A DNA stretch of 64,000 nt from assembly GCF_010729485.1 (NCBI RefSeq), contig NZ_AP022609.1, positions 310,001 through 374,000 on the forward strand. Direction: 5' to 3'. The stretch comes from Mycolicibacter hiberniae. Lineage in GTDB: Bacteria > Actinomycetota > Actinomycetes > Mycobacteriales > Mycobacteriaceae. Numbering within the stretch: the stretch's first letter is position 1; every line of letters begins with the position of its first letter. A program made the position numbers and the translations under genes. The notes under the pieces were generated by a model. That model searched no databases. It worked only from the letters and a program-made list of their open reading frames with translations, and was not told the origin of the DNA. Positions 1-64,000 of this stretch are shown piece by piece.

Positions 1-1764
1 CTGTGGTCGGTGTTGCGTCCCCACCGTGCGGCGGCGCTGCTGTTGGCGTTGGCCGTCGTGGTCGAAAACGCCGCCCGGCTGGCGGTGCCGCTGCTGGCGC
101 AGCGGGGTATCGACCGGGGTATCCCGCCGATCGCCCAGGACGGCTCGACCCGGGAGCTGGGTGTCATCGTGGGTGCGCTCGCCCTGGTGGTGCTCACCCA
201 GGCCGGCACCCGGCTGGTGTTCCTGCAGTGGTCGGGCAGGATCGGCCAGCAGGTGCTGTTGGCGTTGCGGCGGCGGGTGTTCCGGCATTTTCAGCAGCTG
301 GACGTGGCGTTCCACGAGCGCTACACCTCGGGCCGCGTGGTGAGCCGGCTGACCAACGACGTCGACGCGATCCAGGAGCTGCTGCAGTCCGGGCTCGACG
401 GGCTGATCAGTGCCGCGCTGACGATGGCAGGCACCGCGGTGCTGCTCGTCATCCTGGACTGGCGCCTGGGCCTGATGTGTCTGACCGCCTTCCCGGCGCT
501 GGTGGGGCTGCTGCGCTGGTTCCAGGGCGAGTCCGCCAAGACCTACACCGCGGTCCGCGAGCAGGCCGCCCGGGTGATCGTGAAGTTCACCGAGACCATG
601 ACCGGGATCAAGGCGGTCCAGGCCTACCGCTGCGAGGACCGCAATCAGCAGGCCTTCGCCGACATCGCCGACCGCTACCGCGCGGTCAATGAGCAGGCGT
701 TCAAACTCGTTGCGATCTTCAGTCCGGGCATCAAACTGGTCGGCAACCTCACCACCGGGGTGGTGCTGCTCTACGGTGGCTGGCGGGTCCTGCATGGGCA
801 CATGACGATCGGGACGTTCACCGCGTTCCTGCTGTATCTGCGGATGTTCTTCGACCCGATGCAGGACATCAGCCAGTTCCTCAACATCTTCTCCTCGGCG
901 ACGTCAGCGCTGCAGAAGCTGGCCGGTGTGCTCGCCGAAACACCCACGGTCACCGATCCGCCCGCCCCGCAGACGGCCCGCCTCCCCGAGCCGGTACGCG
1001 GTGAGATCGCGTTGACCGATGTGCATTTCGGCTACCGCGACCGCCGATCGGTGCTGGCGGGGTTGTCGCTGCACATCCCAGCCGGCCAGACCGTTGCGCT
1101 GGTCGGCGACACCGGCGCCGGCAAGTCCACCATCGCCAAACTGATCGCCCGGTTCTACGACCCGGTGTCGGGAGCGGTGACACTCGACGGCGTCGACCTG
1201 CGTGCGCTCACCCAGGCGACGCTGCGGCGTCACGTGGTGATGGTCACCCAGGAGAACTTCCTGTTCGCCGGGACCGTCGCGGACAACATCCGGTTCGGCA
1301 GCCCCGAGGCGACCGACGCGCAGGTGGCCGCTGCGGCGCGCAGCGTGGGCGCGGACGCGTTCGTCACCGCGCTGCCGGACGGCTACGGCACGGAGGTCGC
1401 CCAACGGGGCGGGCGACTGTCGGCCGGCCAACGCCAGCTGGTCGCTTTCGCCCGCGCCTTCCTCGCCGACCCGGCGGTGCTGATCCTCGACGAGGCGACC
1501 TCGGCGCTGGACATCCCCGGCGAGCGGATGGTGCAGCAGGCGCTGCGCAGCGTGCTGGCCCGGCGGACCGCCCTGGTGATCGCCCATCGGCTCTCGACGG
1601 TCGAGATCGCCGACCGGGTCCTGGTGATCGAAGGCGGGCGGATCGTCGAGGACGGGCCGCCGGGGGAGCTGATCCGGGCCGAGGGCCACTACGCGGCCCT
1701 GCACAGCGCCTGGCTACGGTCCCTGGCGGAAAACACCGGGACAGGGCCGCCGACAGCAAATTAA
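1..1764 (+). CDS. ABC exporter (membrane domain plus ATPase), 5' end outside window
   Basis: The frame is open from base 1 without a stop, so the gene probably begins upstream; a GTG at 10 is only a possible internal start. The visible 587 codons hold a hydrophobic exporter-type membrane domain (about residues 1-300) followed by a nucleotide-binding domain with Walker A GDTGAGKST near residue 370, Q-loop VTQEN, signature LSAGQ, Walker B LILDEATSALD and the H-loop in IAHRLS. All ATPase motifs are intact. The family exports drugs or lipids as a dimer or as a fused double protein. The order and wording of the motifs resemble the second half of M. tuberculosis Rv0194 (a fused multidrug exporter), so this may be the C-terminal half of a fusion or the second gene of a pair. 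Substrate unknown. Confidence 0.9.
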   Translation: MWSVLRPHRAAALLLALAVVVENAARLAVPLLAQRGIDRGIPPIAQDGSTRELGVIVGALALVVLTQAGTRLVFLQWSGRIGQQVLLALRRRVFRHFQQLDVAFHERYTSGRVVSRLTNDVDAIQELLQSGLDGLISAALTMAGTAVLLVILDWRLGLMCLTAFPALVGLLRWFQGESAKTYTAVREQAARVIVKFTETMTGIKAVQAYRCEDRNQQAFADIADRYRAVNEQAFKLVAIFSPGIKLVGNLTTGVVLLYGGWRVLHGHMTIGTFTAFLLYLRMFFDPMQDISQFLNIFSSATSALQKLAGVLAETPTVTDPPAPQTARLPEPVRGEIALTDVHFGYRDRRSVLAGLSLHIPAGQTVALVGDTGAGKSTIAKLIARFYDPVSGAVTLDGVDLRALTQATLRRHVVMVTQENFLFAGTVADNIRFGSPEATDAQVAAAARSVGADAFVTALPDGYGTEVAQRGGRLSAGQRQLVAFARAFLADPAVLILDEATSALDIPGERMVQQALRSVLARRTALVIAHRLSTVEIADRVLVIEGGRIVEDGPPGELIRAEGHYAALHSAWLRSLAENTGTGPPTAN

Positions 1765-1792
1765 ATTCAGGCGAATTCGAATCCAACGATGT

Positions 1793-1824
1793 GCAAAGAT
1801 CGGCCCGTAGGCCGCAAAGATCTT
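1793..1824. repeat. Short direct repeat GCAAAGATC x2
   Basis: The nonamer GCAAAGATC occurs twice in the 166-base gap after the ABC exporter, with starts about 23 bases apart, flanking a short GGCC-rich stretch. Its spacing of roughly two helical turns would suit a regulator site for the downstream permease, but no family can be named. It could also be chance. Confidence 0.25.
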
Positions 1825-1871
1825 GCAAACGCCGCGGTGCGCGGGTTCGCCACCCACTTAGGCTCACCGCC

Positions 1872-1934
1872 GTGACGGTCACATCGAACGCTCAGGACAC
1901 CACGATTGCCGAGGCCGCCAAGGTAGCGGCGTGA
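1872..1934 (+). CDS. Possible 20-codon upstream ORF coupled to the EamA gene
   Basis: A GTG at 1872 opens a 20-codon frame that ends with TGA at 1932-1934. The stop overlaps the GTG start of the next gene as GTGA, the arrangement typical of translational coupling. The predicted peptide is polar and ends in an Ala/Lys-rich stretch; I do not recognise it. It has no strong ribosome binding site. It could be a leader peptide, the relic of a larger gene, or chance; nothing but the overlap supports it. Confidence 0.2.
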   Translation: MTVTSNAQDTTIAEAAKVAA

Positions 1935-2785
1935 TCGGCTCGCCGGCAGCGCAGGGCTTGGCGTTGGCTTCGGCGACCAGTTTCGGGATCAGCGACTTCG
2001 TGGGCGGTGTCGCGTCCCGGCGGGTCGCCGCGCTTCGCGTTGTCCTGGTGTCCACCCCGGTATCGATGGTGATGCTGGGGATCCTCGCGCTGATCGGCGG
2101 CGGACGGGTCACGACGGCGGCCGTGGTCCTGGGCATGCTCGGTGGCCTCAGCCAGGCGCTGGGGATCTGGTCGTTCTACGCGGCCATGGCCGCCGGCCCG
2201 ATCTCGGTGGTGTCGCCGCTGGCCGCTGTGGTGGACGCCAGCGTCCCGGTGTGTATCGGGCGGATTCTGGGCGAGCGGCCCGGGTTGCTTGCCAGCGCGG
2301 GCATCGCGGTGGCACTGGGAGCGGTGGTGCTGATCAGCTGGCATGCCGGCGACGGCGGCGCCGTGCGGCAGGGCCTGACCCGCGGGGTGGTCTGGCTGAC
2401 CATCGGATCGGGAGTGGCGCTGGGGCTGAACTTCGTCTTCCTGGATCGCACGCCCGCGGACGCCGGCCTGTGGCCGCTGCTGTTCGCACGGGGGGCGGCC
2501 ACCGTGCTGGTGATCGCGGTCGCAGCGCTGAGCCGCAACCTTCGGGTGCCGACCGGCACGCCGCTGCGGCTGGCTTTCGTGATCGCGCTGCTCGACACCG
2601 CCGCCAATGTCACCATGCTGTTCGCTCTGCAGCTCTCGTTGTTGTCCCTGGCCAGCGTGCTGATCTCGCTGTATCCGGCGGCCACCGTGGTCTTGGCGGT
2701 GGCGGTGCTGCGGGAGCGGGTGCGCCCGCGGCAGGTGGCCGGGATGGTTCTGGCCGCGGTGGCGGTCGCGATGATCACCGGGTAA
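1931..2785 (+). CDS. EamA/DMT-family permease
   Basis: This 284-residue protein is almost wholly hydrophobic, with about ten predicted membrane segments in two repeated halves, as expected for the drug/metabolite transporter superfamily (EamA domains). The N-terminal part carries the family's typical ATSFGISDFVGG segment, and each half ends with an LGAVVL or LAAVAVAMI-like helix. Members move metabolites, amino acids or drugs across the inner membrane; the substrate cannot be told here. The start is taken as the GTG at 1931 because it overlaps the stop of a short upstream frame and begins just before the first helix. It ends 26 bases from the convergent accD3 end, with no clear terminator hairpin between them. 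Confidence 0.85.
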   Translation: MIGSPAAQGLALASATSFGISDFVGGVASRRVAALRVVLVSTPVSMVMLGILALIGGGRVTTAAVVLGMLGGLSQALGIWSFYAAMAAGPISVVSPLAAVVDASVPVCIGRILGERPGLLASAGIAVALGAVVLISWHAGDGGAVRQGLTRGVVWLTIGSGVALGLNFVFLDRTPADAGLWPLLFARGAATVLVIAVAALSRNLRVPTGTPLRLAFVIALLDTAANVTMLFALQLSLLSLASVLISLYPAATVVLAVAVLRERVRPRQVAGMVLAAVAVAMITG

Positions 2786-2811
2786 CTCGGCTGTCACGTC
2801 GGTCTCGACGA

Positions 2812-4290
2812 TCAGTCCGGCAACCCGATGCGGCCATAGCGCTGCAGACGGGTCGCCAGCCGCTCCTCGGCGGGCACCCCGCGCAGCGCGTGCAGCTCCA
2901 CGGCGATGGCCCGCGACATCCGCTTGGCGAAAGCGATCGGCTCCGCGGCGGCATCCGGGTCCTCGCCCACGATCACGTCCACGATTCCGTGCTGCTGCAG
3001 ATCCTGCGAACGGATGCCCTGGGCGGCGGAGAGCTCTGCGGCGTGCCCCGTGTCGCGGAACACGATGGCGCTGGCCCCCTCGGGCGGCAGCGGCGCCAGC
3101 CAGCCGTGCAGCGCGGCCAGCACCCGATCGGCCGGCACCATCGCCAACGCCGGGCCGCCACTGCCCTGACCCAGCAGCACCGACACCGTCGGCACCTCCA
3201 GCGTGACGAGCTCGGCCAGGCACGCCGCGATCTGGCCCGCCAAGCCGCCCTGCTCGGCCTCCACCGACAGCGCAGGACCCGGGGTGTCGATGACCAGCAC
3301 CAGCGGCAGCCGCAGACCCGCGGCCAGCGCCATGCCCCGGCGGGCGTCGCGCAACGCGACCGGATCGGTCAGGCGGTCCGCGCCGCGGAGCTGCCCCAGG
3401 ACCACCGCCGGCTGACCGCCGAAGCGGGCCAGCGCCAGCAGGATGGTGGCGCCGCGTTCGGTGCTGCCGGTGCCCGACAGGAAGACCCGCTCGGTGGCCC
3501 CGTGCCGCAGCAGAAACCCCGCCCCCGGCCGATCCGGACGCCGCGACGCGCACACCGAATCCCACGCCGGGATGTCGGGAATCGGCGCAGCGGCCGGCTT
3601 CGCCGGCGCCGGGCCCGGATCATCGAGCAGCACCTTCAGCGCCCGCGCACAGATGCGCCGCAACCACTTCACCGGGATCACGCCGTCGATGACGCCGTGG
3701 GCCTGCAGATTCTCGGCGGTCTGGACGCCCGGCGGAAACGGCGCGCCGTAGAGCTGTTCGTAGACGCGCGGGCCCAGAAACCCCACCAGCGCCCCGGGCT
3801 CGGCCAAGGTGACGTGCCCCAGGGAACCCCAGGAGGCGAACACCCCGCCGGTGGTGGGGTGGCGCAGATAAACGAGGTAGGGCAGGTGCGCCCGCTTGTG
3901 CAGTTGCACCGCGGCGGCGATCTTGACCATCTGCAGGAACGCGACGGTGCCCTCCTGCATCCGGGTGCCGCCCGAACTGGGCGACGCCAGCACGGGCAGC
4001 CGCTCGGCGGTGGCCCGCCGGATCGCGGCGGTGATCCGCTCGGCGGCGGCCACCCCGATCGAGCCGGCCAGGAAGTCGAAGTCGCTGGCGATCACCGCCA
4101 CCCGCCGGCCATTGATCCGGCCTTCGCCGGTGAGCACCGCTTCGTCGCGCCCGGTGGCCCGTCGGGCGGCGGCCAGCTCGGCGGCGTAGCCGGCACCGAC
4201 CGGTATGGCCAGCGGCTCGGCGTCCCAACTGAGGAACGTGCCGCGGTCCAATACGGCGTCGCGTAGTTCGTCGGCCCCGGTCCGGCTCAC
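2812..4290 (-). CDS. accD3: Acyl-CoA carboxylase carboxyltransferase, AccD3 type
   Basis: A 492-residue carboxyltransferase carrying both the beta-like and alpha-like crotonase-fold halves on one chain. It transfers the carboxyl group from carboxybiotin to an acyl-CoA. Recognisable segments are the oxyanion region SPSSGGTRMQEG, the GGVFASWGSLG loop and, in the second half, LLGQGSGGPALAM, which closely match what I recall of M. tuberculosis AccD3 (Rv0904c, about 495 residues). The frame stays open upstream to an ATG at 4320, but that would overlap the divergent echA6 start; the GTG at 4290 gives the family's usual N-terminus (VSRTGADELRDAVLDRG) and leaves 28 bases between the two divergent starts. 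The acyl-CoA substrate of AccD3 has not, to my knowledge, been settled. Confidence 0.92.
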   Translation of the reverse strand: MSRTGADELRDAVLDRGTFLSWDAEPLAIPVGAGYAAELAAARRATGRDEAVLTGEGRINGRRVAVIASDFDFLAGSIGVAAAERITAAIRRATAERLPVLASPSSGGTRMQEGTVAFLQMVKIAAAVQLHKRAHLPYLVYLRHPTTGGVFASWGSLGHVTLAEPGALVGFLGPRVYEQLYGAPFPPGVQTAENLQAHGVIDGVIPVKWLRRICARALKVLLDDPGPAPAKPAAAPIPDIPAWDSVCASRRPDRPGAGFLLRHGATERVFLSGTGSTERGATILLALARFGGQPAVVLGQLRGADRLTDPVALRDARRGMALAAGLRLPLVLVIDTPGPALSVEAEQGGLAGQIAACLAELVTLEVPTVSVLLGQGSGGPALAMVPADRVLAALHGWLAPLPPEGASAIVFRDTGHAAELSAAQGIRSQDLQQHGIVDVIVGEDPDAAAEPIAFAKRMSRAIAVELHALRGVPAEERLATRLQRYGRIGLPD

Positions 4291-4318
4291 ACCGAAAGCG
4301 TAATTAGGCTGGGATGCC

Positions 4319-5050
4319 ATGATCGGTGTTACCCGCGACGAAGCCGTCACCACTATCGAATTGCAGCGTCCGGAGCGGCGCAACGCGCTCAATTCCCAGC
4401 TCGTCACGGAACTGCGCGAGGCCATCGTGGACGCGGCCGACCACGACGTCCGGGCTATCGTGCTGACCGGGCAGGGCACGGTGTTCTGCGCCGGCGCGGA
4501 CCTGTCCGGCGACGCCTTCGCCGCGGACTACCCCGACAAGCTGCGCGCCCTGCACCAGAGCATCAGTGACGTACCGGTGCCGGTGATCGGTGCCATCAAC
4601 GGGGCGGCGATCGGCGCCGGCCTGCAGTTGGCCATGGTCTGCGACCTGCGGGTGGTGGCGCCTGAGGCGTACTTCCAGTTCCCGGTGGCCAAGTACGGCC
4701 TGGCGCTGGACAACTGGAGCATCCGCCGGCTGTCCACGCTGGCCGGCTATGGCCGGGCGCGGGCGATGATGCTGACCGCCGAGAAGCTGACCGCCGAGAC
4801 GGCACTGCTGACCGGGATGGCCAACCGGCTGGGCACCCTCGCCGATGCGCAGGCCTGGGCACATGAGATCGCCGGGCTGGCACCACTGGCCTTGCAGCAC
4901 GCCAAGCGGGTGCTCAACGACGACGGCGCCTACGAGGAACAGCAACCGATCCACAAGGAACTGTTCGACCGGGCCTGGAGCAGCCAAGACGTCATCGAGG
5001 CCCAGGTGGCGCGGGTGCAGAAGCGGCCGCCGAAGTTCCAGGGCGCCTGA
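4319..5050 (+). CDS. echA6: EchA6-type acyl-CoA shuttle (crotonase fold)
   Basis: A 243-residue crotonase-fold protein nearly identical in layout to M. tuberculosis EchA6 (Rv0905). The oxyanion-hole segments are present (FCAGADLSG and [13 protein letters not shown]), but neither of the two glutamates expected of a working enoyl-CoA hydratase is at its place (the region reads [20 protein letters not shown]). This fits the known view that EchA6 is not a hydratase but binds long-chain acyl-CoA and feeds it to the FAS-II mycolic acid pathway. It is divergent from accD3 with a 28-base gap, as in M. tuberculosis, so the two probably share a promoter region. Start ATG at 4319. Confidence 0.93.
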
Positions 5051-5126
5051 CGCGGCGATCGCGACGCGGTGATGGCAAACGCGGGCCGAACCGGGGGATG
5101 CGGGTCAGCGCCATAGACTCGACGGC

Positions 5127-6293
5127 ATGCTGCGCGGTGCACTTCGACTGGCGGGGGCAACAGCATCCCTGGCCGCTGGCGGCTGGACGCTGCGCGCCCT
5201 GCGCGGCACGCCCGCCGCGCTGGGAGCGGCGCCCAGCGCCATCGATGCGGTGGCCAGCCGGTCGAGCCACTACCGCGACGGCGTCTTCCACAACCTGGAA
5301 CGCGCCTCGGTGGTCAACATGGACCTCGAACAACGGCGGCTGATACTGCGCGAGTTGTTCGCCGACCGCGACGGACGGCGGCCGGGCGCGCCGATACCGC
5401 TTGAAGAGCCCGACTTCGGGATCGACGGCGCGCCGCTGGCCGTCACCTGGCTGGGCCACGCGACCGCGCTGGTGGAGATCGACGGCTACCGGGTCCTGAC
5501 CGACCCGGTCTGGAGCGAACGCTGCTCGCCGTCGGACGCCGTGGGGCCCCGACGGCTGCACCCGCCGCCGGTGGGAATCGGGGCGCTGCCGGCGGTCGAC
5601 GCGATCGTGATCAGCCACGACCACTACGACCACCTCGACATCGACACCGTCACCGCGCTCGCGCGCAGCCAGCGGGCACCGTTCGTCGCGCCGCTGGGCG
5701 TCGGGGCGCACCTGCGGGCCTGGGGCATCCCGGCACAGCGGGTCATCGAACTCGACTGGGACGAGCACACCACGCTCGGCGATCTCACCGTGACCTGCAC
5801 CCCGGCGCGGCACTTCTCCGGGCGTTTCTTCACGCGCAACCAGACGCTGTGGGCGTCGTGGGCGATCGTCGGGCCACAGCACCGGGTCTATTTCGGCGGC
5901 GACAGCGGCTACACCGGCAGCTTTGCCCGCATCGGTGCCGACCATGGACCGTTCGATCTCACGCTGTTGCCGATCGGGGCCTATAACAGCGCCTGGCCGG
6001 ACGTCCACATGAACCCCGAGGAGGCGGTCCGGGCGCACCTCGATCTGAACGGCTCGGAGCCCGGGCTGCTGGTGCCGATTCACTGGGGAACGTTCCGGTT
6101 GGCGCCGCACCGATGGGATGAGCCGGTGGAACGGCTGATCGCCGCTGCCGACGCCGCCGGGGTGACGGTGGCGGTGCCCAAACCCGGCGGTTCAGTGAGG
6201 CTCGACGAAGGAGAGGTGAAGCTGGGACCGCCGCAGGGGACCGGCGGCCGGGTGCAAGCCGGGGCCCCCGCAACGGCGTGGTGGAGGTCCTAG
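5127..6293 (+). CDS. Metallo-beta-lactamase-fold hydrolase (Rv0906-like)
   Basis: A 388-residue protein with the metallo-beta-lactamase fold of the UlaG/NAPE-phospholipase D branch. The metal motif SHDHYDHLD lies near residue 160, a further metal region is GGDSGYTG, and the C-terminal ligand is in VPIHWGTF. The N-terminus (LRGALRLAGATASLAAGG) is hydrophobic and could be a membrane anchor or signal. Related enzymes hydrolyse phosphodiesters of lipids; the true substrate is unknown. Position and neighbours match Rv0906 between echA6 and the serine hydrolase. The next gene starts five bases after its stop, so the two are likely co-transcribed. Confidence 0.85.
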   Translation: MLRGALRLAGATASLAAGGWTLRALRGTPAALGAAPSAIDAVASRSSHYRDGVFHNLERASVVNMDLEQRRLILRELFADRDGRRPGAPIPLEEPDFGIDGAPLAVTWLGHATALVEIDGYRVLTDPVWSERCSPSDAVGPRRLHPPPVGIGALPAVDAIVISHDHYDHLDIDTVTALARSQRAPFVAPLGVGAHLRAWGIPAQRVIELDWDEHTTLGDLTVTCTPARHFSGRFFTRNQTLWASWAIVGPQHRVYFGGDSGYTGSFARIGADHGPFDLTLLPIGAYNSAWPDVHMNPEEAVRAHLDLNGSEPGLLVPIHWGTFRLAPHRWDEPVERLIAAADAAGVTVAVPKPGGSVRLDEGEVKLGPPQGTGGRVQAGAPATAWWRS

Positions 6294-6297
6294 CCCC

Positions 6298-7866
6298 ATG
6301 ATCAGGTGGGCTGCCACGGTCGGGGCCGCCGTATTGGCCGTTGCTCTGACCGCGTGCGTTCCGGTGGCGAACCCGCGTGAGCTGTCCGAAACCCCGCCGA
6401 ACGAGGTGTCGGGCGTCGACATCCCGGTCGGGCGGGTCGACGCCGCGGTGGGCCGGCTCGACGGGCTGGCGCGCGATCTGCTGGACAGCACCGGAATCCC
6501 CGGCCTGGCCGTCGCAGTCGTGCACGGCGGGAAGACCGTGTACGCGCGGGGATTCGGCGTCCGCGACACCGGCAGGCCGGGGCCGGACAATGCGGTGAAC
6601 GCCGACACGGTGTTTCAGCTGGCGTCGCTGTCCAAATCGGTCGGCGCCACCGTGGTGGCGCAGCAGGTCGGTGCGGGGGCCGTCGCCTGGGACACCCCCG
6701 TGGTGACGCAGCTGCCGTGGTTTGAGCTGGCGGATCCCTACGTCACCGAACACCTCACCATCGCTGATCTGTATGCGCACCGGTCGGGCTTGCCCGACCA
6801 TGCGGGCGATGGGCTCGAAGACCTCGGGTACGGCCGCCGGGAGGTGCTGGAGCGGCTCAAATATCTTCCGCTGGCCCCGTTCCGCAGCAGCTACGCCTAC
6901 ACCAACTTCGGGGTGACGGCCGCCGCGGAGGCGGTGGCCGCGGCCGCCGGCGTCGGGTGGGAGCAGCTGTCGGCCGACGTGTTGTACCGGCCACTGGGGA
7001 TGGCGTCGACCAGCTCCCGCTACGCGGACTTCGTTGCGCAGCCCAACCGCGCGGCAACCCATGTCAAGGTCGGCAACGGCTACCAGCCCCGGTATCAACG
7101 CAACCCCGATGCCCAGTCCCCGGCCGGCGGGGTCAGTTCGTCGGTGAACGACATGGCGCGTTGGCTGGCCATGGTGCTGGCCGGCGGCAGCCATGACGGC
7201 AGCCGAATCATCGAAGCCCAGGCGCTGCTGCCGGCCATCACCGCGCAGATCGTCAGTGCCCCCGCTGGAGTCGGTACGGCCCGGCCCGGCTTCTACGGCG
7301 AGGGCTTCAACGTGTCGATCACCTCATCGGGGCGTACCCAGTACGGCCACTCGGGTGCCTTTCTGCTGGGGGCGGCGACCGCGTTCGCGGCGCTGCCGTC
7401 CCAGGACGTCGGCATCGTCGTGCTGACCAACGCCACCCCGATCGGCGTCCCGGAGACCCTGATCGCCCAATTCCTGGACCTGGTCCAGTACGGCGAGATC
7501 CGCTCGGACTGGGCAGCGCTGTACCGCGAGGCGATGGCGCCGATGTTGCAGCCCGAAGGCGCGCTGGTCGGGGCGCAACCGCCGGCGAATCCGGCGCCCG
7601 CCCGCCCGTTGTCCGAGTACGTCGGCTCGTACGCCAACCCCTACTGGGGGCCGGCAACCGTGCGCGAGGACCAGGGGGCACTCGAGGTCGTGCTGGGACC
7701 GCAACGCCGACGCTTCCGGCTGGCCCACTACGACGGTGACACCTTCACGTTCGCCGTGCAGGGCGAAAACGCGCCCGAGGGAACCATTTCCAAGGCCGAG
7801 TTCACCAAGGACGCCCTTGAGCTGGAATTCTTCGATCACGACGAGCTGGGAAGGTTCACCCGTTGA
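6298..7866 (+). CDS. Exported serine hydrolase, class C beta-lactamase fold (Rv0907-like lipoprotein)
   Basis: A 522-residue protein of the beta-lactamase/D-Ala-D-Ala carboxypeptidase superfamily. It begins with a lipoprotein signal ending in the lipobox LTAC (about residues 16-19). The catalytic SxxK is in LASLSKSVG near residue 120, the YxN motif in YAYTNFG near residue 200, and the third motif is HSG in YGHSGAF. A smaller C-terminal beta-rich domain follows. Members cut peptidoglycan peptides, beta-lactams or esters; here it is probably anchored to the outer face of the membrane. Its last bases overlap the start of ctpE (TTGA), matching the Rv0907-ctpE order in M. tuberculosis. Confidence 0.87.
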
Positions 7867-10280
7867 CCGCCGCGCGAACAGCCCAAGGCCTGACCGACGC
7901 TGAAGTCGCCCAACGCGTCGCGCAGGGGCAGACCAACGACATTCCGGCGCGGGCCGCACGCAGCGTCCGCGAGATCATTCGCGCCAATGTGTTCACCCGG
8001 ATCAACGCCATCCTGGGTGTGCTGCTGGCCATCGTGCTCACCACGGGCTCGCTGATCAACGGGCTGTTCGGGCTGCTGATCTTCTTCAACAGTGTCATCG
8101 GCATGGTGCAGGAGATCCGGGCCAAACAGACCTTGGACAAGCTGGCCATCGTCGGTCAGGCGAAGCCGGTGGTGCGCAGGCAATCTGGGACGCAGCAGCT
8201 CCTGCCCGCGCAGGTGGTGCTCGACGACATCATCGAACTGGGGCCGGGGGATCAGATCGTCGTCGACGGCGAGATCGTCGAATCTGCAGGCCTGGAGGTC
8301 GACGAGTCCCTGCTCACCGGCGAGAACGATCCGATCGGCAAAGACGGCGGCGAACAGGTGCTCTCGGGCAGCTTCGTGGTGTCCGGCAGCGCCGCCTACC
8401 GGGCCACCCGGGTGGGCAGGGAAGCCTATGCGGCCAGGTTGGCAGAGGAGGCCAGCAAGTTCACGCTGGTGCGATCCGAGCTTCGCAGCGGCATCGATCA
8501 GATCCTGAAATTCATCACCTACCTGCTGATCCCGGCCGGCCTGCTGATCATCTACACGCAGTTGTTCACCACCGGCGTGGGCTGGCGGGAGTCGGTGCTG
8601 GCGATGGTGGGCGCCCTGGTGCCGATGGTCCCCGAGGGCCTGGTGCTGATGACGTCGCTGGCGTTCGCGGTCGGTGTGGTGCGACTGGGGAAACGCCAGT
8701 GTCTGGTGCAGGAACTGCCCGCCATCGAAGGGCTGGCCCGCGTCGATGTGGTCTGTGCCGACAAGACCGGCACCCTGACCGAGAACGGTATGCGGGTCGC
8801 TGAGGTTGTCGAACTTCCTGGCGCCGAAGGCCTTCCGGTACGCCAGGCGCTGGCCGCGCTGGCCGCCGCGGACTCGCACCCCAACGCCAGCATCCAGGCG
8901 ATCGGTGGCGCGTTCCCCACATCGCCGGGCTGGAGGCAGAGCGCATGCGCGCCCTTCAAGTCGGCGACGAAGTGGAGCGGCGTCTCCTTCCACGAGCACG
9001 GGAACTGGGTGATCGGGGCTCCGGACGTGCTGCTCGAACCTTCGTCGGCGGCGGCCGAACAAGCCGAACAGATCGGGGCGCGCGGCCTTCGGGTGCTTCT
9101 GGTGGGAACCTGCGACCAGTCGGTCGACCACCCCGACGCGCCCGGGAACGTGACCCCGGTGGCGTTGGTGGTGCTCGAGCAGAAGCTGCGCCCCGACGCC
9201 CGGGATACCTTGGATTACTTTGCCGCGCAGGAAGTGTCGGTGAAGGTTATCTCCGGGGACAACGCGATGTCGGTGGGCGCGGTGGCTGCGGAGCTGGGGC
9301 TGTCCGCAGATGCCGTGGATGCCCGCAAACTGCCCACTGAGCCCGACCGGCTGGCGGGCGTCCTGGAGGAACACACCGTGTTCGGCCGGGTGCGCCCCGA
9401 CCAGAAGCGGGCCATGGTGCACGCACTGCAGTCACGTGACCACACGGTGGCGATGACCGGTGACGGTGTCAACGACGTGCTGGCACTCAAGGACGCCGAC
9501 ATCGGCGTCGCGATGGGCGCCGGGAGTTCGGCGGCCCGCGCGGTGGCCCAGATCGTGTTGCTGGACAACAAGTTCGCCACCTTGCCCTACGTGGTGGGCG
9601 AGGGGCGCCGGGTGATCGGCAACATCGAGCGGGTGGCCAACCTGTTCTTGACCAAAACGGTGTATTCGGTGCTGCTGGCACTGCTGGTGGGGCTGGTGGG
9701 GCTGGCATCGGCCCTGTTCGGCACCAAGCCGTTGCTCTACCCCTTCCAGCCGATCCACGTCACCGTCGCGGCGTGGTTCACCATCGGGATCCCGGCGTTC
9801 ATCCTGTCGCTGGCGCCCAACAACGAGCGGGCCCACCCGGGATTCGTGCGCCGGGTGATGAGCGGGGCACTGCCCGCAGGCATCGTGGTGGGCATCGCCA
9901 CCTTCTCGTCCTACCTGGTGGCCTACCGCGGCAGCGAAGCCACGCCGGTCCAGCAGATTCAGGCCTCCACCAGTGCCTTGATCACCTTGTTGGTCACGGC
10001 GGGATGGGTGCTGGCGGTGGTGGCCCGGCCCTATCAGTGGTGGCGGCTGTTGCTGGTCATCAGCTGCGGACTGGCCTACGTGGCGATCTTCGCGATGCCT
10101 CTGACCCGGGAGAAGTTCCTGCTGGATCCCTCCAATGTGGCGCTGACCCTGCTGGCGCTGGGCATCGGCGTACTCGGCGCCGCCGTGATCGAAGCGATGT
10201 GGTGGGCACGGGGCGGCATGCTCGGTGAGCAGCCGAAGTTGTGGCGGGACTCGGCAACGACCACAATGACCCAGCGATAA
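7863..10280 (+). CDS. ctpE: P-type cation-transporting ATPase CtpE
   Basis: An 805-residue P2-like ATPase. In order: actuator motif [10 protein letters not shown], membrane helix with PEGLVL instead of the CPC of heavy-metal pumps, phosphorylation site [12 protein letters not shown] near residue 300, nucleotide-domain [14 protein letters not shown] segment, hinge [16 protein letters not shown], and six C-terminal membrane segments. It is the clear counterpart of M. tuberculosis CtpE (Rv0908); CtpE of M. smegmatis has been reported to take up calcium. The TTG start at 7863 overlaps the stop of the preceding gene (TTGA), pointing to translational coupling. No metal-binding N-terminal domain is present. 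Confidence 0.94.
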
Positions 10281-10306
10281 ACCGCGACACAAGGGGAAAG
10301 CACGAC

Positions 10307-10744
10307 ATGGCCAAGCTCTCCGGATCCATCGACGTCCCGCTGCCTCCCGAAGATGCCTGGACGCACGCCTCGGATCTGTCCCGCTACAAAGAGTGGCTGA
10401 CCATTCACCGGGTGTGGCGAAGCGTACTGCCCGAGACTCTCGACAAGGGCACCACCTTGGAGTCGATCGTCGAGGTCAAGGGCATGCTCAACAAGGTCAC
10501 GTGGACGATCGTGAACTACAAGCCGCCCACCGGCATGACCCTCAACGGCGACGGCAAGGGCGGGGTGAAGATCAAGCTGCTCGCCAAGGTGGCGCCGGCC
10601 GACGAGGGCTCCACGGTCAGCTTCGACGTGCACCTGGGCGGGCCGGCGTTGTTCGGTCCGATCGGCATGCTGGTGGCCGCCGCGCTCAAGAGTGACATCA
10701 ACGAGTCGCTGCGCCGGTTCGTGACGGTGTTCGCGCCCAACTGA
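10307..10744 (+). CDS. SRPBCC-fold protein, Rv0910-like (toxin of a proposed TA pair)
   Basis: A 145-residue START/SRPBCC-fold protein with the N-terminus MAKLSGSIDVPLPPEDAW, highly similar to what I recall of M. tuberculosis Rv0910. Rv0910 has been annotated as the toxin partner of the small protein Rv0909. A good purine-rich site (AAGGGGAAAG) precedes the ATG at 10307, which fixes the start. Only 26 bases separate it from ctpE, so no Rv0909-like gene fits in between. The fold generally binds a hydrophobic ligand, so a lipid-binding role is an equal possibility. Confidence 0.85.
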   Translation: MAKLSGSIDVPLPPEDAWTHASDLSRYKEWLTIHRVWRSVLPETLDKGTTLESIVEVKGMLNKVTWTIVNYKPPTGMTLNGDGKGGVKIKLLAKVAPADEGSTVSFDVHLGGPALFGPIGMLVAAALKSDINESLRRFVTVFAPN

Positions 10745-10838
10745 TGCCGTTGCGCGGCGGCTCGCCACGAAGCGTTGCCGGCCGGCGGGGCATGACCACG
10801 GTGTCGGTGTACGGGTCGATGCGGGCTAGTGTCACAAC

Positions 10839-11255
10839 ATGACTCGCTCGCGACCCGGTTGGCTGATCGCGCTGTGCGCGGCGACTCTGTCGGGCAGTGC
10901 CTGGCTGCCGTGGCTGCACACCACGGCCCACGGTGGCGGGCATGCCAGTGCGATCGGGGGCAGTGCCGGCGCCATCGAGCTGCCGCCCCGCTTCGGTGTC
11001 GGCCAGCTGATCGTGCTGCTGGCCTCCGTCCTGCTGGTGGCCGGCGCGATGGTCGCCCGGGAGCTGTTCACCCGACTGGCCGCGGTTGCCGCGCTGCTGG
11101 ACACCGTGGCGATCGCTGCGTTGGGCGTGTGGTACTACCGCGTGAACGTCGTAGCTCCGATCGCCGCCGGCTATGGGCTCTACATCGGCGCCGTCGCCGT
11201 GGCGGGCGCGCTGGTGTGTTCGCTGTGGGCGCTGGTCATCGCAGTGCGGCGATGA
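10839..11255 (+). CDS. Four-helix membrane protein (Rv0912-like)
   Basis: A 138-residue protein with four strong hydrophobic segments (about residues 8-28, 52-74, 80-98 and 108-130) and a conserved-looking WLPWLHTTAHGGGH loop after the first helix. No enzyme motif is visible. It sits where Rv0912 lies in M. tuberculosis, after the ctpE-Rv0910 block, but the Rv0911 glyoxalase that normally intervenes is absent; only 94 bases separate it from the SRPBCC gene. Its last 20 bases overlap the end of the convergent oxidoreductase gene. Function unknown. Confidence 0.75.
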   Translation: MTRSRPGWLIALCAATLSGSAWLPWLHTTAHGGGHASAIGGSAGAIELPPRFGVGQLIVLLASVLLVAGAMVARELFTRLAAVAALLDTVAIAALGVWYYRVNVVAPIAAGYGLYIGAVAVAGALVCSLWALVIAVRR

Positions 11256-12054
11256 CCTCGGCGAAGGCCCGGGCGTGTTGCTGCTGGACGGTGAAGTAGC
11301 TGATCCCGTACCGGCTGCGGAGTTCACGCAGGGCGTCGGCCATGTCGCGGACCGATCCCGACAACACGGCCGGTGAGGCCAGCAGCTGCTCATCGGACGA
11401 CGCCGGCGCGAACCGGCGGGTAAGCGACAGATCGGGTATCCCGGACGGCCCGGTCGGCACCGCCGTGATGGCCAGGTTGAACTCCAGGGTGTCGAACCGG
11501 TCGCCGGCCGCCGCGCGGACGAAGCCGACCCGCTCGGCCAGCGGATCCTCGGCGTCGCGCACCCGCGCTCCGGTCAACCCGACGATGCCGGCATGGCGGG
11601 CCGCTACCGACAGCAGCCGGTCGCCGTTGCCGGCGATCAGGATGGGCACACCGGGCTGGTGCGTGGCCAGGTAGCTCGTCACATGCTCGAGGTAGTCGAC
11701 CCGCCGGCCGGCGGCGGGAAAGGGCAGCTCGGCGGCCTCGAACTCGGCGCGCACGTAACCCGCACCCAAGCCCACCTCCAGCCGGCCGTCCGACAACAGG
11801 TCGGTGTCGGCGATATCGCGGGCCAGCAGCGCCGGTTTGTAGAAGCAGGCGTTGAGGACGTAGGTGCCCAGCCGGATCGTCGAGGTGGCCGCGGCGGCCG
11901 CGACGAGCACCGGGAACGGGGCCGGGGCGCCGAGATGGTCGGGCACGTGCAGGACGTCGAAGCCGTAGCCTTCCAGCCGCCGAGCGGTGTCGGCGAGATC
12001 GGCCGCAGAGCGAACCCGGTTGAGGCCCACGCCGAAGCGGAACTGTCTGTGCAC
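11236..12054 (-). CDS. F420-dependent LLM-class oxidoreductase
   Basis: A 272-residue TIM-barrel protein of the luciferase-like monooxygenase class; layout and length fit the F420-using subgroup (TIGR03621-like). Typical segments are the N-terminal FRFGVGLN strand, GYGFDVLHVPDHLG, IRLGTYVLNACF and LEVGLGAGYVRAEFEAA, followed by PVLIAGNG-like LIAGNGDRLL. F420 enzymes of this kind reduce or oxidise small organic substrates, which are unknown here. The start is set at the GTG at 12054 because AGGAGG stands six bases before it; a TTG at 12069 would include that site in the coding region. Its 3' end overlaps the convergent membrane-protein gene by 20 bases. Confidence 0.85.
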   Translation of the reverse strand: MHRQFRFGVGLNRVRSAADLADTARRLEGYGFDVLHVPDHLGAPAPFPVLVAAAAATSTIRLGTYVLNACFYKPALLARDIADTDLLSDGRLEVGLGAGYVRAEFEAAELPFPAAGRRVDYLEHVTSYLATHQPGVPILIAGNGDRLLSVAARHAGIVGLTGARVRDAEDPLAERVGFVRAAAGDRFDTLEFNLAITAVPTGPSGIPDLSLTRRFAPASSDEQLLASPAVLSGSVRDMADALRELRSRYGISYFTVQQQHARAFAEVIAALR

Positions 12055-12098
12055 CTGAATCCTCCTCAACCGGCCACGCCGAATGCCGGGCTCTGCGG

Positions 12099-13235
12099 TC
12101 AGCGCGGCGGGCGCAAGGACGGTGCCGGCGACGGGAAGCGGGTCTCACTGTCCGCCGACTCATCCTGTTGCGCCACCGGGAAAACCCACTTGCCGGAGAG
12201 GATGTCGTTCTCCGGCTGGTAGAGCCGGACGGTGTAGTTCCAGCCCGGGGTGATCGGCAGGCAGTTGGTGTCCTCGGCGGAACAGTCGCCGAACTGCACG
12301 GTCACCGATCCGTCCGGCGCCTTGGCGGCGGTGATGTTGTTGACCGAGTACGCCTGCTGCGGGTTCTCCGTGAGGTAGCCGTTCTTGTTGTAGACGGTGA
12401 CCGACCAGAAGCCCTTCACCGGAACGTCTTTGACCGTCAGGCGGTACACCGTGTTGCCGTCGTTGCGGGCCGGCCGGACAGTGAGGTACAGGGCCTCGGT
12501 CTCGGGATTGCCGCCCCATCCGGCGGCCGCGCCGATCAGATGCCGCACCGGGTCGGTGTCGGCCTGGGTGCCGAACATGCCCCGGGTGTCGGGCAGGGTC
12601 TCGGCCAGGTCCAGCAGGGCGTCGTTGACCTTCTTCTGGCTGACCGGATCCCACCGGGGTACCTCGAAGCTGCCGGGGTTGTCTTGGCGGACCGTGATCG
12701 CGTCCTGCAGCCGGTGTGCTGCGGCCAGGTCGGCGCTGTCGCCGGGGTCGGCCAGGATGCGCACGGCCACCAGGACGTAGCGGGTGCCCACGCGCTCCTC
12801 ATCCAGGGTGTGCTGGCCACCCCCGTAGAAGATGTCGGTGACGTACTCGTCCTGGTTGATCACCTGCGCCGACATGTAGCGCTGCCCGGCATCGGGCAGG
12901 GTCAGGGTCACCGGGCCGGCCTGCAGGTCGAACACCGCCGCCGAATACAGCGTGTCCCGGTTGGGCCGCACCACCAATTGCCGGTCGATCGGTGTGACTT
13001 CGCGCAGGTGGAAAAAGCGGCCGAAACCGTTCTCGTTGACGACGTTGGTGAACTCCTGGTCGCTGATGGCCCGCACGAAATTGTCCGGCGACACCAGGAC
13101 CATGCCGTTGGGGGTGCTGCGCGGCGTCTGGTTCGCCAGTGGGTGCGGTCCGGCCTGGGTCACCGTCAGGGCGCAGCCGGACAGGGCCAGCGCCGTCGCC
13201 GCCATCCCGAACGCGCAAAGCCATCGTTTGGACAT
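12099..13235 (-). CDS. Exported lipoprotein with DUF1254/DUF1214-like domains
   Basis: A 378-residue protein beginning with a lipoprotein signal and lipobox LSGC (about residues 17-20). The body matches the DUF1254-DUF1214 layout: an N-terminal half with VVRPNRDTLYSAAVFDL and QRYMSAQVINQDEY, and a C-terminal half with KGFWSVTVYNKNGYLTENP and WNYTVRLYQPE. Proteins of this type are exported and widespread in bacteria; no biochemical function is established that I know of. The ATG at 13235 is chosen because the signal peptide begins there. The divergent gene at 13383 encodes another exported protein with a DUF1214-like segment, suggesting paired function. Confidence 0.8.
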   Translation of the reverse strand: MSKRWLCAFGMAATALALSGCALTVTQAGPHPLANQTPRSTPNGMVLVSPDNFVRAISDQEFTNVVNENGFGRFFHLREVTPIDRQLVVRPNRDTLYSAAVFDLQAGPVTLTLPDAGQRYMSAQVINQDEYVTDIFYGGGQHTLDEERVGTRYVLVAVRILADPGDSADLAAAHRLQDAITVRQDNPGSFEVPRWDPVSQKKVNDALLDLAETLPDTRGMFGTQADTDPVRHLIGAAAGWGGNPETEALYLTVRPARNDGNTVYRLTVKDVPVKGFWSVTVYNKNGYLTENPQQAYSVNNITAAKAPDGSVTVQFGDCSAEDTNCLPITPGWNYTVRLYQPENDILSGKWVFPVAQQDESADSETRFPSPAPSLRPPR

Positions 13236-13290
13236 GCAGCGCAACCTACCCGTCGGCCCGGGCAGGCGTCGGCATGGGATTGCCGACCTG

Positions 13291-13307
13291 ACGCGCGAAA
13301 TGCGCGT
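13291..13307. promoter_or_regulatory. Inverted repeat ACGCGC-N5-GCGCGT
   Basis: A perfect 6-base inverted repeat with a five-base spacer lies in the 147-base gap between the two divergent exported-protein genes. Its place suggests an operator acting on both; no regulator gene is adjacent. Confidence 0.35.
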
Positions 13308-13333
13308 TGCGGCTATTGCAACCCCTGAAGACC

Positions 13334-13346
13334 GGACGTATCGTCC
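13334..13346. promoter_or_regulatory. Inverted repeat GGACG-TAT-CGTCC
   Basis: A second perfect inverted repeat (5-base arms, 3-base centre) sits 36 bases before the ATG at 13383, just upstream of an A-rich leader. It could be an operator for the rightward gene. No binding protein can be assigned. Confidence 0.35.
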
Positions 13347-13382
13347 AAAATAAAAATTCACCGTGAGTAAAAAGAGAAAACT

Positions 13383-15371
13383 ATGAGTGCGAGCGGGGGA
13401 GTGGTCGTGGAGCTGACCGGGAACGGGGCGGCGGGCGTAAGCCGAACGCGCCGCTACGGCATGGCCGCGGCGGCCGCGGGCACCGCGCTGTCGCTGGTGG
13501 TGGGCGCTCCGCCGGCCCACTCCGCCACCGCCTCGCCCGCGGTCGCGTTGACGGCCACCGACGGGTTCCAGCCGGCGATCGACGCGTTGCTGGAGGTCAT
13601 GAGGCAGACCGTCGAGTACGACATGGCGCTGCCCTACGCGATCCCCGGCAGCGAAGACAACGTCATGGAGATGGTGCGAAACACCAACTACCAGTTGCTC
13701 AGTGCCGGGCTGTCACGCGTGACGAATCTGTTCAACGGCGTGTTCTTCCAATCGCCGGAGGTCATCGCAGGCAATGCCACCGAGCCCCGGCAATACTTCG
13801 ACTTCTTCACCCCGGACATCTACTACCGGGTGACCGCCGGGCTGGCGCCGGGCGCCACCTACGTGCTGCACGGCACCATCGGGGACGGCACCGAGCACTT
13901 CGCGATCAGCACCCAGGCCGTCACCGGCGGCACGGCGCAGGCCATCCAGGATCTGGAGCTCAACGAGGGCCTGGTGCTCAACCCCGACGGCAGCTTCACC
14001 GTCTACATCGGGCCGGAGGCACCGGCCGGTGCGCTGAACTTCATGGACTCGACCGACGCCACCGTCGGCGGTGCCGCGACGCTGCTGATCCGCGACATCC
14101 TCGGCGACTGGGCCAAGGGACCCGGCGCCATCACCATCCAATGTGTCGCCGACTGCCCGCCGTTCTTCGCCATCCCCGAGGGCGGCTTCTTCCCGACCGA
14201 CGATCCGGTGGCCACCACCCTGGCCGGCTCCGGCGGGCTGGGCTCGGTCGACGACATCCTGACCATGCTGTTCAGCGCCTTCGCCCAGATCGTCGGCCCC
14301 TTCAACGCCCGTGCCATCGAGGGCGGGGCGTCGGTGGGCATGAACATTCCCGCCAACACCATGCATGATCTGGGCCCGCAGACCAGCTACGGCGCCGGTC
14401 TGGCCAGCGCGGTCGTCACCGGCGGCAACTTCGACCTGAACTCCGATGAGGCGCTGGTCATCAAGATTCCGAGCCTGGAGTCGGCCTACAGCGGCATCCA
14501 GCTGATGAACGTCTACGGCGGGGCGCTGCCCTACGTCATGGCGCAGACCACCCTGAACCACACCACCACTTTTCACGCCGACGACGGCTACACCTACTAC
14601 GTCGTCAGCGGCACCAACCCGGGCGTGGCGAACTGGCTGGACACGGGGGGCTTGTCCCGGGGCGAGATCTTCGCTCGTTTCGAGCACGTCGCCGACCCCG
14701 ACAGCGCGCTGGGCCAGAACGTGAGCGCGCAGGTGGTGCCGATCAGCGACCTCGCCCAGTATCTGCCCGCCGGCACTCCGACCGTCAGCCCCGAGGAATT
14801 CGCCGCCGACATGACGCAGCGGGTGTTGTCCTACGGCTACGGGCTGGATCTGTCCCGGATGAACGCCCAGCCGGACTGGGTGCTGCAGAACCTGCTGATG
14901 AACTCGCTGCAAGCCCTGATGGGCGAGGAGAACTACGGCGAGGTGTTCGGCGAGCAGCCGTTCACCCCGATGGCGCTGCGGTTCACCGAAGCGCTGAGCC
15001 CGGACTGGGATGCCGTGCTGCGCAGCGCCATGGACAACCCGATGGAAAGCCTGACCGCGGTGTGGAATGCGTTGCCGCTGCTGGCCAGCGACATCAACCT
15101 GCCCGTCTCACTGTTCCTGGCGCAGACCGCCCTGTCGGTGGTGATGCCCCAGCTGCTGCTTCCGGCCATCAACGGGGTGCTCTTCGATCCCAACACCAGC
15201 CTCATGGCCGGGCTGCTCAACGCCCGCGACGATCTGGCCACGGTGATCTTGACTGCGAACGACGACTGGCCGACCGCACTGAGCGAGCGCGCGGCGGAGC
15301 AATGGGCGAACATGTCGGAGTTGATCGCCTCGACCCCGAGCTTCGACCTGATGGATCTGTTCGGCGGCTGA
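13383..15371 (+). CDS. Exported protein with a DUF1214-like segment
   Basis: A 662-residue protein with an N-terminal signal: a basic stretch SRTRRYG, an Ala-rich hydrophobic core and a cleavage-like site PAHSA (about residues 45-50). The double arginine suggests, but does not prove, Tat export. The middle (about residues 340-440) contains ALVIKIPSLESAYSGIQL and PGVANWLDTGG, which resemble the DUF1214 pattern of substrate-free exported proteins; the first 300 residues hold many aromatic and Gly-rich strands. I recognise no catalytic motif. The ATG follows a weak AAAGAG site. It is divergent from the DUF1254-type lipoprotein and ends 16 bases before the tRNA on the other strand. Confidence 0.75.
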   Translation: MSASGGVVVELTGNGAAGVSRTRRYGMAAAAAGTALSLVVGAPPAHSATASPAVALTATDGFQPAIDALLEVMRQTVEYDMALPYAIPGSEDNVMEMVRNTNYQLLSAGLSRVTNLFNGVFFQSPEVIAGNATEPRQYFDFFTPDIYYRVTAGLAPGATYVLHGTIGDGTEHFAISTQAVTGGTAQAIQDLELNEGLVLNPDGSFTVYIGPEAPAGALNFMDSTDATVGGAATLLIRDILGDWAKGPGAITIQCVADCPPFFAIPEGGFFPTDDPVATTLAGSGGLGSVDDILTMLFSAFAQIVGPFNARAIEGGASVGMNIPANTMHDLGPQTSYGAGLASAVVTGGNFDLNSDEALVIKIPSLESAYSGIQLMNVYGGALPYVMAQTTLNHTTTFHADDGYTYYVVSGTNPGVANWLDTGGLSRGEIFARFEHVADPDSALGQNVSAQVVPISDLAQYLPAGTPTVSPEEFAADMTQRVLSYGYGLDLSRMNAQPDWVLQNLLMNSLQALMGEENYGEVFGEQPFTPMALRFTEALSPDWDAVLRSAMDNPMESLTAVWNALPLLASDINLPVSLFLAQTALSVVMPQLLLPAINGVLFDPNTSLMAGLLNARDDLATVILTANDDWPTALSERAAEQWANMSELIASTPSFDLMDLFGG

Positions 15372-15387
15372 TCGGCGACACCTCTGG

Positions 15388-15460
15388 TGCCCCCGGCAGG
15401 ATTCGAACCTGCGACACCGGCTTTAGGAGAGCCGTGCTCTATCCCCTGAGCTACGGGGGC
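15388..15460 (-). tRNA. tRNA-Arg (anticodon CCU)
   Basis: Read on the minus strand, the 73 bases form a full cloverleaf: acceptor GCCCCCG pairing with CGGGGGC, D-arm GCTC...GAGC, anticodon stem CGGCT/AGCCG with loop CTCCTAA (anticodon CCU, reading AGG), and a T-arm with GTTCGAATC. The discriminator is A and CCA is encoded directly after it (15385-15387). The 3' end faces the exported-protein gene. In mycobacteria this tRNA is usually called argW; the symbol is left open. Confidence 0.95.
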
Positions 15461-15595
15461 GGGGGACCTAGAAAGCGGTCGGTGTAGAGAACCCGCGGGG
15501 CCGTCTCATGCTAGTCGGCGAGCTGGCGGCCGCGGCATTTGGGCTCGCGGCGGCGCTAGCGCGTCTCCGGTAAGGCGGCGGGCGCGTTGGGCGCC

Positions 15596-16123
15596 TCAGT
15601 CGCTGGTCGTGGCTTTGTTTCGCTGGTAGTGCCGGCGTGCCTTCATCCGGTTGCCGCAGATGGCCATCGAGCACCACCGGGCCGTATTGGGCTTGCTGCG
15701 ATCAATCAGGAACAGTTGGCAGTCGGCATTGGCGCAGGGCCGCAGTCGCCCTGGGCTGGAGATCCGCAGTGCGTCCCAGGCGAGGATGGCGCGCGCAGCG
15801 GCCGGCGACGCCTTGCCGGTGTCCAGGGTCCAGGTGATGCCGTTGTCGCTGAGTGCTGGGAACAGTCCGACTCCAACGAGGAACGGCTGCAGGGCCTGCG
15901 GCGTCCGGTCTCCACGCACGATGTCTTGCAGCGCATCCCGGACGTCGCGGAGTTCTTGCATGCGCTGTTCGTTTGCCGGGCCGAGGTCGCGGGAACTCAA
16001 CCACGCTGGTGCCGTCACCGGGTCCGCGAGTTCATCGCGTGCCACGCCGTCGATGACGGGGGTGGAGTTGAGCAAGTCCAAGAGCAGCGCCTCGTCGCCG
16101 CGGCCGGCCACCACGATATCCAT
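15596..16123 (-). CDS. CGNR zinc-finger regulator (ABATE domain)
   Basis: A 175-residue protein of the ABATE/CGNR family. The C-terminal treble-clef finger is complete: CANADCQLFLIDRS near residue 130, then WCSMAICGNRMKARRHY. The N-terminal part is the helical ABATE (stress-induced transcriptional regulator) domain, beginning around LLLDLLNSTP. Such proteins are thought to be DNA-binding regulators of neighbouring catabolic or stress genes. It is divergent from the alpha/beta hydrolase operon across an 80-base AT-rich gap, so it most likely controls that operon and itself. Target and ligand are unknown. Confidence 0.85.
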   Translation of the reverse strand: MDIVVAGRGDEALLLDLLNSTPVIDGVARDELADPVTAPAWLSSRDLGPANEQRMQELRDVRDALQDIVRGDRTPQALQPFLVGVGLFPALSDNGITWTLDTGKASPAAARAILAWDALRISSPGRLRPCANADCQLFLIDRSKPNTARWCSMAICGNRMKARRHYQRNKATTSD

Positions 16124-16141
16124 ATAACCTCCAAAAATCTA

Positions 16142-16202
16142 TTGACAGGTTACATCACGGGTGCTTCACTCCTAACTATCAAAAATAAATTAAGGAGTTA
16201 GG
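16142..16202 (+). promoter_or_regulatory. Promoter-like TTGACA and hairpin over the ribosome binding site
   Basis: TTGACA stands at 16142-16147; a weak -10 (TTCACT) would lie 17 bases on. From 16171 a seven-base arm CCTAACT pairs perfectly with AGTTAGG at 16196-16202, leaving an A-rich 18-base loop. The hairpin ends one base before the hydrolase ATG and includes part of its AAGGAG site, so it could limit translation, or be the binding site of the divergent CGNR regulator. Confidence 0.4.
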
Positions 16203-16203
16203 T

Positions 16204-17076
16204 ATGGTTGCTACGGCCAGATACCACCACGCCACCGTCGGCGGGCGCCGGTTGTTCTACCGCGAAGCCGGACGCGGTGATGCGCCCGCCGTTGTATTGC
16301 TGCACGGCTTTCCGACCAGCTCGTACATGTTTCGGGATCTGATCACCCGCCTGGCGGACGACTACCACGTGATCGCCCCGGACTACCTCGGCTTCGGCTA
16401 TTCGGACATGCCGCTGGCGAGCGAGTTCGACTACACCTTCGACAACCTCGCGGAACTCACGCAGGCACTGCTGGACCAGCTGGGGCTGGACCGCTATGTG
16501 ATCTATGTCCAGGACTATGGGGCCCCGATCGGCTGGCGGCTGGCGCTGAACCGCCCCGACTCCATCCGCGCGATTGTCACGCAGAACGGCAATGGCTATG
16601 ACGAGGGGTTCGTCGAAGGCTTCTGGAAAACCGTCTGGGACTACCAGCGTGAGCAGACACCCGAGACGGAGGCGGCCATCCGGACGGCGTTGGATGCCGA
16701 GTCGATCAGATGGCAGTACCTGACCGGCGCCCCGGATGAGACCGTGGTCAGCCCCGATACCTGGACTCTGGATGCTGCGCTCCTGGCTCGTCCGGGCAAT
16801 GACGAGATTCAACTCAAGCTCTTCCGGGACTACGCCACCAATCCGCCGATGTATCCCGCTCTGCACGAGTACCTGCGCACCAGTGAAGTCCCGGTGCTGG
16901 CGGTCTGGGGTCAAGGGGACCCGATCTTTGGCCCCGAGGGTGCCCGAGCATTCGGCCGCGACGCCGTCGACGCGGAGATCCATCTGCTCGATGGCGGCCA
17001 CTTTCTGCTGGAGACCGCCGCCGACGAGGTCGCCGCCCTGATCAAGGGCTTCTTGAGCCGGGTCGGCGGACAGTAG
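16204..17076 (+). CDS. Alpha/beta hydrolase with aspartate nucleophile (dehalogenase/epoxide hydrolase type)
   Basis: A 290-residue alpha/beta hydrolase. The oxyanion motif LLHGFPTSS is near residue 35; the nucleophile elbow reads VQDYGAPIGWR near residue 103, with aspartate rather than serine, as in haloalkane dehalogenases and epoxide hydrolases. A probable acid is in GQGDPIFG and the catalytic histidine in LDGGHFLLE. It should therefore attack a C-halogen or epoxide carbon through an ester intermediate; which of the two cannot be told. AAGGAG precedes the ATG at 16204. It heads an operon with a HAD protein and two oxidoreductases, divergent from a CGNR regulator. Confidence 0.85.
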   Translation: MVATARYHHATVGGRRLFYREAGRGDAPAVVLLHGFPTSSYMFRDLITRLADDYHVIAPDYLGFGYSDMPLASEFDYTFDNLAELTQALLDQLGLDRYVIYVQDYGAPIGWRLALNRPDSIRAIVTQNGNGYDEGFVEGFWKTVWDYQREQTPETEAAIRTALDAESIRWQYLTGAPDETVVSPDTWTLDAALLARPGNDEIQLKLFRDYATNPPMYPALHEYLRTSEVPVLAVWGQGDPIFGPEGARAFGRDAVDAEIHLLDGGHFLLETAADEVAALIKGFLSRVGGQ

Positions 17077-17090
17077 CCGTCATTGCCGCC

Positions 17091-17780
17091 GTGGCCCGAC
17101 CTGTGGTCCTGGTCTTCGACGTCAACGAGACCCTTATCGACATCGAAGCACTGGAGCCGTATTTCGTCAGATTGTTCGGGCGTCCCGGCGCGCTCCGGGA
17201 GTGGTTTGGCCAGCTGGTCATGTATTCGATGGCCGTCACACTGGCCGACTGCTATACCGGCTTCTTCGCCTTGGGTCAGGCCGCGCTGAGGATGCTCGCC
17301 GAGACGCACGGCGTGCAATTGGCGGACGGCGACGTGGCGGCCCTGACCGACGCGATGGCTACCATGCCGGCACATCCCGATGTTGCACCCGGGCTGGCAC
17401 GCCTGCGCGACGACGGCTATCGATTGGTGGCGCTCACCAACTCGCCGAGCCGCCGCGGTCGCCGGACAGCCTTGGAAAGTGCTGGTCTGGACGGTTATTT
17501 CGAGCGCCAGTTCAGCGTCGACGCGCTGCGGATCTTCACGCCCGTAACGGCGCTGTACCTGCACACGGCCGGCGACCTGAGAGTGCGGGCTTCGGCCTGC
17601 ATGATGGTCGCCGCCCACGCCTGGGACACGATCGGCGCGCAATCCGCCGGATTCAGTGGAGCGTTGATCGCGCGCCCCGGCAACGCGCCGCTACGAGCGG
17701 AGGGGGTTCACCAGCCCGACCTCATCGCAGCCGACCTCGTCGATCTCGCAGAAAAACTGGCGCAGAAATTCGAATCATAG
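17091..17780 (+). CDS. HAD hydrolase, haloacid dehalogenase type II-like, lacking the usual lysine
   Basis: A 229-residue HAD-superfamily protein of the L-2-haloacid dehalogenase type. The nucleophile motif FDVNETLID is at residues 9-17, the second motif is LTNSPSR near residue 117 and the last is VAAHAWDTIGA near residue 165. The position that carries the conserved lysine (usually in a YKPAPEVY-like segment) reads FTPVTALY here, so threonine replaces it through an AAG-to-ACG-type change. The enzyme may be weakened or altered. GTG start at 17091, 14 bases after the hydrolase stop. With the preceding hydrolase it suggests a route from haloalkane to haloacid to hydroxyacid, but this is inference. 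Confidence 0.8.
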   Translation: MARPVVLVFDVNETLIDIEALEPYFVRLFGRPGALREWFGQLVMYSMAVTLADCYTGFFALGQAALRMLAETHGVQLADGDVAALTDAMATMPAHPDVAPGLARLRDDGYRLVALTNSPSRRGRRTALESAGLDGYFERQFSVDALRIFTPVTALYLHTAGDLRVRASACMMVAAHAWDTIGAQSAGFSGALIARPGNAPLRAEGVHQPDLIAADLVDLAEKLAQKFES

Positions 17781-17814
17781 TACGCACCAAAAATCTTCAT
17801 AGGAGATGAAACTG

Positions 17815-18861
17815 ATGAGCACCACGCCGAAACCAGCCATCTCGACCGAACCCGCGGTTGTACGAGAACCCCCCGGCGGCCCGACCATGCGGGCGATCGT
17901 TCTCGACGGCTTCGGTGGACTGGATGTCCTGACCTACACCGACATCCCCAAGCCACGACCGAAGGACGGCGAGGTGGTGATCAGGGTCAAAGGATTCGGA
18001 ATCAACCACGCCGAAATGCACATGCGCCGCGGTGAGTGGGCCGAGGCCGCCGAAGTCAGCGGTATCGAATGCGTGGGCATCGTCGACGCCTGCCCGGGAG
18101 GAGAGTTTCCGACCGGCGCCAAAGTCGCGGCCCTGATGGGCGGGCTCGGCCGCACCATCAACGGCAGCTACGCACAATTCACCCGCATACGCGCTGAGAA
18201 CGTCGCCCTGATCGAGTCCGAGCTGTCGTGGGACCAGCTGGCCGCACTGCCGGAAACCTATGCCACCGCATGGACCTGCCTGTTCCGCAACCTTCATCTG
18301 ACCGCCGGACAGACCGTCGTGATCCGAGGCGCAACATCGTCCTTCGGTCAAGCGGCCGTGAAGCTGGCCGTGGAGGAGGGGGCCCGTGTCATCACCACAA
18401 CCCGCAACCGGGAACGGTTCGGCCTGCTGATGTCACTGGGCGCCGAACGTGCCGAACGGGAGAGGCCTGACCTGAGTGCCCACATCGCCGAAGCCAAAGA
18501 GATCGACGCCGTTCTCGATCTCGTCGGCAACAGCACCATTCTGGATTCCCTGGACATGCTGCGCCGCGGCGGCACGGCATGCCTGGCGGGCTGGCTCGGC
18601 GGGCTGGACCCCATCGCCGATTTCAACCCGCTGCTGCAGATGGCCAGCTGTGTCAATCTGAGCTTCTTCGGCAGCTTCGCCTTTGGCACGCCCGGTTTTG
18701 CGCTGTCGGATGTGCCACTGCAGGACATCGCCGACACGGTACGCCACGGCCGTCTCGACGCCACCCCCTCGAAGGTGTTCACCTTCGACCAGATTCGTGA
18801 AGCGCACCGGGTCATGGAAAACGGCGAGGCTGCCGGAAAAATGGTGGTAGTACTCGACTGA
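17815..18861 (+). CDS. Zinc-free MDR-family NADPH:quinone-type oxidoreductase
   Basis: A 348-residue medium-chain dehydrogenase/reductase. It has the N-terminal GroES-like part (MRAIVLDGFGGLDVL, then RVKGFGINHAEMHMRRG) and a Rossmann part with VIRGATSSFGQAAVKLA. The cysteine and histidine ligands of zinc alcohol dehydrogenases are absent, so it belongs with quinone or enone reductases. AGGAG at 17801-17805 sits nine bases before the ATG at 17815 but touches an earlier ATG at 17806, so 17815 is the likelier start. It is third in the hydrolase operon. Substrate unknown. Confidence 0.85.
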   Translation: MSTTPKPAISTEPAVVREPPGGPTMRAIVLDGFGGLDVLTYTDIPKPRPKDGEVVIRVKGFGINHAEMHMRRGEWAEAAEVSGIECVGIVDACPGGEFPTGAKVAALMGGLGRTINGSYAQFTRIRAENVALIESELSWDQLAALPETYATAWTCLFRNLHLTAGQTVVIRGATSSFGQAAVKLAVEEGARVITTTRNRERFGLLMSLGAERAERERPDLSAHIAEAKEIDAVLDLVGNSTILDSLDMLRRGGTACLAGWLGGLDPIADFNPLLQMASCVNLSFFGSFAFGTPGFALSDVPLQDIADTVRHGRLDATPSKVFTFDQIREAHRVMENGEAAGKMVVVLD

Positions 18862-18946
18862 GCTACTCGGATACCAGCACGTCACGCACACGACCAGGAA
18901 CCTGGCGACAACGGTATTCCTCGGCCATAACCGGAAGGGAAGCATT

Positions 18947-19699
18947 GTGAAGATCGCGGTTGCCGGCGGTACCGGCAAGACCGGACGCAAGGTGGTCGAA
19001 CACCTGCACAGCCAAGGACACCAGCCGGTCATCCTGGCCCGCGCCCACGGGGTGGACCTGCTGGAAAACACCGGTCTCGACGCCGCGCTCGAGGGCGTCG
19101 AGACCGTCATCGACGTCAGTGACTTCGCGGCCGTGAACGCCAAGAAGGCGCGGGCGTCCTTCGGTACGGCGACGGCGAATCTGCTGGCTGCCGCGCAGCA
19201 AAACGGCGTGCGCCACCATGTGGTGTTGTCGATCGTCGGAGTCGACCGGGTGGGAACCGGCTACTACCAGGGCAAGCTGCACCAGGAGGAGTTGGTCAAG
19301 GCCGGTCCCATCGCGTGGACCATCCTGCGGGCCACCCAGTTTCACGAATTCGCCGACCAGGTCCTGTCGCAGGTGCCAGGGCCTGTGGCGCTGGTCCCCA
19401 GAATGCAGTCGCAGCCCATTGCCGTCAGCGAGGTGGCTGTCCACCTGTGCGAGCTGGCGGTCGGGGCACCGCAGCAGATGGCGCCCGAGATCGCCGGGCC
19501 GCGCGTCGAATCGGTGGTCGACATGGCCCGCCAATTGGTCCGGCACCGTGGCCGGCACCGGCCGATGATTCCGCTGCCGGTACCCGGCGCCGCCGGCAAA
19601 GCCATGGCCCACGGTGGCCTGTTGCCCACCGGGCCCGGCCCGCGGGGCCGGCAGACCTACGCCGAGTGGCTGGCCGCACTGACCCCGGAAGAACGGTGA
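18947..19699 (+). CDS. NmrA-like atypical SDR, NAD(P)-binding
   Basis: A 250-residue atypical short-chain dehydrogenase with the nucleotide motif VAGGTGKTGRKV at residues 4-15 and the family segments VETVIDVSDF and HHVVLSIVGVDR. There is no classical YxxxK; the tyrosines in GTGYYQGKL take that place. Members act as redox sensors or reduce quinones and small carbonyls. GTG start at 18947 with GGAAGGGA upstream. The 85-base gap from the preceding gene is the largest inside this operon, so a separate promoter is possible. It precedes a membrane-protein gene by seven bases. Confidence 0.8.
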   Translation: MKIAVAGGTGKTGRKVVEHLHSQGHQPVILARAHGVDLLENTGLDAALEGVETVIDVSDFAAVNAKKARASFGTATANLLAAAQQNGVRHHVVLSIVGVDRVGTGYYQGKLHQEELVKAGPIAWTILRATQFHEFADQVLSQVPGPVALVPRMQSQPIAVSEVAVHLCELAVGAPQQMAPEIAGPRVESVVDMARQLVRHRGRHRPMIPLPVPGAAGKAMAHGGLLPTGPGPRGRQTYAEWLAALTPEER

Positions 19700-19706
19700 C
19701 CCCGCC

Positions 19707-20135
19707 GTGAACCGCAACGTGCACCGCCTCGCTCTGAGCTACCTGACGTTCTTCGGTTTCGGCCTGGGCCTGTGGGCCTACGCGGCTCCGCTGCACTGGT
19801 ACCAGACGTTCCCCGGGATGGGAATGACGTGGCTGCCCGTACTCGGCCCCTACAACGAGCATCTGGTGAAGGACGTGGGCTCGGCGTTGCTGGGGCTGGG
19901 AGTGCTCAGTGCCGCGGCGCTCTATTACCTGAGCAACCGCGCCGTGGTGGTGGTCGCCGCGCTGAGCTGGTCGACCTTCAATGTGCTGCACCTGATCTAC
20001 CACCTGGGCATGCTGCACATGTACGGCCCGCGCGACGCGGCGCTCAACGCGGTGGGCCTGAGCCTGCTGTCGGTGGTGTCGCTTGTGCTGCTGGTGCCCG
20101 CACGCCGGGACACCGAGGTATTGAGCCCCCAATGA
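19707..20135 (+). CDS. Four-helix membrane protein of unknown function
   Basis: A 142-residue protein with four hydrophobic segments (about residues 8-28, 48-70, 76-98 and 112-132) and a Trp/Tyr-rich first loop (LHWYQTFPGMGMTWLPVLGPYNEH). It has no motif I recognise. GTG start at 19707, seven bases after the NmrA-like gene. Its stop overlaps the start of the GMC oxidoreductase as ATGA, so the two are almost certainly translated together; it may anchor or assist that enzyme. Confidence 0.7.
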   Translation: MNRNVHRLALSYLTFFGFGLGLWAYAAPLHWYQTFPGMGMTWLPVLGPYNEHLVKDVGSALLGLGVLSAAALYYLSNRAVVVVAALSWSTFNVLHLIYHLGMLHMYGPRDAALNAVGLSLLSVVSLVLLVPARRDTEVLSPQ

Positions 20136-21808
20136 CCTATGACTACGACGTTGTGGTGATCGGCTCGGGTTTCGGCGGCAGTGTGGCGGCGCTGCGGCTG
20201 ACCGAGAAGGGTTATCGCGTCGCGGTGCTGGACATGGGCCGCCGGTGGGCGCCCAGCGACTTCCCGCCCAACAATTGGCATGTCCGCAAGGCCATGTGGG
20301 CGCCGAAACTGGGCTGCTTCGGTCCGCAACGGCTGACGGTGCTGGGTAAGACGTTCATCGCCAGCGCCGTCGGCGTCGGCGGCGGTTCGTTGATCTACGG
20401 CAACACCCTCTATGAACCGCTGGAGCGGTTCTTCGCCGACCCGCAGTGGGCGCACATCACCGATTGGCGCGCGGAGCTCGCGCCGTATTACGACCAGGCC
20501 CGCCGGATGCTGGGGGTGACCCCCACCCCGCACACCACCCCGGCCGACGAGGTGCTGCGGGCGGTGGCCCGCGATCTGGGCGTCGAAGACACCTATCACC
20601 CCACCAACGTGGGTGTGTTCTTCGGCGACGAACCGGGTAAGACCGTCGCAGATCCGTTCTTCGGCGGGGCAGGTCCCGAGCGCACCGGATGCATCGGCTG
20701 CGCACAGTGCTTCACCGGATGCCCGCACAACGCCAAGAACACCACCGAGACCAACTACCTGTATCTGGCCGAGCGTGCCGGCGCCCAGATCCATCCGATG
20801 ACCACGGTCACCGATGTGCGCCCGGCCGGCGACGGCTACGTGGTCAGCACCGTGCGCACCGGCCGGTGGGTACGCAAGGCGCGGCGCGATTTCACCGCGG
20901 GTCAAGTGGTGTTCGCCGCGGCGGCGCTGGGCACCCAGCGCCTGTTGCACAAGCTGCGCGACACCGGATCGCTGCCGCACCTGTCGTCGCGCCTGGGCGA
21001 GCTGACCCGCACCAACTCCGAAGAGGTGCCGGCGGTGTTCACCCCCGAGCGCGACGACTTCGCGCAGGGTGTGGCGATCACCTCGTCGATCCACCCGGAG
21101 GCCAACACCCATGTGGAGGTGTGCCGCTACGGCAAGGGATCCAATCTGTTGTCGATGATGGGCACCCACCTGATCGACGGCGGCCCGTGGCGTTTCGCCC
21201 GGTTGATGCTGACCATCGCACGTCACCCGGTGATGCTGTTGCGCAGCATGTTCCCCCGCAACGCCTCGGCGCATTCGATCATCGTGCTGGTGATGCAGTC
21301 GCTGGACAACTCGCTGACCACCTACCGCAAGCGCGGTCTGTTCGGCACGCGTTTGACGGCGAAACAGGGTGTGGGCGAACCGAACCCGGATTGGATTCCG
21401 CTGGCGCACGACGTGGCGCGCCGGATGGCCGAGAAGGTCGGCGGGATGGCCGGCGGGACCTATCTCGATGCGCTCAACATCCCGCTGACGGCGCATTTCA
21501 TCGGCGGCTGCCCGATCGGGGATTCGGCCGATTCCGGCGTCATCGACCCCTATCAGCGGGCCTACGGGCACCCCGGTCTGCATGTCGTCGACGGCTCGGC
21601 GATCACCGCGAACTTGGGGGTGAACCCCTCGTTCACCATCACCGCGCAGGCGGAACGGGCGATGGCGTTGTGGCCCAATAGGGGAGACCCGGATCCCCGG
21701 CCCCCGCTGGGGCAGCCTTACCGGCGCATCGCACCGGTGGCACCGCGATACCCGACGGTGCCCGACAGTGCCCCCGGCGCGCTTCGGCTGCCGTTGTCGC
21801 CGGCTTGA
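20132..21808 (+). CDS. GMC-type FAD oxidoreductase, cholesterol-oxidase (ChoD)-like
   Basis: A 558-residue FAD enzyme. The dinucleotide motif VVIGSGFGGSVAALRL is at residues 7-22, a GVGGGSLIYGNTL FAD loop near residue 80-95, and the C-terminal GMC segment HVVDGSAITANLGVNPS near residue 490-507. A cysteine group GCIGCAQCFTGCPHNAKNT near residues 187-205 matches the cysteine-rich loop I recall in M. tuberculosis ChoD (Rv3409c), to which the whole chain is similar. ChoD is annotated as cholesterol oxidase, though its true substrate is debated. ATG at 20132 overlaps the preceding stop. No other sterol genes are in the window. Confidence 0.85.
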   Translation: MTYDYDVVVIGSGFGGSVAALRLTEKGYRVAVLDMGRRWAPSDFPPNNWHVRKAMWAPKLGCFGPQRLTVLGKTFIASAVGVGGGSLIYGNTLYEPLERFFADPQWAHITDWRAELAPYYDQARRMLGVTPTPHTTPADEVLRAVARDLGVEDTYHPTNVGVFFGDEPGKTVADPFFGGAGPERTGCIGCAQCFTGCPHNAKNTTETNYLYLAERAGAQIHPMTTVTDVRPAGDGYVVSTVRTGRWVRKARRDFTAGQVVFAAAALGTQRLLHKLRDTGSLPHLSSRLGELTRTNSEEVPAVFTPERDDFAQGVAITSSIHPEANTHVEVCRYGKGSNLLSMMGTHLIDGGPWRFARLMLTIARHPVMLLRSMFPRNASAHSIIVLVMQSLDNSLTTYRKRGLFGTRLTAKQGVGEPNPDWIPLAHDVARRMAEKVGGMAGGTYLDALNIPLTAHFIGGCPIGDSADSGVIDPYQRAYGHPGLHVVDGSAITANLGVNPSFTITAQAERAMALWPNRGDPDPRPPLGQPYRRIAPVAPRYPTVPDSAPGALRLPLSPA

Positions 21809-21857
21809 CGGCGGCGATGCGGAGCGGCCCCGCTCGGCGATATCGTTGGCAACTGTC

Positions 21858-22340
21858 ATGAAACCCGATGAGGACGCCGCTGGCCGAGCCGCGCTTGAGT
21901 GGCTGATGTCGGCTGATCTGCGGGAGTTGGCCGCCGAATCCGAATACATCGCTCAGCGTTTCGCCGGCTCCCACGACGTGCGCCCCACCGACTTCCGTGC
22001 CCTGCTGCACATCATGGTCGCTGAGACCGCCGGAACCCCGATCAGCCCCGGCGAGCTGCGCCAGCGGCTGGGACTCTCGGGTGCCGCCATCACCTATCTC
22101 GTCGACCGTCTCATCGCGTCCGGCCACGTGCGGCGTGAGGCGCATGCATCGGATCGGCGCAAGGTCACGTTGCGCTATGCGGCGCTGGGTCTTGACACCG
22201 CCCGCGCGTTTTTCGCGCCACTGCAGGCGCATACGCATCAAGCTCTCGCAGAGATCTCCGATGCCGACCTGCAGACCGCCCACCGCGTCTTCACCGCGCT
22301 GATCGGGGCCATGCGGCAGTTCCATTCCGAGTTGGAGTGA
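21858..22340 (+). CDS. MarR-family transcriptional regulator
   Basis: A 160-residue winged-helix protein. The recognition region is SPGELRQRLGLSGAAITYLVDRLIASGHVRREAHASDRRKVTLRYAA (too regular to be chance), with the wing DRRKVTLRY typical of MarR. The N- and C-terminal helices would form the dimer. MarR proteins usually repress neighbouring oxidoreductase or efflux genes and respond to small phenolic or oxidising ligands. ATG at 21858, 49 bases after the GMC gene and 61 bases before the photolyase gene, so it may control either side. Confidence 0.85.
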   Translation: MKPDEDAAGRAALEWLMSADLRELAAESEYIAQRFAGSHDVRPTDFRALLHIMVAETAGTPISPGELRQRLGLSGAAITYLVDRLIASGHVRREAHASDRRKVTLRYAALGLDTARAFFAPLQAHTHQALAEISDADLQTAHRVFTALIGAMRQFHSELE

Positions 22341-22401
22341 CGTCGGGTGGCCTGCTCGTCGGTCGGCGCCGCTGCGCTAATCCGCGGGGCAAGATGGTCA
22401 G

Positions 22402-23739
22402 ATGCCGGCCCTGCTGTGGTACCGCCGTGACCTGCGCGTCGGCGACCTGCCGGCGCTGTCGGCGGCGCTCGCGGACGATCCGCAGGTGCTCGCCTGTTTC
22501 GTCCTGGACCCACGCCTTGAGGCCTCCGCGGGGCAACGCCGGCTCCAGTATCTGGCGCAGTGCCTGCGCAGCCTGCGCGATGACCTGGGCGGCCGGCTGC
22601 TGGTGACCCGCGGATCCCCGCAGGAGCGGATCCCGCAGATCGCCGCGGAACTCGGTGCTACGGCTGTGCACGTGTCGGAGGATTTCGGTCCATACGGCCG
22701 GCGTCGCGACGCGCAGGTGCGCGCCGCGCTCGGCGAGGTCCCCCTGGTCGCCACCGGATCGCCGTACCTGGTCTCCCCGGGCCGGGTCGTCAAAGACGAC
22801 GGAACCCCCTATCGGGTTTTCACCCCGTTCTTTCGCCGGTGGCGCGACCACGGCTGGCGCCGCCCGGCCGGCTCGCAACCGGTGCACTGGATCGATCCGC
22901 GCGACGTGCCCGGCACGACCGCGCTCCCGGTCGAAATCCCGGAACCCGGCGGGCGCGCCGAATTTCCGGCGGGGGAGGCTGCCGCGCGCGACCACTGGGC
23001 GGCGTTTGTGGCCGGTGAGCTGCACCGGTACGCCCAGGATCGCGATCGGCCGGACCGCAACGGGTCAAGCCGGATGTCGGCCCACCTGAAATTCGGCACC
23101 ATCCATCCCCGCACCATGGCCGCCGATCTCAACCCAGGCAATGCGGGGGCCGGCGCCTATCTGCGGCAGCTGGCCTTCCGGGACTTCTACGCCGCGGTGC
23201 TGTATCACTGGCCGGGCAGTTTGTGGGCCAACTGGAACCGCGAGTTCGACGGCATCCAGACCGATACCGATACCGAGGCGTGCCGCCGGTTCGAGCGCTG
23301 GAAAGCGGGCCAGACGGGCTTTCCCATCGTCGACGCGGGCATGCGTGAGCTGTTCGCCACCGGGTTCATGCACAACCGGGTGCGCATGATCGCGGCCTCG
23401 TTTCTGGTCAAGGACCTGCACCTGCCCTGGCAATGGGGCGCCCGGTGGTTTCTGGACCAGCTGCTCGACGGGGACATGGCGAACAACCAGCACGGCTGGC
23501 AGTGGTGCGCGGGCTGCGGAACCGATGCGGCGCCCTACTTCCGGGTGTTCAACCCGACGCTGCAGGGCCGCAAGTTCGATCCGGACGGCGCCTACATTCG
23601 CCGCTGGGTGCCCGAGCTCGCCGACGTCGCCGATCCGCACCTGGCGCGGGAGGCGCCGCCGGGTTACCTCGAACCGATGGTGGATCACCGCGAAGAACGG
23701 GCGGAAGCGCTGCGCCGCTACCAGCGGATCAGCGGCTAG
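22402..23739 (+). CDS. phr: Deoxyribodipyrimidine photolyase
   Basis: A 445-residue photolyase/cryptochrome protein. The N-terminal antenna domain starts LLWYRRDLRVGDLPAL; the C-terminal FAD domain contains RQLAFRDFY, TGFPIVDAGMRELFATGFMHNRVRM and NNQHGWQWCAGCGTDAAPYFRVFNP in order, all hallmarks of class I CPD photolyases. It repairs UV pyrimidine dimers with blue light. Length is normal for the family. M. tuberculosis lacks this gene, which points to an environmental mycobacterium. It stands ahead of SOUL and TspO genes, both linked to porphyrins. Confidence 0.95.
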   Translation: MPALLWYRRDLRVGDLPALSAALADDPQVLACFVLDPRLEASAGQRRLQYLAQCLRSLRDDLGGRLLVTRGSPQERIPQIAAELGATAVHVSEDFGPYGRRRDAQVRAALGEVPLVATGSPYLVSPGRVVKDDGTPYRVFTPFFRRWRDHGWRRPAGSQPVHWIDPRDVPGTTALPVEIPEPGGRAEFPAGEAAARDHWAAFVAGELHRYAQDRDRPDRNGSSRMSAHLKFGTIHPRTMAADLNPGNAGAGAYLRQLAFRDFYAAVLYHWPGSLWANWNREFDGIQTDTDTEACRRFERWKAGQTGFPIVDAGMRELFATGFMHNRVRMIAASFLVKDLHLPWQWGARWFLDQLLDGDMANNQHGWQWCAGCGTDAAPYFRVFNPTLQGRKFDPDGAYIRRWVPELADVADPHLAREAPPGYLEPMVDHREERAEALRRYQRISG

Positions 23740-23766
23740 AACACCCGACGCCATGGCGAGCCACAC

Positions 23767-23789
23767 AATAATTCATTAAATGAATAATT
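23767..23789. promoter_or_regulatory. AT-rich 23-base palindrome, likely operator
   Basis: Around a central A at 23778, the arms ATTCATT and AATGAAT pair perfectly, and three more bases on each side pair after one mismatch. It is by far the most AT-rich spot in the neighbourhood and lies about 100 bases before the SOUL gene. It has the form of a MarR- or TetR-type operator; the MarR gene two genes upstream is a candidate binder. Confidence 0.5.
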
Positions 23790-23795
23790 AAGTTG

Positions 23796-23825
23796 TTGAA
23801 CCAACTGTGCCGGTGGAGCTACAGT
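23796..23825 (+). promoter_or_regulatory. Sigma-70-like promoter before the SOUL gene
   Basis: TTGAAC at 23796-23801 and TACAGT at 23820-23825 are separated by 18 bases, close to the housekeeping pattern. They lie directly after the AT-rich palindrome, so a repressor bound there would hinder the polymerase. Confidence 0.4.
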
Positions 23826-23887
23826 GGAAGCTCTAGGGGAAACGACGCGGAGGGGGCCACGTTGAGCAGTCAAAGGCAGCGGCCGCT

Positions 23888-24523
23888 ATGAGCGGGCCGT
23901 TCGGAATGATCGGTGCGGCCTTCGAGGCCGTCGGGTCGGTGGTGGGGTGCCGATCGGGCACCGAGGAGCCCGACCACACCGTGGAGCAGCGGCTGGGTTC
24001 TGTCGAGATCCGCCGCTACCACGAACGCGTCGTGGCGCAGACGGTCGTCACCGGTGATGAGGAGGCAGTCCGCAACGTCGGCTTTCGGCGGCTTGCCGGC
24101 TACATCTTCGGCGGCAACCGCTCACGGACGAAGTTGGCGATGACCGCCCCCGTTGCTCAAGGGACCGCCACGGGCGAGCGCATCGCCATGACGGCCCCAG
24201 TGGCCCAGCAATCCACCGGTGCGGGGCAATGGGTGATCCGTTTCTTTCTGCCGGCCGACGTCAGCCTGGAATCGGCGCCGGAACCCGACAACCCGGCGGT
24301 GCAGTTGGCCCGGGTGCCTGCCGAAACCGTGGCGGTGCACAGATTTTCCGGCGATCGAGGCCGCCGTGCCGTCGAATCGCACAGCGCCACGTTGCTGAAC
24401 GCCTTGAAAGACACGGAATATGAGCCAGTCGGCTCACCGCAGGCATGGTTCTACGATCCGCCCTGGACGGTTCCGATGTTTCGCCGCAACGAGATTGCGG
24501 TATCTGTCACAAAAAGCAGTTGA
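23888..24523 (+). CDS. SOUL-family haem-binding protein
   Basis: A 211-residue protein of the SOUL/HBP family: EIRRYHERVVAQTVV near residue 40, the repeated KLAMTAPVAQ and IAMTAPVAQQ near residues 85-105, and QWVIRFFLPADVSLESAPEPDNPAV. The C-terminal part ends in AWFYDPPWTVPMFRRNEIAV, the family's closing pattern. Such proteins bind haem or free porphyrin. It has no signal peptide. The gene is 13 bases upstream of tspO, another tetrapyrrole-binding protein, and both are probably transcribed from the promoter at 23.8 kb. Confidence 0.88.
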   Translation: MSGPFGMIGAAFEAVGSVVGCRSGTEEPDHTVEQRLGSVEIRRYHERVVAQTVVTGDEEAVRNVGFRRLAGYIFGGNRSRTKLAMTAPVAQGTATGERIAMTAPVAQQSTGAGQWVIRFFLPADVSLESAPEPDNPAVQLARVPAETVAVHRFSGDRGRRAVESHSATLLNALKDTEYEPVGSPQAWFYDPPWTVPMFRRNEIAVSVTKSS

Positions 24524-24536
24524 CCTAAGGAGTAAC

Positions 24537-25025
24537 GTGCGCATCTCCACTCTGCTCGGAACCGGCGCAGCGGTAGCCGCCACGGCCGTCGCAGGATCTG
24601 CTGCGACCACGCCAGAGGTCAAAGCCGACTGGTACGAACGGCTTTCCAAGCCCCCGTACCAGCCGCCTCCACAAGTATTCCCGGTGGTCTGGCCGGCGCT
24701 CTACACCGACATCGCCGCCGTCTCGGCAAGCACCATCGACGAATTGCACGCACGCGGTGAGTCGGGCAAACAGCGCTCTTACATCGTCGCGCTGATCGTC
24801 AACCTGCTGCTCAACGCGGGCTGGTCGTGGGTTTTCTTCAAAGGGCGGCGATTCGGGTCTTCGGCCGTGGTCAGCGCGGCGCTGGCGGCCAGCAGCGCCG
24901 ATCTGGCGCGCCGAGCCATCGCGGTGCGGGGTGCACGCGCGGTACCGCTGGTGCTCTACCCCTTGTGGTGCACTTTCGCCACCGTGTTGAGCGGGCACAT
25001 CGCGATACTCAACCGCCGTCGTTAG
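24537..25025 (+). CDS. tspO: TspO/MBR-family tryptophan-rich sensory protein
   Basis: A 162-residue protein of the TspO family with five predicted membrane helices. It carries the typical WYERLSKPPYQPPPQVFPVVWPALY segment early (about residues 31-56) and LLLNAGWSWVFFKGR near residue 95. TspO binds and degrades porphyrins and takes part in stress responses. The GTG at 24537 has AAGGAG six bases upstream, which decides the start; in frame the reading continues upstream without a better site. The N-terminal 25 residues look like an extra helix or signal. The 3' end overlaps the convergent epimerase gene by 17 bases. Confidence 0.85.
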   Translation: MRISTLLGTGAAVAATAVAGSAATTPEVKADWYERLSKPPYQPPPQVFPVVWPALYTDIAAVSASTIDELHARGESGKQRSYIVALIVNLLLNAGWSWVFFKGRRFGSSAVVSAALAASSADLARRAIAVRGARAVPLVLYPLWCTFATVLSGHIAILNRRR

Positions 25026-26400
25026 ACGCGCGGTCCGGCTCTTGGTCGGCGGCACGGCCCAGCAGATGCCGCAGCAACGGTTCGAGCTCGGGCAGGCGGA
25101 ACCGGTGATCGGCAGCGCTGAGACGCGCGGGCAGGACCCGCTGGCTCGCGCCGGCGAGTTCGCGCGCACCTTGTGCGCCCAGCAACAGCCGCGGACCCAG
25201 GCTCGGTACCGGAAGGACCGTGGGCCGGTGCAGGACCCGCCCCAGCGTTTCGGTGTATTCGCTGTTGCGCACCGGATTCGGCGCGACGGCATTGACAGCG
25301 CCGGACAGTCCGGTATCCCAGAGGGCGCGATGATAGACATCGATCAGATCGTCGATGCCGATCCACGGCAGCCACTGCCGGCCGTCGCCCAGCTTGCCGC
25401 CGAGGCCGGCGGAGAACAACGGCCGCATGAGGCGCAGCGTCCCGCCGCTGGGCGATTGGACGATCCCGGTGCGGATCCGGACGACGCGCGCTCCGGCCTG
25501 CTCGGCGGGTGCCAGTGCGTCCTCCCAGTCGGCGACCACGTCGGCGAGAAACCCGTCGCCGCGCGCACTGTCCTCGGTGAGGATCTCGTCTTGTCGGTCA
25601 TGCCCGTAAAAACCGACCGCTGAGGCGCACACCAAAGCCACCGGATGTTCGGTGCTGCGAGCCACCAGTTCGGCAAGTCTGCGGGTGGGGCCGATTCTGC
25701 TGTCGCGGATCGCGCGGCGGTGCCCGGCGGTGAAGCGGCCCGCGATCGACTCGCCGGCCAGATGGATCACCGCGTCCACACCGGCCAGCAGATCCCGGTC
25801 CGGGTCGTCGGGGTTCCACTGCCGCTGCTCCGGACCGGATGCGGCATGCCGAACCAGCCGGATCACCCGATGGCCGCCCGTGCTCAAGGATGCGGTCAGG
25901 GCCGAGCCCACGAGGCCCGACGATCCGGTGACCGCCACCGTCAGGGGCTCAAGGCCATGCTGTTGCGCGCGCTGGTGCGCGGCGAGGTCATCGGCGAGCT
26001 GGCGATGCCGGTAGACGAACATCGGCCGCAGCAGGGACCCGGGGATCGGGGTGTCGACGTGGTCGATCACCCGGGTCCGACCGTCGCCCAGATCCTCGAA
26101 ATCGTGGGTGTGCGTCCAACTGAGCGTCGCGCGGGTGGGAAGTGATGCCAGGCCGTGCCCGCCGAGCGCGTCGACGAATCGCGCGGGCGGGTCATAGCCG
26201 TCGGGCTGGTGTTCGGCGACCCACCGGAGTCCGCCGGGAAGAGCCAGTACGGCCGTCCCGTCGCGCAGCGAATCGGCCTCGCTGACCAGGCGCATCGGCT
26301 GCCACGGCGGACTCAGTCGGGTGAACGCGCCCGGCCGCTCATGCCATGCGAAGACCTCCGCGCGCGGAGCGGCAACGGTGCTGGAGAAGTCCACACTCAT
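25009..26400 (-). CDS. TIGR01777-family epimerase with N-terminal SRPBCC domain
   Basis: A 463-residue two-domain protein. Residues 1-150 form an SRPBCC (cyclase/dehydrase-like) domain (MSVDFSSTVAAPRAEVFAWHERPG). From residue 153 an extended SDR follows with VAVTGSSGLVGSALTASL, VIHLAGESIAGRFT and the catalytic region VCASAVGFYGHD; the C-terminal GGKLGDGRQWLPWIGIDDL is typical of TIGR01777 (YfcH/SDR39U1). Substrate unknown. It is divergent from the SDR/DUF2867 operon across a short gap. Confidence 0.87.
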   Translation of the reverse strand: MSVDFSSTVAAPRAEVFAWHERPGAFTRLSPPWQPMRLVSEADSLRDGTAVLALPGGLRWVAEHQPDGYDPPARFVDALGGHGLASLPTRATLSWTHTHDFEDLGDGRTRVIDHVDTPIPGSLLRPMFVYRHRQLADDLAAHQRAQQHGLEPLTVAVTGSSGLVGSALTASLSTGGHRVIRLVRHAASGPEQRQWNPDDPDRDLLAGVDAVIHLAGESIAGRFTAGHRRAIRDSRIGPTRRLAELVARSTEHPVALVCASAVGFYGHDRQDEILTEDSARGDGFLADVVADWEDALAPAEQAGARVVRIRTGIVQSPSGGTLRLMRPLFSAGLGGKLGDGRQWLPWIGIDDLIDVYHRALWDTGLSGAVNAVAPNPVRNSEYTETLGRVLHRPTVLPVPSLGPRLLLGAQGARELAGASQRVLPARLSAADHRFRLPELEPLLRHLLGRAADQEPDRASNDGG

Positions 26401-26461
26401 TCCTCGACGCTACTGGGAGGAGCCAGTTATGCAATCGCTGTCGGCGATCCTGCCGTCGAAC

Positions 26462-26488
26462 CCGACCACGGCGTCCGCGGTTCCGAAT
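26462..26488 (+). promoter_or_regulatory. SigK-like promoter, site 1 of 3
   Basis: CCGACC at 26462-26467 and CCGAAT at 26483-26488 with exactly 15 bases between them; an ATG follows exactly seven bases after CCGAAT, where transcription would start. The same spacing recurs at 28.65 and 39.4 kb. The CCGAAT element matches what I recall of the SigK -10 in M. tuberculosis, whose -35 has been given as CCATCC. It implies that the downstream SDR gene starts after this point. Confidence 0.65.
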
Positions 26489-26495
26489 CACAGTT

Positions 26496-26567
26496 ATGCG
26501 GCGTCATGCGAAAAGACAGGTTGCCTCGATTGCGCACACCAAGCGCGGCAGATTCGTGGTCGGGTGA
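26496..26567 (+). CDS. Predicted leaderless 23-residue leader peptide
   Basis: ATG at 26496 lies seven bases after the -10 of the SigK-like promoter, so it would be the first codon of a leaderless mRNA. The frame has 23 codons, encodes a very basic peptide (many Arg, Lys and His), and its TGA overlaps the GTG start of the SDR gene as GTGA, in a different frame. The arrangement suggests a translated leader that couples translation to the next gene. The peptide resembles nothing I know. Confidence 0.4.
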   Translation: MRRHAKRQVASIAHTKRGRFVVG

Positions 26568-28141
26568 GCCGCGTGACGGAGCCCGATCGCGGAGATCAGC
26601 CATTGAACGTATTGGTGACCGGGGCAACCGGCTACATCGGGGGCCGCCTGGCTCCCCGCCTGGTCGAAGCCGGCCACCGGGTACGCGTGTTGGCCCGTAA
26701 CCCCGACAAGATCAGCGATGTCCCGTGGGCGGCGGACGTCGACGTGGTTCGCGGCGACCTCACCGACCCGGACTCTCTGGACGAAGCGTGCCGCGACATC
26801 GACGTCGTCTACTACCTGGTGCACTCGATGGGAAACCCGGGGGAATTCATCGAGTCGGAGCGGCGGTGCGCGCAGAATCTCGCTGCCGCGGCCCAACGGG
26901 CCGGGGTGGGGCGCATCGTCTACCTCGGCGGCCTGCATGCGGAATCGGATCGTTTGTCCACGCATCTGCGATCACGCGGCCAGGTCGGAGAGATCTTGCT
27001 CAACTGCAATGTGCCGACCGTGGTACTGCAGGCCGGGGTGGTGATCGGTTCCGGCTCGGCGTCTTTCGAGATGATTCGGCACCTGACCAATCGGCTACCG
27101 GTGATGACCACGCCGCGCTGGGTCAACAACCGCATCCAGCCCATTGCGATCCGCGATGTCCTTTACTACCTGCTCGCCGCCGCGACCATGCCGCTGCCGC
27201 GTAGTCGCTCCTATGACATAGGTGGTCCCGATGTCTTGCGCTACGGCGAGATGATGCAGATCTATGCCGACGTGGCCGGGCTGACCCGACGCAGAATCCT
27301 CGTCCTACCGGTCCTCACGCCGAAACTGGCCGGGCTGTGGATCGGGCTGGTGACTCCTGTCCCGCCCCGGATCGGTCGCGCCCTGATCGAGTCCTTGAGC
27401 ACCGACGCAATCGCTTCCGAGCAGGACATCGATGCAGTGATTGCGCCGCCACCCGGCGGCAAGACCCGCTACCGAGACGCCGTTGCGCTCGCGCTACGCC
27501 GCATCGACAGCGGTGATGTGGAAACCACCTGGGCCGATGCTTCTGCCACCGGCGCCCCCGCTGACACGCTGCCTTCGGATCCCAGCTGGGCTGGGGAAGT
27601 GGTCTACACCGACGATCGCAGCGTCGACTGCGACGCCACTGTCGAGCAGGTGTGGCAGGTCGTCGAAGGTGTGGGTGGTGAGAACGGCTGGTACTCCTTC
27701 CCGCTCGCCTGGACGATCAGGGGCTGGCTGGACCGACTCACCGGGGGCGTCGGGTTGGCGCGGGGCCGCCGCAACCGACAGGTCCTGCACACGGGTGACG
27801 TCCTCGACTTCTGGCGAGTCGAACGCCTAGAGCGACCGCATCTGTTGCGGCTCCGCGCCGAGATGCGTACCCCGGGCGGTGCCTGGCTCGAATGGCGGCT
27901 TGAGTCGTGTGGCGCACACACCACCAGACTGCATCAGCGTGCGATCTTCTTCCCCAAAGGCCTTGCCGGACAGCTCTACTGGTATTCACTTATGCCGTTC
28001 CACGGCATCATATTCACCGGCATGGCCAACAACATCGCCGTCGCCGCGGGCCGCGTACCACGAAGTCCGGGCGCGGAGACGGATGGTTCAACGACCGCTG
28101 ATCGTCGGGTCGAAGGCTGCTCGCCGCAGGAGCGCTCATGA
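26564..28141 (+). CDS. SDR-family NAD(P)-binding protein with DUF2867 C-terminal domain
   Basis: A two-domain protein of 525 residues from the GTG at 26564. Near the N-terminus is NVLVTGATGYIGGRLAPRL (extended/atypical SDR nucleotide motif); residues about 340-510 form the DUF2867 domain (GENGWYSFPLAWTIRGWLDRL, then PFHGIIFTGMANNI). Homologues often lie next to DUF1365 and cyclopropane-synthase genes in light- or stress-controlled loci. The frame remains open upstream to an ATG at 26429 with AGGAG six bases before it, which would give 570 residues; I prefer 26564 because a SigK-like promoter lies inside that extension. Its stop overlaps the next start (ATGA). Confidence 0.8.
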   Translation: MSRVTEPDRGDQPLNVLVTGATGYIGGRLAPRLVEAGHRVRVLARNPDKISDVPWAADVDVVRGDLTDPDSLDEACRDIDVVYYLVHSMGNPGEFIESERRCAQNLAAAAQRAGVGRIVYLGGLHAESDRLSTHLRSRGQVGEILLNCNVPTVVLQAGVVIGSGSASFEMIRHLTNRLPVMTTPRWVNNRIQPIAIRDVLYYLLAAATMPLPRSRSYDIGGPDVLRYGEMMQIYADVAGLTRRRILVLPVLTPKLAGLWIGLVTPVPPRIGRALIESLSTDAIASEQDIDAVIAPPPGGKTRYRDAVALALRRIDSGDVETTWADASATGAPADTLPSDPSWAGEVVYTDDRSVDCDATVEQVWQVVEGVGGENGWYSFPLAWTIRGWLDRLTGGVGLARGRRNRQVLHTGDVLDFWRVERLERPHLLRLRAEMRTPGGAWLEWRLESCGAHTTRLHQRAIFFPKGLAGQLYWYSLMPFHGIIFTGMANNIAVAAGRVPRSPGAETDGSTTADRRVEGCSPQERS

Positions 28142-28584
28142 TCACCATGCAGCGGGAGGTGAGCAGTGACGTGGCGCCGGATGTGGCGTTTGCGTACCTG
28201 GCCGATTTCACCACCACCGAGCTGTGGGACCCGGGAACCATCACGACAGTGCGTGTTTCGGGTGACGGCGGGGTGGGAACCCGCTACCGGAACACGTCCC
28301 GGTTCGCCGGACGGGTGAGCACCGTCGATTATGTCGTCACGGCGCTGCGGCCGGGCCAGTCGATCGACCTGCGCGGGGAGAACGCCTCCGTCATCGTCTG
28401 CGACACCATCACCGTCAACGCGCGGCAGACCGGCTGCGTGATCACCTATCGGGTGACGTTCGCCTTTCAGGGGTGGTTGAAGTGGATCGAGCCAGTGCTG
28501 CGCCCAGCCGTCACCCGGTTGCTCGACGACGGGGTGCGCGGACTTCGAGGGGAGCTGCGGCGCATCGGCGAGCAGGGGATCTGA
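28138..28584 (+). CDS. SRPBCC-fold protein
   Basis: A 148-residue protein of the START/SRPBCC type (polyketide cyclase-like): MITMQREVSSDVAPDVAF then VAFAYLADFTTTELWDPG near residues 16-33 and a long C-terminal helix (residues 115-143). The fold forms a pocket for a hydrophobic ligand; no catalytic residues are evident. ATGA overlap with the SDR/DUF2867 gene marks them as one operon. Function unknown; a ligand-carrier role for the SDR product is a guess. Confidence 0.8.
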   Translation: MITMQREVSSDVAPDVAFAYLADFTTTELWDPGTITTVRVSGDGGVGTRYRNTSRFAGRVSTVDYVVTALRPGQSIDLRGENASVIVCDTITVNARQTGCVITYRVTFAFQGWLKWIEPVLRPAVTRLLDDGVRGLRGELRRIGEQGI

Positions 28585-28648
28585 CCGGCGCCGGTGATCG
28601 GTGGTCGCAATCGTTGAGGATGCTTTCGAAGTTGGGCGCCACTCGAAC

Positions 28649-28675
28649 CCGACCGTCGGCGGTGCGGCTCCGAAT
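28649..28675 (+). promoter_or_regulatory. SigK-like promoter, site 2 of 3
   Basis: CCGACC at 28649-28654, 15 bases, CCGAAT at 28670-28675 (continuing AACT), then seven bases and an ATG at 28683. Ten bases of the -10 region, and the GGCT before it, are identical to the site before the sigK operon. It lies in the 173-base gap before the halogenase-like gene and is the only promoter-like site seen ahead of the polyketide cluster. Confidence 0.7.
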
Positions 28676-28682
28676 AACTCCT

Positions 28683-28754
28683 ATGTATGCCCTACCGAAG
28701 ACTGTGGCGCCTGCCCCGGTCGACGAATCCCCTGCCCGGTGTGCGGGTAGGTGA
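28683..28754 (+). CDS. Predicted leaderless 23-residue leader peptide, same frame as the FAD gene
   Basis: ATG at 28683, seven bases after the SigK-like -10, opens a 23-codon frame that ends with TGA at 28752-28754. The following gene starts at GTG 28758 in the same frame, so just one stop and one GAC codon separate the two. The peptide is Pro/Ala-rich. It may be a translated leader, or the former N-terminus of the FAD protein cut off by a stop codon. Confidence 0.4.
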   Translation: MYALPKTVAPAPVDESPARCAGR

Positions 28755-28757
28755 GAC

Positions 28758-30524
28758 GTGGACGCCCGCGTGGAGGCCGCTGGCCTGAGTGAACAGACGC
28801 GAGAGGCTCTCGCCCGGCGCATCCGCGCCCGCCTCTCGGCCGCCGAGCACCAGAAGGCGGATCATGATGTGGCCATCGTCGGTGATGGAGTCTCCGCGCT
28901 TGCCCTGGCATTGGAGCTGCGCCGGGCTCGCCCGCAGACCCGGATCCTCGTCATCGGGCCGACCGACCACCCGGTTCCCGAGATCACTCACACGGTGGGC
29001 GAGTCCACCGTGGAGGTGTCGGCGCACTACCTGCGTCACCTCGGCTTGACCGAACACCTCACATCCCGGCAGATCCGCAAGATGGGTCTGCGCATGTTCT
29101 TCTCGAACGGCGGCAACACCGACATCACCAGGCGCCTGGAACTGGGCAGCTCCACCTACGCCCCGCAGGTGACCTACCAGATCGATCGCGGCAGGTTGGA
29201 GAACGAGCTCGCCCGCAGCGCCGCCGCCATGGGTGTTCGATTCGCCGGCGGACGGGTCCGCTCGGTGCAGATCACCGGTCCGGACGGCCTACACGTGGTC
29301 ACCATCCAGGACGCCGAGGCGATTACCCGGACAACGGCGCGCTGGGTGGTCGACGCCTCGGGCCGCAACCGGCTGTTGCCCCGACAGCTTGAACTGCAGC
29401 GGCCCAATGCACACCAGTGCAATGCCGCCTGGTTCCGTGTCGCGACGGAGATCGATGTGGGTCGCTGGAGCGATGACCCGGCCTGGCGCCAGCGACTGAG
29501 CGAGGGCGACCGCGCGATGTCCACCAATCACCTGATGGGCCCGGGCTACTGGGTCTGGCTCATCCGTCTCCCGTCGGGAGCCACCAGCGTCGGCATCGTG
29601 GCAGACCCCGACTTCGAGCCGTTCGACGGTTTCAACACCTTGGACAAGGCCAAGGCGTGGCTGCGCGCACATGAGCCGCAACTGGCCGAGGTGCTGGAAG
29701 AGCACACCGGCGCGATCATGGATTTTCGGGTCATGAAGAGGTACAGCCATGGCGCGAGCAAGGTGTTCGACGGCCGCGACCGCTGGTGCCTGACCGGGGA
29801 CGCCGGCATCTTCCTGGATCCGCTGTATTCGTCTGGACTGGACTTGGTCGCGATCGGCAACGGCCAGATCACGGACATGGTCACTCGCGATCTCGACGGC
29901 CAAGACGTGGTCGCGCGTGCACAGATCAGCGACGCGGTGTTCCGATCGCTCGGCGAAATGTGGCTGGTGGTGTACCAGGGGCAATACGCCTTGATGGGCA
30001 GGCCCGCCGTGATGTCGGCGAAGATCATCTGGGATATCGCGTTCTACTGGGGATTCATCGGCCTGCTTTACATCAACGGCCGCTTCGTCGGCATCGCCGA
30101 CGACCCGGAGTTCGTCCCGCACCTCAACGGCCTCATCGCGCTGAGCAATCGGGTCCAGAAGTTTCTTCAGGAGTGGGCGGAAATCGATGACGGCACCCCG
30201 TCAGTGCCCTTCGTCGACTTGTACGCTCCGCTGAATTTCATGGTTTCGCTGCACGTTTCGATGATGGAACCCAGCAGGAACTTCGCGGAGCAGTTCGACG
30301 CGAATGCCGCGTTGCTGCGCCGGCTGGCCGGACAGCTCGCCGAGACGGTGATCGCGGAGAAGTCGCTGGAGTTCGACGACGACAACGTCATGGCGACGGT
30401 GCAGAACTGGCAACAGGATCCGCTGCTCCGAGAGTTGCGCTCGGCCTACCGGCGCGGCCAGCGCGACGATCCGCTCAGTGAGGGCTGGATCGTCACCTCG
30501 TCACCGAAACTGCAACCGACCTAA
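28758..30524 (+). CDS. FAD-dependent oxidoreductase related to flavin-dependent halogenases
   Basis: A 588-residue flavoprotein. The dinucleotide motif reads VAIVGDGVSALALALEL (residues 38-54), with alanine where the last glycycine-type position of GxGxxG is usual. Next come GESTVEVSAHYLRHLGL (81-97) and K108 in RKMGLRMFF, the region where tryptophan halogenases carry their active lysine, and YWVWLIRLPSG near residue 258, a variant of their WxWxIP motif. GDAGIFLDPLYSSGLDL (about 350) is the C-terminal FAD motif. It is thus halogenase-like in form; whether it halogenates, epoxidises or oxidises is open. It directly precedes the polyketide synthase gene and probably modifies its product. GTG start at 28758. 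Confidence 0.8.
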   Translation: MDARVEAAGLSEQTREALARRIRARLSAAEHQKADHDVAIVGDGVSALALALELRRARPQTRILVIGPTDHPVPEITHTVGESTVEVSAHYLRHLGLTEHLTSRQIRKMGLRMFFSNGGNTDITRRLELGSSTYAPQVTYQIDRGRLENELARSAAAMGVRFAGGRVRSVQITGPDGLHVVTIQDAEAITRTTARWVVDASGRNRLLPRQLELQRPNAHQCNAAWFRVATEIDVGRWSDDPAWRQRLSEGDRAMSTNHLMGPGYWVWLIRLPSGATSVGIVADPDFEPFDGFNTLDKAKAWLRAHEPQLAEVLEEHTGAIMDFRVMKRYSHGASKVFDGRDRWCLTGDAGIFLDPLYSSGLDLVAIGNGQITDMVTRDLDGQDVVARAQISDAVFRSLGEMWLVVYQGQYALMGRPAVMSAKIIWDIAFYWGFIGLLYINGRFVGIADDPEFVPHLNGLIALSNRVQKFLQEWAEIDDGTPSVPFVDLYAPLNFMVSLHVSMMEPSRNFAEQFDANAALLRRLAGQLAETVIAEKSLEFDDDNVMATVQNWQQDPLLRELRSAYRRGQRDDPLSEGWIVTSSPKLQPT

Positions 30525-30583
30525 CGACCCCGGTGGTCGCGTTCGCCGCCGGCCCGCCGGCAGATGGGTACTCCAAGCACCTT

Positions 30584-33500
30584 ATGCGAGAACAGGAGAT
30601 GAAGTTGCCAGACGATGACGACCGCCGTGAACCGTTGGCCATCGTCGGGATCGGATGCCGGTTTCCCGGTGGTGCCGATTCCGCCGAACGCTTCTGGCAG
30701 CTGTTGCACAGTGCGACCGATGCGACCTGCGTAGTCCCCGAAACACGGTGGAACGCAGCCCGATACCACGATCCGAGCCCGGCCAAGGTCGGGAAGGTGG
30801 TCACGGCGCGAGGTGGCTTCCTGGGTGAGATCGATCAATTCGACGCACAGTTCTTCGGCATGTCGCCCCGCGAGGCGCACGCCCTGGACCCCCAACAACG
30901 TCTGCTGCTGCACGCCGCGTGGGAGTCGCTTGAGGACGCGGGAATACCGGCCGGTGACGTTGCCGGTGCCGATGTGGGCGTCTTCGTCGGCGGGTTCACG
31001 TTGGACTATCAGCTTCTCCAGAATCAGGGACATGCGAGTCGCTACCGGTTCAAGGCCCATTCGGCGACCGGGATGATGATGACGATGCTGGCCAACCGCA
31101 TCTCCTACGCATTGGACCTACGCGGGCCGAGCATGTCCATCGACACCGCATGCTCAAGCTCGCTGGTGGCGGTGCACTTGGCGGCGCAAAGCATTTGGAA
31201 CGGCGAATGCGAGCTGGCGCTGGCGGGCGGCGTCAATGTGATGATCGGCCCCAACACCGCCATTGCCGAATCCAAGAGTGGATTCCTGAGCCCGGAGGGG
31301 CGTTCCAAGGCCTTCGACGATGCCGCAGACGGCTATGCGCGCGGCGAGGGCGCCGCGATCGTCGTGATCAAACGGCTGAACAACGCACTGGCCGACGGCG
31401 ACGAGATCTATGCGCAGATCCTCGGTACCGCGGTGTCGCAGGACGGCCACACCGACGGCATCACCGTGCCCCGCGGCCAAGCCCAGGAATGCGCCATCCG
31501 GACGGCACTGGATCGAGCGGGCGTGCAGCCGGCCGACGTCGGCTACGTCGAAGCGCACGGCACCGGCACGCCCGTGGGCGACCCCATCGAATTGCAGGCT
31601 CTCGCAGCCGCATTGACCATCGAACGGCCTGCGACGGCCCCACTTCTGATCGGCTCGGTCAAGACCAACATCGGTCACCTGGAAGCGGGCGCCGGTGTCG
31701 CCGGCCTCATCAAAGCGGCCCTGGTGGTCAAGCATGGCTACATACCGGCCCATCTGCACCTGCGGACACCCACTCGGTACGTCTCGCTGACCGACCTGAA
31801 GATCGATATTCCGGCGACGGGCAGACCATTCCCGGAATGCGAACGGCGCATCGCCGGTGTCAACTCGTTCGGATTCGGGGGCACCAACGCCCATGTCGTA
31901 CTCGCCGAACCGCCGGTGGCGGACTCGGCCCCGCAGGTCGCCGAGCGTCCTGCGCTACCGCTGACCATCCTGCCGATATCGGCGCGTAGCGAGGACGCCC
32001 TGGTTGCCGCGGCCGGCCGACTGGCCGACCACGTCGACACCCATCCCGACATCGCGTTGCCGGACCTGGCCTACACCCTGAGCAGGCGGCGCACCCACCT
32101 GAACTATCGCCATACGCTGATCGCAGCAAGCGCCGCCGAAGCCCGCGCACAGCTCCGGAGCCTGGCCGAGGACAGCAAGGTCTCCACCGGCAGGGCCGTC
32201 CAGGACGTGCCCAAGCTGGCCTTCGTGTGCAGCGGCATGGGGCCCCAGTGGTGGGGGATGTGCCGCGAGCTGATGGACGTGTTCCCCGAGTTCACCGCCA
32301 GCCTCGAGCGCAGCGACCGCGAACTGTCTCGGTACGCGGACTGGTCCCTGATCGAGGAGCTTCGGCGCGACGAGGCCGACACCCGGATGACCGAAACCGA
32401 GTTCGCGCAACCGGCGAACTTCGCCATCCAGGTCGCACTCGCCGAGCAACTCGCCCAGTTCGGCATCAACCCGGACGCCGTGGTCGGCCACAGTGCCGGC
32501 GAGGTGGCCGCCCACCACCTCGCCGGCCTGCTCACCTTCGAGCAGGCCATCCACGTGATCTATCACCGCAGCCGGCTCCAGCAGCGGGCGAGCGGGTCGG
32601 GCAGCATGCTCGCCGTCGGTCTGGACGCGCAGACCCTGATGCGAACCCTCGATGAGGCGACCCGTGCGGCGCTGGCGGACCAGCGCGTCTCGGTGGCGGC
32701 GATCAACAGCCCGTTCGCGGTGACCCTCGCCGGCGACACCGAGGTTCTCGACGAGATCGCCCGGCAACTCAACGATGCCGCGGTCTTCAACCGTCGCCTC
32801 TCGGTGAAGGTGCCCTACCACTCCCACCACATGGACGCGGTGCGTGCCGAGCTGTTCAGCGCGTTTGAGGGGTTGTCGTCGAAGGCGGCGGTGCTGCCGT
32901 TGTACTCCACGGTCACCGGGGAGAAGCTGGACCGCTACCACGCCGGCGCCGCGTACTGGTGGCAGAACACCCGCGCCACGGTGCTTTTCGAACCGGCGAT
33001 CCGCCGGATGCTCGACGATGGATACACCCACTTCGTCGAACTGGCCCCGCATCCGGTGCTGGCCGGATCGATCTTCGAGACCGCCGGCAAGCAGAACATC
33101 TCGGTTACCGCGAGCCAGCGCCGCGGCCAGGATGCCGGGCGGGCACTGCTGGAATGCGTGGGCGCGCTGTTCTGCCGGGGCCACGACATCGCCTGGTCGG
33201 TACTGCACCCCGACAGCGCGCACCGACTGCTCAAGCTCCCTTCCTACCCCTGGCAGACCAAACGGTTCTGGACCGAAACCCAGGAGGCGACCGAGGCGCT
33301 GTTCTACCAACCGGTGCATCCCCTGTTGGGGCAGAAGGTGAGTGCTGTCCACCCGACGTGGGAAGCCGAGTTGAGCACCGTCCTCACACCGTTTCTCAAC
33401 GACCACCGGGTCCAAGGAAGCGTCGTCCTGCCCGGTTCGGCCTACGTCGAAATGGCTCACGCCGCCGCCGCCGAGACCTACGGCGCGACCTGCAGCGTGG

Positions 33501-36172
33501 ACAACCTGGTGTTCCATCGCGCGGTGATCCTCGACGAAACCTGCGATCCGATACTGAGAACCACGCTGAACGAGCAGGACGGCATGCTGGAGTTCGCCGC
33601 CTTCACCGCGACGGCCAACGGCGACACCAGCTGGGCCATCACCGCCACGGCCGAACTCAACGTTCGCCCCGTCTCGCCGCGACTGCGTGACCTCTCCGTA
33701 CAGCCCGACCCGCTCATCACGCTGGCCGATGAGGGCTTCTACGCCCGGACTCAGTCGATCGGCTTCACCTACGGCGATGCATTCCGATCCGTTCGGCGAG
33801 TGGCGGCCGGTGACGACTGGTCTGCCGCCGAACTGGTCATACCGCCGGCGATCGTCGACGACATCGACCAGTACCGGTTTCATCCGGCCCTGATCGACGG
33901 CGCCTTCCAGACCCTGTTCGGCGTCGCCGGCCTCGGCGAAAGGGCGGGCGACGACCCGTTCCTGCCCGCCCGAATCCGGCACTGCGCCATCTACGGCGCC
34001 CCCGCAGACGAGATGCGCGTGCACGCCCAGGTCGTCACGGCGACCAAAGACGAGGTCGAATGCGACATCACCGTCACCGATGACATCGGGACACCGCTGG
34101 CCGTTTTCAACGGCTTCACGGTGCAGTCGCTGGGCGTCGCAGCCCGCCTGTCGCTGGACCGCATCGACAGGGGACTGCTCGAACTGCACTGGCGCTTGGC
34201 CGACCACTCCCCGGACCGGCAGCCGGCCGAGCCGGCCGGCGAGTCGTCGTGGCTGGTGTTCACCGATGACTCGGGCGTGGGCGATGCCCTGACCGAGGAG
34301 CTGCGCCGCCGTGGTCACCGGGTCGCCACCGTCCGGCACCGGCGTGGCGGTGGGCTGCACGAAGCCGACGGCGGCTGCCAGATCGATCCCGGCTGCCCCG
34401 AACAGCTGGACCAGCTGTTCGCACAGCTCCACGGCGCCGCCGAACTCACCGGCATCGTCAGCTGCTGGCCCCTGGACATCGCTTCGGGTGCGGTCGAGCA
34501 GGACCGCTCGGGTGCGCCGGCGGACGACACGGATCTGCAGCTGGGCGTGCTGGCCGTCCTGCGCATCGTCAAAGCGCTCGCAGCACGGCCGACGACGGCA
34601 CGCCTGCACCTGGTCACCGGCAACTGTCAGCCGGTGGCCGGCAGCCGACTCACCGGATTCGCCCAGGCCCCCGTCTGGGGCCTGGGCCGCGTCATCGGGC
34701 ACCAGGAATTCGCCGAAAACTGGGGAGGTTTGATCGATATCGACGATGCCGATGACCCGGCTCAGACCGCTGTCCGCATCTGCGATCACCTGCTGGACGC
34801 CGATTCCGAAGACCAGATCGCGCTGCGCGGCGGAGCCGCTTTGGTCCCGCGCCTTCGTCCGTGCCACAGCCTGGCATCGCCGTTTCCCATCAAACTCAGC
34901 GCCGATGCGACGTACGTCGTCACCGGCGGCGTGGGTGCGCTCGGACGTCTGGTGGCCGGCTATCTCGCCGAGCGGGGAGCGCGGCATATCACGTTGCTGA
35001 GCAGAACTGAGCTACCGCCGCGGGAGGGCTGGGCCGCGTTGTCCGAATGCGACGCCCATTTCGCGACGGTCCGAGCGCTCGAGGCGATCGAAGAGCTCGG
35101 CGCAGAGATCGAGACCGCCAGCGTCGACATCACCGATTTTCAGCAGGTGGCCTCCTGGCGCGCCGATCACCTCGGCCGCGGCGGCCGCCCGATTCGCGGG
35201 CTGGTCCATGCGGCGGGCAGCGTCGACGATCACCTGCTGGTCAACATGTCCGAAGACGACTTCACCGCGGTGCTGGCCCCCAAGATCGTCGGCACCCAAG
35301 TGCTCCACGACGCGCTGCGCGACGACGCCCTGGAGTTCTTCGTGCTGTTCGGGTCCGCCGGCTCAGTCGTCGCGTCGCCGGGCCAGGGAAACTATGCGGC
35401 CGCCAATGCATTTCTCGACACCTTCGCACACTACCGGCGGGCGCAGGGCCTGCCGGCGTTGACCATCGGGTGGGGTCCGTGGTCGGTGGGCATGGTCGAG
35501 GAACTGAAGTTGGAGAACCTCTACGCGCAGCGGGGAATCGATCTGATCGCGCCCTCGGTAGGGTTACGGATTCTCGATCGGCTCATCAACCAGCAGATTC
35601 CCAGCGTCGTGGCGATGAGCGCGGATTGGAATCGCGCTCGCCGTGTCGGTTTCGCCGGACAACCGCCGCAGATGTTCGCCGATCTGGAGACCGTCGAAGG
35701 CCGTCGTGACGACGCCGAAGGGGCCTCCTCGATTCTGGCCGAGCTCGCCAACACCCCCGAAACCGAGCGTTTCGGCGTCATCGCCACCGCGGTTCGACAG
35801 CTGGTCGCCGATGTGTTCGACTGTGCGGTAACAGACTTCGAGACCAATGAAATGCTGGATGACATCGGCTTGGACTCCATGATGGCGATGGACTTCCGAG
35901 TACGCATCAACGAGGCGTTCTCCATTGATCTGCCGCTGCTGGAGATTATCCGCGGAGTCAGCGTCGACTCCCTTGCCGACCGGGTGCTCACGGAGCTGCA
36001 CACCATCCACGGTGATGTTCCCACCGGGACGCCCGAGCCGGAAACGGCCCAGATCCCCGTCGAGGACGTCGACAGCGTGGTCGATGACCTCTCGGAGGAC
36101 GAACTGCGAGAGTTGTTGGCCCAGCTCGATGCCCCGGCCGGCGGGCCGGACATGGACGGCGCACGGCGATGA
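30584..36172 (+). CDS. Type I polyketide synthase, single module KS-AT-DH-KR-ACP
   Basis: About 1,860 residues in one module. Ketosynthase (1-430): cysteine in DTACSSSL near 190, EAHGTGT near 325, TNIGHLE near 365. Acyltransferase (530-840): GHSAGE near 636 and VPYHSHHMD in place of HAFH; specificity unclear. Dehydratase (920-1190): HRVQGSVVLP (HxxxGxxxxP) and DGAFQ. Ketoreductase (1440-1640): GGVGALGR, VHAAGSVDD (B-type-like) and NYAAANAF. Carrier protein: serine in GLDSMMAMD near 1765. There is no enoylreductase and no thioesterase; the tail is acidic. This is the domain order of iterative synthases such as 6-methylsalicylate synthase, and also suits polyene formation. Start uncertain: ATG 30584, ATG 30599, or TTG 30605, the last having AGGAG six bases before it. 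Confidence 0.92.
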   Translation: MREQEMKLPDDDDRREPLAIVGIGCRFPGGADSAERFWQLLHSATDATCVVPETRWNAARYHDPSPAKVGKVVTARGGFLGEIDQFDAQFFGMSPREAHALDPQQRLLLHAAWESLEDAGIPAGDVAGADVGVFVGGFTLDYQLLQNQGHASRYRFKAHSATGMMMTMLANRISYALDLRGPSMSIDTACSSSLVAVHLAAQSIWNGECELALAGGVNVMIGPNTAIAESKSGFLSPEGRSKAFDDAADGYARGEGAAIVVIKRLNNALADGDEIYAQILGTAVSQDGHTDGITVPRGQAQECAIRTALDRAGVQPADVGYVEAHGTGTPVGDPIELQALAAALTIERPATAPLLIGSVKTNIGHLEAGAGVAGLIKAALVVKHGYIPAHLHLRTPTRYVSLTDLKIDIPATGRPFPECERRIAGVNSFGFGGTNAHVVLAEPPVADSAPQVAERPALPLTILPISARSEDALVAAAGRLADHVDTHPDIALPDLAYTLSRRRTHLNYRHTLIAASAAEARAQLRSLAEDSKVSTGRAVQDVPKLAFVCSGMGPQWWGMCRELMDVFPEFTASLERSDRELSRYADWSLIEELRRDEADTRMTETEFAQPANFAIQVALAEQLAQFGINPDAVVGHSAGEVAAHHLAGLLTFEQAIHVIYHRSRLQQRASGSGSMLAVGLDAQTLMRTLDEATRAALADQRVSVAAINSPFAVTLAGDTEVLDEIARQLNDAAVFNRRLSVKVPYHSHHMDAVRAELFSAFEGLSSKAAVLPLYSTVTGEKLDRYHAGAAYWWQNTRATVLFEPAIRRMLDDGYTHFVELAPHPVLAGSIFETAGKQNISVTASQRRGQDAGRALLECVGALFCRGHDIAWSVLHPDSAHRLLKLPSYPWQTKRFWTETQEATEALFYQPVHPLLGQKVSAVHPTWEAELSTVLTPFLNDHRVQGSVVLPGSAYVEMAHAAAAETYGATCSVDNLVFHRAVILDETCDPILRTTLNEQDGMLEFAAFTATANGDTSWAITATAELNVRPVSPRLRDLSVQPDPLITLADEGFYARTQSIGFTYGDAFRSVRRVAAGDDWSAAELVIPPAIVDDIDQYRFHPALIDGAFQTLFGVAGLGERAGDDPFLPARIRHCAIYGAPADEMRVHAQVVTATKDEVECDITVTDDIGTPLAVFNGFTVQSLGVAARLSLDRIDRGLLELHWRLADHSPDRQPAEPAGESSWLVFTDDSGVGDALTEELRRRGHRVATVRHRRGGGLHEADGGCQIDPGCPEQLDQLFAQLHGAAELTGIVSCWPLDIASGAVEQDRSGAPADDTDLQLGVLAVLRIVKALAARPTTARLHLVTGNCQPVAGSRLTGFAQAPVWGLGRVIGHQEFAENWGGLIDIDDADDPAQTAVRICDHLLDADSEDQIALRGGAALVPRLRPCHSLASPFPIKLSADATYVVTGGVGALGRLVAGYLAERGARHITLLSRTELPPREGWAALSECDAHFATVRALEAIEELGAEIETASVDITDFQQVASWRADHLGRGGRPIRGLVHAAGSVDDHLLVNMSEDDFTAVLAPKIVGTQVLHDALRDDALEFFVLFGSAGSVVASPGQGNYAAANAFLDTFAHYRRAQGLPALTIGWGPWSVGMVEELKLENLYAQRGIDLIAPSVGLRILDRLINQQIPSVVAMSADWNRARRVGFAGQPPQMFADLETVEGRRDDAEGASSILAELANTPETERFGVIATAVRQLVADVFDCAVTDFETNEMLDDIGLDSMMAMDFRVRINEAFSIDLPLLEIIRGVSVDSLADRVLTELHTIHGDVPTGTPEPETAQIPVEDVDSVVDDLSEDELRELLAQLDAPAGGPDMDGARR

Positions 36173-37017
36173 CCTCGGATCGGGCGTCAGCGGTGCAGGT
36201 ACGGGGCCTGTGCAAAAGCTACGGGCGCCTGCGCGCCGTGCACGACCTGGATCTCGACATCTATGCCGCCGAGATCTTCGCCATCCTCGGTCCCAACGGT
36301 GCCGGAAAATCGACGACCATCGAGATTCTGGAAGGCCACCGCAAACGCGACTCCGGGCGGGTCAGCGTCCTGGGGCAGGATCCAGGTTCCGCGGGACGCG
36401 GCTGGCGCGCCAGAATCGGGATCGTCCTTCAGGAAACCAGTGACTTCGGGATGCTGACGGTCCAGGAAACCGTAAACATGTTCGCGAAATGCTATGGCAC
36501 GGCGCGAACGTCGGGGGAACTGCTGGAACTGGTCGGGCTCGCCAGTACCTCCGGTTCGCGGGTCCGAACGCTGTCCGGCGGGCAGCGTCGCCGGCTGGAT
36601 GTGGCGCTGGGGATCATCGGCCGACCGGAGCTGCTCTTTCTGGACGAGCCGACCACGGGTTTCGACCCCGAAGCGCGACGACAGTTCTGGGATCTCATCA
36701 GGCTGTTGTCCTGCGACGGCACGACCATCGTGCTGACCACCCACTACCTGGAAGAAGCCGCCGCACTGGCGGACCGGGTGGCGGTCGTGGCGGGCGGACG
36801 TCTGGCGGCGCTGGATTCCCCGGCGCACCTGACCGCGCACGTGGCTTCGGCCGCGACGGTGCGCTGGATCCAAGACGATGTGCTTCACGAGCAGCAGACC
36901 GACCGGCCCACGGAACTGATCCGGCGCCTCTCCGCCGGAGGCGGCGAACTGGCTCAGCTGACCGTCACGCGGCCCACCCTCGAAGACGCCTACCTGGGCC
37001 TGATCGAAGGGAATTGA
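36169..37017 (+). CDS. ABC-2 exporter ATP-binding protein (DrrA type)
   Basis: A 282-residue ATPase: Walker A GPNGAGKST near residue 44, Q-loop VLQETSDFG, signature LSGGQRRRLDVAL, Walker B LLFLDEPTTGFD and H-loop TTHYLEEAA. The C-terminal extension after residue 220 is typical of DrrA-like subunits that export lipids or polyketides. ATG overlaps the stop of the polyketide synthase (ATGA), so the exporter is translationally coupled to it. It very likely powers export of the cluster's product with the next gene. Confidence 0.92.
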   Translation: MTSDRASAVQVRGLCKSYGRLRAVHDLDLDIYAAEIFAILGPNGAGKSTTIEILEGHRKRDSGRVSVLGQDPGSAGRGWRARIGIVLQETSDFGMLTVQETVNMFAKCYGTARTSGELLELVGLASTSGSRVRTLSGGQRRRLDVALGIIGRPELLFLDEPTTGFDPEARRQFWDLIRLLSCDGTTIVLTTHYLEEAAALADRVAVVAGGRLAALDSPAHLTAHVASAATVRWIQDDVLHEQQTDRPTELIRRLSAGGGELAQLTVTRPTLEDAYLGLIEGN

Positions 37018-37018
37018 C

Positions 37019-37873
37019 GTGACCGACCTTGTACAGGATGCGACTGGTGCACGCAGCGTCGGACGGCAGGCGGCAACCGAACTCCCGTCGGCCGTGCGGA
37101 TCGGCTTCTCGCGCGTCCTGCCCGAGCTGAAGATGTTCTACCGCCGCCCGGAACAGGTTGCGCTGACCTTCTCGATGCCGGCCGTGATATGCCTGCTGCT
37201 GGGATCGATCTTCACCTCCAAAGTGCCCGGCACCCAGACACCCACCGGAGCCGTGATCGCGGCGAGCATGCTTGCCTACGGAATCCTCTCGACGTCGTTC
37301 ACCAACCTCGGCATCAGCATCGCGGCCGACCGGGAAACCGGAGCGCTGCGTCGACTGCGCGGCACTCCGGCGACAGCGACGTCGTACTTCATCGGAAAGA
37401 TCATGCTGGTTGCCATCGCGAGCCTGGCCGAGGCTGCCCTGCTGTTGGTCTTGGGGGTACTGGTCTTCGACCTGCGCCTACCCACCAGTGCATCCGCATG
37501 GTTCACCTTGACGTGGGTGGCCGTCCTGGGAATCGTCAGCTGTTCGCTGCTGGGCATTCTGGTCAGCAACGTCGCCAGCAACGCGGTTTCGGCCGCCGTT
37601 CTCACCAACGGCCCCGCGGTCGGCCTGCAATTCCTCTCGGGCACCTATGTGCCACTGATGCTGATACCGACGTGGATGTTGGTCATCGGATCGCTCTTTC
37701 CCGTCAAGTGGATGGCTCAGGGATTTCGTTCGGTGTTCCTGCCGGCACAGATGGTGGTCTTCGAACCAGCCGGGGCCTGGGAGCTGGGGCGCATCTTTGT
37801 GGTCCTGGTGGCGTGGAGCGTGGCCGGTCTGGTGGCTTGCCTGCTGGTGTTCCGATGGTCGGATCGAGGTTGA
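37019..37873 (+). CDS. ABC-2 type permease (DrrB type)
   Basis: A 284-residue membrane protein with six predicted helices after a 40-residue cytoplasmic N-terminus, fitting the ABC-2 permease family. Typical segments are LPELKMFYRRPEQVALTFSMP before the first helix, DRETGALRRLRGTPAT between helices 2 and 3, and LSGTYVPLMLIPTWM near residue 215. GTG start at 37019, one base after the ATPase stop. It forms the channel for the ATPase encoded just upstream. Confidence 0.9.
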   Translation: MTDLVQDATGARSVGRQAATELPSAVRIGFSRVLPELKMFYRRPEQVALTFSMPAVICLLLGSIFTSKVPGTQTPTGAVIAASMLAYGILSTSFTNLGISIAADRETGALRRLRGTPATATSYFIGKIMLVAIASLAEAALLLVLGVLVFDLRLPTSASAWFTLTWVAVLGIVSCSLLGILVSNVASNAVSAAVLTNGPAVGLQFLSGTYVPLMLIPTWMLVIGSLFPVKWMAQGFRSVFLPAQMVVFEPAGAWELGRIFVVLVAWSVAGLVACLLVFRWSDRG

Positions 37874-37946
37874 CCGTGCTCGAACGCAGTGAACCGCCGG
37901 CAGTTCAGCCCGGCGAAGCGATGGCGTTGTCGCGAAGGGGGACACG

Positions 37947-39320
37947 ATGCCTTCCCTGTTGATGATCACCTATCACTTCTTCCTTCAGGTCGTGGTCATT
38001 CTGGCCACCTACCGCCTGCTGTGGCCGCTGTTCCGTCGGCTGGCTCAGGTGCAGGTGGTCGCGATGATGGTGGCGGGGTTCCTGCTGGGTCCCTCCGTTC
38101 TGGGATGGCTCTGGCCGGCCGGTCAGCGCTGGCTGTTCCCCACGAAGCTGACCCTGGGGTCGGAGACGTTCACCCACCCGAGCCTCACGGTCATCTACGT
38201 GGTCGGCCAGCTGGGCCTGGTGCTGTACATGTTCTTGGTCGGGGCATCGTTCAAGCTCGACATCCTGACCGCGCACTGGCGGCAAGCCGGCGTCACCTCG
38301 GCTGCGGGTATCGGCGTTCCCCTGGTGCTCGGCGGGGTCCTCGGAGCGTGGATGGTAAGTCGCGGAGGCTATTTCACCGACAACGTCGCATCATGGCAAG
38401 GCGGCCTGTTCGTTGCCGCCGCCGTCGCCATCACCGCCTTTCCGATGCTGGCGTGGATCGTCTACGACTCGGGACTGCTCAATACGCGGCTGGGAACGGT
38501 ATCGCTGTCCTGCGCCGCTTTCGATGACGCGTGTTCGTGGGTGTTGCTGGCGACGGTGGTCGCCACAGCCAAGGGAAGCCTGTTCGGTGCGGTTCTTGCC
38601 ATCGGCGGCGGGCTGGCGTACCTGCTGTTCATGGTCTATCTCGGCCGGCCGCTGCTGGCCCGATTGGAGACCTGGTCGCCGCCCCGCGCTGCGATCGAGC
38701 GAACGGGTGGACTGCCCATCGCCCACACCAGCGTTGTTCTGCTGGTCGTCCTGGCGGCGAGCTGCTTCACCGATTTCGTGGGAATCTATTCGGTGTTCGG
38801 CGCTTTCGTGGCCGGTGCCGTGATGCCGCGCGGTCCGTTGCTGACCCAGATCCGAGAGCACTTCGAGCCGTTGACGGCGTATCTGCTCATTCCGGCCTTC
38901 TTCATCTACTCCGGGCTGAACACGCAGCTCACCCTGATACTGGACGCGCCCACGCTGCTCATGGCGGCGGTCGTGCTGTTGGTGTCGTTCGGCGCGAAGT
39001 TCGGCGCGGTGGGTCTGGCAGCCCGGTGGCAGGGAATGAGCCGGCTCGAGGCCGCATCCATGGGGGCACTGGCCAATGCGCGCGGCCTGATGGAGCTCAT
39101 TCTGCTCAACATCGGATTCGAAGCGGGTCTCATCTCCGGGAAGCTGTACACGATCCTGGCCCTGATGACCATTGTCACGACCCTGGTCGCGACACCCCTG
39201 CAGCGGCAGTTCGAGCGCCGCCTGCGGAAAGCGGGATCGAAGTTCGGCGTGGACGGGGAGGAGCCCCTTGTCGCGGGTGGCGTCGAGGACGCACCGGCCG
39301 TTGCCGTGCCCGGCCGGTGA
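37947..39320 (+). CDS. Cation/proton antiporter, CPA2 family
   Basis: A 457-residue protein with about twelve membrane segments and the fold signatures of monovalent cation:proton antiporters (Na/H exchanger domain): MMVAGFLLGPSVLGWL near residue 40, GLVLYMFLVGASFKLDIL near residue 95 and CAAFDDACSWVLLA near residue 195, where the paired acidic residues expected for ion exchange appear (DD). A short soluble tail follows. ATG at 37947. It ends the polyketide operon; similar antiporters occur in natural-product clusters, where they are thought to help export or self-protection, but a purely physiological role is possible. Confidence 0.87.
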   Translation: MPSLLMITYHFFLQVVVILATYRLLWPLFRRLAQVQVVAMMVAGFLLGPSVLGWLWPAGQRWLFPTKLTLGSETFTHPSLTVIYVVGQLGLVLYMFLVGASFKLDILTAHWRQAGVTSAAGIGVPLVLGGVLGAWMVSRGGYFTDNVASWQGGLFVAAAVAITAFPMLAWIVYDSGLLNTRLGTVSLSCAAFDDACSWVLLATVVATAKGSLFGAVLAIGGGLAYLLFMVYLGRPLLARLETWSPPRAAIERTGGLPIAHTSVVLLVVLAASCFTDFVGIYSVFGAFVAGAVMPRGPLLTQIREHFEPLTAYLLIPAFFIYSGLNTQLTLILDAPTLLMAAVVLLVSFGAKFGAVGLAARWQGMSRLEAASMGALANARGLMELILLNIGFEAGLISGKLYTILALMTIVTTLVATPLQRQFERRLRKAGSKFGVDGEEPLVAGGVEDAPAVAVPGR

Positions 39321-39391
39321 TCGGTCACCCGGCGCGGCGGGCGCCTCCGGCGCATACGGCGGGCGTATTTGCGTCCCGCAGCCCGAAGAGT

Positions 39392-39418
39392 CCGACCACA
39401 GCCCCGTTGGCTCCGAAT
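39392..39418 (+). promoter_or_regulatory. SigK-like promoter, site 3 of 3, before the sigK operon
   Basis: CCGACC at 39392-39397, 15 bases, CCGAAT at 39413-39418 (continuing AACT), then seven bases to the ATG at 39426, which here is the start of the FAD protein itself. In M. tuberculosis the homologous locus contains sigK and is autoregulated, which supports reading this as a SigK promoter. It serves as the reference for the other two sites. Confidence 0.75.
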
Positions 39419-39425
39419 AACTTTC

Positions 39426-40730
39426 ATGTCAATATCACCGCAACGCAGGAGGTCCGTCGCTGTCATCGGCAGTGGAGTTGCCGGCTTAACGGCCGCCTAT
39501 GTGTTGTCCCGGCACTGCCGCGTCACTCTCTATGAGGCCGACACCCGGCTCGGCGGCCATGCCCACACCCACTTCGTCACCGCTGACGACGGCAGCGCCC
39601 TTGGCGTCGACTCGGCCTTCTTGGTTTACAACGATCGGACCTACCCGACGCTGTGCCGGCTGTTCGACGAGCTCGGGGTGCGCGGCACCGAGACCGACAT
39701 GTCGATGGCGGTGCGCAACGACGCGACAGGCCTGGAATACGCCGGAGCGCAGGGCGCCGCGGGCCTGTTCGCCTCACCGCGGACGCTGCGTCCCCGCCAC
39801 CTGCTGATGCTGGCCGAGATCCGGCGCTTCCACCGTGCGGCCACCGCCGTACTGCGGCAGTCGACGCCGGATGATCTGGAGCCCCTCGGCGCATTCTTGG
39901 CACGGCACGGCTTTTCCGGCTACTTCGTCGTCAACTTCATCACGCCGCTGGTGGCCGCGGTGTGGTCCTGCCCGGCCGATGATGCGCTGAGCTACCCCGC
40001 CCGCTACCTGTTCACCTTCCTGCAGCACCACGGGATGCTCTCGGTGTTCGGATCCCCGACGTGGCGCACCGTGACCGGTGGCTCGGCGAGCTACGTGAAC
40101 CGGATCGCTGCGCGGGTTGACGAGATCTGCACCGACAGTATCGTTTGGGCGCTGCGCCGGGTGTCGGACGGAGTGCTGCTGCACGCGCCCGGCGTGGGGC
40201 AGCGGCACTTCGACGCCGCGGTTGTCGCGGTGCACCCCGATCAGGCGTTGCGCCTGCTGCACAGCCCCACAGCCAAAGAGCGGGCCGTGCTCGGGGCCAT
40301 GCCCTATTCGGCCAACCATGCCCTACTGCACACCGACGAATCCGTGCTGCCCCGGCATGCCAGAGCCCGGGCGTCGTGGAACTACCGGATAACCGCGGAC
40401 CGCCGGGGTGTGCTGGTGACCTACGACGTCAGCCGGTTGATGCGCATCAAGTCCCGCCGGCGCTTCCTGGTCACGCTGGGTGGCGCAGATCTGGTCGATC
40501 CGCGATCGGTGCTTGCCGAGATGACCTACCAGCACCCGCTTTTCACCCCGGAGTCGGTCGCCGCCCAGCGCCGTCTGGCCGAACTCGGCGATCACCGCAT
40601 CGTGTTCGCCGGTGCCTACCACGGCTGGGGCTTTCATGAAGACGGCGCGGCGTCGGGCGTCCGCGCTGCGTGGCGACTCGGGGTCGACTGGGCGCCGGCC
40701 GCGACGTGCGATCGGGCGTGCGCATGCTGA
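39426..40730 (+). CDS. FAD-binding amine-oxidase-like protein (Rv0449c-like)
   Basis: A 434-residue flavoprotein with AVIGSGVAGLTAAYVLS at residues 12-28 and a second FAD segment EADTRLGGHAHTH near residue 40. The C-terminus has the usual FAD-closing pattern GAYHGWGFHEDGAASG near residue 400. It belongs to the amine-oxidase-like family that accompanies DUF1365 and cyclopropane-synthase-like proteins, and matches Rv0449c in length and place. ATG at 39426 lies seven bases after the promoter -10, so the mRNA is predicted to be leaderless; the frame is open further upstream but would run through the promoter. The reaction is unknown; lipid modification is likely. Confidence 0.88.
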   Translation: MSISPQRRRSVAVIGSGVAGLTAAYVLSRHCRVTLYEADTRLGGHAHTHFVTADDGSALGVDSAFLVYNDRTYPTLCRLFDELGVRGTETDMSMAVRNDATGLEYAGAQGAAGLFASPRTLRPRHLLMLAEIRRFHRAATAVLRQSTPDDLEPLGAFLARHGFSGYFVVNFITPLVAAVWSCPADDALSYPARYLFTFLQHHGMLSVFGSPTWRTVTGGSASYVNRIAARVDEICTDSIVWALRRVSDGVLLHAPGVGQRHFDAAVVAVHPDQALRLLHSPTAKERAVLGAMPYSANHALLHTDESVLPRHARARASWNYRITADRRGVLVTYDVSRLMRIKSRRRFLVTLGGADLVDPRSVLAEMTYQHPLFTPESVAAQRRLAELGDHRIVFAGAYHGWGFHEDGAASGVRAAWRLGVDWAPAATCDRACAC

Positions 40731-41422
40731 CCCCGGCGATCTATCGGACCGCGATCACCCACCGCAGACAGGTGCCGGTGGTCCACCAATTCGCCTATCG
40801 CGGATACAGCTGGTTCATCGACGTCGATGAACCGCCCCGCCTGCCCCGGTGGTTGAGCCCGTTCGCCAGATTCGACGCCGGGGATCACCTGCACGGGTCC
40901 ACTGGCGACTCGCTGCGGCAGCGCGTCGACCGATTCCTGGCCGAACGCGAAGCCGCCGTCCCCGCCGGACGCGTCTACGCACTGCTGCAGGCACGGGTCG
41001 GCGGTTATGCGTTCAATCCGATCAGCGTGTTCTGGTGCCACGACCGGCACGGAGAGCTGCGGCACGTGATCGCCGAGGTGCACAACACCTACGGGCAACG
41101 TCACGCCTATCTTCTGCCCCCCGCCGAGGCGCCGGTGCGGGTCGCCAAACAGTTCTATGTGTCGCCGTTCTTCACGGTCGCGGGTCACTATCTGGTGCGG
41201 GCTCCCCGCCCCGGGCGTGGCGTGGACATCAGTATCTCGCTGTACCAGGACGACAGGCCGGTGTTCGCCGCGACGATGCGCGGCGTCGGGCACCCGGCCA
41301 CCCCCGCTCGCGTCGCCCGCATGCAAGTCCTGGCGCCGCTGGCGCCGCTGGTGGTCGCGGCACGCATCCGTCTACAGGGCATCGCAATCTGGTTGCGCGG
41401 AGTTCCGGTGGTGAAACGATGA
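40724..41422 (+). CDS. DUF1365 protein (Rv0448c-like)
   Basis: A 232-residue protein of the DUF1365 family: YRTAITHRRQVPVVHQFAY at the N-terminus, NPISVFWCHDRHGELRHVIAEVHNTYG near residues 100-127 and KQFYVSPFF near residue 143. The ATG overlaps the preceding stop by seven bases (ATGCTGA). No reaction is known; it always travels with FAD and methyltransferase partners, as here, suggesting a three-protein lipid-modifying unit. Matches Rv0448c in the sigK locus. Confidence 0.88.
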   Translation: MLTPAIYRTAITHRRQVPVVHQFAYRGYSWFIDVDEPPRLPRWLSPFARFDAGDHLHGSTGDSLRQRVDRFLAEREAAVPAGRVYALLQARVGGYAFNPISVFWCHDRHGELRHVIAEVHNTYGQRHAYLLPPAEAPVRVAKQFYVSPFFTVAGHYLVRAPRPGRGVDISISLYQDDRPVFAATMRGVGHPATPARVARMQVLAPLAPLVVAARIRLQGIAIWLRGVPVVKR

Positions 41423-42702
41423 CTGCCCCAACGGGTTTGGTGCCAACCGTTGACGTGGACCCGGGCCGGTGGCCGCAGCTTGTGCACAGTCCGTCGGGGC
41501 CCGTGGCGGCCGCATCCGCGGTGGTGGTGCACGCCCTGCTGCGGCGCGCGGCGCGACGCCTGCCGGTGCGCCTGCAATACCCCGGGGGCAAGAGCTTCGG
41601 TGCCGCCGACCCCCGAACCCCGGCCCTGGTGATCGCCCAGCCGGACCGCATGGCGCGGCGCATCGGACGATCCGGGCTGATCGGATTCGGCGAGGCGTAT
41701 ATGGCCGGCGAGTGGCACTCCCCGGACCTCGTCGCGCTGCTCAGCGTCCTGGCCGGCGCGATGGATGAGCTGGTCCCGGCTTCGCTGCAGCGCCTGCGGC
41801 CGCTGGTGGTGGCCTCAGGACCGCGGTCGGCGAACACACCCGACCGTGCCCGCCACAACGCCTCGGCTCACTACGACCTGTCCAACGAACTGTTCGCGGT
41901 GTTTCTCGACGAGACGATGACCTACTCCAGTGCGCTGTTCGACCGGATTCCCAGTTCCCAGGCGGTACTCACCGGCGCCCAGCGCAACAAGATCGACCGG
42001 CTGCTGGACGCGGCCGCCGTCGGGCCCGGCAGCAGGGTTCTGGAGATCGGCACCGGCTGGGGCGAGTTGTGTCTGCGCGCGGCGGGCCGCGGGGCGCACG
42101 TTCGCTCCATCACGCTGTCCCGTAAACAACAGGAGCTGGCCAGGCAGCGGGCAGCCGTCGCCGGCGTCTCCGACCGGGTCGAGATCGAGTTGTGCGACTA
42201 CCGCGAGGTCGCGGGCAGCTACGACGCGGTGCTGTCGGTGGAGATGGTCGAGGCCGTCGGCTACCGGGCCTGGCCGGAGTACTTCCGCGCCCTGGACCGT
42301 TTGACCGCCCCGGGCGGCCGGGTGGCGATACAGGCGATCACCATGCCGCACGCCCGGATGATGGCCAGCCGGCACACGCTGACCTGGATTCAGAAGTACA
42401 TCTTCCCGGGAGGTCTGCTGCCGTCCACGCAGGCGATCTCCGGCGTCACCGGCTATCACACCGGACTGCGCACCGTCGACATGCGCGCATTGGGCCCCCA
42501 CTACGCCGAAACGCTGCGGCTGTGGCGGGAACGCTTCAACCACAGCGACTCCGCCGTGGCCGCGCTCGGCTTCGACGAGGTGTTTCGCCGGATGTGGGAT
42601 TTCTACCTGGCCTACTCGGAGGCGGGCTTCCGGTCGGGCTATCTGGATGTCTACCAATGGACGTTCGCCAAACCCGGCGAACCTCCCCCGGTGAGGGGGT
42701 AG
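41419..42702 (+). CDS. ufaA1: Cyclopropane-fatty-acid-synthase-like methyltransferase UfaA1
   Basis: A 427-residue S-adenosylmethionine methyltransferase. The SAM motif VLEIGTGWGELCLRA is near residue 210, preceded by the family's HYDLSNELFAVFLDETMTYSSALF near 155-178; IQAITMPHARM and QKYIFPGGLLPS follow near 310-335. It is the counterpart of M. tuberculosis UfaA1 (Rv0447c), reported to make tuberculostearic (10-methylstearic) acid. ATG overlaps the DUF1365 stop (ATGA). The gene that follows in M. tuberculosis, Rv0446c, is missing here. Confidence 0.9.
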   Translation: MTAPTGLVPTVDVDPGRWPQLVHSPSGPVAAASAVVVHALLRRAARRLPVRLQYPGGKSFGAADPRTPALVIAQPDRMARRIGRSGLIGFGEAYMAGEWHSPDLVALLSVLAGAMDELVPASLQRLRPLVVASGPRSANTPDRARHNASAHYDLSNELFAVFLDETMTYSSALFDRIPSSQAVLTGAQRNKIDRLLDAAAVGPGSRVLEIGTGWGELCLRAAGRGAHVRSITLSRKQQELARQRAAVAGVSDRVEIELCDYREVAGSYDAVLSVEMVEAVGYRAWPEYFRALDRLTAPGGRVAIQAITMPHARMMASRHTLTWIQKYIFPGGLLPSTQAISGVTGYHTGLRTVDMRALGPHYAETLRLWRERFNHSDSAVAALGFDEVFRRMWDFYLAYSEAGFRSGYLDVYQWTFAKPGEPPPVRG

Positions 42703-42787
42703 CGGGATGCCCGCGGTTTCACGCACCTTCGACGAATGGTTTCCAACCACTGCGTCGGTGACGGTTCGGCGGCTAGGCTGGCGTCCG

Positions 42788-43351
42788 ATGAACCAGCCCA
42801 CCGCGGGTGCCTCCGAACTGGATGCGGTACTTCACCGGGTAGCAGGGGGAAGTCTCGCCGACTTCGCGATGCTCTACGACCGGACCGCCGCGCGTGTGTA
42901 CGGATTGGTTCTTCGGGTCCTGCGCGATACCGGCTACAGCGAGGAAACCACCCAAGAGGTGTATCTCGAGGTGTGGCGCAACGCCGGCAAATATGACCCC
43001 ACCAAGGGATCGGCCCTGGCATGGCTGCTCGCGATGGCGCACCGCCGCGCGGTGGACCGGGTCCGCGCCGAACGCGCGGCGGGGCAGCGGGAGTCGCGTT
43101 ACGGGGCGGCCAGCGCAGATCCGCCCGGAGATGTGGTGGTGGACGCGGTGATCGTCAGCGACGAGCAGCGCCGCGTGGTCGACTGCCTCGGCGGGCTGCC
43201 CGAAAAGCAGCGGCAATGCGTCGAGTTGGCATACTACGGCGGATTGACCTACGGCGAGGTCTCACAGCGTCTGGCGGTCAACCCCTCCACGATCAAGACA
43301 CGGATGCAAGAAGCTTTGCGCCGCTTACGTGAATGCCTGGGTATGCCATGA
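42788..43351 (+). CDS. sigK: ECF RNA polymerase sigma factor SigK
   Basis: A 187-residue ECF sigma factor. Region 2 carries FAMLYDRTAARVYGLVLRVL and EVYLEVWRNAGKYDP (about residues 25-70); region 4 carries GLPEKQRQCVELAYYGGLTYGEVSQRL, then INPSTIKTRM-like NPSTIKTRMQEAL (about 130-180). It directs transcription of envelope and secreted-protein genes (mpt70/mpt83 in M. tuberculosis) when RskA is cleaved. ATG at 42788; the 85-base gap after ufaA1 could hold its own promoter. The stop overlaps rskA (ATGA). Confidence 0.93.
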   Translation: MNQPTAGASELDAVLHRVAGGSLADFAMLYDRTAARVYGLVLRVLRDTGYSEETTQEVYLEVWRNAGKYDPTKGSALAWLLAMAHRRAVDRVRAERAAGQRESRYGAASADPPGDVVVDAVIVSDEQRRVVDCLGGLPEKQRQCVELAYYGGLTYGEVSQRLAVNPSTIKTRMQEALRRLRECLGMP

Positions 43352-44043
43352 CCGAGCCGCACCTCCCCGACCTGTTGGCGATGGCTACGCCGTATGCGCT
43401 CGACGCCGTCTCCGACGCCGAGCGCGCAGAATTCGATCGCCAGATGGCCGCGGCGCCGAAAGCGATCGCGCAGGCCTTCGACGAAGCGGTGACGGCGGTG
43501 CACGAAGCGATGGCCCTGGTCTCCGAGGCCACCGCCGTGCAACCTCCGCCGGGGCTGCGCGAAGCCGTCATGGGCCGCGCCGTGAACCTCTCGGCCAGCC
43601 GTTGGCGATGGCGCACCGCGGTCCTGGCCGCCGCGGCGGCGATCGTGGGGGGCCTGGCGGCCGTCAGCGTCGGGATCGCACTGCGACCCGATACGCAACC
43701 CTCGGTCCCGGAACAGGTTCTCGCGGCCCCCGACGTGGCGAGCGTGTCGAGTCCGCTGGCCACCGGCACCGCCACGGTGCTGTTCTCCCGAGACCGCAGC
43801 GCCGGGGTCCTGGTGATGAACAATGTGCCGCCGCCGGAACCGGGCACGGTCTACCAGATGTGGCTGCTCAGTCCCAGCGGCCCGACGCTGGCCGGCACGA
43901 TGGACGCCGCAGCTGTTTCGCCGTCGACCACAGCGGTGATTCCCGAGCTCGGGGATTCGACCGCGCTCGGATTCACCGTTGAGCCCGATCCGGGATCGCG
44001 CCAACCCACCGGGCAGATGCTTGTGGAAATTCCATTGCGTTAA
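43348..44043 (+). CDS. rskA: Anti-sigma-K factor RskA
   Basis: A 231-residue anti-sigma factor. The N-terminal cytoplasmic part (about residues 1-85, helical, DLLAMATPYALDAVSDAERAEF) binds SigK; one membrane helix lies near residues 92-112 (AVLAAAAAIVGGLAAVSVGIAL without the charged ends); the extracellular domain contains GTVYQMWLLSPSGP near 170 and ends FTVEPDPGSRQPTGQML. Membrane proteolysis (Rip1 in M. tuberculosis) releases SigK. It is translationally coupled to sigK, as in Rv0445c-Rv0444c, and length agrees. Confidence 0.93.
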   Translation: MTEPHLPDLLAMATPYALDAVSDAERAEFDRQMAAAPKAIAQAFDEAVTAVHEAMALVSEATAVQPPPGLREAVMGRAVNLSASRWRWRTAVLAAAAAIVGGLAAVSVGIALRPDTQPSVPEQVLAAPDVASVSSPLATGTATVLFSRDRSAGVLVMNNVPPPEPGTVYQMWLLSPSGPTLAGTMDAAAVSPSTTAVIPELGDSTALGFTVEPDPGSRQPTGQMLVEIPLR

Positions 44044-44060
44044 GACGGGGGTTTGCTCCG

Positions 44061-45035
44061 ATGGATCTGGGGTCGCGGGGGTACCGGCTACTCGATTCCG
44101 TTCTGGACCGCTCTGTGGTGCTCGGCTATACCCGGCTCGGGTACGGGATCCGCCGGCGCGCGTGGCCGCGCGATCCGGCACCGGACGCGCTGGCCGGCAA
44201 GGTCGCCATGGTGACCGGTGCCAACAGCGGTATCGGCAAGGCGATTGCGGCGGGGCTGGCGGCGCTGGGCGCCACGGTGCTGATGGTGGGCCGAGACCCC
44301 GAGCGCACCGAGCGCGCCCGGGCCGAGCTGGCTGCCGAAAACCCCGCGGCGGACCTGCGCGTGGAGGTCTGCGACGTCGCCGATCTGGCCGCGGTGCGCC
44401 AGTTCGCCGCCGGCCTCGCCGCTCGGCTACCGCGGCTCGATGTGCTCGTCCACAATGCCGGGGTGCTGCCCGACGAGCGAGCCGAGACTGCCGACGGGCA
44501 CGAGATAACCTTGGCAACCCACGTCCTCGGTCCGATACTGCTGACCGAACTGCTGGTCCCGGCTATGGCCGCGTCCGACGACGCCCGGGTGATCCTGATG
44601 TCCTCCGGCGGCATGTACACCCAGGCGCTGGCCGCCGACGACCCGGAGTACCGCAGCGGGAACTACAGCGGCGTGACCGCCTACGCGCGAACCAAACGGA
44701 TGCAGGTGGCGCTCACCCCGGTGCTTGCCGAACGCTGGAAAGCCCGCGGCATCGCCGTGTACTGCATGCACCCGGGTTGGTCGGACACACCCGGGGTGGT
44801 CACGTCGCTGCCGACTTTCCAGAAACTGACCAAACCGTTGCTGCGCACCCCGCAGCAAGGAGCCGATACCGCCATCTGGCTGGCCGCAACGACGCCCGCC
44901 CCACCGACGGGTGGCTTCTGGCACGACCGGCGACAGCGCCCCGAGCACTTCCTGCCGTTCACCCGGGAAAGCCGCGAGGACCGTGATCGGCTCTGGGCTT
45001 ACTGTGCGCACGCCGCCGGACTGCCCGACAGCTGA
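44061..45035 (+). CDS. Classical SDR oxidoreductase (DHRS12-like)
   Basis: A 324-residue short-chain dehydrogenase with an N-terminal 45-residue extension rich in Arg and Tyr. The cofactor motif is VTGANSGIGKAIA near residue 52, followed by DVLVHNAGVLPDE near 128, serine in ILMSSGGMY near 178 and YARTK (YxxxK) near 208. PGWSDTPGV is the closing loop. The resemblance to DHRS12-type dehydrogenases is from pattern only. It begins 18 bases after rskA and may be part of the same transcript. Confidence 0.85.
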   Translation: MDLGSRGYRLLDSVLDRSVVLGYTRLGYGIRRRAWPRDPAPDALAGKVAMVTGANSGIGKAIAAGLAALGATVLMVGRDPERTERARAELAAENPAADLRVEVCDVADLAAVRQFAAGLAARLPRLDVLVHNAGVLPDERAETADGHEITLATHVLGPILLTELLVPAMAASDDARVILMSSGGMYTQALAADDPEYRSGNYSGVTAYARTKRMQVALTPVLAERWKARGIAVYCMHPGWSDTPGVVTSLPTFQKLTKPLLRTPQQGADTAIWLAATTPAPPTGGFWHDRRQRPEHFLPFTRESREDRDRLWAYCAHAAGLPDS

Positions 45036-45047
45036 GGCAGGCCCCGC

Positions 45048-46577
45048 TCAGTCGAATTGCTTGCGCAGCTGCGGCTTGACCACCTTGCCGCTGGCATTGC
45101 GCGGCAGCTCATCGAGCAACACCAGCTCTTTGGGGTGCTTGTAGCGGGCCAGCCGTTCGTTGAGGAACGGCTCGAGGTCGGTCAACGTCAGTGCGGCCTC
45201 GCCGGAGACCAGGGCCACGATCGCCACCGGAACCTCGCCCCACTTCTCGTGGGCCCGGCCGATCACGGCTGCCTCCCGGACCAGCGGGTGCTCGAACAGC
45301 ACGTTCTCCACCTCGGCGCAGTAGATGTTCTCGCCGCCGGAGATGATCATGTCCTTCTTGCGGTCGACGACATAGACGAAGCCTTCGTCATCGACACGGA
45401 CCAGATCGCCGGAGTGGAACCAGCCACCGGCGAACGCTTCGGCGGTCGCCTCGGGTTTGTTCCAGTAGCCCTGCATCATGGTGGGCCCGCGATAGACGAT
45501 CTCGCCGATCTCACCCGGCGCCACATCGTTCATGTCGTCGTCGACGACGCGGGCCGCGATGGTCGGGATCACCTTGCCCACCGAACCGAGCTTGCGGATC
45601 GCGTCAGCGCCGTCGAGGACACAGGTGATGGGCGACATCTCGGTCTGTCCGAACACCGCGACGTTGAGCGCGTTCGGGAAGCTCTCCGCCATGGCCCGCA
45701 GTACGGTGTCCGACGCCGGCGCGGCCCCCCAGCTGATCACCTCCAGGGCCAGGTCACGTTGCCGCACAGTCGGATCGGCGCAGATCATCTGCCACTGGGC
45801 CGGCACCAGGAACACCGAGGTGGCCCGTTCCCGCTCCCATGCGTCGAGAGTGTCCGTGGAGTTGAACGCACCGAGCGGGTGGATCACGGTCTTGGTCCCG
45901 ACCATCAGGTTGGGTGCGATGCTGCCCAGGCCGGCGATGTGGAACATCGGTGCCGCGCAGAAATACACCGTGTCCGGGCTGGTCTGCAATGCCCGGACAC
46001 ACGTCAACGACTGGGCGGCAAGGTTGGAGTGCGACAGGATGGCGCCCTTGGGATTTCCCGTGGTTCCCGAGGTGTACATGATCAGCGCCGGGGTGTCTTC
46101 GGGGACATCGGCGCCGGGATGCGGCACACCGGTCTCGGCGATCAGCGATTCGTAGTCGTCACCGAGCACCACGGCGACATCGAGTCCGGGAGTGTTCTTG
46201 CGGACCGACTCGATCAGCGGCGCGAGCACGTCGTCGGTGATGACGCCCTTGGCGCCGCTGTCGGAGACGATATAGCTGATCTCCGGGTCGGTGAGGCGGA
46301 AATTGACCGGTACGGCGATGGCGCCCAGGGCGTTGATCGCCAAGGTCGCCTCGACGTATTCGGTGTGATTGAGCATCACGATCAGAACACGGTCGCCGAA
46401 GGAGATCCCGCGCCGGAACAGCGCGCTCGCCAGGCGTTCCGAGCGGTCGTGCAGCTGCTGCCAGGTCGTGTCGACGCCCCGACAGCGGAAGGCGACGGCA
46501 TCGGGCCGCATCTCGGCGTGGATCGCCACATGGTTCATCCAGTGGTTGCGGCGCGACCGCAGTGGCTGCAAGCTCAT
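45048..46577 (-). CDS. Fatty-acyl-CoA synthetase (FadD family, FadD5-like)
   Basis: A 509-residue AMP-forming ligase. The P-loop reads MYTSGTTGNPKG near residue 168, AMP-binding FGQTEMSP near 305, the hinge HSGDLVRVDDEG near 392 and the C-terminal catalytic lysine in PRNASGKVVKP near 495. It activates a carboxylic acid, probably a fatty acid, as its CoA thioester. The sequence resembles FadD5 of M. tuberculosis, but no mce genes are adjacent. It overlaps the upstream echA gene by four bases and is part of a two-gene operon divergent from a TetR regulator. Its end is 12 bases from the convergent SDR gene. Confidence 0.9.
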   Translation of the reverse strand: MSLQPLRSRRNHWMNHVAIHAEMRPDAVAFRCRGVDTTWQQLHDRSERLASALFRRGISFGDRVLIVMLNHTEYVEATLAINALGAIAVPVNFRLTDPEISYIVSDSGAKGVITDDVLAPLIESVRKNTPGLDVAVVLGDDYESLIAETGVPHPGADVPEDTPALIMYTSGTTGNPKGAILSHSNLAAQSLTCVRALQTSPDTVYFCAAPMFHIAGLGSIAPNLMVGTKTVIHPLGAFNSTDTLDAWERERATSVFLVPAQWQMICADPTVRQRDLALEVISWGAAPASDTVLRAMAESFPNALNVAVFGQTEMSPITCVLDGADAIRKLGSVGKVIPTIAARVVDDDMNDVAPGEIGEIVYRGPTMMQGYWNKPEATAEAFAGGWFHSGDLVRVDDEGFVYVVDRKKDMIISGGENIYCAEVENVLFEHPLVREAAVIGRAHEKWGEVPVAIVALVSGEAALTLTDLEPFLNERLARYKHPKELVLLDELPRNASGKVVKPQLRKQFD

Positions 46578-47365
46578 TCGCCGAAGACCGCCTTGCGCTT
46601 CTGCAGCATGGCCGTCGCGCCTTCGAAGAAGTCGGGCGAGGTGAGCAGTTCCACCTGACCGGCCTTCTCGCGGGCCAGTGCGGCGTCGAGCGCAGCGAGG
46701 TTGGTGGCGTTGAGTGCCCGTTTGGTCAGCTCGAGCGCGCGGCGCGGCCCGTGGGCCAGCTTCTCGGCGGCGGCTTCGACCCGAGCGTCCAATTCCGCGT
46801 CGGACAGCACGGCGTTGATCAGCCCGGCATCGCGGGCGGCGGTCGCCGGCAGGCGCTCGCCCAGCAGTGCCATCTCATTGGCCACTGCCCGCCCGGCCGC
46901 CGCAGCGACCAGGGCGGTGGTGCCGCCGTCGGGCATCAAGCCGATGTTGGTGAAGGAGAGCAGGAAGTAGGCGCTCTCGACGGCGTAGATCAGGTCCGCG
47001 GCCAGCGCGAGGCCCACGCCCACGCCGGCGACCGGTCCGTTGACCCGCGCGATCACCGGCAGGGGGCTTTCGGCGACCGAGGTCACCAGCCGGGCCGCGC
47101 AGTCCATCACCTCCTCGGGGCTGACACCGCCGGCGGTCGCCGACAGATCCGCGCCGGTGCAGAAGGCCTTGCCTTCGCCGGTGAGCACCACAGCCCGCAC
47201 GTTGCGGTCCTCGGCTGCGCTGGAGAAGACGTCGCCGATGGCCGTCATGGTGGCGTAGTCGATCGCGTTGAGCCGGCCGGGGTTGGTGATCGTCACCCGC
47301 AGCACGCGGCCGTCGCGCGTCGCGGTCAGTTTGGCGGAGCTGGTTTCGGACACGATCAGACCCAC
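46574..47365 (-). CDS. Enoyl-CoA hydratase/isomerase family protein
   Basis: A 263-residue crotonase-fold protein with FCTGADLSATAGG near residue 70 and NGPVAGVGVGLALAADLIYA near residue 110 (oxyanion hole), then FTNIGLMPDGGTTALVA near 140. The second region holds an Asp rather than the usual Glu at the catalytic loop, so hydratase activity is not certain; isomerase or hydrolase activity is possible. It is the first gene of an echA-fadD pair likely acting in fatty acid breakdown. GTG start at 47365, 106 bases from the divergent TetR gene. Confidence 0.88.
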   Translation of the reverse strand: MGLIVSETSSAKLTATRDGRVLRVTITNPGRLNAIDYATMTAIGDVFSSAAEDRNVRAVVLTGEGKAFCTGADLSATAGGVSPEEVMDCAARLVTSVAESPLPVIARVNGPVAGVGVGLALAADLIYAVESAYFLLSFTNIGLMPDGGTTALVAAAAGRAVANEMALLGERLPATAARDAGLINAVLSDAELDARVEAAAEKLAHGPRRALELTKRALNATNLAALDAALAREKAGQVELLTSPDFFEGATAMLQKRKAVFGE

Positions 47366-47414
47366 CCTTGCGTGAACCGGGATTGCAGCACGTCACTTCC
47401 TCCGTGGATGAAAA

Positions 47415-47432
47415 CGTAAATTGTGGTTAACG
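47415..47432. promoter_or_regulatory. Imperfect 18-base palindrome between echA and the TetR gene
   Basis: In this shared control region, CGT and ACG ends and inner AA/TT pairs form an 18-base dyad with three imperfect positions around the centre. It lies 50 bases from the echA start and 40 from the TetR start, which suits autoregulation by the TetR protein. This is the best dyad seen in the gap. Confidence 0.4.
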
Positions 47433-47471
47433 TATGGGCGGCGGCCCGAACAGTCAACACAGGGGGTGAAA

Positions 47472-48722
47472 ATGGCCACGGCTCCAGCGGCGCCGGTGTC
47501 GACGGCTGCGGTGCAGCGGCGCCCCAAGGACCGCAAGGCCCAGATCGTGCGGGCCGCGGCCCGCACGTTCAGCCAACGGGGCTACCACGCGGTCGGTGTC
47601 GATGAGATCGCCGCCGAGGTCGGTATCTCCGGACCGGCCCTCTACCGGCACTTCGCCAACAAGTACGCGCTTTTGGTGGCGACCGCCGAATACGCGGCGC
47701 AGGCGTTGGTGACCGCCGCGAGGTCCGCCGACGAGCAGGGCCGGCCACCGGCTGAACGGCTGCGCGCGATCACCGCCGCGCTGATCGACGCCACCATCGG
47801 GATGCGCCGCGAGGGCGCGTTCTACCGGTGGGAACGGCGCTACCTGCAACCGCCGGATCGCACCGAGATCCGCGCCAGCTACGACGCGCTCAATGCCGCC
47901 ATCATCGAACCGCTGGCGCAGCTGCGCCCCGGCCTTGCCGCCGCCGACACCGCGATGCTGGCCGCCGCCACCCTCAGCGTGATCGGCAGCATCTCGGCGC
48001 ACCGCACCAGGCTGGGCGCCGCCGCACTTCAGGATCTGCTCGGCGAGCTGTGCTGGTCGGTGCTCACCACCGAGCTGCCACCGGCTCCGTGCGGACCCGC
48101 GCCGCGGCGCCCGCAGCGGGGCCTGCCGAGTATGTCCAAACGCGAGCGGTTGCTCGCCGAGGCCATCCGCATGTTCGGCCAGCGCGGCTTCTACGAGGTC
48201 AGTATCGAGGAGATCGCCACTGCGGCGGGCCTGAACGGCTCGAGCGCCTACCGCTATTACCCGAGCAAGGCCGCCTTGCTGGCCGTCGCCTTCCACCGGG
48301 CCAGCGACCGCTTGCTGATGGCCATCACCGACGCCCTGGCCGAGTCGAGCAGCCCGCGGCAGGCGGCCCTGCGCATCGCCGAGCGGTACACCGCGCTGGC
48401 GTTCGCCGCACCCGAGCTGGTCAACATCTACTTCGCCGAGTTCGCCAATCTGCCGGAGGCCGACCAGGCCGAGTTGCGCAGGCTGCAGCGGCAGAACGTC
48501 GACGAGTGGGCGCACCTGGTGAGCCAGGTCGGCGCCCGCGAAACCGAAGCGCTCTTCCGTGTCCACGCGGCCCTCGCCCTGGTTGTCGATATAGGACGCC
48601 TGGTTAACTTCGACAATCGAGGCGAACAGCGGATGCGGGTCCAGGCATTGATGGCGGCGGTACTTTTCGGCGACGGCCGCGGGTATGCGCAGGACGGCGC
48701 GCTGGCTACCATCGACCGATGA
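47472..48722 (+). CDS. TetR-family regulator with two tandem TetR domains
   Basis: A 416-residue protein, about twice the family's usual length. The first helix-turn-helix is near residues 20-65 (RKAQIVRAAARTFSQRGYHA, then ISGPALYRHFANK); a second complete one is near residues 222-267 (RERLLAEAIRMFGQRGFYEV, then LNGSSAYRYYPSK). Each is followed by a helical ligand domain. Neither half has frameshifts or stops. It is divergent from the echA-fadD operon, so an acyl-CoA-responsive repressor of that operon is likely. ATG at 47472 after AGGGGGTGA. The stop overlaps the next gene (ATGA). Confidence 0.88.
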   Translation: MATAPAAPVSTAAVQRRPKDRKAQIVRAAARTFSQRGYHAVGVDEIAAEVGISGPALYRHFANKYALLVATAEYAAQALVTAARSADEQGRPPAERLRAITAALIDATIGMRREGAFYRWERRYLQPPDRTEIRASYDALNAAIIEPLAQLRPGLAAADTAMLAAATLSVIGSISAHRTRLGAAALQDLLGELCWSVLTTELPPAPCGPAPRRPQRGLPSMSKRERLLAEAIRMFGQRGFYEVSIEEIATAAGLNGSSAYRYYPSKAALLAVAFHRASDRLLMAITDALAESSSPRQAALRIAERYTALAFAAPELVNIYFAEFANLPEADQAELRRLQRQNVDEWAHLVSQVGARETEALFRVHAALALVVDIGRLVNFDNRGEQRMRVQALMAAVLFGDGRGYAQDGALATIDR

Positions 48723-49105
48723 GTGCCGCATTGGTAGACCAGCGTGACGCCGAGACCACCGCGCGCGGACTGGCCGGGTTGTTGCTGGGCGCCGGGGCCG
48801 GTCATTTCGTCTGGCCGGGACCGTTCGACGCGATCGTTCCGCCGGAGCTTCCCGGCAGCGCCCGCGCCTATACCTACGCGTCGGGGGTCGCCGAGCTCGT
48901 CATCGGTGCGCTGTTGCTGTCGCGGCGCACCCGCCGCCGAGCCGGTCTGGCCGCCGCGGCCCTGTTCGTCGCGGTGTACCCGGCGAACCTGCACAGCGTG
49001 CGGTTGTTCTGGGCCAGGCCCTGGCTTCGGGCCGGGGCGATAGCGCGGCTGCCGCTGCAGATTCCGATGATCGTCGCCGCGTTGCGGGTGTGGCGCGCCG
49101 GCTAA
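48719..49105 (+). CDS. DoxX-like small membrane protein
   Basis: A 128-residue protein with four hydrophobic segments and the general DoxX/DoxD-like layout: GLAGLLLGAGAGHFVWPGPFDAIVP at the N-terminus (GHF in the first helix region), ASGVAELVIGALLL in the second, and a last amphipathic stretch LQIPMIVAALRVW. The family is loosely tied to redox processes; nothing specific can be claimed. ATG overlaps the TetR stop (ATGA), so it is co-translated with that regulator. Confidence 0.75.
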   Translation: MSAALVDQRDAETTARGLAGLLLGAGAGHFVWPGPFDAIVPPELPGSARAYTYASGVAELVIGALLLSRRTRRRAGLAAAALFVAVYPANLHSVRLFWARPWLRAGAIARLPLQIPMIVAALRVWRAG

Positions 49106-49275
49106 CGCGTAATCCGGGCGCATCCGCGATCGTTGCTGCTCGCCGAACGAATCGGGGTAGCCGGCCCACTGATTCGGCCGGCGAAGCTCGTCGTCGGTGA
49201 GCAATGCCCCCGACAGCGCCTGGCGGACCTGCTCGGGGCGGCGCCGCAGAGCAGGGTCACCGGAGTCCGCACCAC
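49102..49275 (-). pseudogene. Remnant of a CobW-type GTPase (zinc chaperone) gene
   Basis: On the minus strand a GTG with a strong AGGAGG starts RTPVTLLCG, which looks like the beginning of a CobW/ZNG-type GTPase. After about 13 codons the frame must shift; the other frame then reads QALSGALLTDDELRRPNQWAG followed by YPDSFGEQQRS, which resembles the closing part of CobW proteins. The GTP-binding core is absent. In other mycobacteria a cobW gene stands divergent from the Zur-regulated ribosomal genes, as this remnant does. The match is from memory and the fragment is short. Confidence 0.45.
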
Positions 49276-49280
49276 CCTCC

Positions 49281-49301
49281 TAATGAAAATCATTGTCAAT
49301 A
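49281..49301. promoter_or_regulatory. Zur box 1
   Basis: The 21-base dyad TAATGAAAAT-C-ATTGTCAATA has the form of mycobacterial Zur (zinc uptake repressor) operators. It lies nearest to the decayed cobW start and 75 bases before the L28 gene. With zinc present Zur would bind and silence the genes on both sides. Confidence 0.75.
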
Positions 49302-49337
49302 AAGCCGTTTCTGCGGTAGCCTCCAGCTCGTCGCTTG

Positions 49338-49356
49338 TCGACAATCATTTTCAATA
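49338..49356. promoter_or_regulatory. Zur box 2
   Basis: A second Zur-like dyad centred on the C at 49346, with GACAAT and ATTTTC arms, ends 19 bases before the start codon of the L28 gene. Two boxes about 55 bases apart imply tight zinc repression of the alternative ribosomal operon. Confidence 0.75.
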
Positions 49357-49375
49357 AGGTTGAAGGAGGGGTTCG

Positions 49376-49612
49376 TTGTCTGCACGCTGCCAAGTCACCG
49401 GCCGGGTGCCCGGTTTCGGGAATGCGGTGTCGCACTCGCACCGCCGCACCCGGCGACGCTGGTCGGCGAACATTCAGGTGCGGACCTACTACCTCCCCTC
49501 GCAGGATCGCCGGATCACCCTGCGGGTCAGCGCCAAGGGGATCAAGGTCATCGACCGTGACGGCATCGAGGCCGTGGTGGCCAGGTTGCGTCGGGAAGGT
49601 CGGCCGGTCTGA
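49376..49612 (+). CDS. rpmB2: Alternative 50S ribosomal protein L28 (zinc-free form)
   Basis: A 78-residue L28 protein with [17 protein letters not shown] in its first half, the family's signature. The zinc-binding CxxC seen in the ordinary form is absent (CQVT instead), so this is the C-minus paralogue used when zinc is scarce. TTG start at 49376 follows GAAGGAGGGG, which decides it. It heads an L28-L33-S14 operon behind two Zur boxes. Confidence 0.9.
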
Positions 49613-49776
49613 TGGCGCGCACCGATATCCGACCGGTGGTCAAGCTGTGCTCCACTGCCGGTACCGGCTACACCTATGTCACCCGGAAGAACCGGCGCAA
49701 CGACCCCGACCGAATGGTGTTGCGCAAGTACGACCCGGTCATCCGCCGCCACGTCGACTTTCGCGAGGAGCGCTGA
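49612..49776 (+). CDS. rpmG2: Alternative 50S ribosomal protein L33
   Basis: A 54-residue L33 protein: [20 protein letters not shown], then [16 protein letters not shown]. It has one cysteine only and lacks the paired CxxC motifs of the zinc form. The ATG overlaps the last base of the L28 stop (TGATG). Part of the Zur-controlled operon. It is short but its family pattern is unmistakable. Confidence 0.9.
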
Positions 49777-49779
49777 GGC

Positions 49780-50082
49780 GTGGCCAAGAAGTCCAAGATC
49801 GTGAAGAACGAGCAGCGTCGGGCGCTGGTGGCCCGTTACGCAACACGGCGCGCTGAGCTCAAGGTCATCTGCGCGACGTCGAGCAGTCCGGAGCTGCGGT
49901 CGGCCGCTCGGCGTGAGCTGGCTCGTCAGCCGCGTGACGCCAGTCCGGTGCGCCTGCGACACCGCGACGCGGTCGACGGGCGTCCGCGCGGTTACCTGCG
50001 CAAGTTCGGACTGTCGCGGGTGCGCGTGCGCCAGCTCGTGCACGACGGCCTGGCGCCCGGCGTCCGGAAGGCGAGCTGGTAG
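49780..50082 (+). CDS. rpsN2: Alternative 30S ribosomal protein S14
   Basis: A 100-residue S14 protein of the long zinc-free type: [20 protein letters not shown] at the N-terminus, [24 protein letters not shown] in the middle and [20 protein letters not shown] near the end. No CxxC pair is present. GTG start at 49780, three bases after the L33 stop. The S18 gene that commonly completes this operon in mycobacteria is not present; the next gene, on the other strand, begins its end five bases away. Confidence 0.92.
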
Positions 50083-50086
50083 GGCT

Positions 50087-50464
50087 TCACGTCCCCCGTG
50101 GCGGGTCCGGCGCCAAGCCGCCGTCCGGAGCGATGTGGGCGAAGATCTGCTGCAGCAGGGTCAGGATGTGCGGGTCGTCAACGCTGTAGATGTGGTGGCG
50201 TCCGTCACGGCGCGCATTGATCAGCCCGGCCAGGCGCAGCTTGGTCAGGTGCTGGCTCATGGTGGCCACGTTGATGCCGGCCCGTCGGGCCAGGGTGGTC
50301 ACGTCATAGGCGTCCTGGGCGGCCAGCCACATCACGTGCAGGCGCGCCGGGCTGCTCAGCAGTGCGAACGTGCTCGCGGCGGAGGCCAGTTGCGGCGGGG
50401 TCGGCTCATCGGGCCGGTCGGCTGAACTGATTTCTTCGGGCCGCCGTTTTTCATCTTTAGCCAT
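50087..50464 (-). CDS. ArsR/SmtB-family metal sensor
   Basis: A 125-residue winged-helix repressor: LLSSPARLHVMWLAAQDAYDVTTLARRAG, then INVATMSQHLTKLRLAGLI and the wing RRDGRHHIYSV. The C-terminal helix has DPH followed eleven residues on by His (FAH), matching three of the four ligands of the alpha5 zinc/cobalt/nickel site of CzrA and SmtB; the last histidine is replaced by IAPD. It is divergent from a large P-type ATPase, which it probably represses until metal binds. Start chosen at ATG 50464; ATGs at 50476 and 50521 are also in frame. Confidence 0.87.
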   Translation of the reverse strand: MAKDEKRRPEEISSADRPDEPTPPQLASAASTFALLSSPARLHVMWLAAQDAYDVTTLARRAGINVATMSQHLTKLRLAGLINARRDGRHHIYSVDDPHILTLLQQIFAHIAPDGGLAPDPPRGT

Positions 50465-50517
50465 GGCGGCATTCATTGTGTCCCACGCGCGATGTCGGGA
50501 TTCGCCGAACAACACAT

Positions 50518-50540
50518 TCATATAGTTGCGCAATAGCCAA
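50518..50540. promoter_or_regulatory. Possible ArsR operator (dyad TTGCGCAA)
   Basis: The perfect 8-base dyad TTGCGCAA, flanked by ATAG and TAG, lies in the divergent gap between the metal sensor and the ATPase. ArsR-family operators are usually longer AT-rich dyads, so this is a weak candidate. It overlaps the most upstream TTG start of the ATPase, which argues that the real start is further downstream. Confidence 0.3.
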
Positions 50541-53500
50541 AGTGTTGGTGAGAATGAGGCAGTTCATCGCGGCGCATCGGGCACCTCGAGGGGGCTCGAA
50601 CACCGCCGCCACGCCACAGGATTGGTTGCTGCCGAATTGCTTTCGAGATCGTTGCTGCGCCCGGTCGCGCTGGGACTGCGTACGGCATCAGTGGTGCTGG
50701 GCGCTGCGGTCCGCGGAACCTCAGCCACCGCCGAAGCGGTGGGGGGCATCACCTCGGCCGGCGTGCAGGTTGCTGCGCTGCCGATTCGCGAGGCCACCCG
50801 GCTGCTGTCCGGCGAGTCCGCCGCGGGATCGCTGACCCGCAACTGCTGGCGCGGCCAACAACGTGCCTGGATCGAAGTGCGCGGCCTGAACGATTCGCCC
50901 GACGTGGGCCAGCGGGTGCTCGACACGCTCAACGGCGAGCCCGCTGTGGTCTCGGCCCGGTTGAACCGCCCGCTGTCGCGGGTGGTGGTGGAACTCGCGG
51001 ACGACGCTGAGCTCTCGCTGCCCGACCTGTGCCGCCTGACCGCCCGGGCCGAGCGCGGCAGCGGTGGCGTGCACCGCCCCACGGCGCCGATCTGCGCGAC
51101 GCCGACCGCGGTGTTACCCGGCGACGGGCTGCTGCTGATGTCCCGGGGCGTGATGGTCGGCGTCAACGCCGCCGGGCTGGCGATCGCCTTCGCCGGGCGC
51201 GCGTTGCGCCTGCCGCACGCACCGGTCGCCGTCGACGCCGTCGCGGCGATGGCGAATTACCAGCCGTGGGTGCGCCGCCGGCTGGCTGACCAGATCGGCC
51301 GCGGAGCGGCCGACACCGTTCTGTCGCTGATTTCCACCGGGGCACGCATCGCCACACTGTCCCCGGCGACGCTGGCAGTGGACTTGGCGCTGCAGGGCAT
51401 CAAGGCCGCCGAGTCTCAGGCCGCGGCCCAGGCCTGGACCCATCACGAACCGCACCTAGCCGCGCACGCCGAGCAGACGCGGCTTTACCCACCGTCGCGC
51501 CCGATGCCGCTGCCCGAGGGCGCGGTCGACCGGCACGGCCGCCGGGCCGGCTACGTCCAACTGTTCGGGTCCGGCGTGGTGGGGGCGCTCACCGGCAACC
51601 TCAGCACCGCCGCGACCGCGGCCGTCGTCACCTCCCCAAAAGCCATGCGCAGCACCACCGAAGCCTTCGCGGCCACGCTGTGCCGCTCGATGGTGCAGCA
51701 GCACGCGGCGTTACCGCTGCGCCCCGACAGCCTGCGCCGGCTCGACCGCGTCGACGCCGTCCTCATCGATCCCCGCCTACTGTGCACCGCCGACACACAC
51801 CACCCGCTCGCCGCGGCGCTGCTCGCCCAGGCACGGGCCAGCGGCGCGGAGTTGATCACCCTCGACGTGGCGGCGCTGGGCGAGCTCCGCCCGGCATTCG
51901 ACGAACTGGCGCCGCCCGGTGCCGGCGGCGACGACGCTCTCGATGCGGCACTGGCCGACGCCCTGACGGCACGTCAGCAAGACGGCCGCACCGTGGCCGT
52001 GCTGACCTCGACCGGCGCGAAGGCGCTCGCCGGCGCCGACGTCGGCCTGGGAATCCTGGTCGAGGACGCCGCCCTGGCTCCGCCGTGGGAAGCGGATCTG
52101 CTGCTGACCGACCTGGCCGGCGCCTGGCGGGTGCTGCACGCGATACCGGCGGCACGCCAGGCCGCTGCGCGCGGCATCGCGTTGGCCACCGGCGCATCCA
52201 CGCTGGGTGCGGTGCTGATGGTTCCCGGAGTACGGGGCGGGCGCGGTCCCGGACCGGTCACCGCCGGGGCGGCCACCGGGCTGCTCTCGGGATACCTGCT
52301 GGCCCGCCAGGCGGCGCGGACGCCGGCGCCGCGGCCCGCGCCGGCCCACGAGTGGCATGCGCTGTCGGCCGAAGAGGTCCGCGGCATCCTGTCCGCCCCC
52401 GACCTCGCCGGCACGAACGCCGCATCCGAAGCCGCACCACCGCCCGTGGCATGGCAGTTCGTCAAGGCGGTGCGAGCGGAGCTGTCCGATCCGCTGATGC
52501 CGGTGCTGGCGCTCAGTTCGGCTGCCACCGCGATGCTGGGCTCGCCGGTGGACGCGATGATGGTCAGCACGGTGCTGATCGGCAACTGCATGCTCGCGGC
52601 GGCCCAACAACTGCAGGCCGAGAACCGGTTGAACCGGCTGTTGGCTCAACAGACCCCGCCCGCCCGCATCGTCGAACCCGACACCGGAACCTACGGTGAG
52701 ATCGCCGCGGATCGGTTGCTGCCCGGCGCCGTGATCGAGGTCCGCAGCAATGAGGTCGTGCCCGCGGACGCCCGACTGATCGAGGCGACCGACCTCGAAG
52801 TCGACGAATCGTCGCTGACCGGCGAATCCCTGTCGGTGGACAAGCAGACCGCGGCGACACCCGGCGCCGAACTGGCCGAACGGCGCTGCATGATCTACGC
52901 CGGCACCACAGTCGTCGCGGGCACCGCACGCGCCGTGGTCACCGCCGTCGGCCCCGACACCCAGGCCCGCCGAGCCGCTGAGCTGGCCGCGGGGGACCTC
53001 CCGGTCGTCGGCTTGCAGCACCAGCTCAGTCAGCTCATGAGCCGCGCCTTCCCGGCCAGTGCCGCCGGCGGCCTGATGGTGGGTCTGTTGGGCCTGCTGC
53101 GCGGGGGTGGACTGCGGCTGGCCCTGGGCAATGCGATCGCGGTCGCCGTGGCGGCGGTGCCGGAGGGGATGCCGCTGATGGCGACCCTGGCCCAACACGC
53201 CTCGGCGCAACGGCTCACCGATACCGGGGCCCTGGTGCGCATTCCGCGTTCGGTGGAGGCCCTGGGCCGGGTGGAGGTGGTCTGTTTCGACAAGACGGGA
53301 ACGTTGAGCGAGAACCGGCTGCGGGTCACCCGGGTGCACCCGGTGGCGGGATTCAGCGACGACGACGTGCTGCGGTGCGCGGCCAACGCCGCGCCGGCTC
53401 CCGAGGGCGATCCCCACACCCACGCCACCGACCAGGCGGTCGCCGAAGCCGCGGCCCGCGTCGCCACCGGCGATACGCCGCTGTGGAGCACCCCGGACGC

Positions 53501-54926
53501 CCACCTGCCCTTCCGATCCGGCCGGGCGTTCTCGGCATCGGTGCTGGGGCGGGACCTGATGATCAAGGGAGCGCCCGAAGTGGTGCTGGCCGCCTGCACC
53601 GGCCTTTGCCCGGACAGCGATGCGCCGGTGGCCGAACTGGCCGCCGGTGGCCTGCGAGTGATCGCGGTGGCGCGGCGCCGGCTCACTGCCGCCCAGGTCA
53701 AGTCGCTGGCCGACGAGCCGGACGCCCTCACCGGGCTGTGCCGATCCGGGCTGACGCTGACCGGGTTCCTCGGCATCTCCGACACCCCGCGACCCGAAGC
53801 GCCGCAACTGCTGGCCGACTTGGCCGAACGTGGTATCGGTATCCGGCTGATCACCGGCGATCACCCCGTCACCGCCACCGCGATCGCCGCGGAGCTGGGG
53901 GTCCCGGTCACCGCGGAGCAGGTCATCACCGGAGCGGAGTGGAACGCGCTGTCGCGCCGGGACCAGGAACAGGCGGTGGGGCAGCGGGTGATCTTCGCCC
54001 GGATGTCGCCGGAGAACAAGGTCCAGGTGGTGCAGACCCTCGAACGCAGCGGACGGGTCTGCGCCATGGTGGGCGACGGCGCCAACGACGCGGCGGCGAT
54101 CCGAGCGGCCAGCGTCGGACTCGGCGTCGTGGCCCGGGGCAGCGACTCGGCACACGCAACCGCAGACATCGTGTTGACCGACGGTCGGATCGGCGCGTTG
54201 GTCCACGCCATCGACGAGGGCCAGCGGCTGTGGCGGGGGGTCCAGCTGGCGGTGACCGGCTTGCTCGGCGGCAACGTCGGCGAGGTGATCTTCGGGGTCG
54301 TCGGCGCCGCGCTGTCGGGGACTTCGCCGCTGAACAACCGCCAACTGCTGCTGATGAACATGCTGACCGACGCGCTGCCCGCCACCGCAGTGGCGGTCAG
54401 CACCCCGGCCGGGGCCTCGCACCGGGTGGTGCGCGGTATCGACGAGCGCCGTCTGATGCGGGCCGTCGCGCTGCGCGGGGCCATCACCGGAGCGGCGGCC
54501 AGCGTCGCCTGGGGGCTGGCCTCGCTGACCGGACGCCGGCAACGCGCCGCCACGGTGGCGTTGATCGCGCTGGTCACCACCGAGCTCGCCCAGACCCTGT
54601 TCGACTCCCACGCCCCGCTGGTGCTGGCCACTGCAGCCGGCTCGTTCGCAGCATTCGCGGCGATGATCAGCCTTCCCGGTGTCAGCCAACTGCTGGGCTG
54701 CGTCCCGGTGGGCCCGCTGGGCTGGTCGCTGGCGCTCGGAGCTGCCGGCACCGCGGTCCTGGCGATGGCCGCGGCTCCGCACCTGCTGCCGGCCGGCCGG
54801 CGTGACGCAGCGCAGGACAGCGATGAGGGTGCCGAGCTGGCCACCGTCCAGGTGCTGCGGCCGGCCGACGCCCGGGCCTGCCCGGAGGACACCGTGATGG
54901 GGTCTACCGTGAGGGTCAGCAACTGA
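50526..54926 (+). CDS. Large P-type ATPase (CtpH/CtpI-like)
   Basis: Up to 1,466 residues, far longer than ordinary P-type ATPases. The first 650 residues are a mycobacterial extension with an HMA-like fold lacking CxxC (about 110-160) and a decayed-looking HAD-like part with its own LTSTGAKALAGADVGLGIL. The true pump follows: DESSLTGES near 760, PEGMPLMATL in the fourth core helix, the phosphorylation site CFDKTGTLSEN near 922 and MVGDGANDAAAI near 1180. PEGMP rather than CPC puts it outside the heavy-metal P1B group. Divergent from an ArsR sensor, so metal-induced efflux is likely. The TTG at 50526 has no good ribosome binding site; TTG 50622 is an alternative. Confidence 0.87.
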   Translation: MRNSQSVGENEAVHRGASGTSRGLEHRRHATGLVAAELLSRSLLRPVALGLRTASVVLGAAVRGTSATAEAVGGITSAGVQVAALPIREATRLLSGESAAGSLTRNCWRGQQRAWIEVRGLNDSPDVGQRVLDTLNGEPAVVSARLNRPLSRVVVELADDAELSLPDLCRLTARAERGSGGVHRPTAPICATPTAVLPGDGLLLMSRGVMVGVNAAGLAIAFAGRALRLPHAPVAVDAVAAMANYQPWVRRRLADQIGRGAADTVLSLISTGARIATLSPATLAVDLALQGIKAAESQAAAQAWTHHEPHLAAHAEQTRLYPPSRPMPLPEGAVDRHGRRAGYVQLFGSGVVGALTGNLSTAATAAVVTSPKAMRSTTEAFAATLCRSMVQQHAALPLRPDSLRRLDRVDAVLIDPRLLCTADTHHPLAAALLAQARASGAELITLDVAALGELRPAFDELAPPGAGGDDALDAALADALTARQQDGRTVAVLTSTGAKALAGADVGLGILVEDAALAPPWEADLLLTDLAGAWRVLHAIPAARQAAARGIALATGASTLGAVLMVPGVRGGRGPGPVTAGAATGLLSGYLLARQAARTPAPRPAPAHEWHALSAEEVRGILSAPDLAGTNAASEAAPPPVAWQFVKAVRAELSDPLMPVLALSSAATAMLGSPVDAMMVSTVLIGNCMLAAAQQLQAENRLNRLLAQQTPPARIVEPDTGTYGEIAADRLLPGAVIEVRSNEVVPADARLIEATDLEVDESSLTGESLSVDKQTAATPGAELAERRCMIYAGTTVVAGTARAVVTAVGPDTQARRAAELAAGDLPVVGLQHQLSQLMSRAFPASAAGGLMVGLLGLLRGGGLRLALGNAIAVAVAAVPEGMPLMATLAQHASAQRLTDTGALVRIPRSVEALGRVEVVCFDKTGTLSENRLRVTRVHPVAGFSDDDVLRCAANAAPAPEGDPHTHATDQAVAEAAARVATGDTPLWSTPDAHLPFRSGRAFSASVLGRDLMIKGAPEVVLAACTGLCPDSDAPVAELAAGGLRVIAVARRRLTAAQVKSLADEPDALTGLCRSGLTLTGFLGISDTPRPEAPQLLADLAERGIGIRLITGDHPVTATAIAAELGVPVTAEQVITGAEWNALSRRDQEQAVGQRVIFARMSPENKVQVVQTLERSGRVCAMVGDGANDAAAIRAASVGLGVVARGSDSAHATADIVLTDGRIGALVHAIDEGQRLWRGVQLAVTGLLGGNVGEVIFGVVGAALSGTSPLNNRQLLLMNMLTDALPATAVAVSTPAGASHRVVRGIDERRLMRAVALRGAITGAAASVAWGLASLTGRRQRAATVALIALVTTELAQTLFDSHAPLVLATAAGSFAAFAAMISLPGVSQLLGCVPVGPLGWSLALGAAGTAVLAMAAAPHLLPAGRRDAAQDSDEGAELATVQVLRPADARACPEDTVMGSTVRVSN

Positions 54927-54942
54927 CGAGCGGAGGCGTGGC

Positions 54943-55353
54943 ATGCACCCATTCCGGCAGGCCGTCGAGGCCGGCGACGCCGCGGCCATCGAAGCGCTAC
55001 TGGCCGATGATGTCGTGTTCACCTCTCCGGTGGCGTTCAAGCCTTACCAGGGCAAGCCGATCACCGCGGCCATCCTGCGCGCAGTGATGCGGGTGTTCTC
55101 CGACTTCCGCTACGTGCGGGAGATCGCCGATTCCGCAGGACGCGACCACGCCCTGTTGTTCGAAGCGTCGGTCGACGGCAAGAAGATCAGCGGATGCGAC
55201 TTCCTGCACAGCGACGACGACGGCAAGATCGATGACTTCGTGGTGATGGTGCGTCCGCTGTCGGCGGCGACCGTTCTGGCCGACGCCATGGCGCAGCAGT
55301 TCGAGCAGATCACCCGGGAGGCCGCCGCGAGCCTCGACGGCGGCGCAGCCTAG
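54943..55353 (+). CDS. NTF2/SnoaL-like protein
   Basis: A 136-residue protein with the NTF2/SnoaL fold pattern: HPFRQAVEAGDAAAIEALLADDVVFTSPVAFKPYQG at the N-terminus and a closing beta stretch GKIDDFVVMVRPL. Members are small cone-shaped enzymes or binding proteins; no catalytic residues can be assigned. ATG at 54943, 16 bases after the ATPase and preceded by GGAGG, so probably in the same transcript. Function unknown. Confidence 0.8.
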   Translation: MHPFRQAVEAGDAAAIEALLADDVVFTSPVAFKPYQGKPITAAILRAVMRVFSDFRYVREIADSAGRDHALLFEASVDGKKISGCDFLHSDDDGKIDDFVVMVRPLSAATVLADAMAQQFEQITREAAASLDGGAA

Positions 55354-55475
55354 CCAGGGCCGATCGCGGCGGTCGCATCCGGAGGCGCTGTCGGCGCGCT
55401 CACCGGGGCGGCCGACCCACTATCGTTCGGTGCAACGGGCGGAGTCTCCGATGGGCTGACGGCACAAATGGGGCG

Positions 55476-56069
55476 TCAATTGTCTTCGGAGACCGGTCGG
55501 TTCACTTCGTTGAGGATGTCGTTCGCGCTGCCGCTTCGGTTCACCCCGAGGCGCTGGGCCCGGGCATCGAGCTCGTGGTGGGCGTGTTCGGGGGTGTAGC
55601 CGCGGGCGATCAACACCCCGATCGCCTGATCGATCAGCGAGGCCGCTGCGAGCCCACCGGGCGCGGATTCGGCCGTGGGCAGGGCGCGGTGCTGATCCAG
55701 AACGAACTCGGTCAGGGCGAGGCCGGTCAGCCAGGCGAGGTCGGCGGCCAGGTCGACGAAAGCGCCGGGGTTGCCGGCGTAGAGGATCAGCACCGCGAAC
55801 GGCCCCGCGATGCCGTCGGACACCGCCGGAGTCATCGGTAAGCGCAGCGAGGTGACGATGTCGCCGAGCTCGGTCCCCGATTCGAGCACGGTGAAGCTGG
55901 ATTGACGACCGACGGCAGTGATCATCACCGTCAGACCCAGATACGAACCCACCGCGAGTTTGGTGTTGCCCGCCAACTGGCGCAGCGTGTCGGTGAGGTC
56001 GAGGTCGGGGTCGTCCAGGATTTCGGTCAGGGCCGCGAGATCGGCAGCCAGCGCCGCGGTGATGTCCAC
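55476..56069 (-). CDS. GAF-ANTAR regulator (first of two)
   Basis: A 197-residue protein with a GAF-like sensor part (about residues 25-120) and a C-terminal ANTAR helix bundle, LIDQAIGVLIARGYTPEHA, near residues 140-185. ANTAR domains bind paired RNA hairpins and prevent transcription termination. The N-terminus is chosen at the GTG at 56069; the frame is open to 56165, but GTG gives the shortest form with a GGGGAG site upstream. It follows another GAF-ANTAR gene on the same strand. Signal and RNA targets are unknown. Confidence 0.75.
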   Translation of the reverse strand: MDITAALAADLAALTEILDDPDLDLTDTLRQLAGNTKLAVGSYLGLTVMITAVGRQSSFTVLESGTELGDIVTSLRLPMTPAVSDGIAGPFAVLILYAGNPGAFVDLAADLAWLTGLALTEFVLDQHRALPTAESAPGGLAAASLIDQAIGVLIARGYTPEHAHHELDARAQRLGVNRSGSANDILNEVNRPVSEDN

Positions 56070-56214
56070 AAGGGGTGGTGCTCCCCATTGACGCCCCGAA
56101 CGCCGATCTTTCGGTCCAAGCCGAGTGCCGCAGGTCGCGACTGCCCGGGCGCAATATCTGACCACGGATCAGGGATCCGGGTCTAACAGTGCCTATATCT
56201 AACGCTACGCGCGG

Positions 56215-56904
56215 TCATGGTCCGGTGCGGCGGGCGCGGGCGCGGCGCACCGCTTCGTCGACGATGCTTCGTGCAACCACCGCCAGTTTGATGTTCTCGG
56301 TCTGGCTGATCCGGCGCAGCCGGTCGAACGCCTCTTCGGCGGTTCCTCCGGAACGGGCACGCAGGATACCGATGGCCTGGTCGATGACCGGGCGGGTCGA
56401 CAGTGCGGTCTGCAACTGCGCGGTCAACGTCCGGGCCTGGTTGAGCACGTGCGCGTTGTGCACCGCCACGGCGGCGGGAACAGCGAACCGTTCCCCGAGC
56501 TCGGCGGCGCGTTCGGTGAAGGCGTCCTTACGGTGCGCGTAGACGTTGATGGCACCGACCACCTGGCCGGGAAGCAGCAGCGGTAGCGACAACACGCTGT
56601 GCACACCGAGACGTCCCACCCGGGGCCCGAACCGCGGCCAGAGCTTCTCGCCGCCCAACGACCCGGATCGCACCGTGCGGTGCTCCAACGCGGCGGTGAT
56701 GCAGGGTCCCTCGTTGACCTCGAAGTATTGGATCTCGTCGATCTGCTGTACGAAAGTGGCGCTGGCGGCCAGAACCTCGACCCGGTTATCCGGGCGATTA
56801 CTGCACAGCAACGTCAAACCCGCGCCGTCTGCGGCTGGAATGGCCTGTACCGCGTAAGTGGCCACGCGGGCCAGGAGCTCCTCAAGTCCGAGCGAATCGG
56901 CCAC
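56215..56904 (-). CDS. GAF-ANTAR regulator (second of two)
   Basis: A 229-residue protein with a well-formed GAF domain (residues about 10-150: GLTLLCSNRPDNRVEVLAAS, then VHSVLSLPLLLPGQVVGAIN) and a C-terminal ANTAR domain (VIDQAIGILRARSGGTAEEA, about 170-225). It should sense a small molecule or redox state and act on nascent RNA. Start GTG at 56904; no other start codon occurs upstream before a stop in this frame. It lies between the other ANTAR gene and desA3 on the same strand. Confidence 0.85.
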   Translation of the reverse strand: MADSLGLEELLARVATYAVQAIPAADGAGLTLLCSNRPDNRVEVLAASATFVQQIDEIQYFEVNEGPCITAALEHRTVRSGSLGGEKLWPRFGPRVGRLGVHSVLSLPLLLPGQVVGAINVYAHRKDAFTERAAELGERFAVPAAVAVHNAHVLNQARTLTAQLQTALSTRPVIDQAIGILRARSGGTAEEAFDRLRRISQTENIKLAVVARSIVDEAVRRARARRTGP

Positions 56905-56975
56905 CAGATTGGCGAGATCGGCCAGCCCGGAACGCAGGTCACCAACGTCCGCGTCGGTGCTCTCTGCAGTCGACG

Positions 56976-58337
56976 TCAGCCGGCTACCGGGGTCGGACTT
57001 GTCGGTAACGACCGCGCCGTCATCTGCTGAAACGCGGCAAACTCACGCTGAAATTCTAGTGCCGCCGGCCGGAGTAGTCCATGTCTCCTGTCGCTCTCGG
57101 AGGCACGTTGACGGCGGTGCACCGCCGCGATCGCTGTCTTGAGCCCGCGGTGGCGCCCGGTCGCCGGGTCGGTGTCGACGAAGTCGGTGGCCAGTCCGGC
57201 GAACATTCGCTCGCTGCGGGTCTCGGGGGCGTCATCGGAGGGATCACGCAGATAGCGATCCGGCAGCGACAGCTTGGCGATGGTGCGCCACGTCTTGCCG
57301 TACTGCGTCAGGAACGAACCGGTGGTGTAAGGCAGGTCGTAGTGGTCGCAGATCTGGCGCACCCGCACCGAGATCTGGTGCAGCCGGTTGCTCGGCAGGT
57401 CGGGGTACAGGTGATGTTCGATCTGGTGGCAGAGGTGGCCGCTCATGAACCGCATCGCCGGACCGGCGTTGAAATTGGCGCTGCCCAGCATCTGGCGCAG
57501 ATACCACTGACCGCGGGATTCGCCGATCATGTCGGTCTTGCTGAATTTCTCTGCGCCATCGGGAAAATGTCCGCAGAAGATCACTGCGTTTGCCCAGACG
57601 TTGCGGATCACGTTGGCCAGCAGATTGGCCTTCAGGGTCGTCGCGTAGGTCGCCTTCGGTGACAGCGAGGTGAGCGCGGGAAACGCGACATAGTCTTTGA
57701 CCACCTGACTGGCGGCTTTGGACACGAACCGGCGAGCCTTTCCGAGGGCGTTGCTGCGCTCCGCGCCGCCCTTGGCGATGTTGCCGAATTCGATGGGTTG
57801 CAAGCCGATTCCCCACTCGAATCCGACCGCCAGGATAACGTTGAACAGCAGGTTGCCGATGTTGCTCGGATGCCAGGGCTGGTCACGAGTTACCCGCAGA
57901 GTGCTGTAGCCGACGTCGTCGTCCATTCCGACGATGTTGGTGTACATGTGGTGGCGAAGGTTGTGGGTGAACTGCCAGTGCTTCGACACGCCGGCCATGT
58001 CCCACTCCCAGGTCGAGGAGTGGATCTCGGGGTCGTTCATCCAGTTCCACTGGCCATGCATGACGTTGTGGCCGATCTCCATATTCTCGATGACCTTCGC
58101 CAGCGCGACGGTCAGTGTTCCCGTCCACCAGCCGAGATTCTTCGAACCAACGGTCAGCATGAGGCGGCCGACCACTTCGAGGGTGCGTTGTGCAGCGATA
58201 GCACGCCGGATGTAGCGCGCATCCCGCTCGCCAAGGGAATCCTCGATGTCCAGCCGGATGGCGTCCAGATCAGCGGCCAACGAGTCGATGTCGGAGTCTG
58301 TCAGGTGGGCGAAGACCGAAATGTCAGTGATCGCCAT
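56976..58337 (-). CDS. desA3: Membrane acyl-CoA delta-9 desaturase, DesA3 type
   Basis: A 453-residue membrane desaturase with the three histidine boxes GHNVMHG near residue 90, HNLRHH near 126 and HQIEHH near 310, which bind the di-iron centre. Start (MAITDISVFAHLTDSDI) and body closely follow M. tuberculosis DesA3 (Rv3229c), which turns stearoyl-CoA into oleoyl-CoA. The C-terminal 40 residues differ from what I recall. In M. tuberculosis it works with the reductase Rv3230c; no such gene is adjacent here. ATG at 58337 follows GGGGAAAG. Confidence 0.92.
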   Translation of the reverse strand: MAITDISVFAHLTDSDIDSLAADLDAIRLDIEDSLGERDARYIRRAIAAQRTLEVVGRLMLTVGSKNLGWWTGTLTVALAKVIENMEIGHNVMHGQWNWMNDPEIHSSTWEWDMAGVSKHWQFTHNLRHHMYTNIVGMDDDVGYSTLRVTRDQPWHPSNIGNLLFNVILAVGFEWGIGLQPIEFGNIAKGGAERSNALGKARRFVSKAASQVVKDYVAFPALTSLSPKATYATTLKANLLANVIRNVWANAVIFCGHFPDGAEKFSKTDMIGESRGQWYLRQMLGSANFNAGPAMRFMSGHLCHQIEHHLYPDLPSNRLHQISVRVRQICDHYDLPYTTGSFLTQYGKTWRTIAKLSLPDRYLRDPSDDAPETRSERMFAGLATDFVDTDPATGRHRGLKTAIAAVHRRQRASESDRRHGLLRPAALEFQREFAAFQQMTARSLPTSPTPVAG

Positions 58338-58409
58338 AGCTTTCCCCTTTCGGCGGCTTTCGGCCGGACGAGCGGGCAGTCGCTAAATGCATGTGGATGC
58401 TTCTGGCGG

Positions 58410-58589
58410 TTAGTAGTAGTGGCTACGCCCGCCGACTGCGTGGCCCATCCGACCCATTAGGGCCAAGAGCAGCCCGACGACAAGAAGGACGACGCCAATG
58501 ACCACGCAGATATGGGCATAGGCAAAGGTGGGAACCAGGGCGGGCAGGAGGAGCCCGAGGACGATGAGGATCACTCCGAGAGCAATCAT
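58410..58589 (-). CDS. Two-helix small membrane protein, DUF6131 type
   Basis: A 59-residue protein with two hydrophobic helices (about residues 2-20 and 26-46) joined by a short loop, then a polar tail ending GGRSHYY. The layout matches DUF6131, a small family common in mycobacteria. ATG at 58587-58589 on the minus strand; the frame remains open further upstream but without hydrophobic or conserved content. It stands upstream of desA3 with a 72-base gap and may share its promoter. Function unknown. Confidence 0.75.
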   Translation of the reverse strand: MIALGVILIVLGLLLPALVPTFAYAHICVVIGVVLLVVGLLLALMGRMGHAVGGRSHYY

Positions 58590-59061
58590 GGTGTTTGCCT
58601 GATTTCTGCGTAGGTGTGTTGCGCGGAGTATTGCGGGGTCAAGTCTTGGAGACGTCATGAGCAACTCGAATCGCCCGATCGGCATGGATGGCCTCAGCGG
58701 ACTAAGGGAATGAGCGAGCTGTATGCCCTGCATCGACGGCATTGTCGGATGGATATCGGGATGTGCGGCTCGAAATCAAAACTCATCGAAATCGGCGGCG
58801 TACAGCCGAACTCGCTCCCGCACTGGCTGAAGGGCTCAGCACCAATGACACTACACCCTTTCTCCTTTTCGCGGGCGGCAGGCGAGGCCGGGCAGTGCGA
58901 TCCGGTTAACTGGGGCGACTCCGCGTGTGCTCTGGCGCTCGGGCCGAATCGGCGTAGGGTTGTTGGCAGCGGCGGTACCTCTGTACATGCATGCGGTCTT
59001 TTCAAGTCCCGTCATCGCCGGAGATTCTGGCCAGCTAGGCACATGAGATGGGAGCGTCGTC
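58590..59061. other. 472-base region without a convincing gene
   Basis: Open frames here (for example 58614-59099 plus and 58694-59005 minus) have mixed composition, no motif and lower GC than neighbours. It must hold the promoters for the leftward DUF6131/desA3 genes and the rightward DUF5994 gene; I see no clear -35/-10 pair or operator. Confidence 0.5.
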
Positions 59062-59577
59062 ATGGCGCGACAGCAGACGACCCGCAAGAGCCCCGATAAC
59101 TCCACCTCCCCGCTGCGGACGCCGCGATTGCGCTTGAAGCGCAAAGCTCCGCAGAGCGGATACGTCGATGGTGCGTGGTGGCCTCGTACCGATAATCTCG
59201 CCGTGGAGCTGCCTGACCTGCTGGCTGTACTCTCCGTTCGGTTGGGCCGCATAGGCCGGGTCTTATATAAATTGAATGAATGGGCGAGCGCGCCCAGGAG
59301 ACTCGTCATTGACAGGCGACCGGTACGGCTGGATGGGTACCGGCTTCAACCGACCGGCACTGTTGAAGTCCTGGGGCTCAATGGCGAGCGTCTCACGTTG
59401 GCAGTGGTTCCCGCACGCGCCGACCCGAGCGACGCGCACGCCACCATGATGACTGCAGCGCAGCCGAAAAATGATGTGAAAGTGAGCGATCTGCTTACGC
59501 TCAGTGAGCGCGCCCGGGAGCGCAACAATCTGGCAGTTGGCGCTCTTGATCGCTGGGAATCAGAAGGGGGGAACTGA
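59062..59577 (+). CDS. DUF5994-family protein
   Basis: A 171-residue protein with the DUF5994 core RLRLKRKAPQSGYVDGAWWPRTDNL, then ELPDLLAVLSVRLGRIGRVLY (about residues 22-70) and WASAPRRLVIDRRPVRLDGY near 75-94. The family is found in actinobacteria and no function is established. The C-terminal third is charged and probably disordered. ATG at 59062. It stands alone, with about 100 bases to the next gene. Confidence 0.8.
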   Translation: MARQQTTRKSPDNSTSPLRTPRLRLKRKAPQSGYVDGAWWPRTDNLAVELPDLLAVLSVRLGRIGRVLYKLNEWASAPRRLVIDRRPVRLDGYRLQPTGTVEVLGLNGERLTLAVVPARADPSDAHATMMTAAQPKNDVKVSDLLTLSERARERNNLAVGALDRWESEGGN

Positions 59578-59677
59578 GGCATCCCAGACATCCTTGATTC
59601 GGCGACGCCCAGTCGTACGGTGTTCAGCGGCCGTCGGGGTCCTGCCATAGCAGGCTGACCCGGTCGCGAGGAGGCAG

Positions 59678-60085
59678 ATGAGTACGGCCAGGGTTACCTC
59701 GTGTTTGATGCGAGTAACGCATCTGGACCATTCGGTAAAGTTCTACTGCGATGTATTCGATTGCGATGTAGCTATTTACGAGCGCGATGCGGCACTTCTT
59801 TTGACTCCGAACGGTTTTGAGATCTACCTGCGCGCACATGAGGCGTCCAGGGCAGCTGGCGTCACCAACGTCGGTGTCGAGCAGTTCATGTGGTCTGTCG
59901 GCAGCGAGGAGGAGCTGCAGCGGATTGAACAACGTATGCGTCTCCACGATCCGAGCGCGTACTCGAACACCGTAGGTGAGATCAGTTTCGTTGATGGTGC
60001 CGATCCGGATGGCATTCGGGTGCTGGTTACCTATCCGACCCCTCACCAGCTACCACGTGAGGTCATCGACCGACGGTTCCGGTAA
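59678..60085 (+). CDS. VOC-superfamily (glyoxalase-like) protein
   Basis: A 135-residue protein with the beta-alpha-beta-beta-beta units of the vicinal oxygen chelate fold: LMRVTHLDHSVKFYCDVFDCDVAIYERD at the start (about residues 10-37) and SFVDGADPDGIRVLVTYPTP near the end. Metal-binding residues may be H15 and a C-terminal acidic residue, but the set is incomplete by eye. Members are dioxygenases, isomerases or antibiotic-binding proteins. AT-richer codon use than the neighbours is noticeable. Substrate unknown. Confidence 0.8.
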   Translation: MSTARVTSCLMRVTHLDHSVKFYCDVFDCDVAIYERDAALLLTPNGFEIYLRAHEASRAAGVTNVGVEQFMWSVGSEEELQRIEQRMRLHDPSAYSNTVGEISFVDGADPDGIRVLVTYPTPHQLPREVIDRRFR

Positions 60086-60205
60086 AGCCCGGTTAAGATC
60101 ACCTCCGAAAAAGATGCCGAAATGGATCGAGGCCACCGGGCCCAGCGAAGATTACCGCTCCACGGTTTTGAGGTGGGCAGCTACGACGAGGATCGCCGAT
60201 GCAGG

Positions 60206-60670
60206 ATGCACGGATCTGACGTAGCCGCTGGCGCCGACCTGTTTGTTCGGCGCCGGCGGCTTCACGCGCTGCGCGAGCAGGCTCCAGTGGTTGCGATGGT
60301 TTCGCTTGGCGGAGCTCTCGGGGCGAGCGCCCGCTACGGCATCATGCTGGCGTGGCCGACCCCAATCGATGGATTTCCTTGGGCGACAATGGCTATCAAC
60401 ATTACTGGGTGCGGGCTGATGGGTGTGTTGATGGTGGCGATCACCGAACGGTGGGTCGGGCATCGGCTGCTGCGCCCGCTGCTGGGCACCGGTGTGCTGG
60501 GCGGTTACACGACGTTCTCCGCGTTCGCCGGCGATGTAGACGCCCTCGTCAGCGCTGGCTATCCTGCTCGGGCTTTGCTCTATCTGCTCAGCACTCCGGT
60601 GGCGTTGCTGATCACGACGTGGGCCGCCGCAAGCCTCACGCGACGTCTGATCGCCGGGAGGGCATCATGA
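60206..60670 (+). CDS. crcB: Fluoride channel subunit CrcB (first copy)
   Basis: A 154-residue protein of the Fluc/CrcB family with four helices: [16 protein letters not shown] near residue 37, [18 protein letters not shown] near 62, [17 protein letters not shown] near 98 (the conserved GGxTTFS signature) and a last helix near 130. Fluc channels are dual-topology dimers that expel fluoride. ATG at 60206 is chosen; an ATG at 60122 would add a poorly structured extension. It overlaps the DUF190 gene (ATGA). Many actinobacteria carry two crcB genes together. Confidence 0.88.
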
Positions 60671-61017
60671 GCCAACTCACCGGACCGGCGTTGCGTCTGA
60701 CCGTGTTCGTCGGTGGGAGCGACACCTGGCATCACAAACCGCTGTTCAGCGAGATCGTGCATCGGGCGCACCGAGCCGGTCTGGCCGGTGCGACGGTGTT
60801 CCGCGGAGTCGAAGGTTACGGCGCGTCCTCGGCCATCCACACGACCCGGCTGCTGTCGATGTCGGAAGATCTACCGGTCGCGGTCATCATCGTTGACTCC
60901 CCCGAGCAGATCCGTGCCTTCCTGCCGGAGCTGGACGAGCTGGTCACAGGGGGCCTCATAATGCTCGACGAAATCGAGGTCGTCCGGCACATCGGCCGAA
61001 CCGTCGATAGCCGATGA
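60667..61017 (+). CDS. DUF190-family protein
   Basis: A 116-residue protein of the DUF190 family (PII-like ferredoxin-like fold): [45 protein letters not shown] early and [25 protein letters not shown] later. Such proteins sit between crcB genes in many bacteria and are thought to regulate the channels. Both its ends overlap neighbouring crcB genes by four bases (ATGA), so the three are one translational unit. Confidence 0.87.
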
Positions 61018-61382
61018 CCTGGCTGCTGGTCGCCGCTGGCGCCGCGGTGGGGGCGCCGCTGCGGTATCTGACCGATCGATTCGTCCAGGCGCGCCACGAC
61101 ACCACATTCCCGTGGGGAACGTTCATCGCCAATATGCTCGGCAGTCTGATCCTAGGGGTGCTCACCGGCTCAGTAGGCGGCGGCGATGAGCGCTTGCAGT
61201 TGTTGATCGGTACCGGTCTGTGCGGGGCACTGACCACCTACTCTTCCTTCTCCTACGAGACGTTGCAGCTGGCCGGTGCCGGGGCACGGCTGTATGCGGT
61301 CACCAATCTGGTGCTCACGGTGACCTGCGGTCTGGGCGCCTATTACGCAGGCGGCTTCGCCGCACAAATGGTCTGGGTGTGA
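61014..61382 (+). CDS. crcB: Fluoride channel subunit CrcB (second copy)
   Basis: A 122-residue Fluc/CrcB protein: [20 protein letters not shown] near residue 6, [21 protein letters not shown] near 33, [19 protein letters not shown] near 66 and a last helix near 100. It differs clearly from the first copy; the pair may form a heterodimer with opposed orientations, as known for paired crcB genes. ATG overlaps the DUF190 stop. Confidence 0.9.
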
Positions 61383-61488
61383 TAGGTCTCGGGGTTATCC
61401 GACGCCGCTCAACGGCTATCAGGACGAGGTGCCACAATCGAGCTGGCCGTGTCCAACGACGCCCCACGGAACCACCACAGGAGTAGCA

Positions 61489-62700
61489 ATGTCGTTCTCG
61501 GTAGAGCTCAGCGATGACGTGATTGAGGTGCGGGACTGGGTTCATCAGTTCGCCGCTGAAGTTGTCCGCCCCGCAGCCGCCGAATGGGACGAACGGGAAG
61601 AGACGCCGTGGCCGGTGATCCAGGAGGCGGCAAAGATCGGGCTGTACTCGCCGGAGCTTTTCGCTACCCAGGCCGCCGAACCAAGCGGAATCGGCATGCT
61701 GACGGTGTTCGAGGAACTGTTCTGGGGCGACGCCGGCATCGCGCTGTCGATTCTGGGCACCGGGCTTGCTGCTGCGGCGCTGGCGGGCAACGGAACTCCC
61801 GAGCAGCTGGGCCAGTGGTTGCCGCTGATGTTCGGTACCGCCGATGACCCCAAGGTCGCCGCATTCTGCTCCTCGGAGCCCGACGCCGGATCGGATGTCG
61901 GGGCCATTCGCACCCGGGCCCGCTTCGACGAGACGACCCGTGAATGGGTGCTCAACGGCACCAAGACGTGGGCAACCAACGGCGGAATCGCCAACGTGCA
62001 CATCGTTGTCGCCTCGGTGTACCCCGAACTCGGCTCACGCGGGCAGGCCACGTTCGTCATCCCGCCAGAGACTCCCGGTCTGGCCCAGGGGCAGAAGTTC
62101 AAGAAGCACGGCATCCGGGCCTCGCACACCGCCGAGATCGTGCTCGACAACGTCCGGCTGTCTGAGGACATGATCCTCGGTGGCCGGGAGAAGTTCGAGG
62201 AACGCGTCGCCCGGGTCAAGGCCGGTGCATCGGCCAGGGGGCAGGCAGCGATGAAGACCTTTGAACGGACTCGGCCCACGGTTGGCGCCATGGCGGTCGG
62301 AGTGGCCCGGGCCGCCTACGAATACGCCCTCGAATACGCCTGCCAGCGGGAACAGTTCGGCCGCAAGATCGGCGAGTTCCAGGCCGTCTCCTTCAAACTG
62401 GCGGATATGAAGAGCCGTATCGACGCCGCTCGGCTGATGGTCTGGCGGGCCGGCTGGATGGCGCGCAACAACAAGGCGTTCGACAACGCCGAGGGTTCGA
62501 TGGCCAAGCTGTTCGCCAGTGAGACCGCGGTCTATGTCACCGACGAAGCCATCCAGATCCTGGGCGGCAACGGCTACACCCGGGACTACCCGGTCGAGCG
62601 GATGCACCGCGACGCCAAGATCTTCACGATCTTCGAAGGCACCAGTGAGATCCAGCGGCTGGTCATCGCCCGGGCCCTGACCGGCCTGGCTTTGCGCTGA
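61489..62700 (+). CDS. Acyl-CoA dehydrogenase (FadE family)
   Basis: A 403-residue flavoenzyme. Residues 125-140 read [14 protein letters not shown] (acyl-CoA dehydrogenase signature 1), then [16 protein letters not shown] near 160; the C-terminal part has [37 protein letters not shown] near 362-398 (signature 2, with the catalytic glutamate in FEGTSE). It oxidises an acyl-CoA to the enoyl-CoA. AGGAG stands five bases before the ATG at 61489. It is monocistronic as far as can be seen, between the crcB operon and a desaturase gene. Confidence 0.92.
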
Positions 62701-62851
62701 CCGTCACTGGCCCGGCGAGCTCCTCAGGCCGGGGCGCGGACGAAGGGGAACCGCGGGCAGTCGGTTTTAGTGTTGCCGGAGCTGGCCCGACCGCAGTCGG
62801 CGCCACAAAAGAACCGGAATTCACTAAGCTCCTTCCGGGGCAGAATTTCAT

Positions 62852-62893
62852 CCCTTCGGCGTCGCCGAGTTGCCCTTCGGTGTCACCGAGTTG
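62852..62893. repeat. 21-base tandem repeat, two copies
   Basis: Two head-to-tail copies of a 21-base unit beginning CCCTTCGG and ending CCGAGTTG; they differ at two positions (62860/62881 and 62864/62885). A unit length divisible by three resembles a mycobacterial VNTR and may vary between strains. Nothing indicates that it is translated. Confidence 0.7.
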
Positions 62894-63129
62894 ACGGTTG
62901 GCCCATAGGGCGTCAGCGCCACCCGCGATTTTTGCTCTGGTGCAGTACCAGAGCCCCGTCCACGACGCCGCCGTGAGCGTCGCGCGCCGTTTCAAGTGTG
63001 AGGCGGCCCGCCCGCAGGTGGTTCGACCGCCCGCGGTGCGGGCGCGCCGCGGGCGCCGCGGAGCGCGGGAAAGGTTGCCGCTGGCGTGAAAAGTGGTCAC
63101 CGAGAGCGTCAAAGCGTGGACGTTTGTGG

Positions 63130-63158
63130 TTGACAGGTGCCGAGCCTATGTTTACCGT
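63130..63158 (+). promoter_or_regulatory. Promoter of the DesA gene
   Basis: TTGACA at 63130-63135 and TACCGT at 63153-63158 with a 17-base spacer; the -35 is perfect, the -10 weak. Transcription should start near 63165, at the edge of the palindrome, leaving a 70-base leader to the ATG at 63238. Confidence 0.5.
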
Positions 63159-63165
63159 GGGCCTT

Positions 63166-63185
63166 AACCTACGGAACCGTAGGTT
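63166..63185. promoter_or_regulatory. Perfect palindromic operator before the DesA gene
   Basis: Nine-base arms AACCTACGG and CCGTAGGTT match perfectly around AA. It begins at the predicted start of transcription, so a bound repressor would block the promoter. Size and symmetry suit a TetR-family repressor; in mycobacteria desA1/desA2 are controlled by the acyl-CoA-responsive TetR protein MadR, which is a candidate. Confidence 0.65.
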
Positions 63186-63237
63186 GGGCTGGGGGGCCAA
63201 CTGAGGGCCACAGTTCTTTAGGGAGGGGACTAGAAGC

Positions 63238-64000
63238 ATGGTGAACGTCCAGACGGAGCTGCTGCACGAACTGGAGCCGATCGTCGAGCAGAACCTCAAC
63301 CGCCACCTCGAAGCGGCCAAGCCGTGGTTGCCGCACGATTACGTGCCGTGGAGCCGGGGGCGCGATTTCGCCTTCCTCGGCGGACAGGACTGGGTTCCCG
63401 AAGACTCGCCCTTGGACCCGGTCGCCAAAGCCGCATTGCTCGTTAACTTGCTGACCGAGGACAACCTGCCGTCGTACCACCGGGAGATTGCCACCACCTT
63501 CGGTCGCGACGGGGCCTGGGGTAGCTGGGTGGGCCAGTGGACCGCTGAGGAGGGCCGTCACAGCATCGCGCTGCGCGACTATCTCATCGTCACCCGCGGG
63601 ATCGACCCGGTGAATCTGGAGAACATGCGGATGCGCCACACCATCGCCGGCTACGACTCCGGCGGCAAGAACATGCTGCAGGTGCTGGCCTACGTGTCGA
63701 TCCAGGAACTCGCCACGCGGGTCTCGCACCGAAACACCGGCAAAGCCTCCGGGTGTCCTATCGCCGACCAGTTGCTGGCCCGGGTCGCCCTGGACGAGAA
63801 CCTGCACATGATCTTCTACCGCAACCTGCTGCAGGCAGCCTTCGACATCGCCCCGGACGACACCATGTGTGCGATCCGTGACGAGGTGCTCGGCTTCGCG
63901 ATGCCCGGGATGAACATGCCCGGCTTCCAGGAGAACGCCGTCATGATCGCCAAGGCCGGTATCTACGACCTGCGCATCCACCACGACGAAGTCGTGCAGC
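63238..64000 (+). CDS. Acyl-ACP desaturase DesA family (DesA1-like), 3' end outside window
   Basis: The first 254 codons of a soluble di-iron acyl-ACP desaturase. Iron ligands are in TEDNLPSYHRE near residue 80, WTAEEGRHSIALRDYL near 102 and LDENLHMIFYRN near 185. The sequence is closer to M. tuberculosis DesA1 than to DesA2 as far as I can recall, but differs enough that it may be a further paralogue, so no symbol is given. It would introduce a double bond into a carrier-bound fatty or meromycolic chain. ATG at 63238 follows GGGAGGGG. It is preceded by a clear promoter and palindromic operator. Confidence 0.88.
   Translation, partial: MVNVQTELLHELEPIVEQNLNRHLEAAKPWLPHDYVPWSRGRDFAFLGGQDWVPEDSPLDPVAKAALLVNLLTEDNLPSYHREIATTFGRDGAWGSWVGQWTAEEGRHSIALRDYLIVTRGIDPVNLENMRMRHTIAGYDSGGKNMLQVLAYVSIQELATRVSHRNTGKASGCPIADQLLARVALDENLHMIFYRNLLQAAFDIAPDDTMCAIRDEVLGFAMPGMNMPGFQENAVMIAKAGIYDLRIHHDEVVQ

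Follow-up and report, generated by a model that had tools for sequence, protein, structure and literature searches.

Within the analysed window, by which the whole 64-kb stretch of DNA is meant, three adjacent predicted transcription units lie on the forward strand, each headed by a SigK-type promoter (P1, P2 and P3), the third of them being the operon that encodes the sigma factor itself. The features are listed below.

26462..26488, +: P1, SigK-type promoter CCGACC-N15-CCGAAT (-35 at 26462-26467, -10 at 26483-26488; predicted start about 26496)
26496..26567, +: 23-codon leader ORF after P1, its stop 5 nt before GTG 26573, overlapping GTG 26564
26573..28141, +: SDR (NAD(P)-binding)/DUF2867 protein (PF13460, PF11066), a putative SigK target; start at GTG 26573, with GTG 26564 possible and the upstream ATG 26429 in the same frame
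28138..28584, +: SRPBCC/Polyketide_cyc2 protein (PF10604), second gene of the P1 unit
28649..28675, +: P2, SigK-type promoter (-35 at 28649-28654, -10 at 28670-28675; predicted start about 28683)
28683..28754, +: 23-codon leader ORF after P2, its TGA 3 nt before GTG 28758
28758..30524, +: flavin-dependent halogenase-like protein (PF04820, PF01494; PDB relatives 3nix, PltA 5dbj and CmlS 3i3l)
30533..36172, +: type I PKS, KS-AT-DH-KR-ACP, 1879 aa
36169..37017, +: ABC transporter ATPase (PF00005; DrrA model best, yet below its cut-off)
37019..37873, +: ABC-2 permease (PF01061)
37947..39320, +: Na+/H+ exchanger family protein (PF00999; CPA2 model below cut-off), last gene of the P2 unit
39392..39418, +: P3, SigK autoregulatory promoter (-35 at 39392-39397, -10 at 39413-39418; predicted leaderless start 39426)
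39426..40730, +: Rv0449c-like flavin amine oxidoreductase (PF01593; leaderless ATG), first gene of the sigK operon
40724..41422, +: DUF1365 protein (PF07103, 216.1 bits, cut-off 25), second gene of the sigK operon
41419..42702, +: cyclopropane-synthase-family methyltransferase, UfaA1-like (PF02353, 289.7 bits, cut-off 27; start approximate)
42788..43351, +: sigK (NF007228 above cut-off; 4nqw; sigma-70 regions 2 and 4)
43333..44043, +: rskA, anti-sigma factor K (PF10099, PF22618, NF052375)

The sigK product is assigned to SigK by the curated model NF007228 (279.7 bits, cut-off 226). Its relative of known structure is SigK of M. tuberculosis (4nqw, E 1.8e-79), with whose cysteines its own three cysteines align. 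The adjacent RskA was recognised by PF10099 (77.4 bits, cut-off 29.4), PF22618 (63.8, cut-off 27) and NF052375 (147.5, cut-off 100), so that both proteins pass curated cut-offs and the operon behind the third site does encode SigK and RskA, as an earlier note on this DNA had claimed. The Rv number of the first gene of this operon and the UfaA1-like name of the methyltransferase are those which we take to apply. The halogenase-like protein matches PF04820 at 45.6 bits (cut-off 21), all of its NCBIfam hits being below cut-off, and carries WVWLI at residue 265 followed by R, not by the P of WxWxIP, which we presume to be the motif of flavin-dependent halogenases.

The pattern CCGACC-N15-CCGAAT has exactly three matches in the window when both strands are scanned, at 26462, 28649 and 39392, all on the plus strand, against 0.02 expected, and none of 100 shuffles reached three. 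In each of them exactly 7 nt separate CCGAAT from the next ATG (at 26496, 28683 and 39426), and the earlier note's statement that this arrangement is found at these three positions and nowhere else in the window therefore holds, as does its observation that the second and third sites share bases around the -10, both carrying GGCTCCGAATAACT, while site 1 reads GGTTCCGAATCACA. P1, P2 and P3 are alike in geometry, in flanking bases and in having CCGACC at -35.

In the whole genome (4,396,654 bases) the whole-genome scan proposed by that note gave six exact matches, and the reversed-pattern control gave none. For scoring, a profile was trained on 26 sigK-operon heads of other mycobacteria, with this genome's own sites left out (training consensus CCATCC-N15-CCGAAT, training scores 20.4-28.4). 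P1, P2 and P3 scored 22.5, 23.8 and 23.8 respectively, the next best position in the window scored 11.8, and the three exact matches outside the window were lower at 17.1, 14.5 and 12.4. When candidates with a CCGAAT -10 were collected genome-wide (21 matches to CCRNCC-N15-CCGAAT and 14 to CC-N14-TCCGAAT, both sets including the three window sites), the window sites scored above all others, and the only additional candidate above 19 among these matches was the fourth-best, at genome position 1001593 (19.4), which lies antisense inside an ORF.

A P3-type promoter was present at all 29 sigK-operon heads fetched from other mycobacteria (70 other genomes had a match). Their -10 is CCGAAT in 26 and [A/G/T]CGAAT in three, and the hexamer 15 nt upstream of it fits CC[A/G][T/A]CC in 27, the other two having TCGTCC or AGATCC. 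The SigK promoter given in the earlier note, with CCGAAT at -10 and CCATCC at -35, agrees with the consensus of these heads. The accessible part of PMC7509140 describes autoregulation of SigK through the Rv0449c promoter and conservation of SigK binding sites in Actinobacteria. Site 3 is this known autoregulatory promoter, and the match to 29 operon heads elsewhere supports the classification of all three sites as SigK-type promoters on more grounds than self-regulation. Judging from sequence, we consider it probable that all three sites are SigK promoters and that the neighbouring units which they head form a single-locus regulon.

All three promoters are also found in M. engbaekii (L201 and L263) and in a relative about 83% identical in the region (G374), in which every hexamer position (36 of 36) is unchanged, against 33 of 45 in the spacers; P2 stands before the same gene in L201 and G374. 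Elsewhere, none of the 19 orthologs of the halogenase-like gene examined had a P2 counterpart within 200 nt, and in six regions of 19-20 kb no site scoring above 14 preceded that gene, the one site found (14.1) lying inside a PKS gene. Site 2 is lineage-specific, and since the orthologs examined elsewhere lack it (0/19), the halogenase-like/PKS/ABC operon was probably captured beside sigK and then annexed. The same absence of a SigK-type site upstream of the operon elsewhere in the genus, both within 200 nt and in the six larger regions, would also be consistent with P2 being a weak or relic SigK site and with the PKS operon relying mainly on its own promoter or on read-through from P1, but this appears unlikely, as the hexamers and their position are identical in this genome, M. 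engbaekii and G374, the leader has the same length, and the hexamers have stayed unchanged while spacer and upstream bases have changed. SigK control of the polyketide operon, one of the proposals of the earlier note, is favoured by the promoter itself and by its conservation in two close relatives.

The first site belongs to a wider pattern. Its hexamers are identical in L201, L202 and G374 (the -10 of G077 is ACGAAT). Among SDR/DUF2867 genes of other mycobacteria, a promoter scoring at least 15 was found in 24 of 53 from genomes with SigK and in none of 15 from genomes without it (Fisher p 6e-4, phylogeny uncorrected), the reversed control giving 0/70; the count omits this genome and G128 (score -1.7), in which the SigK hit is weak, and includes G156 among those with SigK despite a weaker hit than most (E 6.6e-45). 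Counting by genome gave 24/51 against 0/14 (p 0.001) and restriction to comparable genes gave 24/45 against 0/10 (p 0.003), both again uncorrected for phylogeny. For the restricted count, ten paralogs of 43-48% identity (eight from SigK genomes, two from SigK-less ones) and three SDR-only matches (all SigK-less) were dropped by hand, following sequence identities and query ranges. At a cut-off of 12 the numbers were 26/53 and 1/15 (p 0.003) and at 20 they were 13/53 and 0/15 (p 0.057), also with phylogeny uncorrected. The promoter is likewise present in 7 of 12 further orthologs; 29 of the 53 genes from SigK genomes score below 15, and several of the SigK-less genomes have similar upstream DNA and are apparently close kin. 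Matches to SDR/DUF2867 within about 10 kb of sigK-operon genes were seen in two Rhodococcus, a Corynebacterium and Prescottella (a partial match). Co-occurrence of this promoter with SigK across the genus is thus supported by sequence comparison, and with it the proposed control of the SDR/DUF2867-SRPBCC pair by SigK.

In one relative P1 and P2 nevertheless persist without the sigma factor: UM_WGJ (G199) has no SigK, its best hit being at 25% identity, and scores 22.5 at P1 and 23.8 at P2, so that either sigK was lost recently or another sigma factor reads both. P1 of M. sinensis, also SigK-less, scores 14.9, with intact hexamers and changed bases before the -10. If a different ECF sigma factor of overlapping preference were the main reader of P1 and P2, with SigK autoregulating P3 only, this would account for the intact sites of UM_WGJ and for the many SDR/DUF2867 promoters elsewhere with CAATCC instead of CCATCC at -35. 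We regard this reading as quite unlikely in view of the lack of a promoter scoring at least 15 in genes of SigK-less genomes, both in the full and in the restricted comparison, the changed bases of P1 in M. sinensis, and the geometry, flanking bases and -35 that P1 and P2 share with P3.

The earlier note had placed the motif and its ATG directly before each operon. The 7-nt gap stands at all three sites, but the ATG is the protein start at site 3 only, the proteins at P1 and P2 probably starting downstream of it, at GTG 26573 (or 26564) and GTG 28758; the frame of the SDR gene is also open upstream as far as ATG 26429, and this gene may therefore begin ahead of P1. The leader ORF opened by this ATG at P1 has 23 codons in G374 as well and 26 in M. 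sinensis, where it ends in TGATG, and the P2 leader keeps its 23 codons in L201 and G374. The SDR gene of L201 and L202 is in frame with the ATG that follows P1. As the 23-codon ORFs end 3-5 nt before the likely gene starts, leaderless RNAs with coupled translation are suggested. No protein-level constraint on the leader peptides was detected between this genome and G374 (4 synonymous and 7 non-synonymous codon changes at P2, 3 and 11 at P1). An origin of the P2 leader as a copy of that of P1 was considered and rejected, since shuffled sequences align locally just as well (of 2000 shuffles, a fraction of 0.63 reached or passed the score in this genome, 0.99 in G374, and 0.15 upstream of the -35). 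It is highly improbable that the P1 motif lies inside an SDR gene translated from the upstream ATG 26429 and is kept as coding sequence, or that the CxxxxCxxC readable in one frame at both P1 and P2 marks a small Cys-rich product: GGAGG precedes this ATG and its frame is open into the SDR gene here, in G374 (TTG) and in M. sinensis (TTG), but M. engbaekii has GTG there and UM_WGJ has ACG, which is no start, the frame misses the gene in both and the cysteines are lost, differences from G374 are even over codon positions in every frame (14/10/15) with no coding constraint seen, and this DNA motif also stands before 29 operons in other genomes.

In the one-locus SigK regulon that we favour, RskA would hold SigK until cleavage of RskA or reduction of the SigK disulfide frees it to bind CCGACC/CCGAAT, with RNA presumably beginning at the A of the ATG that follows 7 nt later. 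P3 would drive the Rv0449c-DUF1365-UfaA1-sigK-rskA operon as autoregulation, giving a leaderless mRNA for the first enzyme. P1 would drive the SDR/DUF2867-SRPBCC pair, which is predicted to answer to SigK in many mycobacteria, and P2 the halogenase-like/PKS/ABC/antiporter operon, which in this Mycolicibacter clade has come to lie between the P1 and P3 units and would have passed under SigK. From P1 and P2 the 23-codon ORF would be translated leaderless, with ribosomes re-initiating at the GTG a few bases past its stop. The promoters, conservation, gene identities and leader ORFs were read from the DNA itself; binding by SigK and dependence on it, the transcription starts, the coupled translation and the signal are what we infer.

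The locus is probably a new twist on known SigK/RskA regulation, in a mycobacterium related to Mycolicibacter engbaekii, in which the sigma factor controls an oxidoreductase pair and a captured polyketide cluster besides the operon that encodes it. With the M. tuberculosis regulon (Rv0449c operon and mpt70/mpt83), as far as it is set out in the accessible part of PMC7509140, it has in common the SigK and RskA families, the Rv0449c-like/DUF1365/UfaA1-like operon, the autoregulatory promoter at the operon head, a CCATCC-like -35, the CCGAAT -10 and the conserved cysteines. It differs in having CCGACC at -35 in all three sites and in its predicted targets, which adjoin sigK. In the mpt83-sigK-rskA cassette of the same partly available source, SigK binding sites are conserved and linked to sigK, as here, but the linked units here are SDR/DUF2867 and PKS, not mpt83. 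Fasciclin genes of the mpt70/mpt83 type, which are usual but not defining SigK targets, gave no PF02469 match in this genome. Our literature search found no paper joining SigK with CCGAAT, with DUF2867, or with a promoter consensus together with MPT70, an earlier mention of these targets in the 2008 SigK-regulon paper being possible.

More tentatively, SigK in this clade may be a closed single-locus switch, with no fasciclin targets and with all strong sites found lying within 13 kb beside sigK, and a whole biosynthetic operon may have come under its control by settling beside a SigK promoter. An RskA-gated signal might then directly turn on a polyketide-and-export system, possibly for a halogenated product, and with it the genes for lipid modification (UfaA1-like, DUF1365), the transcripts being leaderless and their leader ORFs translationally coupled. 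To our knowledge, the signal and role of SigK outside the M. tuberculosis complex are still open in the field. A SigK regulon that is small and compact and apparently governs a metabolite operon would offer a direct readout in one such species, SDR/DUF2867 becomes a candidate SigK target across the genus, and the locus illustrates how the control of a biosynthetic cluster may change when it lies next to the promoter that a sigma factor uses for itself.

Leaderless mycobacterial transcripts and small proteins, as described in the available portion of PMC4633059, are similar in their ATG at the RNA 5' end (predicted here) and in their small leader ORFs; those predicted at the present locus differ in being tied to SigK-type promoters and in having their stops 3-5 nt ahead of where the gene probably begins. 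The DUF1365 domain of the second sigK-operon gene is also carried by UfaO, the product of a furan-fatty-acid gene, and according to the available portion of PMC7380195, furan fatty acid protects against singlet oxygen.

The earlier note had described three copies of the pattern CCGACC-N15-CCGAAT in the window, and exactly three were found, all on the forward strand:

26462, + strand: P1, before the SDR/DUF2867-SRPBCC gene pair
28649, + strand: P2, before the operon of Hal (halogenase-like), PKS, ABC and antiporter genes
39392, + strand: P3, before the operon of Rv0449c-like, DUF1365, UfaA1-like, sigK and rskA genes

Only 0.02 occurrences would be expected, and none of 100 shuffles attained three. 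The constant geometry claimed for the sites was also borne out, the ATG lying exactly 7 nt past CCGAAT in each, and the genome-wide scan that had been proposed returned six occurrences in 4,396,654 bases, with none for the reversed pattern.

The assignment of these promoters to SigK is predicted from comparison with sigK operons elsewhere in the genus. An Rv0449c-like gene at the operon head was found in 71 of 198 genomes, including that of the window, and 30 head loci were taken, again including it. Among the 29 others, the -10 is CCGAAT in 26 and [A/G/T]CGAAT in three; 15 nt upstream of it stands CC[A/G][T/A]CC in 27, the remaining two having TCGTCC or AGATCC. The profile built from the 26 CCGAAT heads, own sites excluded (training range 20.4–28.4), has the consensus CCATCC-N15-CCGAAT with GGCT ahead of the -10, its hexamers being those that the earlier note had given for M. 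tuberculosis SigK. P1, P2 and P3 score 22.5, 23.8 and 23.8, and the next-best score in the window is 11.8. Among genome-wide candidates with the -10 fixed as CCGAAT (21 matches to CCRNCC-N15-CCGAAT and 14 to CC-N14-TCCGAAT), the fourth-best, at 19.4, lies antisense within a gene. The sigma and anti-sigma factors exceed the cut-offs of curated models, and each of the three cysteines in SigK is matched by a cysteine of the M. tuberculosis protein (4nqw). According to passages of PMC7509140, the complex of that protein with RskA is stabilised by a Cys133-Cys183 disulfide, and SigK is set free when this is reduced.

Autoregulation of SigK through the Rv0449c promoter and conserved SigK sites are described in the same passages (PMC7509140). 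The classical targets mpt70/mpt83 seem to be absent here, since a genome search for fasciclin-family (PF02469) genes, and thus for counterparts of the two, came back empty. No prior report of SDR/DUF2867 or Hal/PKS as SigK targets was found in the literature searched, a scope that did not extend to the 2008 SigK-regulon study.

SDR homologs (E ≤1e-60) occur in 160 of 198 genomes, own included, and upstream DNA was inspected for 70 SDR-type genes (30 loci and 40 regions); the SigK comparison omits the own genome and G128, a genome with a weak SigK hit. Scores of at least 15 were obtained for 24/53 genes in SigK genomes vs 0/15 in SigK-less ones (Fisher p 6e-4, kinship ignored), or, counted per genome, 24/51 vs 0/14 (p 0.001, kinship ignored), and for 0/70 reversed sequences. 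At a cut-off of 12 the counts are 26/53 vs 1/15, and at 20 they are 13/53 vs 0/15 (p 0.057). With distant paralogs (43–48%) and SDR-only matches taken out by hand, 24/45 vs 0/10 remain (p 0.003, kinship ignored). Several of the SigK-less genomes look closely related to one another, and the 29/53 genes of SigK genomes scoring below 15 count against the association. Seven of 12 further orthologs, taken whatever their genomes' SigK status, have the promoter.

Two other mycobacteria each have a strong SigK-type site close to the SDR/DUF2867 gene, pointing the other way (L067, 12120, -; L070, 11293, -). Outside mycobacteria, SDR/DUF2867 matches lie within ~10 kb of sigK-operon genes in Rhodococcus tibetensis, R. 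rhodnii and a Corynebacterium, with a partial match of 85 residues in Prescottella subtropica (loci L208, L209, L223 and L230 in all); none was seen in loci from Gordonia, Williamsia, Actinocatenispora or R. marinonascens.

The SDR/DUF2867 protein is 95% identical to that of Mycolicibacter engbaekii (93–96% for the aligned surrounding DNA) and 90% to that of M. sinensis, which makes a Mycolicibacter species (M. terrae complex) the probable source of the window. All three promoters occupy the same positions in M. engbaekii (two loci) and in the relative G374, against which 36/36 hexamer bases but 33/45 spacer bases are identical. Genome G077 has a SigK 87% identical, an intact P3 and a P1 with -10 ACGAAT (score 19.0) 38 nt upstream of the SRPBCC start codon; neither the SDR gene nor Hal gave a match there.

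Two SigK-less relatives count against the SigK assignment. Mycobacterium sp. UM_WGJ (best SigK-like match ≤25% identity) is missing a segment that begins shortly past P2 and runs into rskA, PKS operon and sigK included (L202 12037–12140 vs window 28687–43381), so that P2 is fused to a truncated rskA, yet P1 and P2 are kept with scores of 22.5 and 23.8. SigK is likewise absent from M. sinensis, where P1, both of its hexamers unchanged, scores 14.9.

Hal is probably halogenase-like, judging from family and structure matches and WVWLI at residue 265; the PKS domain order is KS-AT-DH-KR-ACP. A search at E ≤1e-40 found Hal orthologs in 56 genomes of the 198, own included. The order Hal-PKS-ABC-ABC2 is retained in six regions of 19–20 kb, followed in three by a closely related antiporter (80–84%), and the promoter was absent within 200 nt of Hal in 19 other loci (0/19, best score 7.6); the operon is therefore widespread and its SigK-type promoter, in the loci examined, lineage-specific, so that P2 probably reflects capture of the operon next to sigK. 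The one site above 14 in the six regions (14.1) lies within a PKS gene.

At P3 the protein itself begins with the ATG, so its RNA is predicted to lack a leader. The corresponding ATG at P1 and at P2 begins a short ORF of 23 codons, whose end lies 5 nt ahead of GTG 26573 in the first case and 3 nt ahead of GTG 28758 in the second. Leader ORFs of 23 codons recur at both sites in G374 and at P2 in M. engbaekii, and that at P1 of M. sinensis has 26 codons and terminates in TGATG. In M. engbaekii and UM_WGJ, the reading frame of the P1 ATG runs straight into the SDR gene (525- and 532-residue proteins), which favours real initiation at this codon, with coupled re-initiation at the gene start likely in genomes with a separate leader ORF. 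Codon changes reveal no protein-level constraint on the leader peptides. An alternative SDR start at 26429, upstream of P1, connects in frame to the gene in three genomes (own, G374 and M. sinensis); in M. engbaekii and UM_WGJ it does not. Comparison of the own genome with G374 shows no sign of coding in this upstream frame.

In other mycobacteria, SigK-type sites scoring 24–28 lie just downstream of rskA (L196, 7322, +; L197, 1065, -; L192, 7029, +). The gap between the UfaA1-like gene and sigK is 85 nt in the window (42703–42787), and in G104 (L198) ~840 nt separate the corresponding matches, space for one more gene.
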